Shown: positions 1 to 59,688 of the stretch, one piece after another
How the letters are laid out: every line of letters begins with the position of its first letter
How positions within the stretch are numbered: position 1 is the first letter of the stretch
Made by a program: the position numbers and the translations under genes
Virus record (IMG/VR): IMGVR_UViG_3300022748_000181
Location: 1-59,688 of that record
Direction: 5' to 3' (one strand)
DNA from: a virus
DNA: 59,688 nucleotides
Notes under the pieces: generated by a model
Databases searched by the model: none
The model's input: the letters and a program-made list of their open reading frames with translations, nothing else
Told to the model about the DNA's origin: nothing

Positions 1-1
1 A

Positions 2-112
2 GCAGGCAGCGACCAATTCAGCAGAGAATGTCTGAGTTTACCTATACACCCCGAACTAACAGACAGCGAAGTCGAGTACGTAGTGCAAACAGTTAAAGAC
101 TTTTACGCTTAA
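2..112 (+). CDS. DegT/DnrJ/EryC1/StrS-type sugar aminotransferase, C-terminal end (partial)
   Basis: Only the last 36 codons are in the window; the frame is open from the left edge and stops at a TAA at 110-112. The visible tail contains LSLPIHPELTDSEVEYVV, the characteristic C-terminal block of PLP-dependent DegT-family aminotransferases (SLP-hydrophobic-x-P-x-LT-x-x-x-V-x-x-V). In known members this enzyme transfers an amino group to a nucleotide-linked keto sugar during O-antigen or aminosugar synthesis. That fits the glycosyltransferases and carbamoyltransferase immediately to the right. The catalytic lysine and most of the protein lie outside the window, so the exact substrate cannot be judged. 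The gene converges on the minus-strand gene ending at 121. Confidence 0.72.
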   Translation, partial: AGSDQFSRECLSLPIHPELTDSEVEYVVQTVKDFYA

Positions 113-128
113 AGTCTATTTTATTTTA
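97..128 (+). terminator. Rho-independent terminator of the aminotransferase gene
   Basis: A perfect 7-bp stem AGACTTT (97-103) / AAAGTCT (111-117) with a 7-nt loop is followed on the plus strand by a T-rich run (ATTTTATTTT). It overlaps the last codons and stop of the upstream gene and sits in the 8-nt gap before the convergent gene. The opposite strand has no comparable U tract, so it should act mainly rightwards. Confidence 0.6.
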
Positions 129-2370
129 AATCAAATCTTGCACGTAACCACGCCCATTCAAAGCTCAACTGTAGCTTTGCCGGATCACCGTCGACTTCTT
201 CGTAGTATTCAATCGCGTCATTGGCGCCCATAATACTGTAACCTGCATACTGCCCTTCGCCTACAGTAGACCAGACTTTTAATCTATGCTCAGTTTCTAT
301 TGTGGGCTGCGTATCCATAAACAATCGCAGTTTTAATACCTCTCTAAAGGCTGTGCGCCACGTAGTCCAGGCATCTTGGTTATAGTGTGCTACCCCGCTA
401 AGAATAGGCACCGATTCGTGCGGTTGTGACAGTGTAAAGTCAATTCCAGGGTCGTTATTTGCTAAAACGAGGCTCTTATTGTAGGCAATCATTCCTTGGT
501 GTCCGTAGACTAGTCCATTGACGGGATTCTGTGCATTAAAGATGTAATGCTTAGGGCCTTGCCAATAGTCTGGGCGGAACTCCCAGATATCCCTTGTACC
601 GAATACTTCTAGCTTGGCAAACACTGCTAGAAACCAATCCGTTGTACTGGCATTGGCCGCTGCTTGATATGCAGCTACACGCCCATTGACGCCGCAAATC
701 CATTTTACATCACGATTGCTCATGTACTCTGTGTGCTCAAACCATTTCAGTTCATCTGGTTCGCCATTGCTGATGAACACAATGTCTAGGTCTTTTACTG
801 CCCGCATATTACGCAAGCGCGGATGTTCTACAAGGTGCGGGTAATCATACACTTGAGTTTCGATATACTTCTTGATGTCGCGTGGAATCAAACTGGTGCT
901 CTTGTCTGCGTTGACGTCAATAGCAATACGATCCTTTTCGGTCCATAGGCATGTAGTGTTTCCATTCATGCCTTTGCATTGCGTTTCCTTGGTAAACAAT
1001 GCATAGGGACTAGTAAAGGTATGATTCTTAATTGCTTCAATTAAGTTGTCGCCATCATAATGCACCGCTGGCACTGGATACCGTCTAACAAAGTGTCCGT
1101 CAACATAGTTAATCACATTGAACCAATCCAACAACTCCAGTTCAACCATTTGCTTTTTAAATGATTCAACGTGTATGTAAAATGTGTCTCCGCGCTTATC
1201 ACGTGTTAATACAGAATCAGTTTCGTTGGTAAAGCAATGAATCATTTCACGCTGCCAAGGCTCGGGCTCCCACGAAAAGTCAAATAGCCAGTAGTCACAC
1301 ACGCTGTTGAGAATCCACACGTACTCGGTGTCTGCATTTTGCATGATACGCTTGAAGGTATCTAGGTATGTGTTTGCAAAGCGTGTCTTGACCATATCCG
1401 GATACCTTGCTAGCAGTGCAGCATAGTCCAGGTCGCTATCAGCGTTACCGTGATCCACAAAGTACATGTCGCAATTGGATTCGGGCTTGACTACACTTTG
1501 ATCGGACACAAAGTTTAAGTTAGGAAACTCTTCAAGGCCCTTGGCCCACTCGGCATGACGACTAAATTCCCATTTGTTAATTAGGAACGTGTCACTCCAC
1601 TTGTTGTGTTGACTCGGGAATATGTGAGTCATGTACTGTTGCCATGGCTCGGCGTGCCATCGAAAGTCAAACCCGGTGTAGTCGTACTCGCTGCTGATTA
1701 TCCAGAATTTGTTGGTCTTGGCTCTGTTAACACAACGCTTGATTGTGTCTATCATGCTGTTTGCATAACGAACCTTAGTAACATTGTGCATTTCATTGAG
1801 TCTATCATAGCGTACCTGTGCTGTAGGATTACCTTTGTCAATAAAGAAAATATCCAGCACTTGCATCGCAGTTATTTTATGATACCCTTGCGAAGGCATG
1901 GGTCCAGCAAACTTAATTTCTGTTGCACCAGGCACAGTATAGATTAAGCCTATGCTTTGTTGGTACTCACTACCAAAGTGATAGGAAAATGGCGGTTCAA
2001 TTGAATTAGGATGCCAGCTAAAGTCTATTGTAGCGGCATTGACTTCTTCGGGGATAGTCCAATTAGTTTGATCGGGCGTTCGTGTAACTGATTGCTCTTG
2101 TCTAAAGTGCCACTGTCTGTTTGCTACGCTGTCAACGTGTGCTAGGAAAACATCGCCGCATTGTTGGTGTTGGCTTGGCCACACATGCACATGGTCTTTT
2201 TCCCAAGGAACAGGGCGCCATGAAAAATCGAAATTGGTATAATCATTACCACCATAAATATACCAATAGTACCCAGTGGTACACATAGCCGCAGCAGCGT
2301 CTAAGTCCTTTGCATATTTTTCAAATACAAAAAGATTTGGCTTTGGGCCAAAGTAAAAAACATCAAACAT
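121..2370 (-). CDS. Tandem array of degenerate GT-A-like domains (unknown function)
   Basis: About 749 aa from the ATG at 2370 (a TTG five codons further out is possible). The protein is built of repeated units. Each has a DIxFIxxGxP strand, an A-N-x-x-x-D-T-helix, a WI-x-x-x-x-DY segment, FDFxWxPxPW and a GDTFLI-like strand. Units are visible near residues 1-85, 110-170, 175-290, 300-415 and 525-650. The last unit continues into NGLVYGHQG, TTWRTAFREVLKLR and WSTVGEG, which align with NGLQYGNGG, QAWRAGFREGVKM and WQSVGQD of the GT-A-like protein at 16530-17432. That paralogue has an intact DGD motif; here the equivalent positions read SEYDY, SVCDY or FAKLE, so sugar-nucleotide/metal binding is probably lost. 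I infer glycan-related binding or scaffolding, not catalysis. It starts back-to-back with the plus-strand gene at 2369. Confidence 0.6.
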   Translation of the reverse strand: MFDVFYFGPKPNLFVFEKYAKDLDAAAAMCTTGYYWYIYGGNDYTNFDFSWRPVPWEKDHVHVWPSQHQQCGDVFLAHVDSVANRQWHFRQEQSVTRTPDQTNWTIPEEVNAATIDFSWHPNSIEPPFSYHFGSEYQQSIGLIYTVPGATEIKFAGPMPSQGYHKITAMQVLDIFFIDKGNPTAQVRYDRLNEMHNVTKVRYANSMIDTIKRCVNRAKTNKFWIISSEYDYTGFDFRWHAEPWQQYMTHIFPSQHNKWSDTFLINKWEFSRHAEWAKGLEEFPNLNFVSDQSVVKPESNCDMYFVDHGNADSDLDYAALLARYPDMVKTRFANTYLDTFKRIMQNADTEYVWILNSVCDYWLFDFSWEPEPWQREMIHCFTNETDSVLTRDKRGDTFYIHVESFKKQMVELELLDWFNVINYVDGHFVRRYPVPAVHYDGDNLIEAIKNHTFTSPYALFTKETQCKGMNGNTTCLWTEKDRIAIDVNADKSTSLIPRDIKKYIETQVYDYPHLVEHPRLRNMRAVKDLDIVFISNGEPDELKWFEHTEYMSNRDVKWICGVNGRVAAYQAAANASTTDWFLAVFAKLEVFGTRDIWEFRPDYWQGPKHYIFNAQNPVNGLVYGHQGMIAYNKSLVLANNDPGIDFTLSQPHESVPILSGVAHYNQDAWTTWRTAFREVLKLRLFMDTQPTIETEHRLKVWSTVGEGQYAGYSIMGANDAIEYYEEVDGDPAKLQLSFEWAWLRARFDLK

Positions 2371-3607
2371 GTATAATATTGCCAATCACTACGAAAATAT
2401 CTACCAACACCTACAAACTATTATAACAGATCCCACCGTAATATATCTACACCCATTTGGATCAACACAACCAGAAAATATAGAGACCTTAAGAGACGAT
2501 TCTGATCCGCCGGATATGCGTAACCCACCTGAGTCTCGTGGCCCTGTGTTTATTTTCTACGATCAAGAACCATTAAACTTTAATTACAATAAAAATTTGT
2601 TTGATTACATTGTGTCCACTACACAAGGCCCTTATGTGTTAGTTAATACCGAAAAGGACAGTGTCGAAAAGGATCGTATATGCGACCATTACAAATTTGC
2701 CAGCATCGATTATTTCTTTCATATATTTGCAGCAGCAGATTGGTATAGGGGCCATCAATACTTACCACACCTAGTAGAACCTGCACAAAGAACTCTAAAC
2801 AAAAGCTACATTACATTTAATAGACTGACCAGTAATGAGCGTGTATACCGCAGTATATTTGTTAGTAAACTGTTTAAACAAGGAATACTAGAACACGGGC
2901 ATGTTAGTTATAGCGATGTGTGCCCGGACAATCATTTACCATCTGCCGAAAACTTAACCAAAGCAAGAGACGACAGGTTAATATCAAGTGAGTTGTGCGC
3001 CGACACTATTCATAACATTACATTGGCACAGCAACCCAATCCCTTGCGTATAGACTTTGCAGATCAAAAACATATACCAAATCAAAGTATGGCGCTGAGT
3101 CCATTGCCTCAGCTTATGGAAAGTTTTGTGTTTGTTGTAACTGAAACTTGTTACTGGCAAACAAAGACGCACCTGACAGAAAAGATATTTAAACCTATCG
3201 TACTCAAGATGCCATTTGTATTAGTTGGTTGTGCAGACAATCTCAAGTACTTGCGTAATTACGGATTTAAAACATTCGGCGATTATTGGGACGAGAGTTA
3301 CGACTCTATTCAGGATCCAATTGAACGAATGGACGCTGTTGTTAAAATACTCAACAACATCAGCAGTATGAGTAATCAGCAGCAACAAGAGATGTTATTA
3401 GATATGCAGACAATACTAGAACACAATTATCAATTGTTTAATAGCCCTGCGTTTATTGCCAAGGAATGGAACACGTTAAAACAATCTTTAACTGATATAT
3501 CCAAGTACTACCGTAGAGATATCGACATTCCATTTACTATTAACCAATATCGGCAGTTTATTCCTCTTGCCCCCAACGAACACGATTCCAAATACGTTCG
3601 TGGATAA
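2369..3607 (+). CDS. GT10/fucosyltransferase-like glycosyltransferase
   Basis: 412 aa. The C-terminal half carries ETCYWQTKTHLTEKIFKPI followed by a hydrophobic strand ending in VLVG (about residues 258-285). This resembles the donor-binding TEK-(I/L)-(F/Y) motif of GT10 (alpha-1,3-fucosyltransferase-type, GT-B) enzymes. The N-terminal half has a YDQEPLNF segment, also common in phage proteins of this type. Likely role: transfer of a sugar to a surface glycan or phage component. The donor is unknown and the family assignment is by motif only. Its ATG overlaps the start codon of the divergent minus-strand gene, so any promoter must lie inside that gene. Its 3' end overlaps the convergent DUF2061 gene by 50 bp. 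Confidence 0.5.
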   Translation: MYNIANHYENIYQHLQTIITDPTVIYLHPFGSTQPENIETLRDDSDPPDMRNPPESRGPVFIFYDQEPLNFNYNKNLFDYIVSTTQGPYVLVNTEKDSVEKDRICDHYKFASIDYFFHIFAAADWYRGHQYLPHLVEPAQRTLNKSYITFNRLTSNERVYRSIFVSKLFKQGILEHGHVSYSDVCPDNHLPSAENLTKARDDRLISSELCADTIHNITLAQQPNPLRIDFADQKHIPNQSMALSPLPQLMESFVFVVTETCYWQTKTHLTEKIFKPIVLKMPFVLVGCADNLKYLRNYGFKTFGDYWDESYDSIQDPIERMDAVVKILNNISSMSNQQQQEMLLDMQTILEHNYQLFNSPAFIAKEWNTLKQSLTDISKYYRRDIDIPFTINQYRQFIPLAPNEHDSKYVRG

Positions 3608-3761
3608 AATAAAGCAGAGTATTAAAAGTTAACTGTATAGCAGCAATGGTGCCCGATACATTTAAGTCTCCGATGATCAAATAAGAAATAGCAAACGTAG
3701 CACCACTTCCGGTGATTCTCCAGCTAACGGTTTTTGCTAGACTACGTTTATTAGTCTCCAT
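3558..3761 (-). CDS. DUF2061 small membrane protein
   Basis: 67 aa. It matches the DUF2061 pattern closely: K-T-x-SWR-x-x-GS near residues 10-20, a first hydrophobic helix (ATFAISYLIIG), a second one (about residues 38-53), then HERIWNRVRWG at the C-terminus. Members are two-helix membrane proteins of unknown biochemical role, often encoded near adenylylsulfate kinase (CysC-like) genes; here the preceding gene is exactly such a kinase, overlapping by 11 bp. It is the last gene of the long minus-strand operon. Its 3' 50 bp are shared with the convergent glycosyltransferase gene. Confidence 0.8.
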   Translation of the reverse strand: METNKRSLAKTVSWRITGSGATFAISYLIIGDLNVSGTIAAIQLTFNTLLYFIHERIWNRVRWGQEE

Positions 3762-4185
3762 TGCCTGTGTATAAAATAGTTTTAATGATCATGTTGCTCC
3801 AATAATCGGCATCTTGCGTGGTTACACGAATATCCGCCCACTCGGGTGCAACAAACATCTTGTTAGTATCATCGTATCTACTAGAATCAATTGTGTCAAC
3901 AAATATTATCCAGTGTGGCTCAAAGTTTGTACGCATTTCAGGCAATGGTGCAACAAAGTCAGCAATACAGTAATCGCATTCCAATATTGTTGACAAAGAA
4001 TGCATACGCTTGCTTTGTCTAATTCTTCCTTCTAGACTAAAATCCCAATCGTCGTACTCCCTGCGTACTTCATCTGCATTTAAGTGCACAACTTTTTTGT
4101 CCGCGACTATTAACTTGTCTCGCAATGTGTTTGCCAGTGTAGTCTTTCCGGCGCCCGGTAGTCCCATTATGAGAATGCGTTGCAT
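3751..4185 (-). CDS. Adenylylsulfate-kinase-like P-loop kinase
   Basis: 144 aa, short for an APS kinase. The P-loop GLPGAGKTT is at about residues 8-16, followed by LNADEVRREYDDWDFS and RIRQSKRM, which parallel the GDxVR...DLGFS...R-x-x-x-x-RR region of CysC-type kinases that position adenylylsulfate. The C-terminal half is shorter and less typical, so the true acceptor may be another nucleotide or sugar. Its ATG overlaps the carbamoyltransferase stop (TAATG) and its 3' end overlaps the DUF2061 gene, so the three are translationally linked. A role in activating a modifying group for the glycan is inferred from this context only. Confidence 0.65.
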   Translation of the reverse strand: MQRILIMGLPGAGKTTLANTLRDKLIVADKKVVHLNADEVRREYDDWDFSLEGRIRQSKRMHSLSTILECDYCIADFVAPLPEMRTNFEPHWIIFVDTIDSSRYDDTNKMFVAPEWADIRVTTQDADYWSNMIIKTILYTGNGD

Positions 4186-5669
4186 TAGGAACAGACCTTT
4201 ACTCCGTATAACTGCTCAAATCTATCTGCATCTGCTCGATCGTTTACCATTGGTTCTCCGCGGATGTTTAGGCTAGTGTTGAGTAGCATAGGGCAATCGG
4301 TTAATACAAACCAGCGTTCCAATAAATCTCTGATACCTGATCCATCTTTCGGCACAGTCTGAACACGACTAGTTCCGTCGTGATGAACGATAGCAGGAAA
4401 TAGGTCAGGCACCCTACAACGAGCGACTGACTGCATATACCTGCTATTACTCCAACCACGAGGCATATCAAAGTAAGTATCAGCCAGTTCTTCCAAAATA
4501 ACTGGCGCAAAGGGTCTGAATTGTTGTCTACGTTTAATTTCATTTACTTTTTCCTTAATATGTATCCCTCTTGGATCGCCCAAGAGACTACGGTTCCCCA
4601 ACGCTCTTGGGCCAAACTCGGCATGTCCGGATGCCACTCCCACAATTTGCTTAGTAAGCAACTCATCAAGTATGTCATTAACAGGATAAGGCCCAGGAAT
4701 ACAATACCCGAGATAAGCGTTAGTCCAGTTAATTCTACCCCCATGAGCCAAAGCGGCAGCGCCAAGGCTGCTACCAGCATCACCGGGATTAGGCATAATC
4801 CATATGTTTTCAAAATAATTTCCTATTCTTGCATTAACTGCACAATTAAGAGCACATCCGCCCGAGTAGACTAAGTTATTACTCCATTTAAATTGTTTAG
4901 CACGAGTCATAACATTGAGAATCAATCTCTCTGCTATTTCTTGTGTGCTAGCAGCAACATCGTAGTCCGATAGTATATCCAAGAAGTCTGCATCAACCCC
5001 AGTATGAAAGTTTTGTTTAAACTTTATATCGTACTCATGGTCAACTAAACTCATACTCATGACGTTTGCATAGTTCTTATCACCGTATGCAGCCATGCCC
5101 ATTAAAATGTATTCTTCATCAAGCGGCTTCAGTCCTACTCGCTGTGTCATTGCAGTATAGAACATGCCAATACTGTGAGGATAATGTTGTTGCCACAACT
5201 TCTTATATACAGCCCGGCCATTAACATATTCGGCTCCATAAATGCTGGTTGTTTCGAACTCCCCAACTGCATCAATGACAACTACTGTGGCTCTATCAAA
5301 TTCACTCGTTTGGAACCCCGCGGCTGCGTGGGATAAATGATGGTTGTACGATTTATAATTCTGTAGGTCCCACCACTTTGCATGACCAATTTGATCATGA
5401 ACCAACTTCTTTGTAGACAATTTGCTCCAATCAAACCCTTGTCCTGCATAGAGCTGCCGTAGTTGTTTGATAAGTGGTCGCTCATAATATGCCACAGTCC
5501 CGATTGGGTTATAAGTTTCGAGTTCACGAATGAGAGGACTGCAAAAATTAGCGTCACTCTTTTTCTTGGAGTAACGTTCACTATGCGATGCAAACAATAT
5601 GTTACCATCACTGTCCAGTACTGTTGCTGCTGCGTCATGAAAGCCCGCTGATATTCCTAATATGTTCAT
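4185..5669 (-). CDS. O-carbamoyltransferase (NodU/CmcH/TobZ family)
   Basis: 494 aa, close to the usual family length. N-terminal Kae1-like domain: GISAGFHDAAATVL (residues 5-18), SERYSKKK, HHLSHAAAGF, VVVIDAVGE and GGCALNCAVNARI. The C-terminal YrdC-like domain holds GHAEFGPRALGNRSLLGDPR and NTSLNIRGEPMV. These enzymes form carbamoyl-adenylate from carbamoyl phosphate and ATP, then pass the carbamoyl group to a hydroxyl of a sugar or antibiotic. With the aminotransferase and glycosyltransferases nearby, the acceptor is most likely a surface or phage-associated sugar (inference). The start overlaps the upstream SGNH gene by 35 bp and the stop overlaps the kinase ATG. Confidence 0.92.
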   Translation of the reverse strand: MNILGISAGFHDAAATVLDSDGNILFASHSERYSKKKSDANFCSPLIRELETYNPIGTVAYYERPLIKQLRQLYAGQGFDWSKLSTKKLVHDQIGHAKWWDLQNYKSYNHHLSHAAAGFQTSEFDRATVVVIDAVGEFETTSIYGAEYVNGRAVYKKLWQQHYPHSIGMFYTAMTQRVGLKPLDEEYILMGMAAYGDKNYANVMSMSLVDHEYDIKFKQNFHTGVDADFLDILSDYDVAASTQEIAERLILNVMTRAKQFKWSNNLVYSGGCALNCAVNARIGNYFENIWIMPNPGDAGSSLGAAALAHGGRINWTNAYLGYCIPGPYPVNDILDELLTKQIVGVASGHAEFGPRALGNRSLLGDPRGIHIKEKVNEIKRRQQFRPFAPVILEELADTYFDMPRGWSNSRYMQSVARCRVPDLFPAIVHHDGTSRVQTVPKDGSGIRDLLERWFVLTDCPMLLNTSLNIRGEPMVNDRADADRFEQLYGVKVCS

Positions 5670-6279
5670 TAATATGTTCTGCTATTCTTTGATGACCTAT
5701 TTCTAACGGGTGGCCTCCCGGTCCCAACGGACAATTTCCTTGCCAATCTAACATTCCAAGATTTGGCCAGTCTATATAAAATTTATCATTAACTTGATCG
5801 GTTAGATATTTTAATTTAGGCATGTACTCGTTGTAGTAATCTTGATTTAAATCGGCTTGTATGCCAAATGTACTAACAAATAGATATGGTTGCTTAATTG
5901 CTTCTAAGTGACTTTGTAACATTACTACCGTTCTTATCCACTTTTCGTAATTGTAAAACCTCTCACTGTGATTTGCATAGTATTCTAGTACCCACGGTAA
6001 CTGCGTAACTAAATCGTGATTAACACAGATATCTATTATGCGATCATTATACGGTACTTCAAACCTATCCGGATTAGTCCATGCAAATATTATCAGGTCG
6101 TACTGATTGGGCAACTCGTTAAATAGCAGGCGTATGTTCCTGTCATTACTTGCGCCACTTTTGGCCAAGTTGGTTAGTGTCCAATTGTTCGTTCTAGCCA
6201 ACAAATAGGGCCATGCATTATCAACACGAGACAATTCTTCACCATAGGTAAAACTACACCCTAGTGTCAGTACTTTCAT
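5635..6279 (-). CDS. SGNH-hydrolase-like protein (copy 1, 214 aa)
   Basis: 214 aa. Block I is GCSFTYGEEL (residues 7-16; Ser in the usual GDS position, with Cys replacing Asp). A GASNDRN segment (about 42-48) corresponds to the oxyanion/Asn region, and GPGGHPLEIGH near the C-terminus supplies the block V His. The canonical DxxH Asp is absent (Pro at that position), so a Ser-His dyad rather than a triad is expected. SGNH proteins are esterases or O-acyl transfer/deacylation enzymes; in this island a role in adding or removing acyl groups on glycans is plausible but unproven. Closely related to the next gene upstream (217 aa). Overlaps both neighbours. Confidence 0.7.
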   Translation of the reverse strand: MKVLTLGCSFTYGEELSRVDNAWPYLLARTNNWTLTNLAKSGASNDRNIRLLFNELPNQYDLIIFAWTNPDRFEVPYNDRIIDICVNHDLVTQLPWVLEYYANHSERFYNYEKWIRTVVMLQSHLEAIKQPYLFVSTFGIQADLNQDYYNEYMPKLKYLTDQVNDKFYIDWPNLGMLDWQGNCPLGPGGHPLEIGHQRIAEHINEHIRNISGLS

Positions 6280-6907
6280 TTTGAATATGATTAAAGATTT
6301 TGTTTGCCACTGCTACATGCCCTTCTTCTAGAAAGTGCCCATTAGGTCCTTTTGGCATGCCGTGGGTCCATATACCGGATCCACTATAGGGCCATCCCAC
6401 AAAGTCGGTTGAATCTATGTGTTTAGCCAACTGTGCGTTTTTGTCTAGGTATAACTTGTGCCAATCTTCTGAGCTACAGGCGTTAAACATGATGCATCTA
6501 ACTTGATTTGCTTTACAAAAACTCTGCACTAGAATTATTTGCCTTAACCATTTTGTGTAATAGTAGCCCGGGACGTCATACGCAGTCATGTACTTGATTA
6601 AGTTTATGCGATGATCATTGCAACTTTGCATTCGTCTATGTTCGCGGCCGGCCCACAGATCAGTGATACCAATATCATCTGCAAACTCTTGTCTGGCAGG
6701 GTCGGTCCATCCAATTACAACCAACTCTGCATCTCCGCTTAGTACAGAATCCATTGTACGTTTTACCATGCGATAGTTACCGGTTGCAGGTTTGCCTAAA
6801 TTAACAACAGGCCTGTCAAGCAGGTTGCCTAACAGTATCGGCCAAGCTGAATTTGTGTCCGGCAATTCTTCGCCAAAAGTAAAACTATCACCAATACAGT
6901 ATATCAT
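6254..6907 (-). CDS. SGNH-hydrolase-like protein (copy 2, 217 aa)
   Basis: 217 aa. GDSFTFGEEL (residues 6-15) is a canonical block I, followed by NLGKPATGNYRM as the Gly/Asn region. The C-terminal GPNGHFLEEGH provides the His, but the Asp three residues before it is Pro. Clear paralogue of the 214-aa protein, sharing the AW-P-LL-(A/G) helix after block I and a WTDPAR/WTNPDR motif. Its ATG overlaps the TGA of the 33-aa microprotein gene (ATGA), indicating coupled translation. The substrate is unknown; hydrolase or acyl transfer on glycan substituents is inferred from family and neighbours. Confidence 0.72.
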   Translation of the reverse strand: MIYCIGDSFTFGEELPDTNSAWPILLGNLLDRPVVNLGKPATGNYRMVKRTMDSVLSGDAELVVIGWTDPARQEFADDIGITDLWAGREHRRMQSCNDHRINLIKYMTAYDVPGYYYTKWLRQIILVQSFCKANQVRCIMFNACSSEDWHKLYLDKNAQLAKHIDSTDFVGWPYSGSGIWTHGMPKGPNGHFLEEGHVAVANKIFNHIQNESTDTRV

Positions 6908-7005
6908 TTGTAGATAAACGGATCTCTCTTACGTAACTCTTTGAGCTTTTTACGATAACGAATTTCTAGACGAATCCTGTTATATAGATTTTTTAACCAT
7001 TTCAT
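6904..7005 (-). CDS. 33-aa basic microprotein ending in RKRDPFIYK
   Basis: A 34-codon ORF read leftwards from the ATG at 7003-7005. It begins MKWLKNLYNRIRLEIRY, continues with a Lys/Arg-rich helix and ends RKRDPFIYK. A strong Shine-Dalgarno, AGGAG, lies 8 nt before the ATG inside the preceding SGNH gene, and the stop overlaps the next gene's ATG (ATGA). An amphipathic N-terminus followed by a basic stretch suggests membrane-surface or nucleic-acid association. From memory, similar tiny proteins with a RDPFIYK-like end occur in other aquatic T4-like phages. Function unknown. The 26-bp overlap with the preceding gene in another frame, plus the good ribosome site, argues it is real. Confidence 0.65.
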   Translation of the reverse strand: MKWLKNLYNRIRLEIRYRKKLKELRKRDPFIYK

Positions 7006-7753
7006 TGAATTTCTCCTGCATTAGGTTGGCAGCATCGCTGTGTGCTAGTTCCAGAGGATGTGTAGTTCCTATAGGGTATTTATTTTCCTTTGCCCATTGA
7101 TAAAAACCTCTTGGGTCGCAAGTTTCATTTGGCTTTGTGCCTGCAGGAAACCAAAACCATTTATTCATATCAATCTGCATAGTCAAACTGTTTATCACAC
7201 TGTCACCTTGATCGACGGTATGATTGTATAACAGGCTATTATCTGCACACGTAAACATGTAAGGAATGTTGTTTACCTTAAGATAATTTTGGAGGTAAAC
7301 AATTTCCTTAAGACTTGAATACACTTCCCAATATTCCGTAGAACCCACGTGCGTGAAAAACGTTTTTGCGAAATCCACAACACCAGTCTTTTTCGCTGTT
7401 CTAATGGTTTCCAACTGGGTATCCAGTATAGCTTTATTTTTAGTGACAAACTCTCGTTCGATATCTGTAACATCGTCTTTTATAGTCCATGCGTTAATAC
7501 TGTACCACGGACTTTTGCGCTGCCGTGTATCGTATGCAAACCTAAACTCGTAACGACCAGGGAATGTCCAGCTGACAATTGCCCCAGACACCCCACCTTG
7601 CTCACAACGTTCGATTGTGGTACGTGCAATGGCGTCATTGCTATAGCCAGGCCAAGCAACACATTCATCTGCACCCAGCAATGCTGTAAAAGTATTGGCA
7701 GGACTTGCTAGTTCACTACCGTAGACAAAACTGTCACCTGCTGCTATGATCAT
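6980..7753 (-). CDS. SGNH-hydrolase-like protein (copy 3, 257 aa)
   Basis: 257 aa, longer than the two copies downstream. Block I GDSFVYGSEL (residues 6-15) opens the protein, followed by a PGYSNDAIART region with the conserved Asn and a VSWTFPGRYEFR strand matching the WT-x-P-x-R motif of the other copies. The C-terminal GTTHPLELAH holds the His; the DxxH Asp is Gly here. An extra segment in the middle (about residues 85-135) is not present in the shorter paralogues. It overlaps the upstream 361-aa gene by 20 bp and the downstream microprotein gene by 26 bp. Esterase or acyltransferase activity on a glycan is an inference. Confidence 0.7.
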   Translation of the reverse strand: MIIAAGDSFVYGSELASPANTFTALLGADECVAWPGYSNDAIARTTIERCEQGGVSGAIVSWTFPGRYEFRFAYDTRQRKSPWYSINAWTIKDDVTDIEREFVTKNKAILDTQLETIRTAKKTGVVDFAKTFFTHVGSTEYWEVYSSLKEIVYLQNYLKVNNIPYMFTCADNSLLYNHTVDQGDSVINSLTMQIDMNKWFWFPAGTKPNETCDPRGFYQWAKENKYPIGTTHPLELAHSDAANLMQEKFNEMVKKSI

Positions 7754-8819
7754 ACCCTGGCTTTAATCTTTCTATTTGTCGGATGTAGTAGTCTCGGTCG
7801 GTCCAAGTGTAGGGATATACGGAGCGTAGTATACGCCCCTGCCCATCATCTGTAGTGATCCCCTGTATGTCGAGGTACCTCGATAGAACTGGCCAAACGT
7901 CATCGTAGTTGGTTGTTCCAAAAGACGCCAATAAATCAACCTGACCAACAGGGTGGTACCCATAGTTATATTGCGGGTCGTTGACGTTGAATCCGTTCCT
8001 GCCCAGCCATTCTCGGAATCCTGCCATTTCAGTTGTGTGCCATGGATGAGGGCCATTGAAGCATACATCCTGCGCCCATTCGATGTCAAACTCGCCGCTA
8101 TAGTAGCGTAGATGAGTAATAGCATCACACACACTCTGGTCCACGTCGACGCCTTTTTCGTCTCGATATACTTCATAAAGAGTCTTGCCAATCTGCGTCC
8201 AATGTAGGTATACTTCCCCGAATTTCCTATCGTATCTAGATTCTTCAAATGTAGTTCTATAATCTGTTGGGAATTCATATCGGGGTGCGTTTAAAAATGT
8301 TGTAATTTGACTGGGCCGGACCCATTCAGGTTGCGTTGCCTTTTTGCGTTGACTCAACATCAAGCTCTCTGCCTCATGACAAAGATTGTTTAATTGCCTA
8401 ATAGCAAACTTTGTAGTATAGTCTGCTCTTTTGTAATAGTCACTAAGCCCATCGACTGTGCCTTGCAGGATCTCAAAATGATTATGCAACTTATTCATTA
8501 AATCCTGGTTAGGGTCTAATGTTATTGGATCACGCAAGGTTGTGTGCGTGTACAATTCTTCAATGTGATAGTCGTCAAAGAAACTGTTAATCTCATTTAC
8601 TGCCCAAAACAATTCTTGACAAATAAATCTTAAATCGCGTTGACTATCAGGGAATCCCAAAAAGCAAAAGTTCTTTTCAAGATATAGGTTACGCTGTACA
8701 ATTTCCTGTAGAGCACTAAACCAACGTTGCCCCATTGGAGAGTCGTTGACATCAATAAAGTAATTGATTGTGTCTGTTTTGTCTAAGGGGTTTTGTAATG
8801 TTACTGTTACTTTACTCAT
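7734..8819 (-). CDS. Unknown conserved-type protein, 361 aa
   Basis: 361 aa, soluble, with no signal peptide or membrane segment. No family motif is recognised. It is rich in aromatic residues and in His/Asp/Glu, with notable segments FFDDYHIEELYTH (about 80-92), WAQDVCFNGPHPWH (about 255-268) and YGYHPVGQVDLL (about 290-301). The acidic/His clusters could bind metal, which is only a suggestion. It begins within the end of the 69-aa gene (8-bp overlap) and runs into the SGNH gene, so it belongs to the same operon as the radical-SAM enzymes and hydrolases and may act on the same product. Confidence 0.6.
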   Translation of the reverse strand: MSKVTVTLQNPLDKTDTINYFIDVNDSPMGQRWFSALQEIVQRNLYLEKNFCFLGFPDSQRDLRFICQELFWAVNEINSFFDDYHIEELYTHTTLRDPITLDPNQDLMNKLHNHFEILQGTVDGLSDYYKRADYTTKFAIRQLNNLCHEAESLMLSQRKKATQPEWVRPSQITTFLNAPRYEFPTDYRTTFEESRYDRKFGEVYLHWTQIGKTLYEVYRDEKGVDVDQSVCDAITHLRYYSGEFDIEWAQDVCFNGPHPWHTTEMAGFREWLGRNGFNVNDPQYNYGYHPVGQVDLLASFGTTNYDDVWPVLSRYLDIQGITTDDGQGRILRSVYPYTWTDRDYYIRQIERLKPGYDHSSR

Positions 8820-9021
8820 ATTTTAACCGAAACATAATTTCTTCTTGTTCGTCCTCAAACTCCAATTGTGGTCCCCAACTCATCTTAGACGGGATAAATG
8901 CCTCATGCACTATGTAGTTCCCCGGATATTCCTGCTGAAGCAATTTGGCTACTCGCTCGAACCCGATAGGATTTTTTGCATGAGTGTGATATAGTCTGTC
9001 TAAGCGTTTACGATATCCCAA
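8812..9021 (-). CDS. Small protein, 69 aa, between radical-SAM and 361-aa genes
   Basis: 69 aa using a TTG start at 9021, the only plausible start, since the next Met is at residue 47. The start lies inside the last codons of the radical-SAM gene that stops at 9008. The N-terminal third is basic and helical (YRKRLDRLYHTH), the middle has NPIGFERVAKLLQQEYPGN, and the C-terminus is acidic then ends RLKYE. No cysteines. No family recognised. Its position directly after a radical-SAM gene makes it a candidate partner or recognition protein, but nothing in the sequence proves that. Confidence 0.5.
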   Translation of the reverse strand: MGYRKRLDRLYHTHAKNPIGFERVAKLLQQEYPGNYIVHEAFIPSKMSWGPQLEFEDEQEEIMFRLKYE

Positions 9022-10312
9022 TTGAGTCCCACCATTCTAACACTTGCGGACGTTTAGCAAGTATCTCACGCATTGTAATTGATTGTGTACGTATTTGTTC
9101 TAATTTTAACACACGCTGTTTGCCTTTAGCAACTGCTGCTTGATATTCATTTGGCCACTGTTCAGCAAACGTGGGTCTAGTTTTTAGCTGGACTAAGATA
9201 TCCCTCAAGGCGCCGCCAGAGCCTTTTAACTGGTCGGTTATCTCGTCTACCCACGGATGTAAAATCTCTCTAGGTAGTGCAAGCGGTGACATAACTATGT
9301 CCGGACTAAAACTAAAAATTACTTTCGCCAAAACTTGTACGGAGAGGGCTGCGGACAATCTGTCAATGCATTCAACCTCAAACATTCCTGGCAAGGTAAG
9401 GGTGAAATCGATTCGCATCTGTCTAGGATGAGTTGAATGCGATACTCCTTCAGAGAAGTTCTTAAGCCAACTATCGTAGTCGAGGCCTGTTCTAATGTAT
9501 TCTCCAATCGCGCCTGTTCCGTCGAGCGATGCACATATCTGCCAGTCGCGTAACTTGCTAAGGATGTCGCGATAAAGATTAACCCCGCGATAGTCCACTC
9601 TTGATAGGTTAGTGTTATACCTTGCATAAACATTTTTTCCGTCCCCTAGTTCTATTATGCGTTGCATATAGCGCCAGTGTTGTTCATACATAAGAGGTTC
9701 GCCGCCAACCCAGTAGACCTCTTCAACACGGTGCTCTTCTACTGCTTGACTAAACTCTGCTTCGACCTCATGGTCTTGAAATCTCTCAATCTGCTTCTTG
9801 ACTTCAGGTTGCATCCAAATATTCTTTGGATTGGACCAATCTATCATGTTATGTTGTTTTTGCTCAGTCTCCCAACTACTACTCAACATGTCACCACAAG
9901 TACGACATTTGAAATTACATAGATTGGTAAACCTATAATCCCAACTAACAGGCTTCATTGTAGTGAATCCTGTATCGTCTGTACTTTCTAATACTTGTAT
10001 GTACTTATGGCCAAACAGGCTGTCAAAATAGCTGCGGTAAACACTGGTATTCAACAGTTTATCATTACATACCTCGCACTCTGGGAGGGTTTCCCCACAT
10101 AGCATACGTAGGCGCACGGAACGCATGTGCTCCCCATTCCAGTGTTCGTCCAGCGTGATAGGTATATACTTGCCACTGCCAGCAGCGGTGTCGATATACT
10201 GTTGAAAGTTTTGTGCAGGCTCTCTGCTGGCACAGCACATCCTGCGTTCTGTTTGTGGGCTTAGATACGTATGCACCCAGGGCGCAAGGCAAAGTGTTTG
10301 TGGTTTACTCAT
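9008..10312 (-). CDS. Radical SAM protein with N-terminal SPASM/twitch-like cysteines (copy 5)
   Basis: 434 aa from the ATG at 10312, which overlaps the preceding stop as ATGAGTAA (a GTG 7 codons earlier is also open). The N-terminus has C8-x12-T-x4-CC (26-27) and a CEVC pair near residue 78. The radical-SAM core then starts with CNFKCRTC near 132-139, followed by a VGGEPL motif near 203. The CxxxCxxC cysteines bind the 4Fe-4S cluster that cleaves S-adenosylmethionine; the N-terminal cysteines look like half of a SPASM/twitch auxiliary-cluster site, placed before rather than after the core. Substrate unknown. In this copy the SPASM Gly is Thr. The next gene downstream is a 69-aa protein; the one upstream an 82-aa protein. 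Confidence 0.85.
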   Translation of the reverse strand: MSKPQTLCLAPWVHTYLSPQTERRMCCASREPAQNFQQYIDTAAGSGKYIPITLDEHWNGEHMRSVRLRMLCGETLPECEVCNDKLLNTSVYRSYFDSLFGHKYIQVLESTDDTGFTTMKPVSWDYRFTNLCNFKCRTCGDMLSSSWETEQKQHNMIDWSNPKNIWMQPEVKKQIERFQDHEVEAEFSQAVEEHRVEEVYWVGGEPLMYEQHWRYMQRIIELGDGKNVYARYNTNLSRVDYRGVNLYRDILSKLRDWQICASLDGTGAIGEYIRTGLDYDSWLKNFSEGVSHSTHPRQMRIDFTLTLPGMFEVECIDRLSAALSVQVLAKVIFSFSPDIVMSPLALPREILHPWVDEITDQLKGSGGALRDILVQLKTRPTFAEQWPNEYQAAVAKGKQRVLKLEQIRTQSITMREILAKRPQVLEWWDSIGIS

Positions 10313-10553
10313 ATAAAAATCTACTATTACCACGCAGTAGCATAAAAGACATCAGGTCTTCTCTCACCTTATAACGTGCATGATACCTCAATCCAATTAC
10401 TTCCCATTGTGCTGGATTTTGTTTTTCAATCCAGTCCCCGACTGAGTATCGACACTCGATGCAATACCAGACTCCTGCATCGTTTGTTTGCACAGTAACA
10501 AACGAATCGTCGACAGTAAGATATCGATATGCTTGACCGCTGCCAGATTCCAT
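10305..10553 (-). CDS. Small protein, 82 aa, between two radical-SAM genes
   Basis: 82 aa with an ATG that overlaps the upstream radical-SAM stop (TAATG) and a stop inside the next radical-SAM start. The sequence looks like a small beta-rich domain: YLTVDDSFVTVQTNDAG, then WYCIECRYSVGDW with a CxxC-like pair (Cys-Ile-Glu-Cys), and a Gln/Trp segment ending in an Arg-rich helix. No recognised family. Being flanked by two radical-SAM genes with coupled translation, it could be a substrate, chaperone or recognition element, but an unrelated function is equally possible. Confidence 0.55.
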   Translation of the reverse strand: MESGSGQAYRYLTVDDSFVTVQTNDAGVWYCIECRYSVGDWIEKQNPAQWEVIGLRYHARYKVREDLMSFMLLRGNSRFLYE

Positions 10554-11770
10554 TAGTACCCCATGGCTTTTGCTATTTCTGGATGAGTATCCATGAAGGT
10601 TTGTTTACGGTATTCGTCAGTGCGTTTCATTTTTTCTAAGAACTCAGTACCGTCGCTACCCGGTCCGTTTTCAATGAAGTTAACTACATTGTTAATTTCT
10701 TGTTGGTACTTATTGGTAGTCCAAAATGTTGTCTTTAGTTTGTTTAATACCAGCTCGCGGGCAGCAGGAGTCATATACTGTATGCTCATATGATCTGGGC
10801 TATGTAGCATGTTGAAGTAGATACTACCAAATTCCTTAGTGTCTGCCCAAGCTAGCAGTTCATCTAAGTAGTAGACGTTCTGTATGTTGATGGTAAAGCA
10901 AAGTTGTGTAGTAATGTTGTGGGTGTCTACACCCTGTGCCCAATGAATGCCATCAATAATTAAGTTTGCTTCGTCCCACTTTGCGCCGTAACGTTCATAT
11001 TCAAAACGTGCACCCACGTTATCAACGCTAAACGCAATATCCACACGCCCAAACTCATTCCAGACCCAAGACTTATCCATGCTCAATACATCAATACTTG
11101 CGTTTGTATTGTAGTGAATATCAATGTGCTTGCTATCCCCTGTCTGCACAGCATGGCGCAACAAGTCCCAGTGTTCTTCAATAAGCCAAGGTTCGCCACC
11201 TGTGAACTCAAAATATTTAATGTTAGGCAGCAGAGCTTTCAAGTTTTCCCAAAAGTCCGGACTTTCTTCAGGCCATTTACCTTGCTTGAGCCATTGATAT
11301 GCAATGTGACTTTTCTTATCCACTGTTGGAGGTAGGTATGCCATTTCTTCTGTGGCCCACTTGCTACTGCTCCAACTACCACAGATTCTGCATTTGAGAT
11401 TGCAGATGTTGCCAAGTTTGAGATCAACGAACCACAATTGGTCAGGGTCATCATTGTCCCAGTCAACCTTTGCGTATAACTCCTTGAGTCGAACTTGACT
11501 GTGTATTCTCTTGCTATCCCGTCCTGATGCCTCTTCCACCCAACATCTAGAACAAGTACTTGGCTGCTCTCCCCTACGAAACTGTTGTCGCAAAGATTGC
11601 ATGTAATTGCTGTGATAAATTTCTTCAAGGGTAGTGGTACGCAACGAATACGGTACGCCGTGGTCATCTTTAATTTCCTCTTGCGCTAAACAACATGGGC
11701 GTGATGTACCCATTGGGCTTGCTTCTATGCTGATCCATGGCAGCATACAAATAGTACTTGGTAGTGTCAT
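10553..11770 (-). CDS. Radical SAM protein with N-terminal SPASM/twitch-like cysteines (copy 4)
   Basis: 405 aa. The N-terminal motif is C8-x12-G21-x4-CC (26-27) in the context CMLPWISIEASPMG, with CSRCW near residue 72. The radical-SAM cluster motif CNLKCRIC is near 121-128 and TGGEPW near 190. Closest in layout to the 440-aa and 434-aa copies (same CNxxCRxCG core, same E-H-W/Y helix after GGEP). Probable SAM-dependent radical enzyme with one or more auxiliary Fe-S clusters; substrate unknown. ATGA overlap with the 440-aa gene upstream and TAATG overlap with the 82-aa gene downstream. Confidence 0.87.
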   Translation of the reverse strand: MTLPSTICMLPWISIEASPMGTSRPCCLAQEEIKDDHGVPYSLRTTTLEEIYHSNYMQSLRQQFRRGEQPSTCSRCWVEEASGRDSKRIHSQVRLKELYAKVDWDNDDPDQLWFVDLKLGNICNLKCRICGSWSSSKWATEEMAYLPPTVDKKSHIAYQWLKQGKWPEESPDFWENLKALLPNIKYFEFTGGEPWLIEEHWDLLRHAVQTGDSKHIDIHYNTNASIDVLSMDKSWVWNEFGRVDIAFSVDNVGARFEYERYGAKWDEANLIIDGIHWAQGVDTHNITTQLCFTINIQNVYYLDELLAWADTKEFGSIYFNMLHSPDHMSIQYMTPAARELVLNKLKTTFWTTNKYQQEINNVVNFIENGPGSDGTEFLEKMKRTDEYRKQTFMDTHPEIAKAMGY

Positions 11771-13089
11771 TTTTCTAATGCTCGCTTGATTTCCGGGAAA
11801 ACGTCCCAGAATTTTTCATTTCTAATTTTATCAAGTTTAGCTGTTTCTTCGATAAAACGTGTCCATTCGTTGCTGTTATCAATTGCATTTACAAAACTCA
11901 GCATGCTCTTAAATCCACTGGTTGCACGATTTAATGCATCCTGCGGTTCCAACCATTCAATGTGTTTGTTATATGCAGGAGTAATGTAATCGTCCTTAAA
12001 CCACTGTGGGAAAATATCCGCACGATACCACTTGCTGTCCTGGCAAATATTAATATTAAAATCTTTCGGATGAATAAGACCTAAGTCGCTCCATTCTCTA
12101 TGAAAATCTAATACATGCAACACATTCATTGAGCTAATAGTTGCACTAACATAAAAGTCCACGTGGGGCACTTCGTCGATCATGCGTTGACGATTTTCTA
12201 ATACCTGTTTCCAATCAGTGCCTTTACGGATTAATTCTGCCCGGTCACCGCTGGCGTCAAGACTTGCACCAACACTGACATTCTTAAAGTGTTTCCAGTA
12301 CTCAAATACATGCTTATCTTTAAAATGCAATTCGCTAAAGTTTGTGTTGTACTGTAAACGTATATCTGTCTTACCATGCTCGATTAGTTTTTCAAGCAGA
12401 TAGTAATGTTCTTTCATAATCAGGGGCTCGCCGCCAGCAAAGTATACCTGTTCCAGATGAGGAATGTGTTCTTCCATTTGCTGGATCATTCCGTCTTCGT
12501 CTCCTGTTGTGTATTCCACTCTATCCATAGGACGACCCAAAACATCAGGGCGTGTATTATATAACTTAATATGATCATTGTACCAGTTACTGCTGAAAAT
12601 AGGGCCACAGGAGCGACAGCGGAAATTACAGAGATTGCTGAAGCGCACATCCCAATACCTAATTTTGAACTCAGGATGCGTTCCATCGTTGTGTGTTGCA
12701 TCAATTTCTCCTATATGGTGTCCGTAGTTACGGTTAGCATCATGCCTCATACTAAATGCTCCGTGTTCTTCTCGTTCGTAACATTTATTGCATTCTTTGC
12801 AGGGCTTGTCCTGTAACATATTGGTACGCATGGTTTTGTACGCATCTTGATTCCACACTTCTGCCATGGTGTTTTTACGCAGGTCGCCTACAGGATGCCA
12901 GTAGTCTGCTAAACAGCAAGGATACGCACGACCATCAGGAAAGGCATGCATATGAACCCAAGGCAACATACAAAAAGATTTACTTTCAGTTAGTCTAGTC
13001 CATTGTTCTTCTGTTAATTTGTCACGATCGGTAAAGTACGGTGCACGAGCATTGTAGTTATACCCTTTGTTGTAAAAGTCTTTGCTCAT
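11767..13089 (-). CDS. Radical SAM protein with N-terminal SPASM/twitch-like cysteines (copy 3)
   Basis: 440 aa. An N-terminal extension of about 38 residues precedes C40-x12-G53-x4-CC (58-59) in FCMLPWVHMHAFPDGRAYP. A CKECNKC triplet follows near 96-102, one cysteine more than in the sister proteins. The core motif CNFRCRSC is near 153-160 and AGGEPL near 218. This is the copy that best shows the SPASM-type C-x(9-15)-G-x4-C signature ahead of the radical-SAM domain. Function presumed SAM-radical modification of an unknown peptide, sugar or lipid. ATGA overlaps on both sides couple it to the 449-aa and 405-aa genes. Confidence 0.88.
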   Translation of the reverse strand: MSKDFYNKGYNYNARAPYFTDRDKLTEEQWTRLTESKSFCMLPWVHMHAFPDGRAYPCCLADYWHPVGDLRKNTMAEVWNQDAYKTMRTNMLQDKPCKECNKCYEREEHGAFSMRHDANRNYGHHIGEIDATHNDGTHPEFKIRYWDVRFSNLCNFRCRSCGPIFSSNWYNDHIKLYNTRPDVLGRPMDRVEYTTGDEDGMIQQMEEHIPHLEQVYFAGGEPLIMKEHYYLLEKLIEHGKTDIRLQYNTNFSELHFKDKHVFEYWKHFKNVSVGASLDASGDRAELIRKGTDWKQVLENRQRMIDEVPHVDFYVSATISSMNVLHVLDFHREWSDLGLIHPKDFNINICQDSKWYRADIFPQWFKDDYITPAYNKHIEWLEPQDALNRATSGFKSMLSFVNAIDNSNEWTRFIEETAKLDKIRNEKFWDVFPEIKRALEK

Positions 13090-14435
13090 AAGTTGTTGTA
13101 CCAGTCTGCTAGTTCAGGAAATGTTGTGCAGAAGTCTTTGCCCCTGCGTTGATCGTATTGTGTGAAAAACTGTTTGAAATCGTTTTGCAATACTGATAGT
13201 TCTGCTGCACCTTCATGCGGCTGACTTACAATGTCTACATAGGCTATTAATCTTGCCAGTTGATTCTTTTCATACTCGTGCATTAAGCCAGAGTCTGCAT
13301 AGCTCTTATAGAACTTGCCTAAATTGGCTGCATACTGGTCACGGATACTTTCTGGTAGGATAGTAAGTGATTGAAAACTTGGAAAGCGCAAGATATTTAG
13401 CGAGAAATTGATAGCATCCTTGCCATACTCAAGTTTCCAGTTCATTACCATTTCAAGGAAGCTGTCTAAGCTGCTTAGGCACAATGCATTGACTGTACAC
13501 ATCACATGCAGTCCACGGAACTTGCCACTGTCTAGTAGTCGCTCTACGTTGTTAGCCCAGTCGTCAAAGTTAATACCATCTCGAATATACTCTGCCTGCA
13601 AGCCAATTGATTCGTTACTGGTGTACAAGTCAACTTCTACACCGTCTATGCTGTCTAACAAACGATCGATATCTACTTCTGTGCCTAGATTGCTGTTAAT
13701 GGCTAGTCGTGTCTTGCTCTTGCCTTTGTTGATCTTAAACCAATCGATCAGCTTCCAGGTCTCGCCTGACATTAGTGGTTCCCCACCTGTTATTCGAAGT
13801 TCTTTAAGGGTTCGGTGTAAGTCACTTTCCCACCAGGCGTGAAACGCTTCCACATAAGGATTAACCTGACCGAATTTATACAGTTGACTATTATCATGAC
13901 TGTGAGTAAAATGGTTCCGGCCATCACTAACCAGCCCTGTGTATGCCCCATTGCGTTTAATGTCGTTAACCCATGTAGTACTAAAAGCTGGGTTACAGTA
14001 GCTACAAGCAAACTGGCAAGTACGGTCAAAAGCAATTTCCAGGGTTTGTAAGTTGACGTCGTTGGACGCTGGCAAACGAAATGCATCATCTAAATCCTTA
14101 TCTTCATATATAACTGTTTTGTAAACGCGGTCACTGATACTGTCTTTGCCTATATCTTCGATTTTCCAACAGTATTCGCACCCACTTGGGCGTTCGCCCT
14201 TTTGCATCTGTTCACGTTCCATTTTCTTTTTAGAAGTGTTGTGCAGTGCTTTAGGATTTGTTTTAAGTTCTTCTACATCAATGGCATGGGGCAATGGATG
14301 ATGGCAGCTAGTTGTTTGACCACTGCCTAACCATATGGTAGCGTTGTACCACTTGGCGGCACAGAATGATTCTGACTTAATGTCAATCACTCTACGTTTG
14401 TATTCTATGTCTGATTCGTTGGTTAGTTTAGGCAT
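13086..14435 (-). CDS. Radical SAM protein, His-variant subgroup (copy 2)
   Basis: 449 aa. N-terminal motif C25-x13-G39-x4-C44 followed by HH instead of a second Cys, then PLPHAID; CEYCW near 85. The core motif CQFACSYC is near 139-146 and TGGEPL near 220. Together with the 460-aa copy it forms a subgroup distinguished by CxxxCSYC, a C(H/Y)HPxxHxID motif and a KKxxRxxM helix between the two N-terminal cysteine sites. The His residues might ligate an auxiliary cluster or metal. Substrate unknown. Starts 3 bp after the SGNH gene stop. Confidence 0.87.
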   Translation of the reverse strand: MPKLTNESDIEYKRRVIDIKSESFCAAKWYNATIWLGSGQTTSCHHPLPHAIDVEELKTNPKALHNTSKKKMEREQMQKGERPSGCEYCWKIEDIGKDSISDRVYKTVIYEDKDLDDAFRLPASNDVNLQTLEIAFDRTCQFACSYCNPAFSTTWVNDIKRNGAYTGLVSDGRNHFTHSHDNSQLYKFGQVNPYVEAFHAWWESDLHRTLKELRITGGEPLMSGETWKLIDWFKINKGKSKTRLAINSNLGTEVDIDRLLDSIDGVEVDLYTSNESIGLQAEYIRDGINFDDWANNVERLLDSGKFRGLHVMCTVNALCLSSLDSFLEMVMNWKLEYGKDAINFSLNILRFPSFQSLTILPESIRDQYAANLGKFYKSYADSGLMHEYEKNQLARLIAYVDIVSQPHEGAAELSVLQNDFKQFFTQYDQRRGKDFCTTFPELADWYNNL

Positions 14436-14438
14436 CTG

Positions 14439-15158
14439 TTATTTTAACATGTTTAGTATTCTGTTTGCAAGTTTCTCAAATTCGGTTCTCCTAGGATGCA
14501 TACCGTCTGGAAAATTAACATGATCTTTAGTTAAGTCTTGTAACGCTTCGCCGCGCTCAATTTCTGTTAAAACCTGTTCTATACCATTGGGTTTTAAATA
14601 GTCGTATACTGCATCAACCCCGTCATACTTTAAAAAATTATGAGGTACTGAATCAAGTGCTAACAATTCTTTAAGCCAACTATAGATCTTTATTTGAGCG
14701 AAAGCAAAGTTATCAATTGTGTGATCTAATTTACCTACTCCACCGATTACAATAAATGGAATATCGAATCTTTCAAATATTTCTCTTTGGGCGTATTGAT
14801 AATTACACAGATTTACATACTGCATAGCATCAACAAAGCTCTTGCCTTGTATGTTTGGATACTGTTGCTGCCCTGCCTCTACTTGATTAAGAACAAATTG
14901 CACTATGTCACGCACCGGCTCAGTATGGAACCAAATTATGTAATCATAGTCCGAATTCTCTGTCATTAGTTTGTGGCAAGCGTATCTTAATTGCCCAAAG
15001 TTTCCTTCACCGCCGTAGGACAAGTTATTTACAGTATGCCCAAACTTTTTCAAGTAAAAATCTAAACCGGTGTTTGGTATCGACACACAACCTCTCGTGT
15101 CGTTTGTTAGCCGCCATTCTCCGACTCCCCAACTATCTCCAATGATTAAAAATTTCAT
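14439..15158 (-). CDS. SGNH-hydrolase-like protein (copy 4, 239 aa)
   Basis: 239 aa. GDSWGVGEW (residues 7-15) is block I; NLSYGGEGNFGQLR supplies the Gly and Asn blocks; a C-terminal NFPDGMHPRR gives a full canonical DxxH. Of the four SGNH-like genes in this island this is the only one retaining the complete Ser/Asp/His set, so it is the best candidate for an active esterase or acyltransferase. It lies between two radical-SAM genes of the His-variant subgroup, overlapping the upstream one by ATGA, which suggests all three act in one pathway. Confidence 0.72.
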   Translation of the reverse strand: MKFLIIGDSWGVGEWRLTNDTRGCVSIPNTGLDFYLKKFGHTVNNLSYGGEGNFGQLRYACHKLMTENSDYDYIIWFHTEPVRDIVQFVLNQVEAGQQQYPNIQGKSFVDAMQYVNLCNYQYAQREIFERFDIPFIVIGGVGKLDHTIDNFAFAQIKIYSWLKELLALDSVPHNFLKYDGVDAVYDYLKPNGIEQVLTEIERGEALQDLTKDHVNFPDGMHPRRTEFEKLANRILNMLK

Positions 15159-16537
15159 TGCTGTGCGTAATACTTACACTCATCCCAAAACTCTTTCATT
15201 GTTGGGAAAGTCTTTAAAAAGTCAGTGCCGCGTCTTGTATCATGATGATTAAAGAAACGGTAAAAGTCAGCACGTTGGGCATTGATATAAACTGTATCTA
15301 ATTTGCTGCCTTCTTTCATCCAATCTATGTCTCGGCGCATACGCTGTATCTCATAGTCTTTGAAACCTTGGAATGGCCTGTCTGTGGTTTCTCTATTTGT
15401 CTCCATCCAGTCTGCTACACGTTCTAATACACCAACGTATACCGAAGGTAGTATTTGCAAACTCTGCCAACTCGGAGTACGCAATAAAGGAGTATCAAAC
15501 CAAACTCGTTGGTAAGTCTTGCTATGATGTTTTCGTAAAGCCAGAATCCATTCAAGCTGTTGTTGTAGTCCCAAAATGCCGAGATTGTTCATAGTAATAA
15601 TGAATGTAAGACTGTTGCGGTACGGAATTTCTTCTAAGTACCTATTCACGTTCCACACAACACGTTCAAATGACATGCCATGTCTAATGTATTCGGCTTG
15701 CTTCCGATTCCCTGAGTCCAAACTAACATACTGCATGAAATGCTCAATCTGTGTGTTGCACAAACGTTTTACATAATCAAGATACTGATCCATCAGCTTA
15801 GGCTCTACGCTGAAGTTGCTGGTTACATTCAAATGCAGGTCGGGTTTGGGCATAGCCAACACATAGTCAAATACCTTGTAAGTATTTTTGTCCATTAGTG
15901 GCTCGCCGCCTGTCATGCGGAAGTGTTTAAGTTTAGGATATAATGCGGGCCACCATTCCCAAAAAGCATCAACGTATGGATTATCCTCACGATGGGGGAT
16001 AGGTCGTCGAGCACCCGTAAAATGAGCGGGGTCATTATGGGGAATACTAGTGGGAAATGCTCCGTGTCTAGCAACTTCGTCAGCCCAACTGCTGCTAAAC
16101 TGAGGGCTGCAATAACTACACTTAAGGTTACAAGCGTGATTAAAATTGACTTCCACATAACTTGGAATCGTATCTTCTTGTCCTGTGCTATTTCTAATTT
16201 CGTCATAGTGTTCTGCTGCCCACGGCTCTCCGCTTCTGTAATGTCTATCACTTAGTTGATTGTGTGCTTCGATGTTCCAGCAATAGCTGCACTCGCTAGG
16301 CTTTTCATCCTTCAACATGATCACACGCTGTTGCTTCTTGTGTTCGGTGTTGTGCAATGCACTGGGATTGACCTTTACTGCATCTGCATCAATTTGGTGC
16401 AAGGGAGGATGATAGCAACTGTTGTTTAGCCCAGTCGGAAGATGCAGGCTTACTTGCTTCCATTTAGCCAGGCAAAGTGCAGGACCCAAGTTGTCCTTCA
16501 TAAATTCTGCACTGGCCATGAAATTGCTTTTACTCAC
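15155..16537 (-). CDS. Radical SAM protein, His-variant subgroup (copy 1)
   Basis: 460 aa from a GTG at 16537, supported by an AAGGA 10 nt upstream and by the same G-AGTAA start/stop overlap style used elsewhere in the operon; an ATG six codons in is the alternative. N-terminal motif C22-x13-G36-x4-C41, then YHPPLHQID; CSYCW near 82. The core motif CNLKCSYC is near 134-141 and TGGEPL near 211. Paralogous to the 449-aa protein throughout, including an ALHNT(E/S)xKK helix. First radical-SAM gene of the operon. Substrate unknown. Confidence 0.87.
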   Translation of the reverse strand: MSKSNFMASAEFMKDNLGPALCLAKWKQVSLHLPTGLNNSCYHPPLHQIDADAVKVNPSALHNTEHKKQQRVIMLKDEKPSECSYCWNIEAHNQLSDRHYRSGEPWAAEHYDEIRNSTGQEDTIPSYVEVNFNHACNLKCSYCSPQFSSSWADEVARHGAFPTSIPHNDPAHFTGARRPIPHREDNPYVDAFWEWWPALYPKLKHFRMTGGEPLMDKNTYKVFDYVLAMPKPDLHLNVTSNFSVEPKLMDQYLDYVKRLCNTQIEHFMQYVSLDSGNRKQAEYIRHGMSFERVVWNVNRYLEEIPYRNSLTFIITMNNLGILGLQQQLEWILALRKHHSKTYQRVWFDTPLLRTPSWQSLQILPSVYVGVLERVADWMETNRETTDRPFQGFKDYEIQRMRRDIDWMKEGSKLDTVYINAQRADFYRFFNHHDTRRGTDFLKTFPTMKEFWDECKYYAQQ

Positions 16538-17432
16538 GAACCATTATTCCTTGATTTTTAAATTGACTCATGTAATGATGTTTAAAGAATCTACTTTGTT
16601 CTGCGTTTAAAGAAGTAATAGGCAATCCCAATCTGGTCTTTAAGGCATGATCAACTTCGAACGTAAAGTCTTCTCCCATGTACTCTGCTGTGTTATACTT
16701 TTCCCAGAGTTCTTCAAGTTTTGCAAAATTTTGGACTTCTGTGTAATCCCAATCGGTTAACATGGTAAGGTACGTTCCTAGTCTGGCTCCACGGATAGCA
16801 TATGTTCCGTGATCCACGTCTTGCCCAACTGACTGCCAGATGCATAAGTTATCGTAGTTCCTAGAGACAATCCTTGAGGTGAAGTTTAAAAGGCTGGGCC
16901 TAGCTCCTCGGTCCAAACACATCTTAACACCTTCACGAAACCCTGCACGCCAGGCCTGGTAGGCACTTCCGTTTGGATATGTTGTTGAACATACATCCGC
17001 CATTGCCCAATACTTCGGGTGAAAGCAAAATTCCACAAGCGTCTCATCGGACCCGTCCGAGGCTTCGTGAGTCCGCATGCTATAAACAAAATCTTTAGTC
17101 CAACTCGAAATGCCGCCGTTTCCATACTGAAGTCCATTTATATTGTTACGTGCTCTCCATCGAAAAACGCAATCATGATTATTCGCATCCAGAGTAAGCT
17201 GCTGATTAAAAAATGCAGCATCGGGGATGTTATCTCCGTCAATGAGTATAAATCTTTCCGTATCTGAGGCATCAGCAGCGGCTTTGTGAGCTGCGTCACT
17301 ACCCAGTACTCCATCAACCCTTTTCGCCCAAGGAACAATATTCTGAATAGTGACCCAGAACTCTTCTTTTTTTGGTTCGTCATATGTTAAGTAGATGCAG
17401 TCTAAATCTGCAACATCAATTATTTCGGTCAT
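16530..17432 (-). CDS. GT-A-like glycosyltransferase with intact DGD motif
   Basis: 300 aa from the ATG at 17432 (a TTG 14 codons upstream is open but would overlap the previous gene more). Near residues 57-65 FILIDGDNIP has the hydrophobic-DxD pattern of metal-dependent GT-A enzymes, preceded by LDCIYLTYDEP as the first strand and AAADASDTERF as the helix before DxD. The later blocks NGLQYGNGG and AWRAGFREGVK match the C-terminal unit of the 750-aa protein at 121-2370. Probable nucleotide-sugar transferase, unknown donor. It overlaps the downstream radical-SAM gene by 8 bp and the upstream small gene by 17 bp. Confidence 0.65.
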   Translation of the reverse strand: MTEIIDVADLDCIYLTYDEPKKEEFWVTIQNIVPWAKRVDGVLGSDAAHKAAADASDTERFILIDGDNIPDAAFFNQQLTLDANNHDCVFRWRARNNINGLQYGNGGISSWTKDFVYSMRTHEASDGSDETLVEFCFHPKYWAMADVCSTTYPNGSAYQAWRAGFREGVKMCLDRGARPSLLNFTSRIVSRNYDNLCIWQSVGQDVDHGTYAIRGARLGTYLTMLTDWDYTEVQNFAKLEELWEKYNTAEYMGEDFTFEVDHALKTRLGLPITSLNAEQSRFFKHHYMSQFKNQGIMVRE

Positions 17433-17784
17433 AGTGCTCAACGTCTGTATATTCTTCGTCTTGATTAAGAGCAATAGCAGGGTGGTTCTTAACTACTGGT
17501 TGTCCTGTAGTTGATCTTTTAAGTCGTGACTTTAACGGTGCAGAAGGATCTAACTGTGTTAACTTGCCCTTAACCACACGCATGAGCTGTGTGTTTGCTT
17601 TGTTAAATATGTCAGGATGATCTAATACAACAAAATTGTCACCAATTGGGTGATCGTACTCCCACATACCTATTATAGTACCATCTTCATTATAGTACAA
17701 CCGATACTGTTTAAATGGTATAGGCTTTAGTCGCTCTTGCTCGGCAACCATTTCTAATGCTTTAAGAAATTCTGGATCTAGCAT
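17416..17784 (-). CDS. Small unknown protein, 122 aa
   Basis: 122 aa from the ATG at 17784. The N-terminus is helical (LDPEFLKALEMVAEQERLK), then comes a beta-rich stretch YRLYYNEDGTIIGMWEYDHP, then VVLDHPDIFNKAN, and a basic/polar C-terminal tail. No catalytic motif is recognised. The Y-x-x-Y-NEDG-x-I segment resembles small beta-domain proteins found in phage accessory islands, which is only an impression. It overlaps the GT-like genes on both sides (23 bp upstream, 17 bp downstream), so it is probably a partner in the same transcript. Confidence 0.55.
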   Translation of the reverse strand: MLDPEFLKALEMVAEQERLKPIPFKQYRLYYNEDGTIIGMWEYDHPIGDNFVVLDHPDIFNKANTQLMRVVKGKLTQLDPSAPLKSRLKRSTTGQPVVKNHPAIALNQDEEYTDVEHYDRNN

Positions 17785-18586
17785 AGTAATCAATCATCTC
17801 GTCTGTTACAAAATCTTTTACGTAATAATGAAATGGGTGGTATTGGTTAATGTTGTTGACTCGTATCATTCCGTGGTCAAACACAGTTGTATAAACATCA
17901 CTAAATGTTTGAGTTTCTGCATACCCATTTACTGCTGGCTTCATGTGCACAAAATTAATGTAGTCAATTGGCAGTGTGCACAATTCGTTGCCAATAACTT
18001 TTGCAGCAATGGCATACACTACATCTGTCGTAGGCGTTTGGTCACATTTAACTAACTCTTGTTGCACAGAATCCCATTGTTCAAAGATTTGTCTGGCAGT
18101 AAAGAAAAAGTTTCTAGCAGTATTACTAAATCTAAAGTACATCAACCCGTTATAGACATCGGGTAAACTGTTGTTGTCAAATATTGATCTATATTCGCGG
18201 CAACTGCTTAACTTCTGCTCATAATTTCTGCACCCAGTACTTAATACAACATCACGTAATCTAAAAGTGTCCCACCAATGGTCAATACTGCGTGTAAACA
18301 ATAGGTCACTTTCTAACTTGATTGTTTCTTTAAACGGTGTTAACCAAAATGCCATGGCCTCTGCATCAAATGGGCCATTACTGTCATGCACAATAATATA
18401 ATCAAATACTGCACGATGTAGATCTGTAATCAATGCGTTGGTATTACTGTCAACTACTACTGCGTACCGATTGATCTTTTGTGTAGCTTTTACGTTTAGA
18501 GCCTGAACATATGCAAGGTGCAAATAATCAATGTCTGTGTTTTTCGCAAAGGTCAAATAACCTTGCTGTTCTTTATGCTGTGACAT
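17762..18586 (-). CDS. Glycosyltransferase-like (GT-A/GT8-like) protein, 274 aa
   Basis: 274 aa. It begins with a strand YLTFAKNTDIDYLHLA, typical of GT-A proteins that open with a nucleotide-binding beta strand, and has IKLESDLLFTRSIDHWW (about residues 90-107), where E-x-D occupies the DxD site. NGLMYFRFSN then resembles the N-x-G-(V/L)-x-x-F strand of GT8-like enzymes. Paralogue of the 265-aa protein upstream, sharing NNSLPxVYxGLMYFR / NNSLPYVWATVFAFR and the C-terminal region. Donor and acceptor unknown. It overlaps the upstream gene by 14 bp. Confidence 0.55.
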   Translation of the reverse strand: MSQHKEQQGYLTFAKNTDIDYLHLAYVQALNVKATQKINRYAVVVDSNTNALITDLHRAVFDYIIVHDSNGPFDAEAMAFWLTPFKETIKLESDLLFTRSIDHWWDTFRLRDVVLSTGCRNYEQKLSSCREYRSIFDNNSLPDVYNGLMYFRFSNTARNFFFTARQIFEQWDSVQQELVKCDQTPTTDVVYAIAAKVIGNELCTLPIDYINFVHMKPAVNGYAETQTFSDVYTTVFDHGMIRVNNINQYHPFHYYVKDFVTDEMIDYYARSRIS

Positions 18587-19370
18587 TTTCTATAAACTTT
18601 TGAAAGTCTTCGCTTTGTAGATACCTCTTGCTCATAATATGCAAGTTTGTTCTAGGAACCACGTATGATTTAAAGTCGTCTTTGATCACTAGAAAATTGT
18701 CTTTTATTGTAATGCTGTTAATAGGCGTATCAACCGTCAACATAGTGCCAGGAATCCCTATGTCAGATACAGTATATCCATTTAAAATTATGTCTGCCAT
18801 GGAAAATGCGTAATCATTTCTAAATGAGCCACCTTGTACATTAAACAATGCTTTGTAGTATTCGTAATTGTGTTGTATTCGTTTAACTAGGTCAAAATAT
18901 TGTTTTGCTCTGTCTGTTTTTCGGAATGCAAACACTGTGGCCCATACATACGGTAAACTGTTATTGCCCATGTACTCATTGTATTCTTGAGTCAATGAGT
19001 TGCTGTGTCTGAGCAAAAGGTAATCCCACGACTGCTTAAATATCTTTAACAGATTGGTATCTTGCACAATGTAGTCAACATCAATGACCAATGTTTCATC
19101 GTAGGGACTTAGGTCGTATGCTGCACTTCTGCCAATGTTCTTCCACTGCACAAAGCTATCAGTGTCAATGCTATATCTAGTATTGTTAAACTCTGCTGCA
19201 TAGTTGTCGGAGATAACAGTATATGGTAATCCTAATATGCGGCTTGCAACAGAAAGAGTTTTTTCTGCAATCGCAACATAATCAACTTGATTAGTGTTAT
19301 AGGCAAAGGCAACTATGCCTTTAGATTTTTCTAATTTTTTTGAGTTCTGCATATTGTTGGTGCCACTCAT
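18573..19370 (-). CDS. Glycosyltransferase-like (GT-A) protein with DVD motif, 265 aa
   Basis: 265 aa from the ATG at 19370; a second ATG six codons in (19352) is equally possible and neither has a strong ribosome site. GIVAFAYNTNQVDYVAIA opens the fold, LPYTVISDN follows, and ETLVIDVDYIVQD near residues 92-104 is a classic hydrophobic-DxD site for metal and nucleotide sugar. NNSLPYVWATVFAFRK follows near 150. Probable GT-A transferase; donor unknown. It overlaps the upstream 105-aa gene and the paralogous downstream transferase, forming a two-transferase pair at the head of the operon. Confidence 0.6.
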   Translation of the reverse strand: MSGTNNMQNSKKLEKSKGIVAFAYNTNQVDYVAIAEKTLSVASRILGLPYTVISDNYAAEFNNTRYSIDTDSFVQWKNIGRSAAYDLSPYDETLVIDVDYIVQDTNLLKIFKQSWDYLLLRHSNSLTQEYNEYMGNNSLPYVWATVFAFRKTDRAKQYFDLVKRIQHNYEYYKALFNVQGGSFRNDYAFSMADIILNGYTVSDIGIPGTMLTVDTPINSITIKDNFLVIKDDFKSYVVPRTNLHIMSKRYLQSEDFQKFIENVTA

Positions 19371-19638
19371 TCATTACTCTATGATAGTGCTGCTGTGCAG
19401 TTACTAAGAACACTTGCCTATCTACTTCAATTGGATTTTGGTATGCATCTTCCAAATAGATAACATCGATTGGCATAGACTTAACAAACGCCAATAGTTC
19501 CGGCGTCACTTTAAATAGCCCACCGTTGTGTGCTATGTGTAAGTCTGTTTGGATTTTTTCCCGAAGGATTTTTTTGTTTGTTTGAAAGTCCGTGGCTAAA
19601 CGAATTTCGTTAATTAGATTAGTAACTTCTGAGCTCAT
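19321..19638 (-). CDS. Small conserved-type phage protein, 105 aa
   Basis: 105 aa, mostly helical and charged. The central block PIDVIYLEDAYQNPIEVDRQ is followed by a helix with YHRVMNEWHQQY and a basic end. No enzyme motif. From memory, similar small proteins occur in T4-like phages of aquatic bacteria, with no assigned function. It is the first gene of the long minus-strand modification operon and lies just downstream of a stem-loop that separates it from the tail genes. Its 3' end overlaps the first glycosyltransferase gene by 50 bp. Confidence 0.6.
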   Translation of the reverse strand: MSSEVTNLINEIRLATDFQTNKKILREKIQTDLHIAHNGGLFKVTPELLAFVKSMPIDVIYLEDAYQNPIEVDRQVFLVTAQQHYHRVMNEWHQQYAELKKIRKI

Positions 19639-19644
19639 AGGTAA

Positions 19645-19689
19645 ACATAAGGAAACGTAGCCTATTTTACAACAGACTACGTGTTATGT
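19645..19689 (-). promoter_or_regulatory. Imperfect 12-bp stem-loop between tail and modification genes
   Basis: ACATAA (19645-19650) and ACGTAG (19655-19660) pair with CTACGT (19677-19682) and TTATGT (19684-19689), leaving a 16-nt loop and a small internal loop. It fills most of the 58-bp gap between two minus-strand genes and ends 6 nt before the next ATG. There is no U tract after it on the minus strand, so a simple Rho-independent terminator is unlikely. Processing, mRNA protection or control of the first island gene are alternatives. Confidence 0.45.
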
Positions 19690-19696
19690 CAATCTA

Positions 19697-20692
19697 TTAC
19701 AAAGCCGAGATAGTTACAGTGCCCCAGGTGTTACTCAAGTTGGTAGTTTCTGGGTACGAGATATCAATTGAGTTGATTACGTTTACACCAAACGAGTCAT
19801 CAAAACCAAATGTTCCAGTTGTGCCGTCTGTTCCAGAGTTGGTAGTTAATGTTAACCAGAAGTCTACGTTGGTACCGTTGTCATTATTTGATCCTTTGGT
19901 ACCGTTGACGTTAACAGCAATGGAACCAGTGTCTGCGGTATAGTTTGTAGTAGTACTGGTTACGCTAACAACAGTTACGTTAGAGTTGTATGTTGTTGTG
20001 TAGTAACCTTTTGTGGTATCGTTGGTGCCCAACGTACCGCCAGTGCCAGTGCGGCCGCCATTGGTGTTGGCTGCAAACAAACCAACTCCGCCCATGAAAC
20101 CAATTAAAGAAATGATTTCGTTTGTTCTAGCAGTTGTACTTGCGTTTTGTGTGCCCGAACAGTTTAATTTTAATCTTCCGCCGGCATTAAAGAAATAACG
20201 TGCTTGATCGGCTGATGCAAAAGCTGCACGTACACCAAATGATCGTGTCACAGATGTTCTAGCAGTGCCACCAGTTGGTGGGTTGCTGCCTGCGTTAGCA
20301 ACTGCTAATGTCCACGGAGTCGATAGTGCCGACCCGGCAGTGACAGCAGAGTTACTAGCAAAAGTAAGTCTGTTATTATATGCAGTAGTAACGTTGGCGG
20401 TTAGAAACTGTAAGTAATTAACAGTTGTACCAGCAGTCGGAGCAGAATAAATTGTATTTGACCCCGATTGGTGCTTGATTATACTGTTTAAACTGTTGAT
20501 AAGTGAAGCCCATTGGGTAGCTGTAACTGTACTAGCCACAGATACTTGACTCACTGCTGTTTGTCCATAACCAGCAGAACCGCTTCCAACTGCCCATACA
20601 GTGTTAATTGTGTTAATTGTGCTACTAGGACTTGTACCAACTATTGTGTTGTAGTCAGTAGCTTGAATTAGGCCGCCTTGCGAATATGACAT
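19697..20692 (-). CDS. Tail-associated structural protein, 331 aa
   Basis: 331 aa, very rich in Ser, Thr, Gly and Asn with beta-strand character and no charged core, as in phage tail or fibre proteins. The N-terminus SYSQGGLIQATDYNTIV is followed by a TQWASLINSLNSIIKHQ helix and then many T/S/N-rich strands; the C-terminus SYPETTNLSNTWGTVTIS is a typical virion-protein end. It is the last gene of the tail-fibre block, 11 bp after the 605-aa fibre gene. Exact location in the virion unknown. Confidence 0.65.
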   Translation of the reverse strand: MSYSQGGLIQATDYNTIVGTSPSSTINTINTVWAVGSGSAGYGQTAVSQVSVASTVTATQWASLINSLNSIIKHQSGSNTIYSAPTAGTTVNYLQFLTANVTTAYNNRLTFASNSAVTAGSALSTPWTLAVANAGSNPPTGGTARTSVTRSFGVRAAFASADQARYFFNAGGRLKLNCSGTQNASTTARTNEIISLIGFMGGVGLFAANTNGGRTGTGGTLGTNDTTKGYYTTTYNSNVTVVSVTSTTTNYTADTGSIAVNVNGTKGSNNDNGTNVDFWLTLTTNSGTDGTTGTFGFDDSFGVNVINSIDISYPETTNLSNTWGTVTISAL

Positions 20693-20703
20693 TACTTGTA
20701 TCC

Positions 20704-22521
20704 TTACGAATTTAATTTTACCACGGCTTCGATTACGCCGGGGCCATTTGTTGTTTTGTGCTCTAGAGCCCTACCAATTACATTCCATGTTGTAATTTCT
20801 TCTTTTTTACCAGCTCTAGCCATACCGTTTCCTGCGCTAACCAAACGATCACCTTTGCGTACTGCGCCAACTACTTTAACTGGAACTCGTCCTTGTACTG
20901 CAATTGGGGGGTGGGTTTTGTCTGTGCCTGCACCAGAATTCATTAGATATGCTGCTTTTGTACTTATGACGCCAAAGACAGAATCGCTTAAATCTTGTCC
21001 AACTGCTGTAATTTCTTTCTCGCCGCCCATTTCAACAACTGTTCCTGCATCATATTCTGCATCTGCTTCAAAGCGTTCTGCCAAGTCGGCGTATTGTGCA
21101 TGAATAGCGGTACCATAAATGTTGTTAAACCAATTTGTACTTGAACCTAAATTAGATGCCAAATTGCTTGTTGGTACTATATTTCCCGACAATGTTATTG
21201 TGTCAACCACTGCACTGGCTGCGGTCACTACGTTCGAGTAAGTCTGAGCAAAATAACGAGTAGAAGAACCTAGTGTTGCATTTAAGTTTGCTAGCGGAGT
21301 GATGCTACGTACAATAGACATGGCATTTAAATAACCATTGTTAAAATAGTTACCAGACGATCCTAGGTCTGCTGCCACGTTTGCTGCGGGAGTAATACCT
21401 GTTAATATATTAACGGACCCAATGTAGCCATCACTAAACCAATTAGTAGACGACCCGAGAGTGGCGCCCAAGTTACCAGTAGGAGCAATATTTGCAATGG
21501 CTGTTAGATTCTTTGTGTAAACATTGTTGAAATAATAACTAGTAGTACCAACATCAATGTTGGCATTGCCCACTGGCTTGATGCCGCCGACGCCCAACGT
21601 TACACCTTGTGTACCTGTAATGCTCAATGATGTAAATTGTCCTGTGCTCGGCGTGGCGTTACCGATTGGGGTATTATTAATGGCGCTAAATTGACCTGTA
21701 CCGCCAACAGTGGCTAATTCAAGTCCGTTATATGATGAAAACCCAGTTGAGGTAAATGTTGATCCGGTTGGGATTGTGATGTTGCCAGCAATAGCTGTAG
21801 CCGTTAAGCTAGCTGTGCTAATTGATGTAGACGAAATACCGTTAACTGTAATACCACCGCCTGCATCGCGCTGAACTAGTGTACCAGCTGTGGCTGCTAC
21901 GTCTTGTGTGCTTAATACCCAACTTGGGCTAGCGGTGGTGCTAAAATTCAAACCAGCTTTGATTGTAACAAACCCAGGCATAGCTGAAGTAAATGTGTCT
22001 TTAGAGAATATAGCGTACACTACACCACTAAAACGTAATTGTATAACGATGTGGCCACCACCTGAGCTGTCAGCCATAATTACCGGGAACGCACCGGTGT
22101 CTCCTGTTGCTGCACTTGCAGCCGGTCCTACCGTAACCCAGCTGGTGCCAGAATATACTTTTAGCTGATTATTAGTTGTGTCAAACCATAAGTCGCCACC
22201 TAATGCACTTAGATCGCCCGGGGGACTATTAGCTGGCGCACTGGTTGCACCTGTACTAATTTTCCAGCTGGTACCAGAATATACTTTAAGAATGTTATTG
22301 ATCGTGTCCCACCACAACTGTCCTTTTAAGGGGTTAGGGGGTCCAGAACTGTTGGCAAAGTTTTCCAACAGTCTGACAAAATTCTCATTTAAAAACTCGC
22401 CATATCCTGCGTAGTTCTTACCAATTAAAACTAGACTAGAATGGGAGTTATCGTAGGTACCATCAGATAGCCCGCCTGGAATTAGGCTGTTTCCGTTAGT
22501 TAAATTAATTGTATACGCCAC
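20704..22521 (-). CDS. Tail fibre protein A with C-terminal YADLAERF domain
   Basis: 605 aa from a GTG at 22521, supported by AAGGA 6 nt upstream; the fibre B product starts with the same MAYTI. The N-terminal ~200 residues share the module found in the 636-aa and 534-aa fibres: NY-x-GYGE-x-x-NEN-hh-x-LLENF and two copies of a (W/F)-(D/N)-T-x-N-x-x-LKVYSGTSW unit. The middle has about five repeats of the form P-x-x-N-x-x-x-x-LGSS-x-x-x-F-x-x-x-Y. The C-terminus begins HAQYADLAERFEAD and continues as a beta domain with GRVPVKVVG, resembling the self-cleaving or chaperone end domains of some phage fibres; cleavage is not demonstrable here. Likely a receptor-contacting fibre. Confidence 0.75.
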   Translation of the reverse strand: MAYTINLTNGNSLIPGGLSDGTYDNSHSSLVLIGKNYAGYGEFLNENFVRLLENFANSSGPPNPLKGQLWWDTINNILKVYSGTSWKISTGATSAPANSPPGDLSALGGDLWFDTTNNQLKVYSGTSWVTVGPAASAATGDTGAFPVIMADSSGGGHIVIQLRFSGVVYAIFSKDTFTSAMPGFVTIKAGLNFSTTASPSWVLSTQDVAATAGTLVQRDAGGGITVNGISSTSISTASLTATAIAGNITIPTGSTFTSTGFSSYNGLELATVGGTGQFSAINNTPIGNATPSTGQFTSLSITGTQGVTLGVGGIKPVGNANIDVGTTSYYFNNVYTKNLTAIANIAPTGNLGATLGSSTNWFSDGYIGSVNILTGITPAANVAADLGSSGNYFNNGYLNAMSIVRSITPLANLNATLGSSTRYFAQTYSNVVTAASAVVDTITLSGNIVPTSNLASNLGSSTNWFNNIYGTAIHAQYADLAERFEADAEYDAGTVVEMGGEKEITAVGQDLSDSVFGVISTKAAYLMNSGAGTDKTHPPIAVQGRVPVKVVGAVRKGDRLVSAGNGMARAGKKEEITTWNVIGRALEHKTTNGPGVIEAVVKLNS

Positions 22522-22545
22522 GTATTATCCTTTGATTACTTGTTA

Positions 22546-22553
22546 TATTTATG
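22546..22553 (-). promoter_or_regulatory. Late-promoter-like octamer CATAAATA before fibre A
   Basis: Minus-strand CATAAATA, one base from the T4 late consensus TATAAATA, lies 24 nt upstream of the GTG start at 22521 in the 38-bp gap between two fibre genes. Spacing allows a short leader containing the AAGGA ribosome site. A gp55-type late sigma factor is encoded at 48809. Confidence 0.6.
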
Positions 22554-22559
22554 GGTTTA

Positions 22560-24470
22560 TTACACCATCTTTTGTATGTAACACAACGAATAGAACGGAG
22601 GTCTATTATCAATGCTGGCTGGCACAGTTGCCCCTGTATTGGCTACAGTTGTTACTACTGTACCAGCTGGTGTACCTGCTGATGCTCCTGCTAAAGAGAT
22701 GCCAGTTGATGCCGATGATGTACTCTGTGTTGATGCGCTCCACCAATTGGAGTCCGGACCCGACGAGGTTCCGCCGACTAATGATAACTTTGTATAATTG
22801 TGAGTATGCCCAGGATCAGTGATAGTATGCGTATGCGAACCGAGTGCGGTTCCAGTAAACGCAGAATTCGCTGTGTGAGTGTGCGAAGGCATATTGCCCA
22901 ATGACAGTGTAGTTGTTGCTGCGCCACCGTTGGCACCAAATGCGTAAAGGTTACCTGCGCCCACAATAAATCTATCACGCAAGTCCGGAGTATTGTTTGT
23001 TCCGTCACATAGTTGGAACCCAGCTGGGATACTTGCTGCGGTACTGTTCCACATCCATATAACACCTCTTGGTACTACTGAATGCACAAACTCTGTGGTT
23101 GCAATTGCAGTGTTACTAGCCGAGCTTGGCATAGTAGTAGCAGACGATGTTATTAAGTTTGCTGATGTAAACACATTGTTTACTCCAGTTACTTGTGATA
23201 TATTGCCACCAGTTATACGTGCATTACCTGTACTTAAATTAGTAACTACCAATGTAGTAGCACTACCTGCTACTTGTGTTATAGCACCACCTGTAATAGC
23301 AACGTTCGACGAACTAAAGTTAGTTATAGAACCAGTTGTGCTGATTAATGATGTTAACCCTGTTACTGTGCCGCTGGTTGCACGAATATTACTCGTTGAT
23401 AAGTTAGTGATATCAGCTGATGTACTAGACATATTAGTTAGGCCGGACATTGACCCGCCACTAGCTGATATGCTAGATAGTACCGACAAGGTATTAACAG
23501 TTGCCGCAGTAGCACTCATTGAATTCAATTGAGTTACGTTGCCGCCTGTAATTTGTACGTTTGACGATGTAATATTACCAACTGTGCCGGTTGCTGCTGT
23601 TAAGTTAGTAACTGTTAGTGCCGATGTAGCTACTGCTGTCAATCCAGATAATGTTCCACCATTGATTGTGGCAGTGCTTGCAACTAACGAGGCAACGCTA
23701 GCTGTTGTGCCACTGATATTGCCCGTTACGTCACCCGTTACTGGGCCAATTAGTGATCCAGTTACTGTTCCGGTTACATCACCTGTTACTGGGCCAATTA
23801 GTGATCCAGTTACTTGCCCGTTTACTGTGCCAATTAAACTACCAAGCACAACGCCATGTATGTTGGCGTTAATACTGGGTCTAATTTCAGAATTAAAAGT
23901 AATACCAGAGTTGATAGTAGGGAACCCGGTTATCGGAGGGCTTGGGGTAAAATCAGAATCATTACTGACTGTAGCGATTAATACGTTACCAACCTGTAGT
24001 TTAATAATGTTATGCGTTGTGCCAATGGTAATGCCATCATTGACTGTGTCCGGGATAGCACCGCTTACACCTAATTGCTTTGTATAAATTGGGCCAACTA
24101 GCTTAAATGTACCAGCGTCCTTGATAAAAGTTTGTTCTGTTACTGTATTAAACCAAACATCACCATTGGTGGTGTTTACTGGCTGGATGCCCGCGTTAGT
24201 GATACCAGCTACCGATTTGTAACCGTTGGGTGTGAATACGTTTAGTTTCTGGTTGTATTTGTCGTACCATAGCTGCCCTTCAAGGTTAACACCCCCGGGA
24301 GCAATATTGGATGAGAAATTTTCTAGTAGATAAACTAAATTTTCGTTTAATTTTTCGCCGTAACCCACGTAGTTCGGCCCCGGTAAAGTCAAACTGGTTG
24401 TGCTATCTGCACTTCCATCAGGGATAGTAACTAGTTCTGTTCCATCACTTTTAATGATTGTATACGCCAT
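22560..24470 (-). CDS. Tail fibre protein B with phage tail collar domain
   Basis: 636 aa. The N-terminal module is shared with the other two fibres (NYVGYGEKLNENLVYLLENF; GQLWYDKYNQKLNVF). The central region (about residues 230-450) is repetitive, with GSLIGPVTGDVTG repeats followed by ITGG-x-(I/V)-(S/T)-Q units typical of beta-rich shaft. The C-terminal part reads IPAGFQLCDGTNNTPDLRDRF, the collar-domain signature also found in T4 short tail fibre gp12, then GGAATTTLS and His/Thr-rich loops (PSHTHTA, GSHTHTI) that in related fibres coordinate metal and contact receptors. Ends LCYIQKMV. Likely a receptor-binding fibre. Confidence 0.8.
   Translation of the reverse strand: MAYTIIKSDGTELVTIPDGSADSTTSLTLPGPNYVGYGEKLNENLVYLLENFSSNIAPGGVNLEGQLWYDKYNQKLNVFTPNGYKSVAGITNAGIQPVNTTNGDVWFNTVTEQTFIKDAGTFKLVGPIYTKQLGVSGAIPDTVNDGITIGTTHNIIKLQVGNVLIATVSNDSDFTPSPPITGFPTINSGITFNSEIRPSINANIHGVVLGSLIGTVNGQVTGSLIGPVTGDVTGTVTGSLIGPVTGDVTGNISGTTASVASLVASTATINGGTLSGLTAVATSALTVTNLTAATGTVGNITSSNVQITGGNVTQLNSMSATAATVNTLSVLSSISASGGSMSGLTNMSSTSADITNLSTSNIRATSGTVTGLTSLISTTGSITNFSSSNVAITGGAITQVAGSATTLVVTNLSTGNARITGGNISQVTGVNNVFTSANLITSSATTMPSSASNTAIATTEFVHSVVPRGVIWMWNSTAASIPAGFQLCDGTNNTPDLRDRFIVGAGNLYAFGANGGAATTTLSLGNMPSHTHTANSAFTGTALGSHTHTITDPGHTHNYTKLSLVGGTSSGPDSNWWSASTQSTSSASTGISLAGASAGTPAGTVVTTVANTGATVPASIDNRPPFYSLCYIQKMV
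23732..23814 (-). repeat. 48-bp-period direct repeat inside fibre B
   Basis: Two 35-nt copies (23732-23766 and 23780-23814), identical except for one base, with a 48-bp period. They encode the repeated GSLIGPVTGDVTG segment of the fibre shaft. The near-perfect DNA identity suggests a recent in-frame duplication and a site for repeat-number change by recombination. Confidence 0.75.
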
Positions 24471-24514
24471 GGTTCTTGTTCTCTTTTACTTACTTATCTA
24501 AAATACAACTAATC

Positions 24515-25996
24515 TTATCCCCAGGTTATACGTATAAACCCAGATGTTCCGCTTGTACCTGCTGTACCATATTCGCCGTCTTCGCTGTAGCTGCCGCCTG
24601 TACCGCCACTGGCATAGCCCTCAACTGCTGCGCCGCCTGCACCACCACTTTGATTCCAGCCGTCCCGGTCATCGTTTACATAAGTGCCGTTTGTTCCGGG
24701 GTTAGTGCCAGTACCGCCTGTTCCGCTACCAATTCCACCACCGCCGCCGCCCGGAGCAGTCGTAGTACCAAATGATGTAGATTCTCCCGAATTACCCCCG
24801 GATCCGACGCCGCCACCGTTGCCTCCGCGCCCTACATAGTATCTTATAGTCTGACCCGGAGTAACATTTACTGTTGTATTAACCAAGTTGCCGCTGCCGC
24901 CGCCGCTGCCGGTCCATACTGGTTCTTCGTTGTCTTGACATCCTGCGCCACCACCACCACCACTGATCATGTGAAGATTCACTGAGTAGATACCCGGAGG
25001 TACAACAAACGTATAAGATTGACCGGGAGTTGATCTTTCAACCAGGCCACTAGACGGATATACCTTTTTCCACTGACCGTCGACATTTCTATAGATGTTG
25101 CTTATATTTTTCCAGTCGGGTCCAACTTTTACTTTACCCTCAATTAGCTGTTGCCAATCTACTTGTGCTGGCACTGCTGGCCCTAGCCCAACTAACCTAC
25201 CTGATGTGTTAAACGTATGTGTTATGTACCTAACTTCTTGACCATAAAAATCAATAAAGGTTTCGCCATATGTAACTGTCCCGCCCTGAAAGTATGGTTT
25301 TCCAGTAACCGATAGATATTTGAATTCTGTAATCCCGTTGGGCCCAGAAGCGTAATTCATCGACGAGCTGGTAGAATTTGCAAATCCAGATGGGATTAAA
25401 CTTTGACCTGTTCCGCCAGAGTATGCTCCACTATCTCCGCCCCTAAGCGGGCCCGCAGCGCCGCCATATGGGTAGCCGCCTCCGCCTCCGCCTCCGCCTC
25501 CGCCGTCGCCCCCTTTATCGGGTCCTTGGCCGCCAACTGGAGTATCAGTATATCCACCCGAGGTAGCTACGCCCGGTGGACCGTTGCCACCGCCACCGCC
25601 ACCGCCGCCGCCAGCAGCAACAATAAATAATTCGCCGTTATATTTTATCGAAGTAGCTGCGCCACCGGCGCCGCCCGAACCACTTGTGCCAGCAGGGCCA
25701 GAACGGCCGCCGCGACCGCCATTGAATCCATTTGAACTTGTACCTGCATATCCGCCACGGACGCCACTGCCACCGTAACCTTGTTCTCCACCGAGTCCAA
25801 TGTCAATAACAAGAGACTCGTTCAGGTTTACAGTTAATGTACCTGTAACAGTTGCTCCCGGATATCCCGGATAACCAGCAGCAGAGTCGTTACCACCTTT
25901 ACCACCGCCGCCACCTTTGACAGTTATGTCTAGGTCTGCATAAATGTGTTGGCGTGTTGTGGAAGACTTTACATACAGTCCGCGATTATATGTCAT
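24515..25996 (-). CDS. Glycine-rich adhesin-like tail protein
   Basis: 493 aa with two separate glycine-rich domains. The first (about residues 25-205) has runs of up to nine or ten Gly between short strands; the second (about 330-493) opens with a YTFVVPPGIYSVNLHMISGG strand pair and ends SGFIRITWG. Between them lies a non-Gly segment with WQQLIEGKVKVGPDWKNISNIYRNVDGQWKKVYP. Gly-rich regions of this kind form polyglycine-II sandwiches in tail adhesins such as the S16 gp38 type, so a receptor-contact role is likely. No shared fibre N-terminal module is present, suggesting it attaches through another fibre. Confidence 0.65.
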   Translation of the reverse strand: MTYNRGLYVKSSTTRQHIYADLDITVKGGGGGKGGNDSAAGYPGYPGATVTGTLTVNLNESLVIDIGLGGEQGYGGSGVRGGYAGTSSNGFNGGRGGRSGPAGTSGSGGAGGAATSIKYNGELFIVAAGGGGGGGGGNGPPGVATSGGYTDTPVGGQGPDKGGDGGGGGGGGGGYPYGGAAGPLRGGDSGAYSGGTGQSLIPSGFANSTSSSMNYASGPNGITEFKYLSVTGKPYFQGGTVTYGETFIDFYGQEVRYITHTFNTSGRLVGLGPAVPAQVDWQQLIEGKVKVGPDWKNISNIYRNVDGQWKKVYPSSGLVERSTPGQSYTFVVPPGIYSVNLHMISGGGGGAGCQDNEEPVWTGSGGGSGNLVNTTVNVTPGQTIRYYVGRGGNGGGVGSGGNSGESTSFGTTTAPGGGGGGIGSGTGGTGTNPGTNGTYVNDDRDGWNQSGGAGGAAVEGYASGGTGGSYSEDGEYGTAGTSGTSGFIRITWG

Positions 25997-25999
25997 TGA

Positions 26000-27604
26000 T
26001 TATCCAATCTGGAACCAGAAGTCGCCGTTGTTACCCGCTGCACCGTTGGTACTAGAAATAACACCAGATGTATCACCGGGACCTGTTGTTGCCACAGTGT
26101 AGTTAAACTGCTTTGCTGCAATAGATGTATTCACAAAAGCTGTAGTAGCAATCATTGTACTGCTGTTACCTGCTGTAGGAGTAGGCGCCATTGGTACACC
26201 AGTTAATACTGGACTTGCTAGGTTTGCTTTCAGCGCAAGACCGTTTGCTAAGTTTACTGCGGTTGTATCTGATAACTGACTTATTCTTGACGAGTAATCT
26301 GTTGTTATTACTGCCGCAGCATTTGATACAAAACTTGTTGTTGCAATTTGTGTACTATTTGCTCCAGTCACTGGATCCGGTGCACTTGCAATTCCTGTTA
26401 AGGTTGGATTGTTAATCGGAGCCAATAACACAACAGCGTTGTTTAAATTGGTAATACTTTGTGATTGTGCTACTGCATTGGCTGTTGCTGCTGCAAACTG
26501 GGAATTTACTTGTCCGGTTAACGTAGAAATGTCAGTGTTAATAGATGACACCGCAAGATTTAAGTTTGCATTAGTAGACAGTGTAAGTGCACTAATGCTA
26601 GCACTAAGATCTTGGTTAACCTGTGTTACGTTTCCGTTGATTTGACTAATTTGAGTCTCAACAATATTGGTCAAGGTACTGTTAACTAAATCAACATAGC
26701 CTTTATTAGCAATGCCCATCTCTTTAGTGGGGGAGCCAGTTACATAAGACAACCCAGTTGAGCCATCAACTTGCACTGCACGAACGTTACCGCTAGCTCC
26801 GTTGACATACAATTCAATGTTACCATTGAAGTTCTTGTTTTGTATGTTTAAAGACTTGTTACCAAAGTAAATATTTGCATCAGTAAAAGATGCGGTACCA
26901 GTAATAGCAACGTCTTTGGTAAATGTAGTATTAGCGTCAACTCGAGCAAATACGTTGGCAAATAGGCCGCCTACGCTTACGCTGTTAGTTGCTGTACCAT
27001 TTATCATAGTACCGTTGATTAAATTTATACCTGGATTTATAGTTGTAAATCCAGTAACTGGACTTAATGGAGTAAACGCAGAAGTATACCCACTAGTGAT
27101 AGATACTACATTACCACCACTGTAGGTTACTAATACTACTCTACTATCTGAGTTGGAGTCCAATATAGTTTCAACTACAGGGCCCGATGTGCCTTGACCA
27201 GTAGAATATACTGGACCAATTAATTGCCAGCCAGTGCCAGTCCAAACTTTTAATTGACTGTTAACAGTGTCCCACCATTGGTCTCCTGTTTTTTTAATAG
27301 TAGGTGCAACATTAGCAACTGTTTGTTCGCTAACTGGAATAAAGTTAACACCGTTGTAAACATTTAATCTTTGATTACCTGTGTCCCACCATAATGTGCC
27401 TGCAATAGGAGCAAAGCCCACACTTTGTCCTGGAGGAATATTATCTGCAAAATTCTCTAATAGACGAAGAAAGTTTTCGTTTTGAATTTCGCCGTAACTA
27501 ACATAATTGCGACCAATTAATGTTAATCCAGTTTCAGTATTAGTTGTTCCGTCAAATAATTCTACTAGAACATCACCGTTAGTTTTGTTAATAATATAAC
27601 TCAT
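26000..27604 (-). CDS. Tail fibre protein C with IATTxFV repeats
   Basis: 534 aa. The N-terminal ~200 residues share the fibre module (NYVSYGEIQNENFLRLLENF; two WWDT-x-N-x-(R/Q)-L-x-V units; PVTGFTTINPGINL). A coiled-coil-like helix follows (about residues 305-400). Two copies of a LTG-x-x-x-AP-x-P-x-x-x-x-ST-x-IATT-(S/A)-FV repeat then appear (about 405-500); this repeat is widespread in long tail-fibre tips. The C-terminus ends NNGDFWFQIG. Likely another fibre docking at the same baseplate site as A and B. Only 3 bp separate it from the Gly-rich gene. Confidence 0.75.
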   Translation of the reverse strand: MSYIINKTNGDVLVELFDGTTNTETGLTLIGRNYVSYGEIQNENFLRLLENFADNIPPGQSVGFAPIAGTLWWDTGNQRLNVYNGVNFIPVSEQTVANVAPTIKKTGDQWWDTVNSQLKVWTGTGWQLIGPVYSTGQGTSGPVVETILDSNSDSRVVLVTYSGGNVVSITSGYTSAFTPLSPVTGFTTINPGINLINGTMINGTATNSVSVGGLFANVFARVDANTTFTKDVAITGTASFTDANIYFGNKSLNIQNKNFNGNIELYVNGASGNVRAVQVDGSTGLSYVTGSPTKEMGIANKGYVDLVNSTLTNIVETQISQINGNVTQVNQDLSASISALTLSTNANLNLAVSSINTDISTLTGQVNSQFAAATANAVAQSQSITNLNNAVVLLAPINNPTLTGIASAPDPVTGANSTQIATTSFVSNAAAVITTDYSSRISQLSDTTAVNLANGLALKANLASPVLTGVPMAPTPTAGNSSTMIATTAFVNTSIAAKQFNYTVATTGPGDTSGVISSTNGAAGNNGDFWFQIG

Positions 27605-27608
27605 TGCA

Positions 27609-28316
27609 TTATCCTATTGAACTTAGATTTGTCAATGTTTGAATACGCACTGTATAGTCAATTTGAATTAAACGGTTTAGAGCTTTTTGTACTGGGTGGA
27701 ATACCACGTGAGTTAATAATAGCCCAGTACTGGTTAGACCGACTGTGCCGTCTGTACTGTGACCACGTAGTCCTAGTTCATCAAATACATATTCTCCATC
27801 AAGGTTTTGACTGTTGTCAAATGCAGCTTGACCACTTGGCTCGCCGTAATCTAATAAGCAACTAACTAAGATGTCTGTGTACAATGCTCCAGGAATATGG
27901 GCAATGGTCATTTTGTTATTACTTGGATCCAAGTTGGCAATACTGGTATCATCAACAATTTTGCTATATGTGGGATTGTACAAATTGGTATTCTGTCCCA
28001 CTGTGTTTGTTGGTAGATAGGTAATAATACCCGTTGGGTCTACGCTAGTTCCGCCATTGCCAAACACCATCTCATATATGAAATTTTGACCTTTATTAGC
28101 GATAGAATTAGCTAGGGCTACACTAAAGTTTTCATAGTGAATGGCATTGGGCTTGTCGATAAAAACTTCGCCGGTTTCGGGGTTGAAGATTTTAATATGA
28201 CCCCTTACATATATTCCAGAGTGTTCGTCTGGTACTTTTTTCACTTGTTCCACTGTTTTTTCCTCTATTCTATCTGAATTTGTGTTTGACATATGAGATT
28301 TATCAGTATTTATCAT
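27609..28316 (-). CDS. Virion structural protein, 235 aa
   Basis: 235 aa. The start at 28316 overlaps the stop of the giant gene (ATGA); an internal ATG at 28292 (MSNTNSD) is an alternative. After a polar, probably flexible N-terminus, GIYVRGHIKIFNPETGEVF begins a beta-rich domain with NAIHYENFSVALANSIANKG and VFGNGGTSVDPTG. From memory this arrangement occurs in small structural proteins encoded beside fibres of aquatic T4-like phages. No enzymatic motif. It may be a connector between the giant protein and the fibres, which is inferred from position. Confidence 0.6.
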   Translation of the reverse strand: MINTDKSHMSNTNSDRIEEKTVEQVKKVPDEHSGIYVRGHIKIFNPETGEVFIDKPNAIHYENFSVALANSIANKGQNFIYEMVFGNGGTSVDPTGIITYLPTNTVGQNTNLYNPTYSKIVDDTSIANLDPSNNKMTIAHIPGALYTDILVSCLLDYGEPSGQAAFDNSQNLDGEYVFDELGLRGHSTDGTVGLTSTGLLLTHVVFHPVQKALNRLIQIDYTVRIQTLTNLSSIG

Positions 28317-31300
28317 GGCATATACCCTGGGCTATTAAGCAAGAAGTCTGATGCAAACGTATGACTGTTTATCAAACCATTACCTGTTGTTGCTGTGCCT
28401 ACACCAACATCGTACCAAATTTCCCCTGTAGCAATGTCTGTATTGGCAGCAAGAGTTACTTGACCTGCTGTGTTTACCATACCAATTGGGTTATAAGAAA
28501 CTTTATTGGCTATGGTTGTAACTCCGTTGACAATTAAGTTTCCTGTGTTCCAGGTAGTAGTTGGGCCTACTCCAACTACTGCAACAATATTGGCATTGTG
28601 CACAGTTTCCAACAAACGAACATTGGCACTAGATCCAACTTGGGTAATAAATTCCCCAATATTGGCGCTGATTGCATGTGTTGCAGTTAGTAGGTAACTT
28701 ACGTTTCCAGTAACGGTGTAAGTTGCAGGGCTTGCACCAACATTTGATTTAGTAACAGTTGAGTTTGGCACAACTTGCTGACGACTTCCGTCTGTTGCAA
28801 TGCTGCCCTGTGCTTGTACTAATGTCGGAGTACCATCTACACCACGACGTATTTGTGTAACTGAGTTAACGTCAATGATTTCTGCATTGGTTGCCACAAC
28901 ATTAAATGTTGCACCATATACGTTGCCAGTTGTGACATAAGTATTTCCGCTATAAGAAATCAATGACCCCGTTGTAACAGTTAGGTTAGCAGTCCACGGA
29001 GTTACTGTGTCATGACTGTAATTTCTGTAGTAGGTAATCTTTTCGCCGTTTACAAACAGTACGCCGGGAATAGCCATATCAGGGTTGGCTTGTGGTAATA
29101 CTGATGCATCAGTTAAGTGTACCACTGTATCTGTCAAGTGCAGAGTTTGACTTAATGTGGTTGTGTTGGCTGCTGCAATTCTATAGAAATGCCGACCTTG
29201 GTTTAAATCGTCAAACAATCTAAATGCATAGTCGTTAACAGTCGGGCTAACATTAGAGAATACACTAATGTTTACACTGTCAAACATCTGGCCCGGTACT
29301 AATTCTTCTGGGGCGTGGCTTTCATACGTATCAACATATGCTCCGCCATCAATTAAGATGTCGCTAGGGTCAACTCCCAGTGCATCAGTAAAGCGACTTT
29401 GAATTATGCTGTCTGTGTTGATACCAACCTTAGTCATCGAGTCTGCATATACTTGCTCAACGTTGGCAGATATATTTGCAAACGAACCACCGGCATCAAA
29501 TACGTTGCCAGTTGTCAAGTACAAGTTACCACCGTATGTAATTAACTTGTCCGGGAACACTACAAGGTTAGCAGTCCAAAGCTCTGCGGTATTGCCATCA
29601 ACGATTACACCAGGATAACTAATACCATCAACATATAGACTTAGATCAACGTTGCCGTTAAACGCAGTAATTCTATCATTTGCAGAAGTAAAGTCTCCTG
29701 CACCGATTTGAGTTACGTTAGCAATCGGGAACTCTACATTGGCATCAATTGTATAGTCGTTCTGATCTAATTTGTACAATATCTCGTCTAGACGTATGAT
29801 TGTGTTTGCTGCAATAACTTGTCCTGCAACAACTTCATCCCATGGTTGGAATACATTTGATGTAGTATACGAAGTTCTATCAAACTTGATTTTTGTCTTA
29901 ACGCTACGAACAACGTTGTGTCCGGTATTGTTACCGTCAAAGATGTTACGTAGTACAGCTCTTGCTACTGCGCCTGTGCCAGTGCCATTGATAACAATAG
30001 TCGGAATACTAGTGTATCCAGAACCTGGGTTAGTAATAACAATGCCAGATAGCTGACCATATGCATTTACTTCAGCATACCCTTCGGCTCCTTTACCATT
30101 GCCACCAACAAAAGAAATTTGCGGTGGTAACAAGTAACCTGTACCGGGACGCTCAATAATAGTATCTACTACCTTGTATGCATAATTGTTTGCCCACTGG
30201 CTATATACTCCAGTTTGTAACTTTGCTGCGTCTGACGACAATTCACCGCTTGGGCTTCTGTAAACATTTACGTTACTATCCCAGTATGGTGGCAAGTCAA
30301 AGTCTGTAATATCTCCATCAAATTGATCTTGACGTTCGTAGTCAACTACAAACTCGCGAATAATAGTTCTGTATGGTTTAACTTCGTTGATATAATCAAC
30401 ATAGAAGTTTTGGTTGTCAGAAATATATGCCGGGAACTGCTCCAACTTACGAATATGTTGTATAGCGTTAATAAAGCTGGTCTTAAATAACCAATCAACG
30501 TTACGCTGTTCTGTTAAGATATACTTGATAATTGTAAAGAAAATCTTGTTGTATTCACTTGCAATATCATCAGTAAATATCTCTTGCTTCATGGCCAACA
30601 ACATCTGACGAGTTTCTTTTGCAGGTGGCATAACGTTGGACAATACTTGAATAGTACCCGATTCAATACCAACCAAGTTTAACTTCAAAGAACTATCAAT
30701 GTGATATACTAAGAATTTGCCATGTCCGTCATCTAACACCTTGATATATGTATTAGGTTGTAGTGTTAACTTACCAAACTCTAAGTTGTTTGCAACGGTC
30801 AAGTCCGGGGTTGAGGTTGGGTCATACGAACTATCAAACCAATCTGTGTAATACCAGTACAAACTGGTCTTGAAACTCTGTACTCGAGGTTCAGAGTTAA
30901 ACGCAGTACCATTCCATGTGTAGATAGCCCACTTAGTAGAGTAGTTAACATCATCGAGTACAATTACTTTAGTACCAACTGATAACTTATTTGGATTAAT
31001 GTAAGATAATTCAATAAACGTATCAACTGATAAATCGTATTCGCCAGAATCTGCTGCCGGCACAGGTTCGCTACTGTTCATTAAAGTCAGTGGCTTTCTG
31101 ATAACCGTTGGATACTCGGCCAAGAAGTTATTGATCAAGTAAATGACGTTGTACAATGCATCATCTTTACGCATGATCATTGTTTGCACAGGACGATTGC
31201 CGATGCCGTAACGTTGGCTTACTGGCAAGGATGGGTCTGGCACAGGATTTCCGTTTGCATCAATACCAGACAAACTGTCATTGAGCTTGTTGATCAATTG

Positions 31301-34300
31301 AGCAGGAATTGGATTAGTAGTGTTACCTTCTTGAACTAACGCATATTCACTATGAATTAGTTTCTGTTCGCCAATCTGTGTCCCTAGGTGCAATATTGAA
31401 TTTTGACCAGTTAATAACTGGTTCACATTGTACATAGCAATACTGTCATTACGAAGTACTGTTGCATAAGGAATACCTTGCTCAGCTGGGCTTTCAATTG
31501 CATTAGCAATGGCCACGACGCTGTTGCTCTTGCCAGCACGGGTATTAATAATATCTCTGTTTGATACCCAGAAATAGTACTTCAATTTGATATTGCCGCC
31601 TTGGTCAACATATCCAGAAGTACAATATGCGCTGTCGTCTGCGTGTAACGGAGTACCAGAACCAGTATACTGACTTGGAACAGTGGTGCTTTCTACCCAC
31701 TCGTATACGTCAACACTGCTGCCCGGGAATGTTTGCCCCCAACGTGTGAGTCTATAGATCAATGCATCCTGTTCGTAATCAATGTAACGAATAGAATCCA
31801 AATTCCACCAAATCTTACCAACTTGGTTTGCACCCCAATGCAAGTCAGGAGAAACAACGCCTGTACCTGCGTTGTACATTGCAGGATCAGCGATTACTTT
31901 AAAGTCAATGTCTTTATCAATTGTGCTTAACAACTTGCCTTTGGCTGGATCAATAAAGTCCAATGCTGCAAGAATGTTGTTGTCAGTCTTGTTATAGATA
32001 AATGTACGACTAATAGTGTCAATATCAACTTTGGCCTGTTGCTGTCTTGTCAAAGTCCAACCCAACTTACCCAATAAGTTATTGTAAGTATAAGCTGAGC
32101 CAGCAGTAGCGTTAGATCCAGGTGCACCAGCAACAATCAATGTTCTTGATACATCAACTGATGAACCAAACAAGTCGCCTGCACTTAGTTGTGCTTCTAA
32201 CTCGTGTGCAAATACATATTGACCAGCATTACCAACTTGGCTTTGATCAATTTGATTTTCAAATACGTAGGTTACGCCGCTGTCATAAATCTCATCAACA
32301 AACTTTGTAGTATCGCTGTCAATTATTGTAGCGAACTCATCAAAGTATGTGTGCTCATCAGTAGAGCTGCCTTGGCTACCAACGGCCAATACTGCGGCAT
32401 CGCTGCTGACACTTACACTTACGCCAAAACGGCCTATGTCCATGGTAGGTTGTGTTAGTAACTGTGTGTAATTGTATGTGCTGCCATTCAATGCATAACG
32501 CTCAAGTGCACCATTGGCCTGCCCTGATTCGCTTGACCCAGGAATACCAATTAATAAGTTAGTACCTGTAGCATCAATGTCTAAGCTATAACCAAACAAG
32601 GCACTGTCATTCTTAGATTGACTAGAGATAGTGGCCTGTGCTGTTGCAAAAGTATTTCCGTTATAAACATACACGTTACCCGCCTTGGCAAATACGTTAG
32701 TGGCTTCGGGTGCAGATACAAATACCTTGGTACCATTGCTGTTTACTTTTACCACGCTACCAAACTTAGATGCCACTGGTCCGGTATGCTTTGATACCCA
32801 TCCAAATGTATCTGCTGTTTGTGTATAATATGCTTCTACAATGTTATTAGTTGCATCGCCGATGTACAGGTGCTTTAAGTCAGAGCTCAAGCTAATGCTG
32901 TTAATTGCTGTAACGTTGGCACTCTTGATAGTTTGTAGTTTAGTTACTGTAGCGTTAGCCCAGTGTCTATAAACGTGAACGTTGGCATCTGTGGTACTAC
33001 CAACAATCAATAAGTTACCTTGTGACTCGACCACGCTACCAAAGTTTGCAATAGCATTTGACACGGTTACATTGGCATGCAATGTACCTGCTACGTTGGC
33101 AAATACCTGAACACTCTTGTTGCCAGGGTTACCAACATAAACGTAATTATTGTTGCTGCTGATTTTTACGCTGGTACCAAATTTATCATTGCCTTGTGCA
33201 ACGTTAGCAGTCAAGTGAGTTAAGCCAGTTTCTGGCCACGGAGTTGTGTAAGTGTAAACACCCCAACCGTCAGTTGTTGCACTGTCGACCCATACACGAT
33301 CGTTTTCTATCCAACCGTGTTTAGGTATTGTGTTAACTGCTAGATCTGTGATAGAATTGATCTTTGCAGATACCAATGAATACACAATACCATTGCCAGA
33401 CAAGCTAAGTCCTCTAAGTAATCTCTTAAGAGCAACTTCGTTTTTAATTTCAATTGTAACAGTCAACAAGTTAGGAACCGACAATACTTTGTAAACACCA
33501 TCAAAGTCTGGGTCAAAGTATTTTAGAACCAGTGCATCGTTTTCAACAAACGGATGGTGGTCATTGAACTGCAACTGAGCAAATGTGTCTAGTGTGTAAG
33601 TTACTGCAACTGCATTAATGTCAGTTTCGTTAACTCGTAAAATATCCCACTGACCGGTGCCGTCCTTGGCAACCCATACTTTGTCACCGGAGCCTAGTTT
33701 AGTCAAAGGATCAGTAAACTTGTTGATATCAAATACTGAATAGTCAACATCTTCTGCGTTCATATATCCAACGCTAGGCAAATCAGTCATGTATGCATGA
33801 TTCGCTCTGTTACCATAGATGTTGGTACTGACATTAGATACGTTGCTTGCGTTATATACATTAGACGCAGTTGAAAGGTTAACAATAATGTTACCTGTGC
33901 TGTATTCGTTGTCAGTGAAAGTAAATGCAACTGGATTAGAATTAAAGGTGCTTTGGTCCAATACAAATTCAGTAAATGTATTGCTGTTTACGCCGCCATA
34001 TAAACCAACTCTAAATGCCCACTCTTCATGTATATTGATATTACCAGTAACGTTGTTAAAGTTGGCTTTGGTCAATGCGGTGATTGAATTCAAGCTGCCC
34101 TTTTCTTTAATATATCCTTGATATAACTTGGTCTGAGTTGGAATACTGATACCGAGATCAGTTAGATACGGTCTCGGTCTAAAGCCAATTAAACCTGCAC
34201 TAAAGTTTTGTAATGTTTCGTCAACAGGCGGTTTGTCAATATCGTAGATGTTTTCAAACTTCTGGGCGTTGTGTCCAAGGCTAGGTAACAAGCCAGTCTT

Positions 34301-37300
34301 GATATCAGACTTGTTAATCTTGGTCCATAGTGTTGGATCAAACTTTAATAAAGCAGGCATATCCTTTGTGGCAGTGTAATAATAACTGTTGTAGGTTACT
34401 AAATCACCAATCTTATAATCCTTACCTTGTGTCCATTCTGGAATGTTAGGATCATTGTACATATATCCAGGTGCGCTTAATGCGCCGGTCCAGATACCAG
34501 TCTTAACGCCATTTAGTTTCAAACGATTTTGTCTTGTACCCAAAGTCGGAATATAGAAGATGTCTCCAAATTCACTAATGTTGTCAAATACCAATACGTG
34601 TTCAAACTGGATTAAATCAAATCTAGCGAAACAGATACCTGTTCCGTCTAGTGTTGAGATATAGAAATTATTTCCCACAACTGGCTCATCAGTTCTAATG
34701 ATGTTGAAGTTGCTGGTCTTGATAGGCAAGAAGTTCTGATCTAATATTTTGCTGCCATTTGTTAGATTACTGATTTCACCAACAATGCTGCCCTGTGTAG
34801 ACAAGTTCAATTTACTTGAAATAGGGTTTAATACGATGATACTATTTGCGCTCCAACCTTGTTGGCTCCAGTATAGTAATTCGTTAACACTTAATGTCCA
34901 ATTTCTTTCTGTTTGCAAGTCTGTGTCAAATTGTGTAAACACAAACCCTTGCTTGGTTAAGAAACGCTCGTAGCTTATTAAGAAGTCTGCTACCTGTTGG
35001 ATACTAGTGAACTCAGTACCATAAGGAATTAACACTGGGTCCGCGGATGCAGAACTGTAAATCTTAGCAGATGCAGAATTAATAGTGGCAGTTTGGAAAT
35101 TAGCATCAATAACGCTTGGGTATATTGTAAAGAACGGCTTAGAAGTATCGTAACCGGTTACTGAATATCCCGACAATGTCTTTTCAACAATAACTGCACT
35201 GTATGTAACTGTGTTAACAGGTACAGATGAATCTAAGTATAGAGTATAATTAGCATCAGGAACAACAACACTGGCATTGGTTGATCCTGGTGTAGTTTGT
35301 TCTGCGTATACAGTAATTAAATTCTTATCAGTAAAACCGCCAACTTTACATGTCAATTGTACTGACATGTTTTTTAAGAATGTGTTAACTTTATCAACCG
35401 CAGCAACGCCTTGATTGGTAAGACTATCAACAATCCAGTTTATATATCCACTTGAACGTAAAACTGTTCCAGGCACTGAACTACTATCGCCGTTGACCAC
35501 AATGGTATCGGGGCTGAGTTTCTTATTATCAATTGTTGAGAAATGACCAGTCTGCGGATTCTTAAAGAATTTATGTATGTCTAGCTGTGTACCAAAATAT
35601 TTGGCAGGCTTAGACAATGCAATGGCCAATTGGATAGCATATGGATAGTCGCCGCTGCGGCGCCATGCAATTTCAACTGGACCATGTTCACCGGGGCTCC
35701 ATGGCTTTCCGGCTTGTTGTGGGTTAGCTGACTTAACCAACGAGACATCAGTAGGTGATATCAAGTTACCAGCGTTGTCAACTGGGATAAACGATGTTAG
35801 TCCCGGACGAGCAAATCTAGTATCGTAATAAGGTGCACCATCGTTCCAGATGTATCCACTTTCTAAATCTTCCCATAATACAGCGTTGCCGCTGGTATAC
35901 GGACCTGCGCCGTAACGACCATCCCACCAACTTGGCTTAGAGCTAATGCCCAACATGGCCCATGGTGTAATATTCGGAGTATCGGTGTCATACCAATATT
36001 CATATATTGCACGCCACGAACCTTGCAAATATGACCCATCAACTACATCCGTAAACTTGGCGTAATTCCATGTCCATGAGTTGTTTGGATCATATACTGT
36101 GTTAGAAGTATAATCTAAATTATTTTGCCCAGTCCATTCAGAGAATGACTGACTAAGAATAGTTTCAAACTCAAGATCTGAGTAATCAGTTTTTCTAAAT
36201 CGACCAGGGATTACATCGTACAAGTCAATAAAGTTGTTTGCATAGTCTACTTTGATGTTGTTATAGATACGCTTTTCTAATTCTAGAATGTACTGATCTC
36301 TAAAATCGCCAAAGGCAGGGGTAATACTACCATCGTGTCCACGTATTACGCTAATAGGTGTTTGGTATGTATTATCAACAAAAATCTCTGGCTTGAACTT
36401 TGGATACAATCCAAGTTTAGTAGGAGTTTCTGGCACATAGTTGCCGTCTGTGTTAAAGTAGTCACGAATGTAAATTACATCGCCAAAGTTAAATGTAACG
36501 TTAAAAGTAACAGATGGACTAATGGTGCTGAATACATAATCAGTGCCTTCAATTAATTGAACTCCATTTAGATAAATCAATATTGATCTATTACTCAACT
36601 CATGGTTGTTGAAAATAGAGCTGATTTCGTATGTAGTTTGTCTAACGTTTAGTACATCATATGTTACAGATGTAAAGTTTCCGCCCTGCGGTACCATATC
36701 ACTATAGTACCAAGGGAAACTGCTGTTCTTGACTGCATTAATAGTTTGAAGAATCGTGTCAACACCCGACACCGGATCTTTGTAGTTCAAGTTAGTTAAG
36801 CTGCTGCATAGTCCCAGAAACTTGTTCTTAAACTTGGTGTATTCTTTCTTGGCCAACGATAGACCGTTGATAAAGTTAATGTCAGGATTATTCATAAACC
36901 CAACAGCATATATCAATGGTGAGCTGTGTTGCATTAACGTACCAGTATGATCTCTTACATACAAGTCTTGCACCGGAATAGTACCGCTAGATACTACACT
37001 GGTATTTTCTAATAGCTTGTCGTAGTGACTACGAATTTGGCCAAGCGTAACTGAACTAAAGTTTCCATTCAGTGGATTGTATTCAAGGTTACGTGGAATT
37101 TCGTAGAAGCTTTCTGCACTGGCCTGATCACTAAAGATCAATACATCAATCTTGTCTCCAACTGCGGGTAGAGTTTCTAAAACAATAACATCATAGATAC
37201 CAACTTTAATAAAGTTGTAGTCAGTCTTGGGAGTTAACAATGCATTGTTTAAATAAACTTTTGTATGTGGTACCGTTGTTTGTGCCGCAGGTAATATATC

Positions 37301-39697
37301 AACTTGAACAAACGCTTTTTCAACGCCGTTGTCGGTGATGACATAACCATCAAAGAATTTTGTAAACACTTGATATTGTTTAGTTTCACCACTGATAGCT
37401 GTCCAGTTGTTATATTTGTCAATGACCGCTAGACCGTCGTTTTCCAAAATATAACCGGAGTTTGCATTAACTGTATAAGTTGTTTGATCTAGTGTATATG
37501 TAAATGTGTCCGAATCATAATAGTTAGTAAAACTAATGTCACCTACGTTGTTAAAAGTCTGATACTTTAACGGGAAGCCCAGTACCGGATCATTTGATCC
37601 TGTGCCAACTGTGTATCCAAAGAACTTTGTGCCGGCAAATGTGCTGCCAGGGTAAACGGTTGTATCGCTAAAGCTGTAGTCATTACTGTCAATTAAGTCA
37701 TACAGAGGAGCTTGGTTTACACCAGTCTTGGCTTGGCACTCGATCCATTCAGATCCAGTGAATCTAAACGTCTTGGCCTTGTTGACATCTCCGCCACATA
37801 CTAGAACCTGTTGTCCAGCAAATATAGGGTCGTCACTTGTTTCAACAAGAGTAACATAATTATTGCTATTGATATTTTCAATAACAACTTCATATACTTT
37901 GTTCAACGTGTTGGTGTCGTAATCTTTTGCAAATACTACACGGTCACCTGTTTTTAATACTGCACCATCTACTGTTGCAGATACCTGCCCTTCAACTTCA
38001 TTGAACGCATCAGTTGCATCAAATGTAATGTAGTCAATATTTTTCTTGGCTTGCTTACCTGTGTTAAACAACTGAAGATCTCGATCAAATTCAATGATAG
38101 GTCTACGAGCAGGAAGGTTGGGGCCATAGTTTGCTGCGGTATTGTTATAGGTCGCAGTAGCATCAATAACATCAACATGGAACCATCTGTTGTATCTGCT
38201 CCAAGGGTTTCTATCTTCACTGGCACGATTGATAGTGATATAGTCTGGAGTTGTAGTGATGTATGCTCCAAAGTCTTCAACAACTTCTAGTTCGCTAACA
38301 GGCACTAAACGAATAGCTACACCAACGCCTTCAACGTAGAATTCAGTGTTTGCGTAGGCAGCAGGAACCACAGATGAGTCAAATTTGATCTTAAGACCAT
38401 TTGTAAACTTAACGCCATTAGGGCTGGTGTAACCTACTGAACCTGTAATATCTTTATCAACGTCAATGGTAGAACCAGCAGTATCGACAATTTTAATTTG
38501 CCCAGTAAATGCTGGATTTGTTCCATCTTGGTAAAATAAGTAGTCAGAGTTTGCAGTGATTATAGGAACAAGTGTGTAATTGTAATTGTTATCTAACCAG
38601 AACTGATTACTTGCATAGGTTTTACCTGATCCGATAAAAACCTTTTCACGTGGTAATACTGCAACTTCCTTGATTAGGTTGATTCTACAAGCAGGATCGT
38701 TTTCGTTAAGGGTACTCAATTGAATACGCCATACTGAACGACGGTCTTCAACAGGTACTGTAACGTTGTCCACTGTCCAGAATGCTGGATCAACATCGCT
38801 TGTAACAAAGACAAAAGTCTTGTTGTTAAACTGTGTGTCTAATCCATCTAGCCCATCTGGATGTGCTGCTAAGAAATCACTTAACAACTGACCCTGGATA
38901 TCAGTATAATGGAATGATACTGCTGCCGCAGGGCTTGCCTTGATAGGCATTTGAATATAAAAGTCCTGTGCGTTTGCACTAGGTACATGGAAAATAACTT
39001 CACCAACATCATCGCCGTTGTTAGACACACCAAATATCTGTCTAGTAGAAACAGTAGACACATTTGAATCTGTGCCCGACACGCCGGACTGAGTTTGAAT
39101 CCAGAACTTTGAACCAGGTTGGTCAACTACAAATTTATATGTACCGCCACGAGCCAGAGTTAATTGCAAGTTAGGATGTGTGCCAACTCCGCTGAATACA
39201 TATCCACCGATGTCAGTATTCTTTGTTACAGTAAATGTATTTTGCAATGGCACCGATCCAGCAAATACATTAACTGCATCCGGACCAGACGGTAACCAAT
39301 AATAATCGTAGTATCTAACAAACTTATCAAAATCAAAGTGTCCGTTAAATGAATATGCCTCGGCAGAGAACAATCGTTGATGGTTATTTGTTATGCCATT
39401 ACTGTTGGCAATGCTTTTCAACAAATCAAGATAACCAGACGAAAACGTTACATTATTGTTATCATCTTTAATGGTAATAGATGGCTCAAGTTGATAGTGC
39501 TTTCTAGCAGTATCTAACTCCGGAACATAATTGTCCTGTAACTTATACGTAGGTGCAAAAGTACGACCAATATAACCATTGATAGGCACGTTAACTGCTT
39601 GAGTATAAAGCTGATCTAACGTTGCGCCTAAGAATCGTTGGTTAGTTGATGTTCTAAATGCACCTGGCAAAAAGTTAATTGTGTTGTTTAACGCCAT
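28313..39697 (-). CDS. Giant baseplate/tail structural protein, 3794 aa
   Basis: 3794 aa in one open frame. The start overlaps the gp6 stop (TAATG) and the stop overlaps the next ATG. N-terminus: NTINFLPGAFRTSTNQRFLG and FDFDKFVRYYDYYWLPSG. Residues about 2165-2550 contain six or so repeats with FG-x-S-(V/L) followed by hydrophobic strands and (V/I)-G-x-P/S-G, for example DKFGTSVKIS, SKFGSVVKV, ALFGYSLDID, GRFGVSVSVS and DLFGSSVDVS. This is the FG-GAP pattern of integrin-alpha-like beta-propellers. Near 3180-3235 are two PG(T/S)GYxxxP repeats. No cysteine-rich or catalytic site noticed. The position after gp25 and gp6 and before the fibres suggests a wedge or fibre-anchoring baseplate protein with a built-in propeller possibly used for binding; this is inference. 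Confidence 0.75.
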   Translation of the reverse strand: MALNNTINFLPGAFRTSTNQRFLGATLDQLYTQAVNVPINGYIGRTFAPTYKLQDNYVPELDTARKHYQLEPSITIKDDNNNVTFSSGYLDLLKSIANSNGITNNHQRLFSAEAYSFNGHFDFDKFVRYYDYYWLPSGPDAVNVFAGSVPLQNTFTVTKNTDIGGYVFSGVGTHPNLQLTLARGGTYKFVVDQPGSKFWIQTQSGVSGTDSNVSTVSTRQIFGVSNNGDDVGEVIFHVPSANAQDFYIQMPIKASPAAAVSFHYTDIQGQLLSDFLAAHPDGLDGLDTQFNNKTFVFVTSDVDPAFWTVDNVTVPVEDRRSVWRIQLSTLNENDPACRINLIKEVAVLPREKVFIGSGKTYASNQFWLDNNYNYTLVPIITANSDYLFYQDGTNPAFTGQIKIVDTAGSTIDVDKDITGSVGYTSPNGVKFTNGLKIKFDSSVVPAAYANTEFYVEGVGVAIRLVPVSELEVVEDFGAYITTTPDYITINRASEDRNPWSRYNRWFHVDVIDATATYNNTAANYGPNLPARRPIIEFDRDLQLFNTGKQAKKNIDYITFDATDAFNEVEGQVSATVDGAVLKTGDRVVFAKDYDTNTLNKVYEVVIENINSNNYVTLVETSDDPIFAGQQVLVCGGDVNKAKTFRFTGSEWIECQAKTGVNQAPLYDLIDSNDYSFSDTTVYPGSTFAGTKFFGYTVGTGSNDPVLGFPLKYQTFNNVGDISFTNYYDSDTFTYTLDQTTYTVNANSGYILENDGLAVIDKYNNWTAISGETKQYQVFTKFFDGYVITDNGVEKAFVQVDILPAAQTTVPHTKVYLNNALLTPKTDYNFIKVGIYDVIVLETLPAVGDKIDVLIFSDQASAESFYEIPRNLEYNPLNGNFSSVTLGQIRSHYDKLLENTSVVSSGTIPVQDLYVRDHTGTLMQHSSPLIYAVGFMNNPDINFINGLSLAKKEYTKFKNKFLGLCSSLTNLNYKDPVSGVDTILQTINAVKNSSFPWYYSDMVPQGGNFTSVTYDVLNVRQTTYEISSIFNNHELSNRSILIYLNGVQLIEGTDYVFSTISPSVTFNVTFNFGDVIYIRDYFNTDGNYVPETPTKLGLYPKFKPEIFVDNTYQTPISVIRGHDGSITPAFGDFRDQYILELEKRIYNNIKVDYANNFIDLYDVIPGRFRKTDYSDLEFETILSQSFSEWTGQNNLDYTSNTVYDPNNSWTWNYAKFTDVVDGSYLQGSWRAIYEYWYDTDTPNITPWAMLGISSKPSWWDGRYGAGPYTSGNAVLWEDLESGYIWNDGAPYYDTRFARPGLTSFIPVDNAGNLISPTDVSLVKSANPQQAGKPWSPGEHGPVEIAWRRSGDYPYAIQLAIALSKPAKYFGTQLDIHKFFKNPQTGHFSTIDNKKLSPDTIVVNGDSSSVPGTVLRSSGYINWIVDSLTNQGVAAVDKVNTFLKNMSVQLTCKVGGFTDKNLITVYAEQTTPGSTNASVVVPDANYTLYLDSSVPVNTVTYSAVIVEKTLSGYSVTGYDTSKPFFTIYPSVIDANFQTATINSASAKIYSSASADPVLIPYGTEFTSIQQVADFLISYERFLTKQGFVFTQFDTDLQTERNWTLSVNELLYWSQQGWSANSIIVLNPISSKLNLSTQGSIVGEISNLTNGSKILDQNFLPIKTSNFNIIRTDEPVVGNNFYISTLDGTGICFARFDLIQFEHVLVFDNISEFGDIFYIPTLGTRQNRLKLNGVKTGIWTGALSAPGYMYNDPNIPEWTQGKDYKIGDLVTYNSYYYTATKDMPALLKFDPTLWTKINKSDIKTGLLPSLGHNAQKFENIYDIDKPPVDETLQNFSAGLIGFRPRPYLTDLGISIPTQTKLYQGYIKEKGSLNSITALTKANFNNVTGNINIHEEWAFRVGLYGGVNSNTFTEFVLDQSTFNSNPVAFTFTDNEYSTGNIIVNLSTASNVYNASNVSNVSTNIYGNRANHAYMTDLPSVGYMNAEDVDYSVFDINKFTDPLTKLGSGDKVWVAKDGTGQWDILRVNETDINAVAVTYTLDTFAQLQFNDHHPFVENDALVLKYFDPDFDGVYKVLSVPNLLTVTIEIKNEVALKRLLRGLSLSGNGIVYSLVSAKINSITDLAVNTIPKHGWIENDRVWVDSATTDGWGVYTYTTPWPETGLTHLTANVAQGNDKFGTSVKISSNNNYVYVGNPGNKSVQVFANVAGTLHANVTVSNAIANFGSVVESQGNLLIVGSTTDANVHVYRHWANATVTKLQTIKSANVTAINSISLSSDLKHLYIGDATNNIVEAYYTQTADTFGWVSKHTGPVASKFGSVVKVNSNGTKVFVSAPEATNVFAKAGNVYVYNGNTFATAQATISSQSKNDSALFGYSLDIDATGTNLLIGIPGSSESGQANGALERYALNGSTYNYTQLLTQPTMDIGRFGVSVSVSSDAAVLAVGSQGSSTDEHTYFDEFATIIDSDTTKFVDEIYDSGVTYVFENQIDQSQVGNAGQYVFAHELEAQLSAGDLFGSSVDVSRTLIVAGAPGSNATAGSAYTYNNLLGKLGWTLTRQQQAKVDIDTISRTFIYNKTDNNILAALDFIDPAKGKLLSTIDKDIDFKVIADPAMYNAGTGVVSPDLHWGANQVGKIWWNLDSIRYIDYEQDALIYRLTRWGQTFPGSSVDVYEWVESTTVPSQYTGSGTPLHADDSAYCTSGYVDQGGNIKLKYYFWVSNRDIINTRAGKSNSVVAIANAIESPAEQGIPYATVLRNDSIAMYNVNQLLTGQNSILHLGTQIGEQKLIHSEYALVQEGNTTNPIPAQLINKLNDSLSGIDANGNPVPDPSLPVSQRYGIGNRPVQTMIMRKDDALYNVIYLINNFLAEYPTVIRKPLTLMNSSEPVPAADSGEYDLSVDTFIELSYINPNKLSVGTKVIVLDDVNYSTKWAIYTWNGTAFNSEPRVQSFKTSLYWYYTDWFDSSYDPTSTPDLTVANNLEFGKLTLQPNTYIKVLDDGHGKFLVYHIDSSLKLNLVGIESGTIQVLSNVMPPAKETRQMLLAMKQEIFTDDIASEYNKIFFTIIKYILTEQRNVDWLFKTSFINAIQHIRKLEQFPAYISDNQNFYVDYINEVKPYRTIIREFVVDYERQDQFDGDITDFDLPPYWDSNVNVYRSPSGELSSDAAKLQTGVYSQWANNYAYKVVDTIIERPGTGYLLPPQISFVGGNGKGAEGYAEVNAYGQLSGIVITNPGSGYTSIPTIVINGTGTGAVARAVLRNIFDGNNTGHNVVRSVKTKIKFDRTSYTTSNVFQPWDEVVAGQVIAANTIIRLDEILYKLDQNDYTIDANVEFPIANVTQIGAGDFTSANDRITAFNGNVDLSLYVDGISYPGVIVDGNTAELWTANLVVFPDKLITYGGNLYLTTGNVFDAGGSFANISANVEQVYADSMTKVGINTDSIIQSRFTDALGVDPSDILIDGGAYVDTYESHAPEELVPGQMFDSVNISVFSNVSPTVNDYAFRLFDDLNQGRHFYRIAAANTTTLSQTLHLTDTVVHLTDASVLPQANPDMAIPGVLFVNGEKITYYRNYSHDTVTPWTANLTVTTGSLISYSGNTYVTTGNVYGATFNVVATNAEIIDVNSVTQIRRGVDGTPTLVQAQGSIATDGSRQQVVPNSTVTKSNVGASPATYTVTGNVSYLLTATHAISANIGEFITQVGSSANVRLLETVHNANIVAVVGVGPTTTWNTGNLIVNGVTTIANKVSYNPIGMVNTAGQVTLAANTDIATGEIWYDVGVGTATTGNGLINSHTFASDFLLNSPGYMP

Positions 39698-42600
39698 TAA
39701 AATGTTCCTACTAGATTGTTACCAAGATTTAAATATGCTGCTGTTACCGCAGAAACAATAACGACATCGTTAACTGTTGCTGCACTGGTAATAATTTCCC
39801 AAGGTTCTGAATTGATTTGGAAGAAGTTACCAAAGACAAGATTGTTATTAGTCGGAACTATAACAACACTAGAGATATTCGGAGCCAATGTGGCATGCAA
39901 ATATGCTGCTAGTTCACTAAAATAAAATGTTTCACCAAAGTCCCAGTTGTTAATATCAAAGTAGGTATTAATTGCTGCAACAACTTGAGTCTTAATTTCA
40001 TTGTCAGTTAACCCAACGGTTGGATTTTTAACAACTTGAAACACTGCTCTCAAATTAGGATCTACTTTTTCGTTATTACCAAACAAAGGTTTAAACTTGG
40101 CAGGATTCCAAACAATAGAATCACTTACTGCTTTGTAGTTGTTTAAATCCGCAAAGTCAATTTCTAAACTGCTGATCGGAGGAGGATCAGGTTGAATTAG
40201 TTTACCAGTTAAATCGCGCAACCAAGTTAGGTAACTTGATGCATACGCATTGGTCAACACATAAGCATCAATGATGTTTACCGGTGTTGGGTCAATTCTG
40301 TTTCGTGATGGGACATTGTGCTTGTATTGGAAATACAATTCACCTCGTGTTAATTCTGTGCCAGCCACCGTAGAATATAAATCGGGATTGTCCGGTACTC
40401 CGGCTACCTGAGTGCTAGGACATCTTACCAATAGTTGTGTGTCATCCACGTATCCATCGGCTGCTGTTAATGTGTTATATACTTGCCATAATACATCCTG
40501 TCCAATTGGGTTAGATGAGTTTGGCATAGTATTGATCTTTAATACCTTGATACTGTCTGTAATGTTTACGCCAGTAGTTGAATCATAAACCCTTGCATTT
40601 GGATCAAAATAGAACTTGGTGCTGTTAACACTGCCAAATACATAATCAACTACCTTGTAATCAATATTGTATTGGCCGCCGCTATAGGTAAACTTCAATA
40701 ACCAGTTTGTCGAACTGCCAATATCTGCAGGCAATATGTTAACCCAGACTTGATTAACTTGATCAAATGTCAATCCGAAGTTAACCTTGGTACGAATTTG
40801 ACTAATCATTGTGCTGATTAGCTCATTGCTTAGGTCATTCTTATAAGGCGGAATAATGCAAGTTGCGCCGCCTAAATTCTCATCGCTCAATACTGCACCT
40901 GTCGGAACAACTGTACCAAAGGTAACTAAACTAGGAGTAGTGATGTCAGCATTGCTTACTGTGCTCTTTACAGCAGCATAGAACGACAATGTATCACTAG
41001 ACGAACCAGGAGTACCTTGTACAAGATTGTGCTGTGCATCAAAATAATAACCAGCTGGTGCAGAGAACTTTAAGCTAGCACCCGGTGCTACATACTTTAA
41101 GTTGCCTGATGTACCTGTGCCAATTTGCTGTGTGCTGTTGTTGTACTGTAGGTACCCGCTGCTGGTAACAGTTGAATTGCCAGTTTGTGCAAAAGCAACA
41201 TTGGCATGTGGGCTGTTATAGCGTTGGAATGTAGCGTAATAATAGTTTTTCATTTCCGAAGAATTAACAATTGGATTTACCTTGTTGTAAATTGCTTCGT
41301 AAATGTCGTTGGTAGTTAAAAAGTTAAAGCTAGTTGTCTTAACTGTGTTGTCTGATGATAATACTCCATCATCGCCAAAGATATTGGTGCTACTGTAGCT
41401 GCCTGTTGGATCAATGGCATCAAGATATAAACTTACACCACTGCTGGTACGGTTTACTGCTTTGATCTTTTGAATACTGCTGTGTGTAGTCTGCGGAAGG
41501 ATATTATAGTCCTCTGCAGAGATCATACGGTTCTGTGTATAATATTGTTGTGGTGCAGAACTCTTGATGCTAGACAAGCTAGGTGCAGCGTTGGCATTGG
41601 TAACAGTATACTTTAAACTTGCAGTGATAGACATAGTCTCAACACTGCCGGCCTTATTAATATAGCTGAACGAAATAGTTACATTAGACAAGTCATCGGG
41701 TGTCAATGAATATGTCAAGCCATTGCAGGTTCTGTAAAAGAACTTAAAGCTGCCTTGCGGTACATTAGCAAAGCTACCATCACCAAATACCAAATCAACT
41801 TGTTCGTTGTTTTTAGTATTAACCTGATACAAATTCTTTTCGCTCAAGTTGTTAAAGATTACGTTGATACCAGGTAATGCAGGAACACGGGACCACAATG
41901 TTTGAGGATTACCGTTTACATCTAATGCATATAACCACTGATCATCTGTTGTAATGTTGTTGGTTGCAATAGATACATAGTTGTTAGGAATTGCATTAGT
42001 AACGTTAAAGCTAGTTGAATTTAATGTACCTTGCTTGAAGTAGACAAAGAAACCAGTATTGTTGCTGCCATTGCCGTTCTTGTCGTTTCTATGCAATAGG
42101 TTAAAGGACCCAACCTTAGTAGGATCATCTTGATAAATGTAATTCTTACCAACTGTGGTTGCACTCACTGCTTCAAATGATACAGGTGTACCTTGTAGCT
42201 TTACGTTAAAACCGGCCACAGGCAGTGTGTTGGGATTCAAGTTGATACTGTACTCGTCAGTCTGTATTCCATTTAGAACTTGACTATTGCCGGGCTTGCC
42301 AATGGTCTCTGTGCTGTCCAATGATGCATTCAATATTGCTGTAAATTGTTCTAACCAACTGTCGTTTGTCAAATCATTCCAATGTACAGTAACATTAGAC
42401 AGATTAAGTCCGTTACTATCGTAAATTGATTCAGTTGTTTTGATACTGTCAATTTTTAACAAGCCCGATGCTGGATTACCGCGACCAGGATTGTAACTTA
42501 GCATACGTGCTAATTTTAAAATACTGTCTCTGCGTTGTGCTGTGTCAATGAAGTTTTCGCGAGCGTTTAAATCTGTGCGGAAAGCAAGACTTTGGCCCAA

Positions 42601-42810
42601 GAACGCAATCATGTCAATCAATGCCATGTATTCCGAACTTTCAATGAAGTCATTAAAAGTTTCCGGATAATACGTTTTGATGTAATTAACCATGGAATTA
42701 CGCAGCGTTTCGAAATCGTAGCTGGTAAAATCCGCGTTTGTGAACGTTTGGTAAATCTTGGTCCAATCCTGTTGTACCAAAAGATTTGTTTGACGAGTGC
42801 TCTGTGCCAT
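39697..42810 (-). CDS. gp6: Baseplate wedge protein gp6-like
   Basis: 1037 aa, larger than T4 gp6 (about 660). The N-terminus carries the familiar block: DFETLRNSMVNYIKTYYPETFNDF, SEYMALIDMIAFLGQSLAFRTDLNARENF, then QRRDSILKLARMLSYNPGRG. In cyanophage and T4 gp6 proteins this block is strongly conserved. The middle contains RMISAEDYNILP, another gp6-family block. gp6 forms the hexagonal frame of the baseplate wedge. It lies directly after gp25, the T4 order, and is coupled to the giant structural gene. The extra length is in the beta-rich C-terminal half. Confidence 0.9.
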   Translation of the reverse strand: MAQSTRQTNLLVQQDWTKIYQTFTNADFTSYDFETLRNSMVNYIKTYYPETFNDFIESSEYMALIDMIAFLGQSLAFRTDLNARENFIDTAQRRDSILKLARMLSYNPGRGNPASGLLKIDSIKTTESIYDSNGLNLSNVTVHWNDLTNDSWLEQFTAILNASLDSTETIGKPGNSQVLNGIQTDEYSINLNPNTLPVAGFNVKLQGTPVSFEAVSATTVGKNYIYQDDPTKVGSFNLLHRNDKNGNGSNNTGFFVYFKQGTLNSTSFNVTNAIPNNYVSIATNNITTDDQWLYALDVNGNPQTLWSRVPALPGINVIFNNLSEKNLYQVNTKNNEQVDLVFGDGSFANVPQGSFKFFYRTCNGLTYSLTPDDLSNVTISFSYINKAGSVETMSITASLKYTVTNANAAPSLSSIKSSAPQQYYTQNRMISAEDYNILPQTTHSSIQKIKAVNRTSSGVSLYLDAIDPTGSYSSTNIFGDDGVLSSDNTVKTTSFNFLTTNDIYEAIYNKVNPIVNSSEMKNYYYATFQRYNSPHANVAFAQTGNSTVTSSGYLQYNNSTQQIGTGTSGNLKYVAPGASLKFSAPAGYYFDAQHNLVQGTPGSSSDTLSFYAAVKSTVSNADITTPSLVTFGTVVPTGAVLSDENLGGATCIIPPYKNDLSNELISTMISQIRTKVNFGLTFDQVNQVWVNILPADIGSSTNWLLKFTYSGGQYNIDYKVVDYVFGSVNSTKFYFDPNARVYDSTTGVNITDSIKVLKINTMPNSSNPIGQDVLWQVYNTLTAADGYVDDTQLLVRCPSTQVAGVPDNPDLYSTVAGTELTRGELYFQYKHNVPSRNRIDPTPVNIIDAYVLTNAYASSYLTWLRDLTGKLIQPDPPPISSLEIDFADLNNYKAVSDSIVWNPAKFKPLFGNNEKVDPNLRAVFQVVKNPTVGLTDNEIKTQVVAAINTYFDINNWDFGETFYFSELAAYLHATLAPNISSVVIVPTNNNLVFGNFFQINSEPWEIITSAATVNDVVIVSAVTAAYLNLGNNLVGTF

Positions 42811-42829
42811 ATTCTTTACCTATATCTTG

Positions 42830-42837
42830 TATTTATT
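42830..42837 (-). promoter_or_regulatory. Late-promoter-like octamer AATAAATA before gp6
   Basis: Minus-strand AATAAATA (seven of eight bases of the T4 late consensus) sits 19 nt upstream of the gp6 ATG, in the 46-bp gap after gp25, leaving room for a short leader with AGG upstream of the start. Confidence 0.5.
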
Positions 42838-42856
42838 AGGCGTATAATATGGCTAC

Positions 42857-43231
42857 TTAATTGGTAGTGATAGATTGCTTATTTCTGTCGAAATTCAAGG
42901 CTAATACATCAGACTGGTTTGTAGGTACATACGCCAACGTTAATTCGACTAAAATGCCGTTTTCTTGTTGTGTTACTGCCACTTGCCCTACACGTATTCT
43001 AGGGTCATACTGTGCAATTTTAGTGACGTCTTGTGTTATGATTTGTTGAGTGTCTTCGTTCAACGGTTCAAATAACATATCCCATATTATTGTGCCGAAG
43101 TTTGGCTGCATCAGCTTTTCGCCGCGGCGAATATTAAAGTAATTAACCAAGTCTTGTTTGGCAAGCTCAAAGTCAGTTAACTTATATTTTTTAGCATTGT
43201 TTTTAGTGCTGAAGCCGGAATATGTAATCAT
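42857..43231 (-). CDS. gp25: Baseplate wedge subunit gp25
   Basis: 124 aa. It matches the gp25/GPW family: KYKLTDFELAKQDLVNYFNIRRGEKLMQPNFGTIIWDMLFEPL, then DPRIRVGQVAVTQQENG and a final hydrophobic strand LVELTLAYV. The RRGE-(K/R) and P-x-FG-(T/S) motifs are the family hallmark. gp25 forms the core of the baseplate wedge and seeds the sheath. Length is normal for the family. Placed immediately before gp6, as in other T4-like genomes. Confidence 0.93.
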   Translation of the reverse strand: MITYSGFSTKNNAKKYKLTDFELAKQDLVNYFNIRRGEKLMQPNFGTIIWDMLFEPLNEDTQQIITQDVTKIAQYDPRIRVGQVAVTQQENGILVELTLAYVPTNQSDVLALNFDRNKQSITTN

Positions 43232-43239
43232 AGTAATAT

Positions 43240-43866
43240 TTATTGACTTAATACCACTATGGCATAACGACCGCTGTTAAATGCTGCGGCGCCGTTGCCT
43301 ATGTTTTCGTAGCGCCATTGGTAAGCAGCATTGCCTAACTCCCATCCCACATACATCATACCAGCCAGTACCTCAGCTGAGTCATTTTCTGTAACTGCAC
43401 CGCTTTGCAGTAGCATAGTATAGGTATCGTACAGTATTTGGTAGGATAAATGATCTTGCCCAACAGTGCTACCAAGGAACTCGCCGAGACTTTTTAAATC
43501 GTATAGGTAATTTCCATAGCTGTTGGTACTTCTAATGGCCATTTGCTTCCAACAGTTTTTGTAATTAACACAATCGTTTCCGTATGATTTGTTAGATCCG
43601 GTTATTAATAGTCCATAGCTTTCTAGCGTGGTACTGGTAAACTGGTATCTGCCTAATTCATTGTTTGTTCCGATTTTGCTGTAGTCCCATGTACTTTTGT
43701 CGTAGCCTATCTGAGCTTGCAGGTTACGTAACTGTACGCCGGTTAATACACCAATTGATGCCCAAGCAGGCACTTCCCCGGGAGCATCTGCACGATTAAT
43801 CCAGCTAATAGGTAGCGGAGTGCGTATCGGAGTGTTGGATGCTTGGATAATGCCGAGTTCAATCAT
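43240..43866 (-). CDS. Baseplate-region protein, possible lysozyme/transglycosylase-like, 208 aa
   Basis: 208 aa. The segment NNELGRYQFTSTTLESYGL (about residues 68-86) resembles the G-x-YQF-x-x-x-TL-x-x-x-G block of phage muramidases and transglycosylases, and a Cys pair (DCVNYKNC) follows. A clear upstream catalytic Glu was not identified, so enzymatic function is uncertain. The gene overlaps gp5 by 4 bp (ATGA) and gp5 here lacks the lysozyme domain it carries in T4, so this gene may supply that function separately. It could instead be a purely structural hub protein. Confidence 0.45.
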   Translation of the reverse strand: MIELGIIQASNTPIRTPLPISWINRADAPGEVPAWASIGVLTGVQLRNLQAQIGYDKSTWDYSKIGTNNELGRYQFTSTTLESYGLLITGSNKSYGNDCVNYKNCWKQMAIRSTNSYGNYLYDLKSLGEFLGSTVGQDHLSYQILYDTYTMLLQSGAVTENDSAEVLAGMMYVGWELGNAAYQWRYENIGNGAAAFNSGRYAIVVLSQ

Positions 43867-45254
43867 TTGCTAGGTCTTTCCCATGGTTCATGTGCTGGAA
43901 CAACTGTACAGATAGATGACAATACCTTTGCGTTTGCTACCCAATTCTTTCCCAGGAATTCTGTATCTTTGTGCGGCTTGCCCAAGGTTGGCAACGGTGG
44001 CAGTGGGATGCCCGGAGCACCGCTGTTTAAACGTAGCATAGCACCCACTACGCTGGTATCTCCCACAGCAGACAATGTCAGACTTGCACCTGCTGTAACG
44101 CTGACTTTGGCCATGGCGCTGAGTGTTGCCATGCCTGCTGATTTTATGCTGGCGCTGATTAACGAACTCAATGACAACGACCCGCCGGAATAAATGCTTG
44201 TACTCATTGCGGATTTCATTGATATAGACATGGCATCCATGTTAATTGCTGAATCACTATGGAAATTAATTGGGCCCTTAGACCTCAAGTTAAATCCCCC
44301 AATGCCAAAAACGTTTATCTGGCCGTTTTCACTAAACTCAAGCCACTGGTTGCCACTGGAGCTAGCAATATACAGTATATTCTTGGTGTCATTCATTAAC
44401 ACTTGGTGACCGCCCGAAGTTCGTAATCGCATCAATTGATCATTGCCATCTGCATCACCATCATCCATAACAAACTGGTGGCCACCTTTTCTAAAGAAGA
44501 CCATTTGCGGTCTGCCTTCAATTTGATCGGTCATTGTGCCTTTGCGGCCCGGGGTACTAATTCCATATACATTGCTAGGGCTTTCACGTAGGCTACTAGA
44601 ACTAATCGCGCCTCTAATGGGATCTCTGTCAAGTCCCTGTTTGATCAATGTCATTGACTGGAATTCGTGCGGATAGCGAGGAGTATTTTCAAGTCCGTCT
44701 GCATTAAACACTTTAGAGTCACTGGTGTTGACTTCAACAACAGGCAATACACTATCTGCACTTAGATAAGGAGTAAGTGCATCACTTGGATCTTTGGTGT
44801 TGTTTGATCCACCAATATGTCTAGCAATGCCCGGAACCATATGATGACTTGGAGTATCGTAGATGCAGGCAAACCAATAACATCTACTCATGTCTCCGGC
44901 AGCAAAGGTAACTAGAACTTTATTACCAATGTCCGGAGGCACAAACCACATGCCGTAACTTTGCCCCGAAGTCATTGGATTGTCCGGAGCTTGTTGTGTG
45001 TCAGTTCCGTAGGTTGAACCAAAAAACGGACTTGCATAGCTAGCCGGGATAGCATCTATATCGCCTGTACCAATGTCTGTTGTTGCCCCGCCCCATTCCG
45101 GAATATTTACTAGTAATTGCCCTAGCCTACTGCCTTCAACAATACCTACTACTGTTGCTTCGTACGGGCCTGGGTCAGACACATAACCTGATATTTTAAA
45201 ATCAGATTTTGAGCTAACATCGCCACCAGACTTTCTTACTTGACTTGTTGCCAT
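43863..45254 (-). CDS. gp5: Baseplate hub/needle protein gp5-like
   Basis: 463 aa. The N-terminal OB-fold block YEATVVGIVEGSRLGQLLV (about residues 29-47) leads to GMWFVPPDIGNKVLVTF and RCYWFACIYDT, as in gp5/VgrG proteins. Residues about 250-340 have GGHQFVMDD and GGHQVLMND, the gp5/VgrG linker repeats; the C-terminus (about 310-440) is a run of short Ser/Ala/Met/Lys strands consistent with a beta-helix. T4 gp5 has a lysozyme domain between the OB fold and the helix; none is visible here. AAGGA lies 9 nt before the ATG. Function: membrane-piercing needle at the baseplate centre. Confidence 0.85.
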   Translation of the reverse strand: MATSQVRKSGGDVSSKSDFKISGYVSDPGPYEATVVGIVEGSRLGQLLVNIPEWGGATTDIGTGDIDAIPASYASPFFGSTYGTDTQQAPDNPMTSGQSYGMWFVPPDIGNKVLVTFAAGDMSRCYWFACIYDTPSHHMVPGIARHIGGSNNTKDPSDALTPYLSADSVLPVVEVNTSDSKVFNADGLENTPRYPHEFQSMTLIKQGLDRDPIRGAISSSSLRESPSNVYGISTPGRKGTMTDQIEGRPQMVFFRKGGHQFVMDDGDADGNDQLMRLRTSGGHQVLMNDTKNILYIASSSGNQWLEFSENGQINVFGIGGFNLRSKGPINFHSDSAINMDAMSISMKSAMSTSIYSGGSLSLSSLISASIKSAGMATLSAMAKVSVTAGASLTLSAVGDTSVVGAMLRLNSGAPGIPLPPLPTLGKPHKDTEFLGKNWVANAKVLSSICTVVPAHEPWERPSK

Positions 45255-45266
45255 TTATTGAATTCC

Positions 45267-47345
45267 TTATTGCCTTGCTTGATTACCATCAGTTGGTGTG
45301 CTGCCTGGTACGTTTGTTTGAGTGTTGGTAGGCACTAATTGAGTTTGATTTGTTTTGCTAGTTGACACAGGATCCGAACGTTCAAGTTGACCGTTAGTTT
45401 GTACAGCAAAAACTTTTGCCACATCGCTGTTTATATATCTAGCTAGACTTAGTACCTGTTCAAATTTCCCTTGATAAAATCTCGACGAAATTGTTAATAT
45501 TCTATATTGCCCACTGAATAAACTTTTGCTATATCCAGGTAACGGTGTAACCAGTCCTTGGTTAATCGTTTCTGTGTCAATGTCTATTGGACTGTTGACA
45601 TTAACTTCAACAATTACATCGCCTGAATCCATGCGTACATGCCCGTATAACAAGGAAAACTCGGCCTGGCTTTGGCTGTCCCAACTGTTATATTTTTTGC
45701 TGGTATTTGGACTAGGAATATACAGCCAATCATCCTGCTTTAACAAAGTAGGGTCACCTACGATAGTTAACTCCAGCGACAACATATCTCCATTTAACGT
45801 TGTGTAAATTGACTTCATAACGTCAGACGCTATCTGTGCGGCAGGTCTACTAGACATGTTCATACCAATACTAGTATTGGGATCATTGACAATAGGTCTG
45901 TATACCATTGGGCTAATATTGGGCACACCGCCAGTTATAATAGCCGGATTTAATTTTATATTACGATCAATTGACTTGTTAGTAGGATCGTTTATATATT
46001 CATCTTCTAGTGTAGTTTGCGTAGATTCTGTTGCAGCAATTGCAGAAGTATATGCCTGAATGGCAGTGTAATATGTAGTATCAAAATCTAATTTAAAGTC
46101 TAATACGTCTACGTTTTTACCTGTGTAGTAATAGTCGTATACCTTGGATGTATATGCAGAACTATCGCTATACTTAGGCAAGTTCTTATGGTTATTGATC
46201 CAAGTCGGGTATTGATGGATACCATAAGTTATTTGCATAGGGTATCGGTTATTAATACCATCGAGGATGCCTGTAACAGAACCTTCACCGCCAAGATCAA
46301 ATCCTTCGTACTTTACCTTAACAACTGTCTTGAATGCATTAAACACATCAAAGTCTGATTTACTGCTGCTGCCTTCGAGACCAAGTTGTAACTTAATTAA
46401 GAAATCACTATGAGCCATTACCTTGTTGATAACATCAACAATAGGAGTTCCGCGAGGTATTGTAAAAGTTGATTCTTTGAGATTAATGACTTTGCCTTTG
46501 GTGCTGGCCTTATTGATAGGCAGCTCTTTATCATTGACTATACTACTAGCAGCAATGGTTGGGTCAATGTCAAAGTCTAAACCTTCAACCCATTCTGCTT
46601 GCCCTAGTAGTACTTGGTTTGCAAAATAAGAAAAGTACTGTCTAGATAATTCCTTAAAGAATTTTCCAACTGTGTCTGCTGTAACTGTAAAGTTCTTGGG
46701 CGTGGTATTATAGTTGCCAGGATAATGTGCAGAGTTTCCAGCAGCACAGAAATCTATTTTGTATTCTGCACCCTTGCTAGTAACGTTGACTTTTACTGAC
46801 CGTAATCTAATAGGAAAACGTTTTCTAAAGATCGACATTTGAGTACTAGGAATCGGTTCCCCGTCATCGTCGTACCCTTTAAAGTCTATCTGCAACATCA
46901 TTGGCTGTTGTGTATAGTTGTTATACTTCTTGCCATCGTAACTGGCTGCAACCAATTGGTCAATGAATGTAACGCCATAGGGCTCAACAATAGTCATTGA
47001 CCCATCTAACATGTTACTGCTTCTACTAGATTTATTTGGAGAGATAGTGGTGTTAAACTTGATCTCTTGTATGTTGTAGTTTAAGCCAGGACTGTTGGGT
47101 AGTCGTCTATCTGGGTATATTCCGCCGTCCTCGGCAATTACATAACTATCCGAGCCCGGTTCCCAAGACAACGCTGCATCAACGTCAGTTTGGTCCATTA
47201 GTTTGTTGTAGTCAACTACACTGAGCCACCATAGGCTAACCGAATATGTATAGCTGGCATAGTTGTGTAAGGGATTAGGGACCGGAACAGTCTTGATAGG
47301 CTTTTTGGCACTAACCACAACCTCGTTAAGAGTAATATCTGCCAT
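45267..47345 (-). CDS. Baseplate hub-like structural protein (gp27 position), 692 aa
   Basis: 692 aa. After NEVVVSAKKP there is a WW-rich segment (SLWWLSVVDYNKLMD), then SFTIPRGTPIVDVINKVM... (about 295-315), and near the C-terminus YRILTISSRFYQGKFEQVLSLARYIN, a pattern of late-control/hub proteins whose last strands recur as x-(L/I)-T-h-S-x-x-F-x-x-GKF-x-Q-x-L-x-hxR. Its position between gp53 and gp5 suggests the ring that joins needle to tube (gp27-like), but overall sequence similarity to T4 gp27 is not obvious to me. The long polar C-terminal tail is probably flexible. Confidence 0.5.
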   Translation of the reverse strand: MADITLNEVVVSAKKPIKTVPVPNPLHNYASYTYSVSLWWLSVVDYNKLMDQTDVDAALSWEPGSDSYVIAEDGGIYPDRRLPNSPGLNYNIQEIKFNTTISPNKSSRSSNMLDGSMTIVEPYGVTFIDQLVAASYDGKKYNNYTQQPMMLQIDFKGYDDDGEPIPSTQMSIFRKRFPIRLRSVKVNVTSKGAEYKIDFCAAGNSAHYPGNYNTTPKNFTVTADTVGKFFKELSRQYFSYFANQVLLGQAEWVEGLDFDIDPTIAASSIVNDKELPINKASTKGKVINLKESTFTIPRGTPIVDVINKVMAHSDFLIKLQLGLEGSSSKSDFDVFNAFKTVVKVKYEGFDLGGEGSVTGILDGINNRYPMQITYGIHQYPTWINNHKNLPKYSDSSAYTSKVYDYYYTGKNVDVLDFKLDFDTTYYTAIQAYTSAIAATESTQTTLEDEYINDPTNKSIDRNIKLNPAIITGGVPNISPMVYRPIVNDPNTSIGMNMSSRPAAQIASDVMKSIYTTLNGDMLSLELTIVGDPTLLKQDDWLYIPSPNTSKKYNSWDSQSQAEFSLLYGHVRMDSGDVIVEVNVNSPIDIDTETINQGLVTPLPGYSKSLFSGQYRILTISSRFYQGKFEQVLSLARYINSDVAKVFAVQTNGQLERSDPVSTSKTNQTQLVPTNTQTNVPGSTPTDGNQARQ

Positions 47346-47348
47346 GGA

Positions 47349-47648
47349 TTACAGCCCCAACGATTGCTTAATTGTAGTTATAGATGGTACGTAAATAATT
47401 ACGCCCGTTTTAAAACTCAATAGAGGATCTACTAATGTGTCGGGATTTCTGATAGCAAACACCCACCATAGTCCTGCGTCTTTATAAAGGTCATAGGCCA
47501 ATAAATCAGGTCTCAAATTATAAGGTGAGTCAATTTGATAGATTGCATCATCAATTGCCGAGTTAATTGTTTTAGTATTCCATACGTCCAAGAAAGGGCC
47601 CCATGTGCCTGTTCCATAGTATGGGCTTGTCTTTGAATAGGTAGCCAT
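47349..47648 (-). CDS. gp53: Baseplate wedge protein gp53-like (LysM-type)
   Basis: 99 aa. It has the compact phage pattern YNLRPDLLAYDLYKDAGLWWVFAIRNPD followed by DPLLSFKTGVIIYVPS, matching the LysM-like core of gp53 and related baseplate wedge proteins. Shorter than T4 gp53 (about 196 aa), comparable to versions in aquatic phages. It overlaps the upstream gp48-like gene by one base and precedes the hub-like gene by 3 bp. Confidence 0.75.
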   Translation of the reverse strand: MATYSKTSPYYGTGTWGPFLDVWNTKTINSAIDDAIYQIDSPYNLRPDLLAYDLYKDAGLWWVFAIRNPDTLVDPLLSFKTGVIIYVPSITTIKQSLGL

Positions 47649-48670
47649 TAAATAAATCCGCCATTGTTAGGGCGCTTATTGTTAATAGGAGCTTGACTGC
47701 GTCCAAATGCACTGGTTGCGCCTGCGCCGCCTGCTGTGTTTACCAATGCGCCAGCGGCAAAGTCAATTAATCCAAACTGTTGGCTTTGTGCTGTTCTACT
47801 GTAGACTGGTTGTAACGCAATAGTAATCGAACTAGTTGTGGGCATACGTGTGCTGTTCAATCTGTAATTGCTGTACTGAGGATTGTATGCCGAGAATCCA
47901 GATGTCACTGCCGGCTCCGGAATATCAATATAGTCGACATCCTGCGGCATAGTGTGACTAAAGCTGGTAACCACACACGGTACGTTAGGCAAGTAATACT
48001 GACCGTAACCGTTTAAGTAAACCAGTGGTGGTGGATTACCTGCTAGCCCAGATGGATCTTGCCCAAAGAACATTTTAGTGACTGCTCTAAAGAAATAGAT
48101 TGTGGCCAATAGGTATTGACCTTCGTTTACGTTTTGTACTGTGAACTCACCGGTTATGTTGATCGCCTGTACTTCGCTGTTGTCATAGAAATACTGCGTG
48201 TAGTTGCTATGCGTTAGCTTTTGAGGACTGTAGTTAGCAGTGTGGGTAACTTGTAATTGCGGAGTGTAGGGAAATATAACACCAACTCTACGTGCGCCGG
48301 AGCCACCTAGTCCAAAAATGTTACTGATGTTACTGGCAATGGGATTAGTTGAGCCGCCGCCTAATTCAGTGACTAGAGGGCTTAATAAGCTGTTGTTGGG
48401 GTCGTTGTAAAAATACTTGCTGTTAGGAGCAAGCGTGACCCTTACCCGCCAATCATTGCTGGCGTTAGGGTAAATCATTACGGGTTTGGGGTTAGTACCA
48501 GCAGCACGTTGGCTGTATTGAAACATGTCCGCTACGTTTTGGCGGGTGGACGCTTGGCTTAACCCAACTGAACCCAAGATACTTGATCTAAAAGACGCAC
48601 CAATTTGACTTGCAATTGAAGACGAATCTGGGGTAGAGCCCGGCAAAGGCATATTTGGCAGTACTGGCAT
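47648..48670 (-). CDS. gp48: Baseplate tail-tube cap protein gp48-like
   Basis: 340 aa. Central block: VIFPYTPQLQVTHTANYSPQ, HSNYTQYFYDNSEVQAINITGEF, EGQYLLATIYFFRAVTKMFFGQD, then PPPLVYLNGYGQYYLPNVP and MPQDVDYID. This series is typical of the proteins annotated as gp48 tail-tube cap/initiator in cyanophage-like T4 genomes. The first ~60 residues are low complexity. It caps the hub and nucleates the tail tube. First gene of the long minus-strand tail operon, with a late-promoter-like motif upstream. gp54 is the main alternative assignment. Confidence 0.65.
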   Translation of the reverse strand: MPVLPNMPLPGSTPDSSSIASQIGASFRSSILGSVGLSQASTRQNVADMFQYSQRAAGTNPKPVMIYPNASNDWRVRVTLAPNSKYFYNDPNNSLLSPLVTELGGGSTNPIASNISNIFGLGGSGARRVGVIFPYTPQLQVTHTANYSPQKLTHSNYTQYFYDNSEVQAINITGEFTVQNVNEGQYLLATIYFFRAVTKMFFGQDPSGLAGNPPPLVYLNGYGQYYLPNVPCVVTSFSHTMPQDVDYIDIPEPAVTSGFSAYNPQYSNYRLNSTRMPTTSSITIALQPVYSRTAQSQQFGLIDFAAGALVNTAGGAGATSAFGRSQAPINNKRPNNGGFI

Positions 48671-48691
48671 GATTATTTCCGATTTATAACA

Positions 48692-48699
48692 TATTTATT
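48692..48699 (-). promoter_or_regulatory. Late-promoter-like octamer AATAAATA before gp48-like gene
   Basis: Minus-strand AATAAATA lies 21 nt upstream of the ATG at 48670 in the divergent intergenic region between the tail operon and gp55. It is AT-rich and close to a second TATAAAT-like run, so the exact promoter position is uncertain. Confidence 0.5.
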
Positions 48700-48753
48700 A
48701 TGTTTTAAATATGGGGATTTAATGTTACGTTGCGGCTCTTTTTACTACATTGG

Positions 48754-48783
48754 TTGACTATTCAGACGTAAATATGTTACTAT
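48754..48783 (+). promoter_or_regulatory. Sigma70-like promoter for gp55
   Basis: TTGACT (48754-48759), an 18-nt spacer and TACTAT (48778-48783) precede the gp55 gene by 25 nt. The region shows no xATAAATA motif on this strand, fitting early or middle expression by host-type sigma rather than late transcription. Confidence 0.5.
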
Positions 48784-48808
48784 AGTTGTACAAAATAAGG
48801 ATTTTATA

Positions 48809-49687
48809 GTGCGTCATAACTATCTCAACAACAAAGATATTCTTAAAGAAATTCATAAAAGTAAAAACACATACTGCACCTACACCGATCCTGCTTACGG
48901 TGATTATGATATGATTTTGCCAGAAGTTGGTAAAATAAACAAAAAGAACATCAAAGAAGCTCGACAAAATCGCGCCGAGCGCCTGGCAAAACTAGCACAC
49001 GAAGCAGACTTTGCTGCAACTGGTATTAAGAAAAAAGCAGATGAGTTCGAAATCAAACTCAAAGACATCAAAGATACAGACGTAGTATTTCGAGTCATGA
49101 CATGGGACCATATTCCAGTCGACGATGTCAAAAGTCGCAAGGCTGCACTTAAAGCAATGGAAGAAGAAGGATTGCCCACTAGCGAATACGATGACGATAG
49201 TGAGATTGATATTTCTAACAACACCAAGTACGTTAAAGTAAATTTCCCACCTTTCCAGCATTACATGGTAAACGAAGAAGGTGAATCCGTTTGTGTGGGT
49301 AAGAGCCACTGGCAAGGTGACTTAGTCGATGGCAAGTACTCTAGAGATCACGGCGCAATGACTAAAAAGTTAGCACACATGTTTATGAAGTTGTGCGAAA
49401 GATATGCTACACGTAGTAACTGGAGAGGATACACATACAATGACGAAATGCGTTCACAGGCTTTATTACAACTTAGTCAAATTGGACTCCAGTTCGACGA
49501 ATCCAAGAGTCAAAACCCTTTCGCTTACTATACGGCAGCAATTACTAACAGTTTTACGAGGGTGCTCAATATTGAAAAGCGTAACCAAAACATCCGAGAC
49601 GATATTCTTGAGATGAACAACCTGAACCCAAGTTACACTCGACAGGGCATGGGATTTGGTGGTGGCCACTACGATTCGGATGAGTAA
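48809..49687 (+). CDS. gp55: Late-transcription sigma factor gp55-like
   Basis: 292 aa from a GTG at 48809, chosen because AAGGA (48797-48801) lies 7 nt upstream. The C-terminal third carries the conserved gp55 block: MFMKLCERYATRSNWRGYTYNDEMR, then ALLQLSQIGLQFDESKSQNPFAYYTAAI and FTRVLNIEKRNQNIRDDIL, corresponding to a minimal sigma region-2-like fold that recognises the -10 TATAAATA element. The N-terminal half (about 160 residues, lysine/acid-rich) is longer than in T4 gp55 (185 aa total). It is divergent from the tail operon it probably activates. Confidence 0.88.
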   Translation: MRHNYLNNKDILKEIHKSKNTYCTYTDPAYGDYDMILPEVGKINKKNIKEARQNRAERLAKLAHEADFAATGIKKKADEFEIKLKDIKDTDVVFRVMTWDHIPVDDVKSRKAALKAMEEEGLPTSEYDDDSEIDISNNTKYVKVNFPPFQHYMVNEEGESVCVGKSHWQGDLVDGKYSRDHGAMTKKLAHMFMKLCERYATRSNWRGYTYNDEMRSQALLQLSQIGLQFDESKSQNPFAYYTAAITNSFTRVLNIEKRNQNIRDDILEMNNLNPSYTRQGMGFGGGHYDSDE

Positions 49688-49694
49688 ACTAGAT

Positions 49695-49724
49695 TTGATT
49701 TCACTGTAACTATTTTGCTATACT
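49695..49724 (+). promoter_or_regulatory. Sigma70-like promoter with extended -10 before gp47
   Basis: TTGATT (49695-49700), an 18-nt spacer and TATACT (49719-49724) with a preceding TGC (extended -10) lie in the 43-bp gap between gp55 and gp47. The -10 ends 6 nt before the ATG at 49731, so the transcript would have almost no leader. Confidence 0.45.
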
Positions 49725-49730
49725 GAATCA

Positions 49731-50747
49731 ATGAGTAACTTATTTAAAAAGGCCGCGGTCTTTACTGACATACACTTTGGCTTAAAATCAAACAGTACAT
49801 TGCATAACGACGATTGTTTAAACTTCGTCAAATGGGCCACAGTCAAGGCCAAGGAAGAGGGTTGCGAAACTGCGTTCTTCCTTGGTGACTGGCATAACAA
49901 TCGGGCTTCGATAAATATTGTTACACTAAATTACAGTTTACAAGCCCTTGAACATCTTAACGCCAATTTTGACAGAGTATACTTTATACCTGGTAATCAC
50001 GATTTGTATTATCGCGATAAGCGAGACATTCAGAGCGTTGAATGGGCGAAACATTTATCGAATGTTGTCATTTGCAATGATTGGTTTATTGACGGGGACG
50101 TGGTTATTGCACCATGGCTTGTTTCGGATGATCATAAACGCATTCCAAAACTAAACGCCAAGTATATGTTTGGGCACTTTGAGTTGCCCGGATACTTGAT
50201 GAATGCTATGGTTGCCATGCCGGAGCACGGTGAGCTACGTCGAGAACAGTTTAGTCATTTCGACCATGTGTTTAGTGGACACTTTCACAAACGTCAAACA
50301 CAAAAGAACATTACCTACGTAGGCAACTGTTTTCCGCACAACTATGCAGATGCAGGCGACGACGATCGAGGTCTGATGGTGTTAGACTGGGGAAAGGATC
50401 CAGTATTTCATGCATGGCCAGACCAACCCAAATACAGAGTCTATCAATTGAGCGATGTTCTTAGACACACAGAATCTATGTTGTTGCCGGGTATGCATGT
50501 ACGAGTTAATTTAGACATTGATATCAGCTACGAAGAGGCAACTTTTGTTAAAGAAACGTTCATTGACACGTATAAACTGCGTGAAATTACTCTAATTCCC
50601 AACAAGGTTACCAGCGTTGCAGATGTTGAAATACAAGGTAACATTGCATTTGAAAGTGTTGACCAAATTGTTGCTGGACAATTGACTAATATTGACAGCG
50701 ACAAGTTTAACAAAAATCTGTTGTTAGACATTTACCGAAACTTATGA
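49731..50747 (+). CDS. gp47: Recombination nuclease subunit gp47 (SbcD/Mre11-like)
   Basis: 338 aa. Metallophosphoesterase motifs appear in order: FTDIHFG (D13, H15), GDWHNN (52-57), PGNHD (87-91), MFGHFEL and FSGHFHKR (about 183-190), as in T4 gp47 and Mre11. With gp46 it forms the phage SMC-like nuclease that processes DNA ends for recombination-dependent replication. Length equals T4 gp47 (339 aa). In T4, 47 and 46 are close neighbours; here a radical-SAM gene is inserted between them, starting inside the gp47 stop (ATGA). Confidence 0.95.
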   Translation: MSNLFKKAAVFTDIHFGLKSNSTLHNDDCLNFVKWATVKAKEEGCETAFFLGDWHNNRASINIVTLNYSLQALEHLNANFDRVYFIPGNHDLYYRDKRDIQSVEWAKHLSNVVICNDWFIDGDVVIAPWLVSDDHKRIPKLNAKYMFGHFELPGYLMNAMVAMPEHGELRREQFSHFDHVFSGHFHKRQTQKNITYVGNCFPHNYADAGDDDRGLMVLDWGKDPVFHAWPDQPKYRVYQLSDVLRHTESMLLPGMHVRVNLDIDISYEEATFVKETFIDTYKLREITLIPNKVTSVADVEIQGNIAFESVDQIVAGQLTNIDSDKFNKNLLLDIYRNL

Positions 50748-51595
50748 ATCTAAATACTAGATGGTTACAAGTCGAAGCTACAACTAAATGTAATGCTTGG
50801 TGCCCAGCATGCGGCAGGAACCAAGGTGGCTTTGGCTTGTCTCCGCATTTAGTAATCGAAGACTTAGATTTATCAATATATCATAATCATTTAGAATCAA
50901 TGCCTAACTTAGAGGTAATTGATTTTTGTGGCACCTACGGAGATGCTATTGCTGCACACAATATAGTCGAACTAACTAGATTATCAAAGCAATACGCTAA
51001 AAAAATTGTTGTTCGTACCAATGGTAGCCTAAGAAGCACTACTTGGTGGCAAGAATATGCAGCCCTGTTTAAAGATATAGATCACGAGATATGGTTTTGC
51101 ATTGACGGACTCAAAGATACACACAGCATATATAGGCAAGGCACAGACTTTGATACCATAATGGCTAATGCTGCTACTGTAATTGCACAAGGATGTTCTG
51201 CTGTTTGGCAGTTTATCCCATGGGAACATAACCAACATCAGATCAAAGACTGTATACGGTTAAGTCAACAACTTGGATTTGAGCGTTTTGAGTTTATAAA
51301 AAACGTAAGACGAGACTTTGTACCAAGACATTGGAAAACAGGAAAAGTGTTTGAAATTAAACCGTGGCAACACAACAGCGAATTCAATATGATCGAACGA
51401 CCAAGGACACAACTTGATGTCCAGGACTGTCGACATTTGACACAGCCTAGTCTATACTTAAATGCTAACGGAAAACTCAGCAACTGTTGTTTCTTTAATA
51501 CTGGCATATGTGCCACAACTGCTGACCAACTACCGAATATAGAGCAAGAATTGAATAACCCGCGGGATATTTGTTTACATTACTGCGGACACTAA
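50744..51595 (+). CDS. Radical SAM/SPASM protein inserted between gp47 and gp46
   Basis: 283 aa. CNAWCPAC at residues 16-23 is the CxxxCxxC SAM-cluster motif. The GGEP site is replaced by FCGTYGD (about 65-71), a variant used by some aquatic-bacterial and phage radical-SAM proteins. The C-terminus has C229-x13-G243-x4-CC (248-249) and later cysteines, the SPASM arrangement in the usual place after the core. So it differs from the five island proteins, where this motif comes first. Product unknown; it is not part of the T4 recombination set. ATGA overlap with gp47 and a 1-nt gap to gp46 show it is fully embedded in the operon. Confidence 0.85.
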   Translation: MNLNTRWLQVEATTKCNAWCPACGRNQGGFGLSPHLVIEDLDLSIYHNHLESMPNLEVIDFCGTYGDAIAAHNIVELTRLSKQYAKKIVVRTNGSLRSTTWWQEYAALFKDIDHEIWFCIDGLKDTHSIYRQGTDFDTIMANAATVIAQGCSAVWQFIPWEHNQHQIKDCIRLSQQLGFERFEFIKNVRRDFVPRHWKTGKVFEIKPWQHNSEFNMIERPRTQLDVQDCRHLTQPSLYLNANGKLSNCCFFNTGICATTADQLPNIEQELNNPRDICLHYCGH

Positions 51596-51596
51596 T

Positions 51597-53366
51597 ATGT
51601 TTAAAATAAAAGATATAACTGTAAAGAACTTTATGAGCGTGGGCAATGCCACACAAGCTGTTAATTTTGATAGGCGAGACCTAACCCTAGTATTAGGTGA
51701 AAACCTAGACCTCGGCGGGGACGACAGCGGCGCACGTAACGGTACAGGTAAGACTACAATTATCAATGCACTGAGCTATGCCTTATACGGTAACGCCTTA
51801 ACCAATATTAAGAAGGATAATCTGATTAATAAGACCAATGGTAAAGGTATGTTGGTTACCATTGACTTTGAAAAAGACGGCATTGACTACAGAATTGAGC
51901 GAGGACGCAAGCCCGGTGTAATGAAATTCTTTGTATCGGGCAATGAAAAAGAAATTACCGACGATGCACAAGGTGACAGCAGAGAAACACAAGCCGACAT
52001 TGAACGAATGTTGGGCATGAGCCACGACATGTTCAAGCACGTAGTAGCATTAAACACCTACACTGAACCGTTCTTAGCCCTTAAATCAAACGATCAAAGA
52101 ACTATCATTGAGCAGTTGTTGGGCATTACCATGCTTAGTGAAAAAGCAGAAGCCCTTAAAGAGCTCGCTAAGAAAACCAAAGACGACATCACTAGAGAAG
52201 AGTTCCGTATTAAAGCAGTCGGCGATGCCAACAAGCGTATCAAAGATCAAATTGACGCATTGGTTCGCAGGGAAAACATGTGGATCAGTAAAAGAAGCGA
52301 AGATGTTGCAGCATTACAAGCAGCATATGATCAACTTGCACAGATTGATATCGAAGCCGAACTAGATGCACACCTAGCACTAAGCACATACAACGAAAAG
52401 TCTAAAAAGATTAGAGATCTAAACACTTGGATTAAACGTTGCGAGTTAGATGAAACGCGAGAAAACAAATTAATAGAACAACTCAAGACAGAAATACAAA
52501 GTCTCGAGAATCACACTTGCCACGCATGCGGTCAAGGGTTTCATGATGACAAACAAGAGCGTTTATTAGCCGATAAAAAGAAAGCATTGCAAGAAGCTGC
52601 ATTACAAGCATTGGCAACCAATACACAATGGTTAGAACACACAGATGCACTTGCTGCATTGGGAGAACTAGGACCACAGCCACAGGTTTTTTATGATCGT
52701 GAAAGCGATGCGTTTGAACATCGTAGCAGTATGGCAAGTGTGTTAGCTCAGTTAACTGCCAAAGAGCAGGAGGCCAATCCATATGCTGAACAAATTAAAG
52801 AAATGAATGAACATGCTGTTGAAGAAATTGACTACAGCATAATCAATGACTTGGCATATCTCAAAGAACATCAAGAGTTTTTGTTAAAGCTGCTTACAAA
52901 CAAAGACAGTTTTATTCGCAAACGCATTATTGATCAGAACTTGAGCTACTTGAATACACGATTAGGGCAATACTTAGATCGCATTGGCCTCCCGCATACT
53001 GTACAATTCAACAATGACTTAACAGTTAGTATTACTGAATTGGGACGGGATCTAGACTTTGACAACTTGTCACGTGGTGAACGTAACCGATTGATCCTGT
53101 CATTATCATGGGCATTCCGTGATGTGTGGGAAAGTTTGTATCAGCCCATTAATTTATTGTTTATCGACGAGCTTGTTGATAGCGGAATGGACAGTAGCGG
53201 GGTTGAAAATAGTCTAGCTATCCTTAAAAAGATGGCAAGAGACAGCAATAAGAGTATTTGGTTAGTTTCACACAAAGATGAACTAGCAGGCCGAGTTAAC
53301 AATACATTACACGTTGTTAAGGAAAACGGATTTACCACTTACAATACTGACGTAGAAATAACATAA
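51597..53366 (+). CDS. gp46: Recombination nuclease subunit gp46 (SbcC/Rad50-like ATPase)
   Basis: 589 aa, like T4 gp46 (560). Walker A GARNGTGKTT (residues 45-54), a Rad50-type zinc hook CHAC (308-311) at the apex of a coiled coil running about 180-440, the ABC signature LSRGERNRL (about 488-496) and Walker B LLFIDELVDSG near 518. It is the ATPase partner of gp47 for DNA-end processing and recombination-dependent replication. Follows the inserted radical-SAM gene by one base. Confidence 0.95.
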   Translation: MFKIKDITVKNFMSVGNATQAVNFDRRDLTLVLGENLDLGGDDSGARNGTGKTTIINALSYALYGNALTNIKKDNLINKTNGKGMLVTIDFEKDGIDYRIERGRKPGVMKFFVSGNEKEITDDAQGDSRETQADIERMLGMSHDMFKHVVALNTYTEPFLALKSNDQRTIIEQLLGITMLSEKAEALKELAKKTKDDITREEFRIKAVGDANKRIKDQIDALVRRENMWISKRSEDVAALQAAYDQLAQIDIEAELDAHLALSTYNEKSKKIRDLNTWIKRCELDETRENKLIEQLKTEIQSLENHTCHACGQGFHDDKQERLLADKKKALQEAALQALATNTQWLEHTDALAALGELGPQPQVFYDRESDAFEHRSSMASVLAQLTAKEQEANPYAEQIKEMNEHAVEEIDYSIINDLAYLKEHQEFLLKLLTNKDSFIRKRIIDQNLSYLNTRLGQYLDRIGLPHTVQFNNDLTVSITELGRDLDFDNLSRGERNRLILSLSWAFRDVWESLYQPINLLFIDELVDSGMDSSGVENSLAILKKMARDSNKSIWLVSHKDELAGRVNNTLHVVKENGFTTYNTDVEIT

Positions 53367-53403
53367 TTTTTATCATGGCTCGCTGTGTCATAACTAATGT
53401 ACA

Positions 53404-53838
53404 ATGACATGGCATTATCAAGGAACCGAAGTTGACTCTCTACCAGATGACTGCGTAGGTTTCGTTTATCTCATCACAAACTCTGTATCAGGGCGCAAAT
53501 ACATAGGCAAAAAGCTAGCAAAATTTTCTAAGACCACCTTAAAAACAGTAAAACTCAAAAACGGCACCAAAAAGAAGAAGAAAATACGTAGTAAGATCGA
53601 TTCTGATTGGCGCGAATATTATGGCTCAAGCGATGAATTAAACAAAGATATAGCAGCATTAGGTGCTGATAAGTTTACACGGGAAATCCTATACCTATGT
53701 AAAAGTAAAGCAGAATGTAGTTATATCGAAGCAAGAGAACAATTTACTCGTAAAGTCTTAGAATCTAAAGATTATTATAACGGACAAATCTCTGTCCGTG
53801 TCCATGGCTCCCACATTTTAAACAAATTATCAGTATAA
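53404..53838 (+). CDS. GIY-YIG nuclease-domain protein, 144 aa
   Basis: 144 aa. GFVYLITN ... KYIGKK (about residues 19-38) is the GIY-YIG motif pair, DWREYYGSS holds the usual conserved Arg position, and ECSYIEAREQF has the conserved Glu. A lysine-rich insert (about 50-66) lies between the motif and the Arg helix and could help bind DNA. Such small proteins are often phage-encoded homing or repair-type nucleases. Its stop abuts the structured non-coding region to the right. Homing activity is not shown. Confidence 0.7.
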   Translation: MTWHYQGTEVDSLPDDCVGFVYLITNSVSGRKYIGKKLAKFSKTTLKTVKLKNGTKKKKKIRSKIDSDWREYYGSSDELNKDIAALGADKFTREILYLCKSKAECSYIEAREQFTRKVLESKDYYNGQISVRVHGSHILNKLSV

Positions 53839-54214
53839 GGCTCGCACAGGCTAACAACGTGTGCCCAACATTAAGACAACTGGACCAACGGGTCGCAGGG
53901 ACGGAAGACGCTATGCTGACTAGCGCACTCAATCACTATCCTTAACAGGACGAAGATCGCAAATTGCCGCGGTTTGATTGTTTGAAAAGAATAAAAGCGA
54001 TTGTTTACCATGGGTGTAAACAATTTGTAAGGCTAAAAAGACGTAGCAGCGATGCTACAGGTTAGTGCAATATGTTAGCGTATATTGTATTAGCTGCCGT
54101 TGTGATAAAGACGCAACTCGAGGTACCGGACAACCGCCTCTGTAATGTTGTAACGCTATGTGGCTGTGCTACTCAGATGAAGCTCATTCATTTCTTTGCC
54201 CTGTGCGGGCAAAG
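53839..54214 (+). ncRNA. Candidate structured non-coding RNA (unknown class)
   Basis: This protein-free stretch holds many hairpins: ATTGTTTAC/GTAAACAAT (54000-54024, 9 bp); GTAGCA-GCGA-TGCTAC (54043-54058, GNRA tetraloop); CAATAT/ATATTG (54068-54087); GAGG-CGG-ACAA-CCG-CCTC (54120-54140); and CTTTGCCC/GGGCAAAG (54194-54214). Near the ends, GCTCGCACAGG (53840-53850) can pair with CCTGTGCGGGC (54200-54210), giving an 11-bp closing helix of about 370 nt. The plus strand is favoured because the GNRA loop and a G-U pair in that helix exist only there. I see no tmRNA tag, tRNA-like end or RNase P core. No promoter is obvious; it may be read from the gp46 operon. Confidence 0.55.
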
Positions 54215-54334
54215 TGTGACCGATTAATCTAGATGAAACTATTAATAGCTTCGCTCTTAGTTAAATGAATTCAGTTAATTAGTTTTATAGTTAATTGAAT
54301 TGATTTAAATTTGTTGTGAGCAAAGCGAAACAAC
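54215..54334. other. AT-rich tract with AGTTnnnT octamer repeats
   Basis: After the hairpin-rich part the sequence is very AT-rich. AGTTAAAT (54259-54266), AGTTAATT (54273-54280), AGTTTTAT (54281-54288) and AGTTAATT (54289-54296) form a run of similar octamers, three contiguous, flanked by GAATTC and GAATTG. No protein gene. It could be a protein-binding or unwinding site, or the 3' part of the RNA; the sequence does not decide. Confidence 0.4.
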
Positions 54335-54353
54335 AGATGTACGCAGTACATCT
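54335..54353 (-). terminator. Terminator-like hairpin after the 75-aa gene
   Basis: A perfect 8-bp stem AGATGTAC (54335-54342) / GTACATCT (54346-54353) with a 3-nt loop begins within the TAA of the minus-strand gene. On the minus strand it is followed by GTTGTTTCGCTTT, a T-rich but imperfect tract. A second small inverted repeat (GTTGT/ACAAC) adjoins it. Confidence 0.5.
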
Positions 54354-54580
54354 TAAATGAATGGCAATCCTGATTCCTTAGTAGTTTCTAAATTATCTTT
54401 AATCAGCTTATTGATCATCTCACGATCTTCATAGCTCAGGAATACAGCATCATCATAGGATATGCTACCACGCATATACCAGCATATTTTAAATAATTCC
54501 TGTTTTATGGCTTTTGACTCTCGATCGAAACTTTCAATGTATTCGACAATATCCTCATTGGACAGAGTCAAAAGCCTCAT
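54353..54580 (-). CDS. Small tail-assembly-type protein, 75 aa
   Basis: 75 aa, helical and acidic. It includes ICWYMRGSISYDDAVFLSYEDREMINKLIKDN and ends ETTKESGLPFI. The YMRG-x-(I/V)-SY-(D/E)-(D/E)-A and TT-(K)-(E/K)-SGLP blocks are, from memory, shared with small proteins encoded beside gp26-like baseplate genes in T4-like phages; they resemble tail-assembly chaperone partners. Its ATG overlaps the gp26-like stop (ATGA), so the pair is translated together. Exact role unknown. Confidence 0.6.
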   Translation of the reverse strand: MRLLTLSNEDIVEYIESFDRESKAIKQELFKICWYMRGSISYDDAVFLSYEDREMINKLIKDNLETTKESGLPFI

Positions 54581-55422
54581 ACGAAAAAATTTGTCTGCTC
54601 AAATAGGAATGGAGTAACAAACTCTTTACCACACTCTTCATTTTGACATGTTAGAGTTACTTCGTTGTACTTGTTATCATTCTTGATGTTATCTAAATAA
54701 GCACGAATTGAATCCCATACTGCTTTATCACAGTTGTTTAAGAAATCCAGTATAAACGCTTTGTCTGTTACTGTTTCACCGTCGGGTGTAGTAATGTATT
54801 CGATGTTCTTGCTGACAGCATTAATGCCAGTTGTAATTAACTTCTGGAATACTTCGTCAAATTTACTTTGTTTTTCCGCTTCGTTTAAGTCTTCGCTTTG
54901 TACAATTTGAATAATACGTTGCTCGTCAAAGTTCAACATGTTATTTTGGTTGTATTCTTCGTAACTTAGTGGGCGTAGCTTGATAGACAACCCGGCGGCT
55001 TGTACAGGTCTACTCCAATCGCCTGGATTGATACGATCCATCATTACACTAACATCAATGTTTTGTTCATTTTTAGTAGTGCAGTGTGGGCATACAGCAG
55101 TAAATTCCAGTTCCTTGCCGTAGGTAGCAATACGAATAGCAAGCAACAGCGTATCTAAGTCCACTATAGGCATTTTCCAAGGATCTAAGATGCTAGGGCA
55201 GCAACTACGAATGACCTGTGCAGTGCTGGACCCGTTCATCAATGCATCCGGAGTCTTCATAGTTAGTTCATCTTTTGCAGTCATTGCAAAAATTGGAATT
55301 TCGCCGGTGGCAGGTAAGTCTATGGTATTAGGTGGATACCAACGTCCGTTACTGGGCAATTTGATGTATAGTGCAGGCTGTCTAAAATGCTTGGCCAGTG
55401 GATTGGGTGATAAACTACTCAT
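54577..55422 (-). CDS. gp26-like baseplate hub/tail-assembly protein with zinc ribbons
   Basis: 281 aa from the ATG at 55422, which has GGAG 7 nt upstream (a GTG 13 codons earlier is open). N-terminus: FRQPALYIKLPSNGRWYPP, then FAMTAKDELTMKTPDALMNG, AQVIRSCC, DLDTLLLAIRIATYG and a CPHC pair; a second Cys pair (C-x4-C) is near the C-terminus. LPS-x-G, M-x-x-x-DE and IR-x-(A/S)-x-YG-x-x-h-x-h-x-x-x-C-x-x-C are hallmarks of the T4 gp26-type baseplate family and related tail chaperones. It probably acts in baseplate hub assembly. Overlaps the 75-aa gene. Confidence 0.55.
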   Translation of the reverse strand: MSSLSPNPLAKHFRQPALYIKLPSNGRWYPPNTIDLPATGEIPIFAMTAKDELTMKTPDALMNGSSTAQVIRSCCPSILDPWKMPIVDLDTLLLAIRIATYGKELEFTAVCPHCTTKNEQNIDVSVMMDRINPGDWSRPVQAAGLSIKLRPLSYEEYNQNNMLNFDEQRIIQIVQSEDLNEAEKQSKFDEVFQKLITTGINAVSKNIEYITTPDGETVTDKAFILDFLNNCDKAVWDSIRAYLDNIKNDNKYNEVTLTCQNEECGKEFVTPFLFEQTNFFV

Positions 55423-55432
55423 ATAAGTACTC

Positions 55433-55440
55433 CATAAATA
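55433..55440 (+). promoter_or_regulatory. Late-promoter-like octamer CATAAATA before tape-measure gene
   Basis: Plus-strand CATAAATA lies 44 nt upstream of the ATG at 55485, in the gap divergent from the gp26-like gene. It is the same octamer as found before fibre A. It is the only such motif seen on the plus strand in an intergenic region here and would drive the tape-measure/portal operon. Confidence 0.6.
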
Positions 55441-55484
55441 ATTGATATATGTACTTATCACATGTAATTAACTGGGTAGTTTAA

Positions 55485-57833
55485 ATGGCACTTGAAGATA
55501 GATTAGAACAGCTAGACCATATTTTGGGCACGGTTAACGCTGGCTACGAGAGCCATGCTAGAATGTTGGCCAAAGCAGAGATGCAAGAAACTCTGTTTAT
55601 TAAAAAGCTAGCAGAGCAGCTTAAAACCACAGAAGATCAAGTGCGTATGCAGCTTAGGTCTCTAGAAGCTGCAAAGAAACGTGAGAAATATGAAGAGCAA
55701 CGTGAAGTGGCCATGGCCAATGGCATTAAACAAGCTGTGCATGGCCTACAACAGTTCTTCTCAGGCTCGGTATCTAGTACACAGGCCCTGTACAATTCTG
55801 ACAACGCATTTACAGCGGTAATCCCAACGTTACAGTTGTTGGGCAATACTGTAAAGAGTATCACCGGTGCAATGAGCACCTTCTTCTCGGGCCTGCCATT
55901 TGTTGGCGGAGCATTTACAGCAGCGGATAAAATGGCCGGTGTTGTTGTTGACCTCGGGACACAACTATTACAGGCACAGTTAGAAAACGCTGCCAAATTG
56001 GTGGGCAGCTACAACGAAATTTCCAAAACCGGCATGACCTTTGGGGCGAACTTAGAAAAGTTGCAAAAAACGGCCCTAGACTCTGGTATGAGCATTGGTA
56101 CTTTTAGTAAATTTGTTACTAGTAACATTGATAACTTGGCTGCAATGGGCGGCGCCCTGGAATCTAATGCTGCTAAGATCGGTAACATGAGCTATCGTAT
56201 TGCACAGAACAACGGTGCATTGTTGACCATATATGGTAGTTACGAAGCACTAGCAGGAGCCACTGCTGACTACACTTCAATGTTGTCTGGCTACGGAATT
56301 GACGTTCTTAAGACAACTAGAAATCTTGAAGCTGGCGCAAAAGATTATTTGGTACAACAAAAAGAACTTACATCTTTAACTGGTAAAAACGCCGAAGCAT
56401 TAAAACGAGAAGAAGAAGAACGCAGAAAAAATGCTGCCTATCAAATGAGATTGGGCAGAATGAATGAAGATCAAGCTGCTAATGTTCGTAAAAACATCAC
56501 TATGTTTGGTACGGTCAGTAAAGAAGCAGGAGACTTTGCTACTGAAGTATTCAATACCCAAGGTAACGTAAGCAGCAAGCAGGCCTTGCTATTCCAACAG
56601 CAATTCCCGGAACTGGCAGAAACTATTCGTACAACTCAAGCTGACGCAGAGCGTATGAACATTGCAGAGTTCAATAAAAACCAAGCTGAATACATTCAAA
56701 GCAGAGCACCGTTGATTAAAATGGAAGCAGAACGCCTTGAAGATCTCTTTAAACTAGCAGCAGGTGGCGTTAAGAATGAATACATTGATCAAGCCAACAG
56801 AACTGCGTCGGGTATACTTGCTGCAACTACTAAACTAGGAAACATTGTTACATTTAATCTGGAACTAGAAGCCCGTAGGAAAGAACTTGAAGCACAAGCT
56901 GGTAAGGGAATCGAAAAAGGTTCATTGGCATCAGTTATTGATGGGTTAGAGAAGTTTAAGCGCGGCATGGACGCAATTACAACCACAACATTTCCTGCTA
57001 TTGCTAGTATTACTGACAACTTGATTGCAATCAATGCCAAGTTGGCAAAAGAACTAACAGGTCCTGCTAGTAAGTTTGTAGTTGAAAAATTCTCGGCTTT
57101 GTTGGATAAATTACTTTCCGAAGCCGGTGTTGAGAAAAAAGTAACTCCTATTCCAATTCCGCAAGATATTCATGCCCTTTCTGCTGCACGTATTGATGCT
57201 GAAAATCAAACAGCAGCAGCTAAGGAGCGTTTAGCGGCGGTAGAAAAAGAGCACGGACAACGTAGTCAAGAAGCACGTGAAGCTAGATTGGCAACTAGAC
57301 TAGCCGAAGCCAAGGAACGCAAAGCACGTGAAGCTGAAAAGGCTGTAGTAAAACCCGAAGACATAAAATCCGCAGCACAGCCTGTACCACCTGGTGCAAT
57401 ACCATGGAAGAGTCCAGAATCTCATGCCGGCGGCAAAACTGATCCTAGACTTGAAGCTGTGTTAGCTGATGTTTATGCAAAATTTGGCGAAGGTAGCTTT
57501 GTGGTTACAGGAGCAGATGACAAGTATCATAGAGAACACAAACCTGGTAGCAAGCATACACAAGGTTTGGCTGCTGACATCAAGCCTAAATCTGCGTCAA
57601 TGACAGAAATTGTTGAAGCATTGCATCAACGTATGCGCGAAAAAGGCATACAAGGAACTGTAGAAGCACATCCAGATGCAGACGGCACAGGACAACACCT
57701 ACACATGCAAATTACCAAGCCCGAAGAAAAACGTGCCGAAGTAATTCCGGACAACGAAACCAACTTAGCCATGGTAGACAAGCTAGACCAAGCAGTTGAT
57801 TTGCTAAAAAGAATTAGCATGAATACCGCCTAA
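55485..57833 (+). CDS. Tape-measure-like tail protein with C-terminal LAS/M15-type peptidase motif
   Basis: 782 aa. The N-terminal ~120 residues are a charged coiled coil; residues about 125-200 hold hydrophobic helices (FFSGLPFVGGAFTAADKMAG), and long Ala/Lys/Glu-rich helices fill the middle, as in tape-measure proteins. After a low-complexity linker (about 560-640), FVVTGADDKYHREHKPGSKH-TQGLAADI (split here at residue 691) and GQHLHMQI near 735-742 give S-x-H-x-x-G-x-A-x-D plus H-x-H, the zinc ligands of LAS-type (VanY/M15) peptidases. So the tail tip may carry a peptidoglycan endopeptidase. It precedes portal gp20 in the same orientation; in T4 the tape measure is gp29 and lacks this domain. 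Confidence 0.7.
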   Translation: MALEDRLEQLDHILGTVNAGYESHARMLAKAEMQETLFIKKLAEQLKTTEDQVRMQLRSLEAAKKREKYEEQREVAMANGIKQAVHGLQQFFSGSVSSTQALYNSDNAFTAVIPTLQLLGNTVKSITGAMSTFFSGLPFVGGAFTAADKMAGVVVDLGTQLLQAQLENAAKLVGSYNEISKTGMTFGANLEKLQKTALDSGMSIGTFSKFVTSNIDNLAAMGGALESNAAKIGNMSYRIAQNNGALLTIYGSYEALAGATADYTSMLSGYGIDVLKTTRNLEAGAKDYLVQQKELTSLTGKNAEALKREEEERRKNAAYQMRLGRMNEDQAANVRKNITMFGTVSKEAGDFATEVFNTQGNVSSKQALLFQQQFPELAETIRTTQADAERMNIAEFNKNQAEYIQSRAPLIKMEAERLEDLFKLAAGGVKNEYIDQANRTASGILAATTKLGNIVTFNLELEARRKELEAQAGKGIEKGSLASVIDGLEKFKRGMDAITTTTFPAIASITDNLIAINAKLAKELTGPASKFVVEKFSALLDKLLSEAGVEKKVTPIPIPQDIHALSAARIDAENQTAAAKERLAAVEKEHGQRSQEAREARLATRLAEAKERKAREAEKAVVKPEDIKSAAQPVPPGAIPWKSPESHAGGKTDPRLEAVLADVYAKFGEGSFVVTGADDKYHREHKPGSKHTQGLAADIKPKSASMTEIVEALHQRMREKGIQGTVEAHPDADGTGQHLHMQITKPEEKRAEVIPDNETNLAMVDKLDQAVDLLKRISMNTA

Positions 57834-57866
57834 GCTGCGGTAAATATAGCATAACTGAGAACACAT

Positions 57867-59579
57867 ATGGCTGGATGGAAAAAGTATTTTAAGACATCAA
57901 ATTTACCGAGTAATATTAGTCCCCTAGGCGGTGGCCGAGCGCCTGACCCTGGGTTTCGTAATTACCAAAGTCAATTACCCGAAGTCTACATCGGACACCC
58001 TAACCGTATTGAACGTTACAACCAATACGAACAAATGGACATGGACAGTGAAGTTAACGCTGCATTGGACATTTTGGCTGAGTTTTGTACACAAAAAAAT
58101 GAAGAAAATCATACTGCATTTACTATCAAGTACAAAGAACAGCCCAGCGACAACGAAGTAAAGATTATCAAGGAGCAGCTACAACAGTGGGTTGCCCTTA
58201 ACGACTTTAATAAAAGAATATTTAAAGTAGTTCGCAATACCTTAAAGTACGGTGATCAAGTGTTCATTCGCGATCCGGAAAACTTTAAGTTGTACTGGAC
58301 TGAAATGACCAAGGTCACTAAGGTTATTGTTAACGAAGGCGAGGGTAAAAAGCCCGAGCAGTATTTGATTAAAGACATTAATCCAAACTTCCAAAACTTG
58401 TCAATGACAGCGGTAGCATCAACTGATACCTATACAAATCACCCACAAACAGGTGGTCCAAGCGGTGCATATGTACAGCCACAAGCACCGTACGGCGGCG
58501 GTAGCCGCTTTAGTCACGCCAAAAACGAAGCAGCAATCGCAGCAGAACACGTTTTACACGTTAGTTTAACAGAAGGCTTGGACGTATTTTGGCCGTTTGG
58601 TAATAGTGTATTAGAGAACATTTTTAAGGTTTTTAAGCAGAAAGAACTGCTTGAAGATAGTATTATTATCTACCGTGTGCAACGTGCACCGGAGCGTAGA
58701 ATCTTTAAAATTGACGTTGGTAACATGCCAAGCCACATGGCTATGGCCTTTGTTGAGCGTATTAAAAACGAAATTCATCAACGCCGTATACCTACACAAA
58801 CAGGCGCTGGCGCACAAAACATGATGGATGCTACATATAATCCGTTGAGTACAAACGAAGATTACTTCTTCCCTACTACAGCAGACGGTCGTGGATCTAG
58901 TGTTGATGTATTGCCAGGCGGCGCAAACCTAGGCGAAATTACAGATTTGCGCTTCTTTACTAACAAGTTATTCCGTGGTTTGCGTATTCCTAGCAGCTAT
59001 TTGCCTACTACAGCAGATGACGGTAGTCAAGCATATACAGACGGCCGTGTTGGTACAGCACTTATCCAAGAATGGCGTTTTAATCAATATTGCAGACGTC
59101 TACAGGCAATGATTGCAGACAAGTTAGACAGCGAATTTAAGCTGTTTATGCGTTGGAGAGGATTTAATATTGACGGGTCAATGTTTGATTTGCAATTTAA
59201 CGAACCTCAAAACTTTGCACAATACCGCCAAGCTGACATTGACAGTGCCCGGATTGCTACATTTACACAGCTAGAAGCATACCCTTACCTAAGCAAGCGT
59301 TTCTTAATGAAACGTTACCTAGGCATGAGTGAACAAGAGATCAGTGAAAACGAAACAATGTGGTCTGAGGAGCGAGGTGATACTGAATCGGCAGCAGCAG
59401 AACCGGCTGGATTACGTAGTGTTGGTATTAGCCCAGGTGGATTACAAAATGATATTGAAGCATTAGGCCCCGAGGCACCCGCTGGTGCACCTGGTCCAGG
59501 CGGGGAAATGTCGGGTGCACCAGCAGCAGGATCAGCAGCGCCAGCAGCAGGATCGGCTGGGCCCGGACCAGCTTTATAA
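57867..59579 (+). CDS. gp20: Portal vertex protein gp20
   Basis: 570 aa (T4 gp20 is 524). Conserved blocks include RYNQYEQMDMDSEVNAALDILAEFCTQ (split over residues 52-78), KYGDQVFIRDPENF, LEDSIIIYRVQRAPERRIFKIDVGNMP, YNPLSTNEDYFFPTTADGRGS and GLRIPSSYLP, diagnostic of T4-type portal proteins. It forms the dodecameric ring through which DNA is packaged and to which the neck attaches. The C-terminal ~60 residues are Gly/Pro/Ala/Ser-rich low complexity, as in aquatic T4-like phages. Starts 33 bp after the tape-measure stop. Confidence 0.95.
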   Translation: MAGWKKYFKTSNLPSNISPLGGGRAPDPGFRNYQSQLPEVYIGHPNRIERYNQYEQMDMDSEVNAALDILAEFCTQKNEENHTAFTIKYKEQPSDNEVKIIKEQLQQWVALNDFNKRIFKVVRNTLKYGDQVFIRDPENFKLYWTEMTKVTKVIVNEGEGKKPEQYLIKDINPNFQNLSMTAVASTDTYTNHPQTGGPSGAYVQPQAPYGGGSRFSHAKNEAAIAAEHVLHVSLTEGLDVFWPFGNSVLENIFKVFKQKELLEDSIIIYRVQRAPERRIFKIDVGNMPSHMAMAFVERIKNEIHQRRIPTQTGAGAQNMMDATYNPLSTNEDYFFPTTADGRGSSVDVLPGGANLGEITDLRFFTNKLFRGLRIPSSYLPTTADDGSQAYTDGRVGTALIQEWRFNQYCRRLQAMIADKLDSEFKLFMRWRGFNIDGSMFDLQFNEPQNFAQYRQADIDSARIATFTQLEAYPYLSKRFLMKRYLGMSEQEISENETMWSEERGDTESAAAEPAGLRSVGISPGGLQNDIEALGPEAPAGAPGPGGEMSGAPAAGSAAPAAGSAGPGPAL

Positions 59580-59600
59580 CAAAAAAGGTTAAATAGTAGT

Positions 59601-59688
59601 ATGTACGTTATGGAATTATTTGACCCTGCGGTCCCCGGCTATCAAGATCCAAAAGCTGATCAAAGCGTTATCAAAATGGATCAGAGCC
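59601..59688 (+). CDS. Start of a small gene after gp20 (partial)
   Basis: ATG at 59601 with AAAGG about 12 nt upstream opens a frame to the window edge, beginning MYVMELFDPAVPGYQDPKAD; a second ATG three codons in is an alternative. In T4 the gene after 20 is the prohead core gene 67, but 29 codons are too few to assign. Confidence 0.45.
   Translation, partial: MYVMELFDPAVPGYQDPKADQSVIKMDQS

Follow-up and report, generated by a model that had tools for sequence, protein, structure and literature searches.

Five N-twitch radical SAM genes form a conserved cassette with glycosyltransferase-like and tail-fibre genes in a probable giant phage

Five radical SAM genes, here called A to E, form a cassette that is linked to two GT8/glycogenin-like genes, a GT-A-like gene, the gene of a Ser/Thr-rich protein and tail-fibre genes. 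The window, i.e. the whole analysed stretch of 59,688 nt from IMG/VR virus record IMGVR_UViG_3300022748_000181, probably belongs to a giant phage; its relevant features are collected in Table 1. We tentatively propose, at somewhat less than even confidence, that A to E each perform a different redox or rearrangement step on the sugars of a phage-built glycan.

Table 1. The radical SAM cassette and its neighbours in the window
Feature	Position	Strand	Remark
Tail-fibre-like protein	20704-22521	-	weak Peptidase_G2 end (PF11962, 17.8 bits, below cut-off 25)
Ser/Thr-rich (29.6%) tail-region protein	19697-20692	-	candidate acceptor, from composition and linkage
Conserved 105-aa protein, no assigned function	19321-19638	-	cluster in 125/151 loci listed
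Second GT8-like protein	18573-19370	-	related to 17762-18586 (profile-profile probability 99.6, E 5e-24)
Glycogenin/GT8-like putative glycosyltransferase	17762-18586	-	profile of 29 relatives vs glycogenin chains, best E 1.2e-5
Conserved 125-aa protein, no assigned function	17416-17793	-	cluster in 104/151 loci listed
GT-A-fold-like protein, DGDN motif	16530-17474	-	constant partner of A
A, N-twitch radical SAM enzyme	15155-16537	-	460 aa, His type
SGNH-like hydrolase (presumed)	14439-15158	-	between A and B; rare, cluster in 6/151 loci listed
B, N-twitch radical SAM enzyme	13086-14435	-	449 aa, His type
C, N-twitch radical SAM enzyme	11767-13089	-	440 aa, Cys-Cys type
D, N-twitch radical SAM enzyme	10553-11770	-	405 aa, Cys-Cys type
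E, N-twitch radical SAM enzyme	9008-10333	-	441 aa (GTG start) or 434 aa (inner ATG), Cys-Cys type
361-aa protein, no assigned function	7734-8819	-	downstream of E
Three SGNH/GDSL-like proteins	5635-7753	-	weak Pfam matches in two
Carbamoyltransferase	4185-5669	-	Pfam PF02543/PF16861, 131 and 152 bits
Putative GT-B-like protein	2369-3607	+	other strand, outside the A-E array in the window

Radical SAM enzymes with an N-terminal twitch domain

The initial annotation had described twitch-type cysteines, four per protein, that precede the CxxxCxxC core in all five proteins, and both the motif positions and shuffling bear this out. The pattern C-x12/13-(G/T)-x4-C lies at residues 22-41 in A, 25-44 in B, 40-58 in C, 8-26 in D and 15-33 in E, the CxxC pair is found at 83, 86, 100, 73 and 86, respectively, and the CxxxCxxC radical SAM core, present in all five, is located downstream of the twitch cysteines in each protein (at 136, 140, 154, 123 and 139). 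Shuffled N-termini reproduced the twitch pattern in 0 to 0.24% of cases (5000 shuffles per protein); its presence at matching places in all five proteins is far beyond chance. Past the core, A to E contain 1-3 scattered cysteines and no CxxC, i.e. the usual C-terminal SPASM cysteines are absent and, as had been predicted, the cysteine pattern of a normal SPASM domain was not found there. The radical SAM gene at 50744, put forward as an example of the usual order, indeed has its core first (residue 16) and C-x13-G-x4-C at 229-248, but its final pair is C-x3-C (277, 281) and not CxxC.

What does not hold is the novelty of the N-terminal half-motif, as this arrangement is already named in NCBIfam (NF033640, N_Twi_rSAM) and is also found in Bdellovibrionota contigs. 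A to E cover nearly the whole NF033640 model with scores of 301.5, 296.1, 403.1, 327.9 and 276.9 bits, all far over the curated cut-off of 170 bits. They share the twitch-then-core order with this subfamily, the name of which states no function, but form five distinct ortholog groups inside it. The N-terminal placement of the twitch is thus already known; the cassette is less ordinary. A SPASM/twitch-like nature of the N-terminal domain agrees with Pfam SPASM (PF13186), which scores above its cut-off at residues 40-103 of C (50.1 bits) and 8-77 of D (28.6 bits) and below it at the N-terminus of E (13.6 bits, cut-off 21.5), with no PF13186 match in A and B. The Pfam radical SAM family PF04055 (cut-off 29.5) recognises A (36.9), B (31.4) and C (41.2), while D (21.7) and E (28.1) stay below. 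In profile comparisons of four pairs the N-terminal domains of A to E were mutually related with probabilities of 87-99; against the C-terminal tail of the 50744 family the probability was 65 for C, 26 for D, 14 for B, 7 for A and 0.1 for E.

The division into a Cys-Cys and a His subgroup is real as well: C, D and E have a second Cys directly behind the GX4C cysteine, whereas A reads C-Y-H and B reads C-H-H. The His of A is retained in 130 of 134 aligned ortholog rows and the His pair of B in all 123. The accompanying claim that His replaces the second cysteine did not stand in the sense of a lost ligand, as the GX4C cysteine is invariant. Indeed, all seven cysteines (four twitch and three core) are invariant, with one gap, in 524 aligned rows (the window's five included; taken from 654 grouped proteins, with those of <45% identity excluded). 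We therefore rejected the idea that the His type is short of one auxiliary ligand, since the GX4C cysteine is never lost and the four twitch cysteines are intact. Within the cysteine pair of C, D and E, the candidate ligand would be the second cysteine when counting from the first cysteine of the motif, and the first according to the GX4C spacing. The aligned orthologs show no conservation of two extra N-terminal cysteines, C97 in C and C79 in E.

In the predicted model of A (pLDDT 92.4), the stretch from C22 to C41 includes two strands (28-32 and 37-39), and C83 and C86 sit in a helix (81-91). In Foldseek the sugar-acting enzyme BlsE is the top match, with viperin among the closest folds; in VIA the peptide maturase SkfB ranks first (Z 14.2), with BlsE at Z 13.6 and DesII at Z 13.5. 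As SkfB is tied with BlsE, SuiB and DesII in the VIA rows, these fold matches cannot tell a sugar from a peptide substrate. BlsE and DesII are among the best matches to the barrel of A, but their sequence identity is 13-15% and they match mainly the barrel, not the N-terminal domain. SkfB and SuiB, both top VIA matches, share the twitch-type cysteine pattern, but their auxiliary domain follows the core, unlike in A to E.

Conservation and linkage of the cassette

Searches with A-E, B and C yielded 198 viral loci, which were reduced to 150 by collapsing those with shared DNA. ORFs were called mechanically (at least 50 aa in the relatives) and neighbours labelled by BLAST clusters; because the best 80 matches were listed in the viral scans, close relatives are over-represented in the locus counts. 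Among the matches listed, a best-match protein of A is present in 148 of the 150 other loci, the order A-E is mostly kept across ~100 uncultured phage loci, and the co-conservation in other phages that had been suggested as a check is observed, A-E occurring with glycosyltransferase-like partners in these loci. Upstream of A we found, among the matches listed, a GT8-like gene in 107, a 19697-type gene in 98 and a tail-fibre gene in 79 of 109 loci; on the same side, the GT-A-like gene is no more than 7.5 kb away in 106 of the 109, and it directly abuts A in just 58 of 143. Downstream of A, with the same restriction to the matches listed, 104 loci contain B (94), C (91), D (96), E (93), the 7734 type (83), the SGNH/GDSL cluster (64) and the carbamoyltransferase (63). 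Searching from the GT-A gene recovered radical SAM genes in 76 of the 80 best loci (the remaining four are short, at 5.4-12 kb), and searching from 19697 (best 80 of 162) recovered them in 53, and GT8 plus GT-A genes in all, of the 54 loci with ~6 kb or more downstream. A baseplate wedge gene is present in 28 of 30 large records. The loci largely represent one jumbo-myophage clade, so that the linkage counts are not independent events.

In the tree, A to E fall into five separate, diverged ortholog groups; B, C, D and E are well supported, while the A clade is weak (support 13, with the bacterial sequence L206 beside A). A recent tandem amplification of A-E was rejected on the basis of these five groups. 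From A to E the gaps between adjacent genes are -4, +3, -4, -4, -1 and -29 bp, and this overlapping or near-touching arrangement fits one transcript. Given the five diverged ortholog groups and their mostly conserved order, a multistep radical pathway, as suggested in the initial annotation, appears plausible from the sequences.

Neighbouring genes

The genes of the A-E cassette overlap or nearly touch those of the tail-fibre operon, in which the 20704-22521 product clusters with the PHROG tail-fibre protein 26000-27604. The GT8 and GT-A labels of the window proteins are weak assignments. For 16530-17474 the model (pLDDT 90.5) has mostly glycosyltransferases as best structural matches, at modest scores, and its relatives gave one weak Pfam GT2 match in 28 members. 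The 17762-18586 protein corresponds to phrog_1903, function unassigned in PHROG, and has no Pfam match as a single protein; 18573-19370 shows no Pfam match in 29 members and a best PDB sequence E of 0.15. PDB sequence searches with the 16530 GT-A gene, 18573, 7734 (best E 0.079) and 19697 gave no match of note.

The 19697-20692 protein of the window has no match among GenBank phage records, while its homolog from locus L167 weakly matches Pseudomonas jumbo-phage proteins in 8 records (E 0.006-0.1), one of them annotated as virion structural protein. We take 14439-15158 to be SGNH-like from its GDSW motif, with no Pfam match. Among the three SGNH/GDSL-like proteins, 6254-6907 has a GDSL match of 21.8 bits (below the cut-off of 32.9), weak DUF6071 matches occur in 5635-6279 and 6254-6907, and 6980-7753 has no Pfam match. 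The 2369-3607 protein, which is presumably GT-B-like and has no Pfam match, belongs to a cluster found in 95 of the 151 loci listed, with 87 of 174 members inside A-E arrays.

Relatives elsewhere

In 50,697 GenBank phage records, the queries tested have almost no match. Between 8 and 16 N-twitch radical SAM enzymes are encoded by each of four large relatives, and the distant Vibrio phage K566 has radical SAM genes among two genes that Pfam assigns to GT8 (at 32.6 and 47.4 bits against a cut-off of 24.3). Among the matches listed, Bdellovibrionota contigs carry relatives, including those of A, B and C; some are near related glycosyltransferases, and several N-twitch genes have no glycan neighbour in the comparisons made. 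A 936-kb Bdellovibrionia contig combines N-twitch genes with a GT-A homolog (E 3e-23 at 27% identity) and a gene of the 2369 type (28% identity). Carbamoyltransferase-like and GT1 genes are found nearby in L211 and L215, and GT1 and GT2 close by in L323. Other N-twitch genes in the same phages adjoin replication, packaging and chaperone genes, and of 19 such N-twitch regions none contains the module's GT8 family, 2 contain the 2369 type and 3 SGNH. A link to glycans is thus not a general property of the N-twitch family. The Fe-S carrier PF01521 occurs in 11 of 31 records and is absent from the window record.

Proposed function and alternatives

According to our proposal, the two GT8-like enzymes and the GT-A-fold enzyme would assemble a glycan, which would then be completed by the carbamoyltransferase and the SGNH proteins, presumably in this order. 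In A to E, the core cluster would cleave SAM, and the resulting 5'-deoxyadenosyl radical would abstract a hydrogen from the substrate; the second electron may be accepted or given by the auxiliary cluster at the N-terminus, a scheme that belongs to general radical SAM knowledge. The likeliest acceptor would be a protein of the tail-fibre region, in particular the Ser/Thr-rich 19697-20692 product, since the cassette continues the tail-fibre genes gaplessly and would be expressed late, together with the virion. The complete version of this proposal, a five-step radical SAM pathway that equips a tail-fibre-region protein of the phage itself with an unusual, modified sugar and whose enzymes are shared with predatory Bdellovibrionota, we regard as unlikely.

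Our main rival explanation, which we consider somewhat unlikely, directs the same sugar chemistry to the host envelope, where a remodelled surface polysaccharide would block adsorption of other phages or re-adsorption. GT8-like and carbamoyltransferase genes suit the decoration of polysaccharides, some of the Bdellovibrionota relatives are near GT1/GT2 genes, and such a role has been proposed for pelagimyophage glycosyltransferases in the part of PMC7029224 considered here. There, the host recognition cluster of these T4-like aquatic phages is described between the VrlC and gp14 genes, with GT8 genes and, in part of the genomes, radical SAM cassettes beside tail fibres; it resembles our module by its GT8 and radical SAM genes (by description) in a structural region. 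However, the pelagimyophage cluster is described in that part as hypervariable, whereas the five-enzyme cassette that we observe keeps both its gene order and its sequences, and this cassette adjoins tail-fibre genes and tracks a tail-region protein, which argues against the envelope. A quite unlikely alternative is that A to E modify protein directly, like RiPP maturases, giving epimerised or cross-linked residues in the tail-fibre protein or in the two conserved small proteins of the module (19321-19638 and 17416-17793). Peptide maturation is the best-known role of SPASM/twitch enzymes, according to the part of PMC11002830 considered, and the highest-ranking VIA match of A is SkfB; however, the most constant partners are glycosyltransferase-like, and for the small ORF that sits between D and E (10305-10553) the 150 other loci listed gave no match exceeding 50 bits.

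A diffusible sugar- or nucleoside-like small molecule, e.g. an inhibitor of competitors or of host defence, appears very unlikely. BlsE, viperin and DesII are among the closest folds of A, and a gene that we take from the look of its sequence to be an amidinotransferase (no Pfam family) recurs in 14 loci among the matches listed, but the cassette is fixed beside tail-fibre genes and A to E score far below the cut-offs of the viperin NCBIfam models. Least probable of all is a hypermodification of phage DNA bases. Radical SAM and glycosyltransferase genes are known to participate in this process and the scattered N-twitch paralogs adjoin replication genes; A-E, however, lie with tail fibres, and no nucleotide-metabolism gene was recognised in the cassette.

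Many radical SAM genes in one phage have been described before: the T4-like environmental viral genome TARA_ERS488813_N000010 has, in the part of PMC5332604 considered, 12 radical SAM genes and an Fe-S carrier gene, treated there with Fe-S cluster metabolism, and resembles (by description) some of the records analysed here in both respects. In the open-access literature, with subscription papers mostly outside this scope, we recognised no paper describing the A-E cassette and found no function for NF033640-family enzymes. The module is a compact system for finding the substrate of this family, as it combines five fixed members with constant partners that resemble glycosyltransferases and with a candidate acceptor next to them. 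Common in uncultured virus contigs and, for the queries tested, nearly absent from sequenced phage records, it has been hidden by the isolates. If the proposed glycan pathway is true, a virion glycan would result from serial radical chemistry, and receptor binding or stability would depend on it; with the product on tail fibres, radical chemistry would join the routes by which phages decorate their virions.

Motif order and family assignment

The five minus-strand radical SAM genes of the initial annotation (A–E) are all present, and in each of them C-x12/13-(G/T)-x4-C is followed by CxxC and then by the CxxxCxxC core, an order found in at most 0.24% of 5000 shuffles of the N-terminus of each protein. 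Seven cysteines are common to all five and, with one gap, invariant across 524 aligned rows (134 A, 123 B, 103 C, 61 D and 103 E, the window's five counted in), drawn from 654 proteins with those below 45% identity excluded. The described division by the residue after the GX4C cysteine, Cys-Cys in C, D and E and His in A and B, is retained in the relatives, and the gene at 50744 indeed has the usual motif order, with C-x3-C as its final pair. In two other jumbo phages (L300 and L309) the SbcD–SbcC interval is taken by N-twitch genes, i.e. genes with the twitch cysteines ahead of the core; in a further locus, L310, radical SAM genes adjoin SbcC.

The N-terminal placement is already recorded: A–E score 277–403 bits against NCBIfam NF033640 N_Twi_rSAM (cut-off 170), covering almost the full model, and the family name itself states the N-terminal twitch. 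With the Pfam SPASM model the N-termini of C and D exceeded the cut-off, whereas E remained below it and A and B gave no match. In the predicted structure of A (mean pLDDT 92.4) two short strands lie between cysteines 1 and 2 and the CxxC falls within a helix, a secondary structure that would be as expected of a twitch. The modelled barrel matches BlsE, viperin, anSME and AprD4, among others, in Foldseek, and SkfB (Z 14.2), BlsE (13.6), SuiB (13.5) and DesII (13.5) in VIA-align; these Z values lie within less than one unit of one another, and the fold matches leave the substrate undecided.

Features of the window and recurrence of genes around A (upstream: the 109 loci that extend 7 kb or more upstream of A; downstream: the 104 that extend 9.9 kb or more in the other direction)
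Feature	Position	Description	Loci
	121-2385	754-aa protein clustering with the GT-A-like gene; apparent repeat (by eye) FDFxWxPxPW...FPSQ...DTF-like	
2369	2369-3607	putative GT-B-like	57/104 downstream
	3751-4185	small P-loop protein resembling APS kinase (40.3 bits), one-base overlap with carbamoyltransferase gene; clustered relatives in 35 loci	
Carbamoyltransferase			63/104 downstream
SGNH			64/104 downstream
7734	7734-8819	361-aa protein	83/104 downstream
E	9008-10333, minus	radical SAM	93/104 downstream
D	10553-11770, minus	radical SAM	96/104 downstream
C	11767-13089, minus	radical SAM	91/104 downstream
B	13086-14435, minus	radical SAM	94/104 downstream
A	15155-16537, minus	radical SAM	
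16530	16530-17474	GT-A-like	106/109 upstream
17416	17416-17793	125-aa conserved protein	82/109 upstream
17762 and neighbour	17762-18586; 18573-19370	GT8-like	107/109 upstream
19321	19321-19638	105-aa conserved protein	97/109 upstream
19697	19697-20692	Ser/Thr-rich protein	98/109 upstream
Tail-fibre gene			79/109 upstream
	28313-39697	ORF of 3,794 aa with tail-fibre genes on one side and baseplate genes on the other; one FG-GAP repeat match	
50744	50744-51595	C-terminal-twitch-type radical SAM, flanked by SbcD and SbcC genes	

Conservation of the cassette

At least 600 stretches were matched in the viral-contig scan, 566 of which encode relatives. Three such scans gave 198 loci among the matches listed, 150 after collapse and 151 with the window. 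The suggested co-conservation in other phages was borne out: five N-twitch genes occur in 71 of the 151 loci, fewer in 45 and more in 35, many loci ending at contig ends. The exact order A-B-C-D-E, in its own orientation, is found in 54 loci (window excluded); the window reads E-D-C-B-A owing to its minus-strand placement. Within the window B–E are only 20–35% identical to A, but for the best match in other loci the median identity is 67% for A, 68% for B, 52% for C, 55% for D and 73% for E, and a maximum-likelihood tree of 111 rows places each of A–E in one group (support strong for B, C, D and E, weak for A). Five recent copies are thus ruled out; five distinct proteins have been retained.

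The window, a virus record of 59,688 bases with baseplate and SbcCD genes, encodes a baseplate wedge 33–36% identical to those of jumbo phages, e.g. GAP32 and CBB (20 listed of 78 records), and the wedge gene occurs in 28 of 30 large cassette-bearing records (32–75% identity). Among 50,697 GenBank phage records, Vibrio phages K566/K567 are the only matches of A; C and D match these two and, in addition, one marine fragment; B, the GT-A gene, 17762, 19321 and 19697 have no match; for these queries the cassette is nearly absent from GenBank phages.

In bacteria, a genome scan confirmed at least 17 loci, one of them (L205) a phage contig inside a MAG and 12 labelled with Bdellovibrionota groups, which we take to belong to that phylum. 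The family cut-off was exceeded in all five genomes searched (four Bdellovibrionota-labelled, one Beijerinckia). In the tree, the bacterial rows join A, B and C at separate places, and L208 carries relatives of all three in about 10 kb. This suggests either that the divergence of these lineages predates the separation of phage and bacterium, or that exchange occurred more than once. In three Bdellovibrionota contigs (L209, L319, L320) numerous radical SAM genes stand in arrays, and one of the three shows a weak match to a B12-binding domain (29.7 bits against a cut-off of 32.1).

Partner genes and proposed role

The GT-A gene immediately adjoins A in 58 of 143 loci. Used as query, it recovered radical SAM genes in 76 of 80 loci among the matches listed, the other four being short contig pieces; with 19697 (best 80 of 162 loci, 26 shorter ones left out) radical SAM genes were found in 53 of 54 longer loci and both glycosyltransferase types in all 54. 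This linkage derives largely from one phage clade. GT8 identity of 17762 is predicted from the match of its profile with glycogenin (E 1.2e-5) and the kinship of the two GT8-like genes; 16530 is a putative GT-A protein, given its DGDN motif and a confidently predicted structure whose matches, of modest score (VIA Z 9.6, Foldseek E 3e-3), are for the most part glycosyltransferases and nucleotidyltransferases. A second IMG/VR record (L324, 55 kb), perhaps the same phage from another sample, encodes a 19697 protein 100% identical to the window's. On the bacterial side, the radical SAM cluster of a 936-kb Bdellovibrionia contig is accompanied by a GT-A gene homolog and, more weakly matched, a homolog of 2369; in L323, N-twitch genes lie close to GT1 and GT2, and L211 and L215 carry GT1 and carbamoyltransferase-like genes; these comparisons revealed no such glycan-type neighbours in several other bacterial loci.

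On the most economical account, the adjoining glycosyltransferases would build a glycan whose sugars A–E would then modify. The acceptor may be a virion protein of the tail-fibre region, as the cassette runs on from the tail-fibre genes and 19697, with 29.6% Ser+Thr, accompanies it in lock-step; virion glycosylation has a precedent in mycobacteriophages, as cited in PMC12619734. Alternatively, the host O-chain could be what is changed, as proposed for related islands in PMC7029224.

N-twitch genes extend beyond the cassette. The NF033640 cut-off was exceeded in 30 of 30 large records, with 6–21 matches each at E 0.001; in four records examined singly, 16 of 21, 10 of 16, 8 of 12 and 11 of 13 matches were over it. 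In four jumbo phage records (L300–L318), where as many as 16 in one genome exceed the cut-off, such genes lie scattered, singly or in small groups, amid genes for core replication and packaging functions. An Fe-S A-type carrier gene occurs in 11 of 31 records (the window record has none), in line with PMC5332604, where a T4-like genome is described that combines 12 radical SAM genes with a carrier of this type. Around 19 paralog regions outside the cassette, neighbours among the proteins tested include SbcC/SbcD, UvsW, UvsX, DnaB-like, terminase and chaperonin; the 2369 type occurs in two, SGNH in three and the module's GT8 family in none. These neighbourhoods speak against the N-twitch family as a whole acting on glycans alone.
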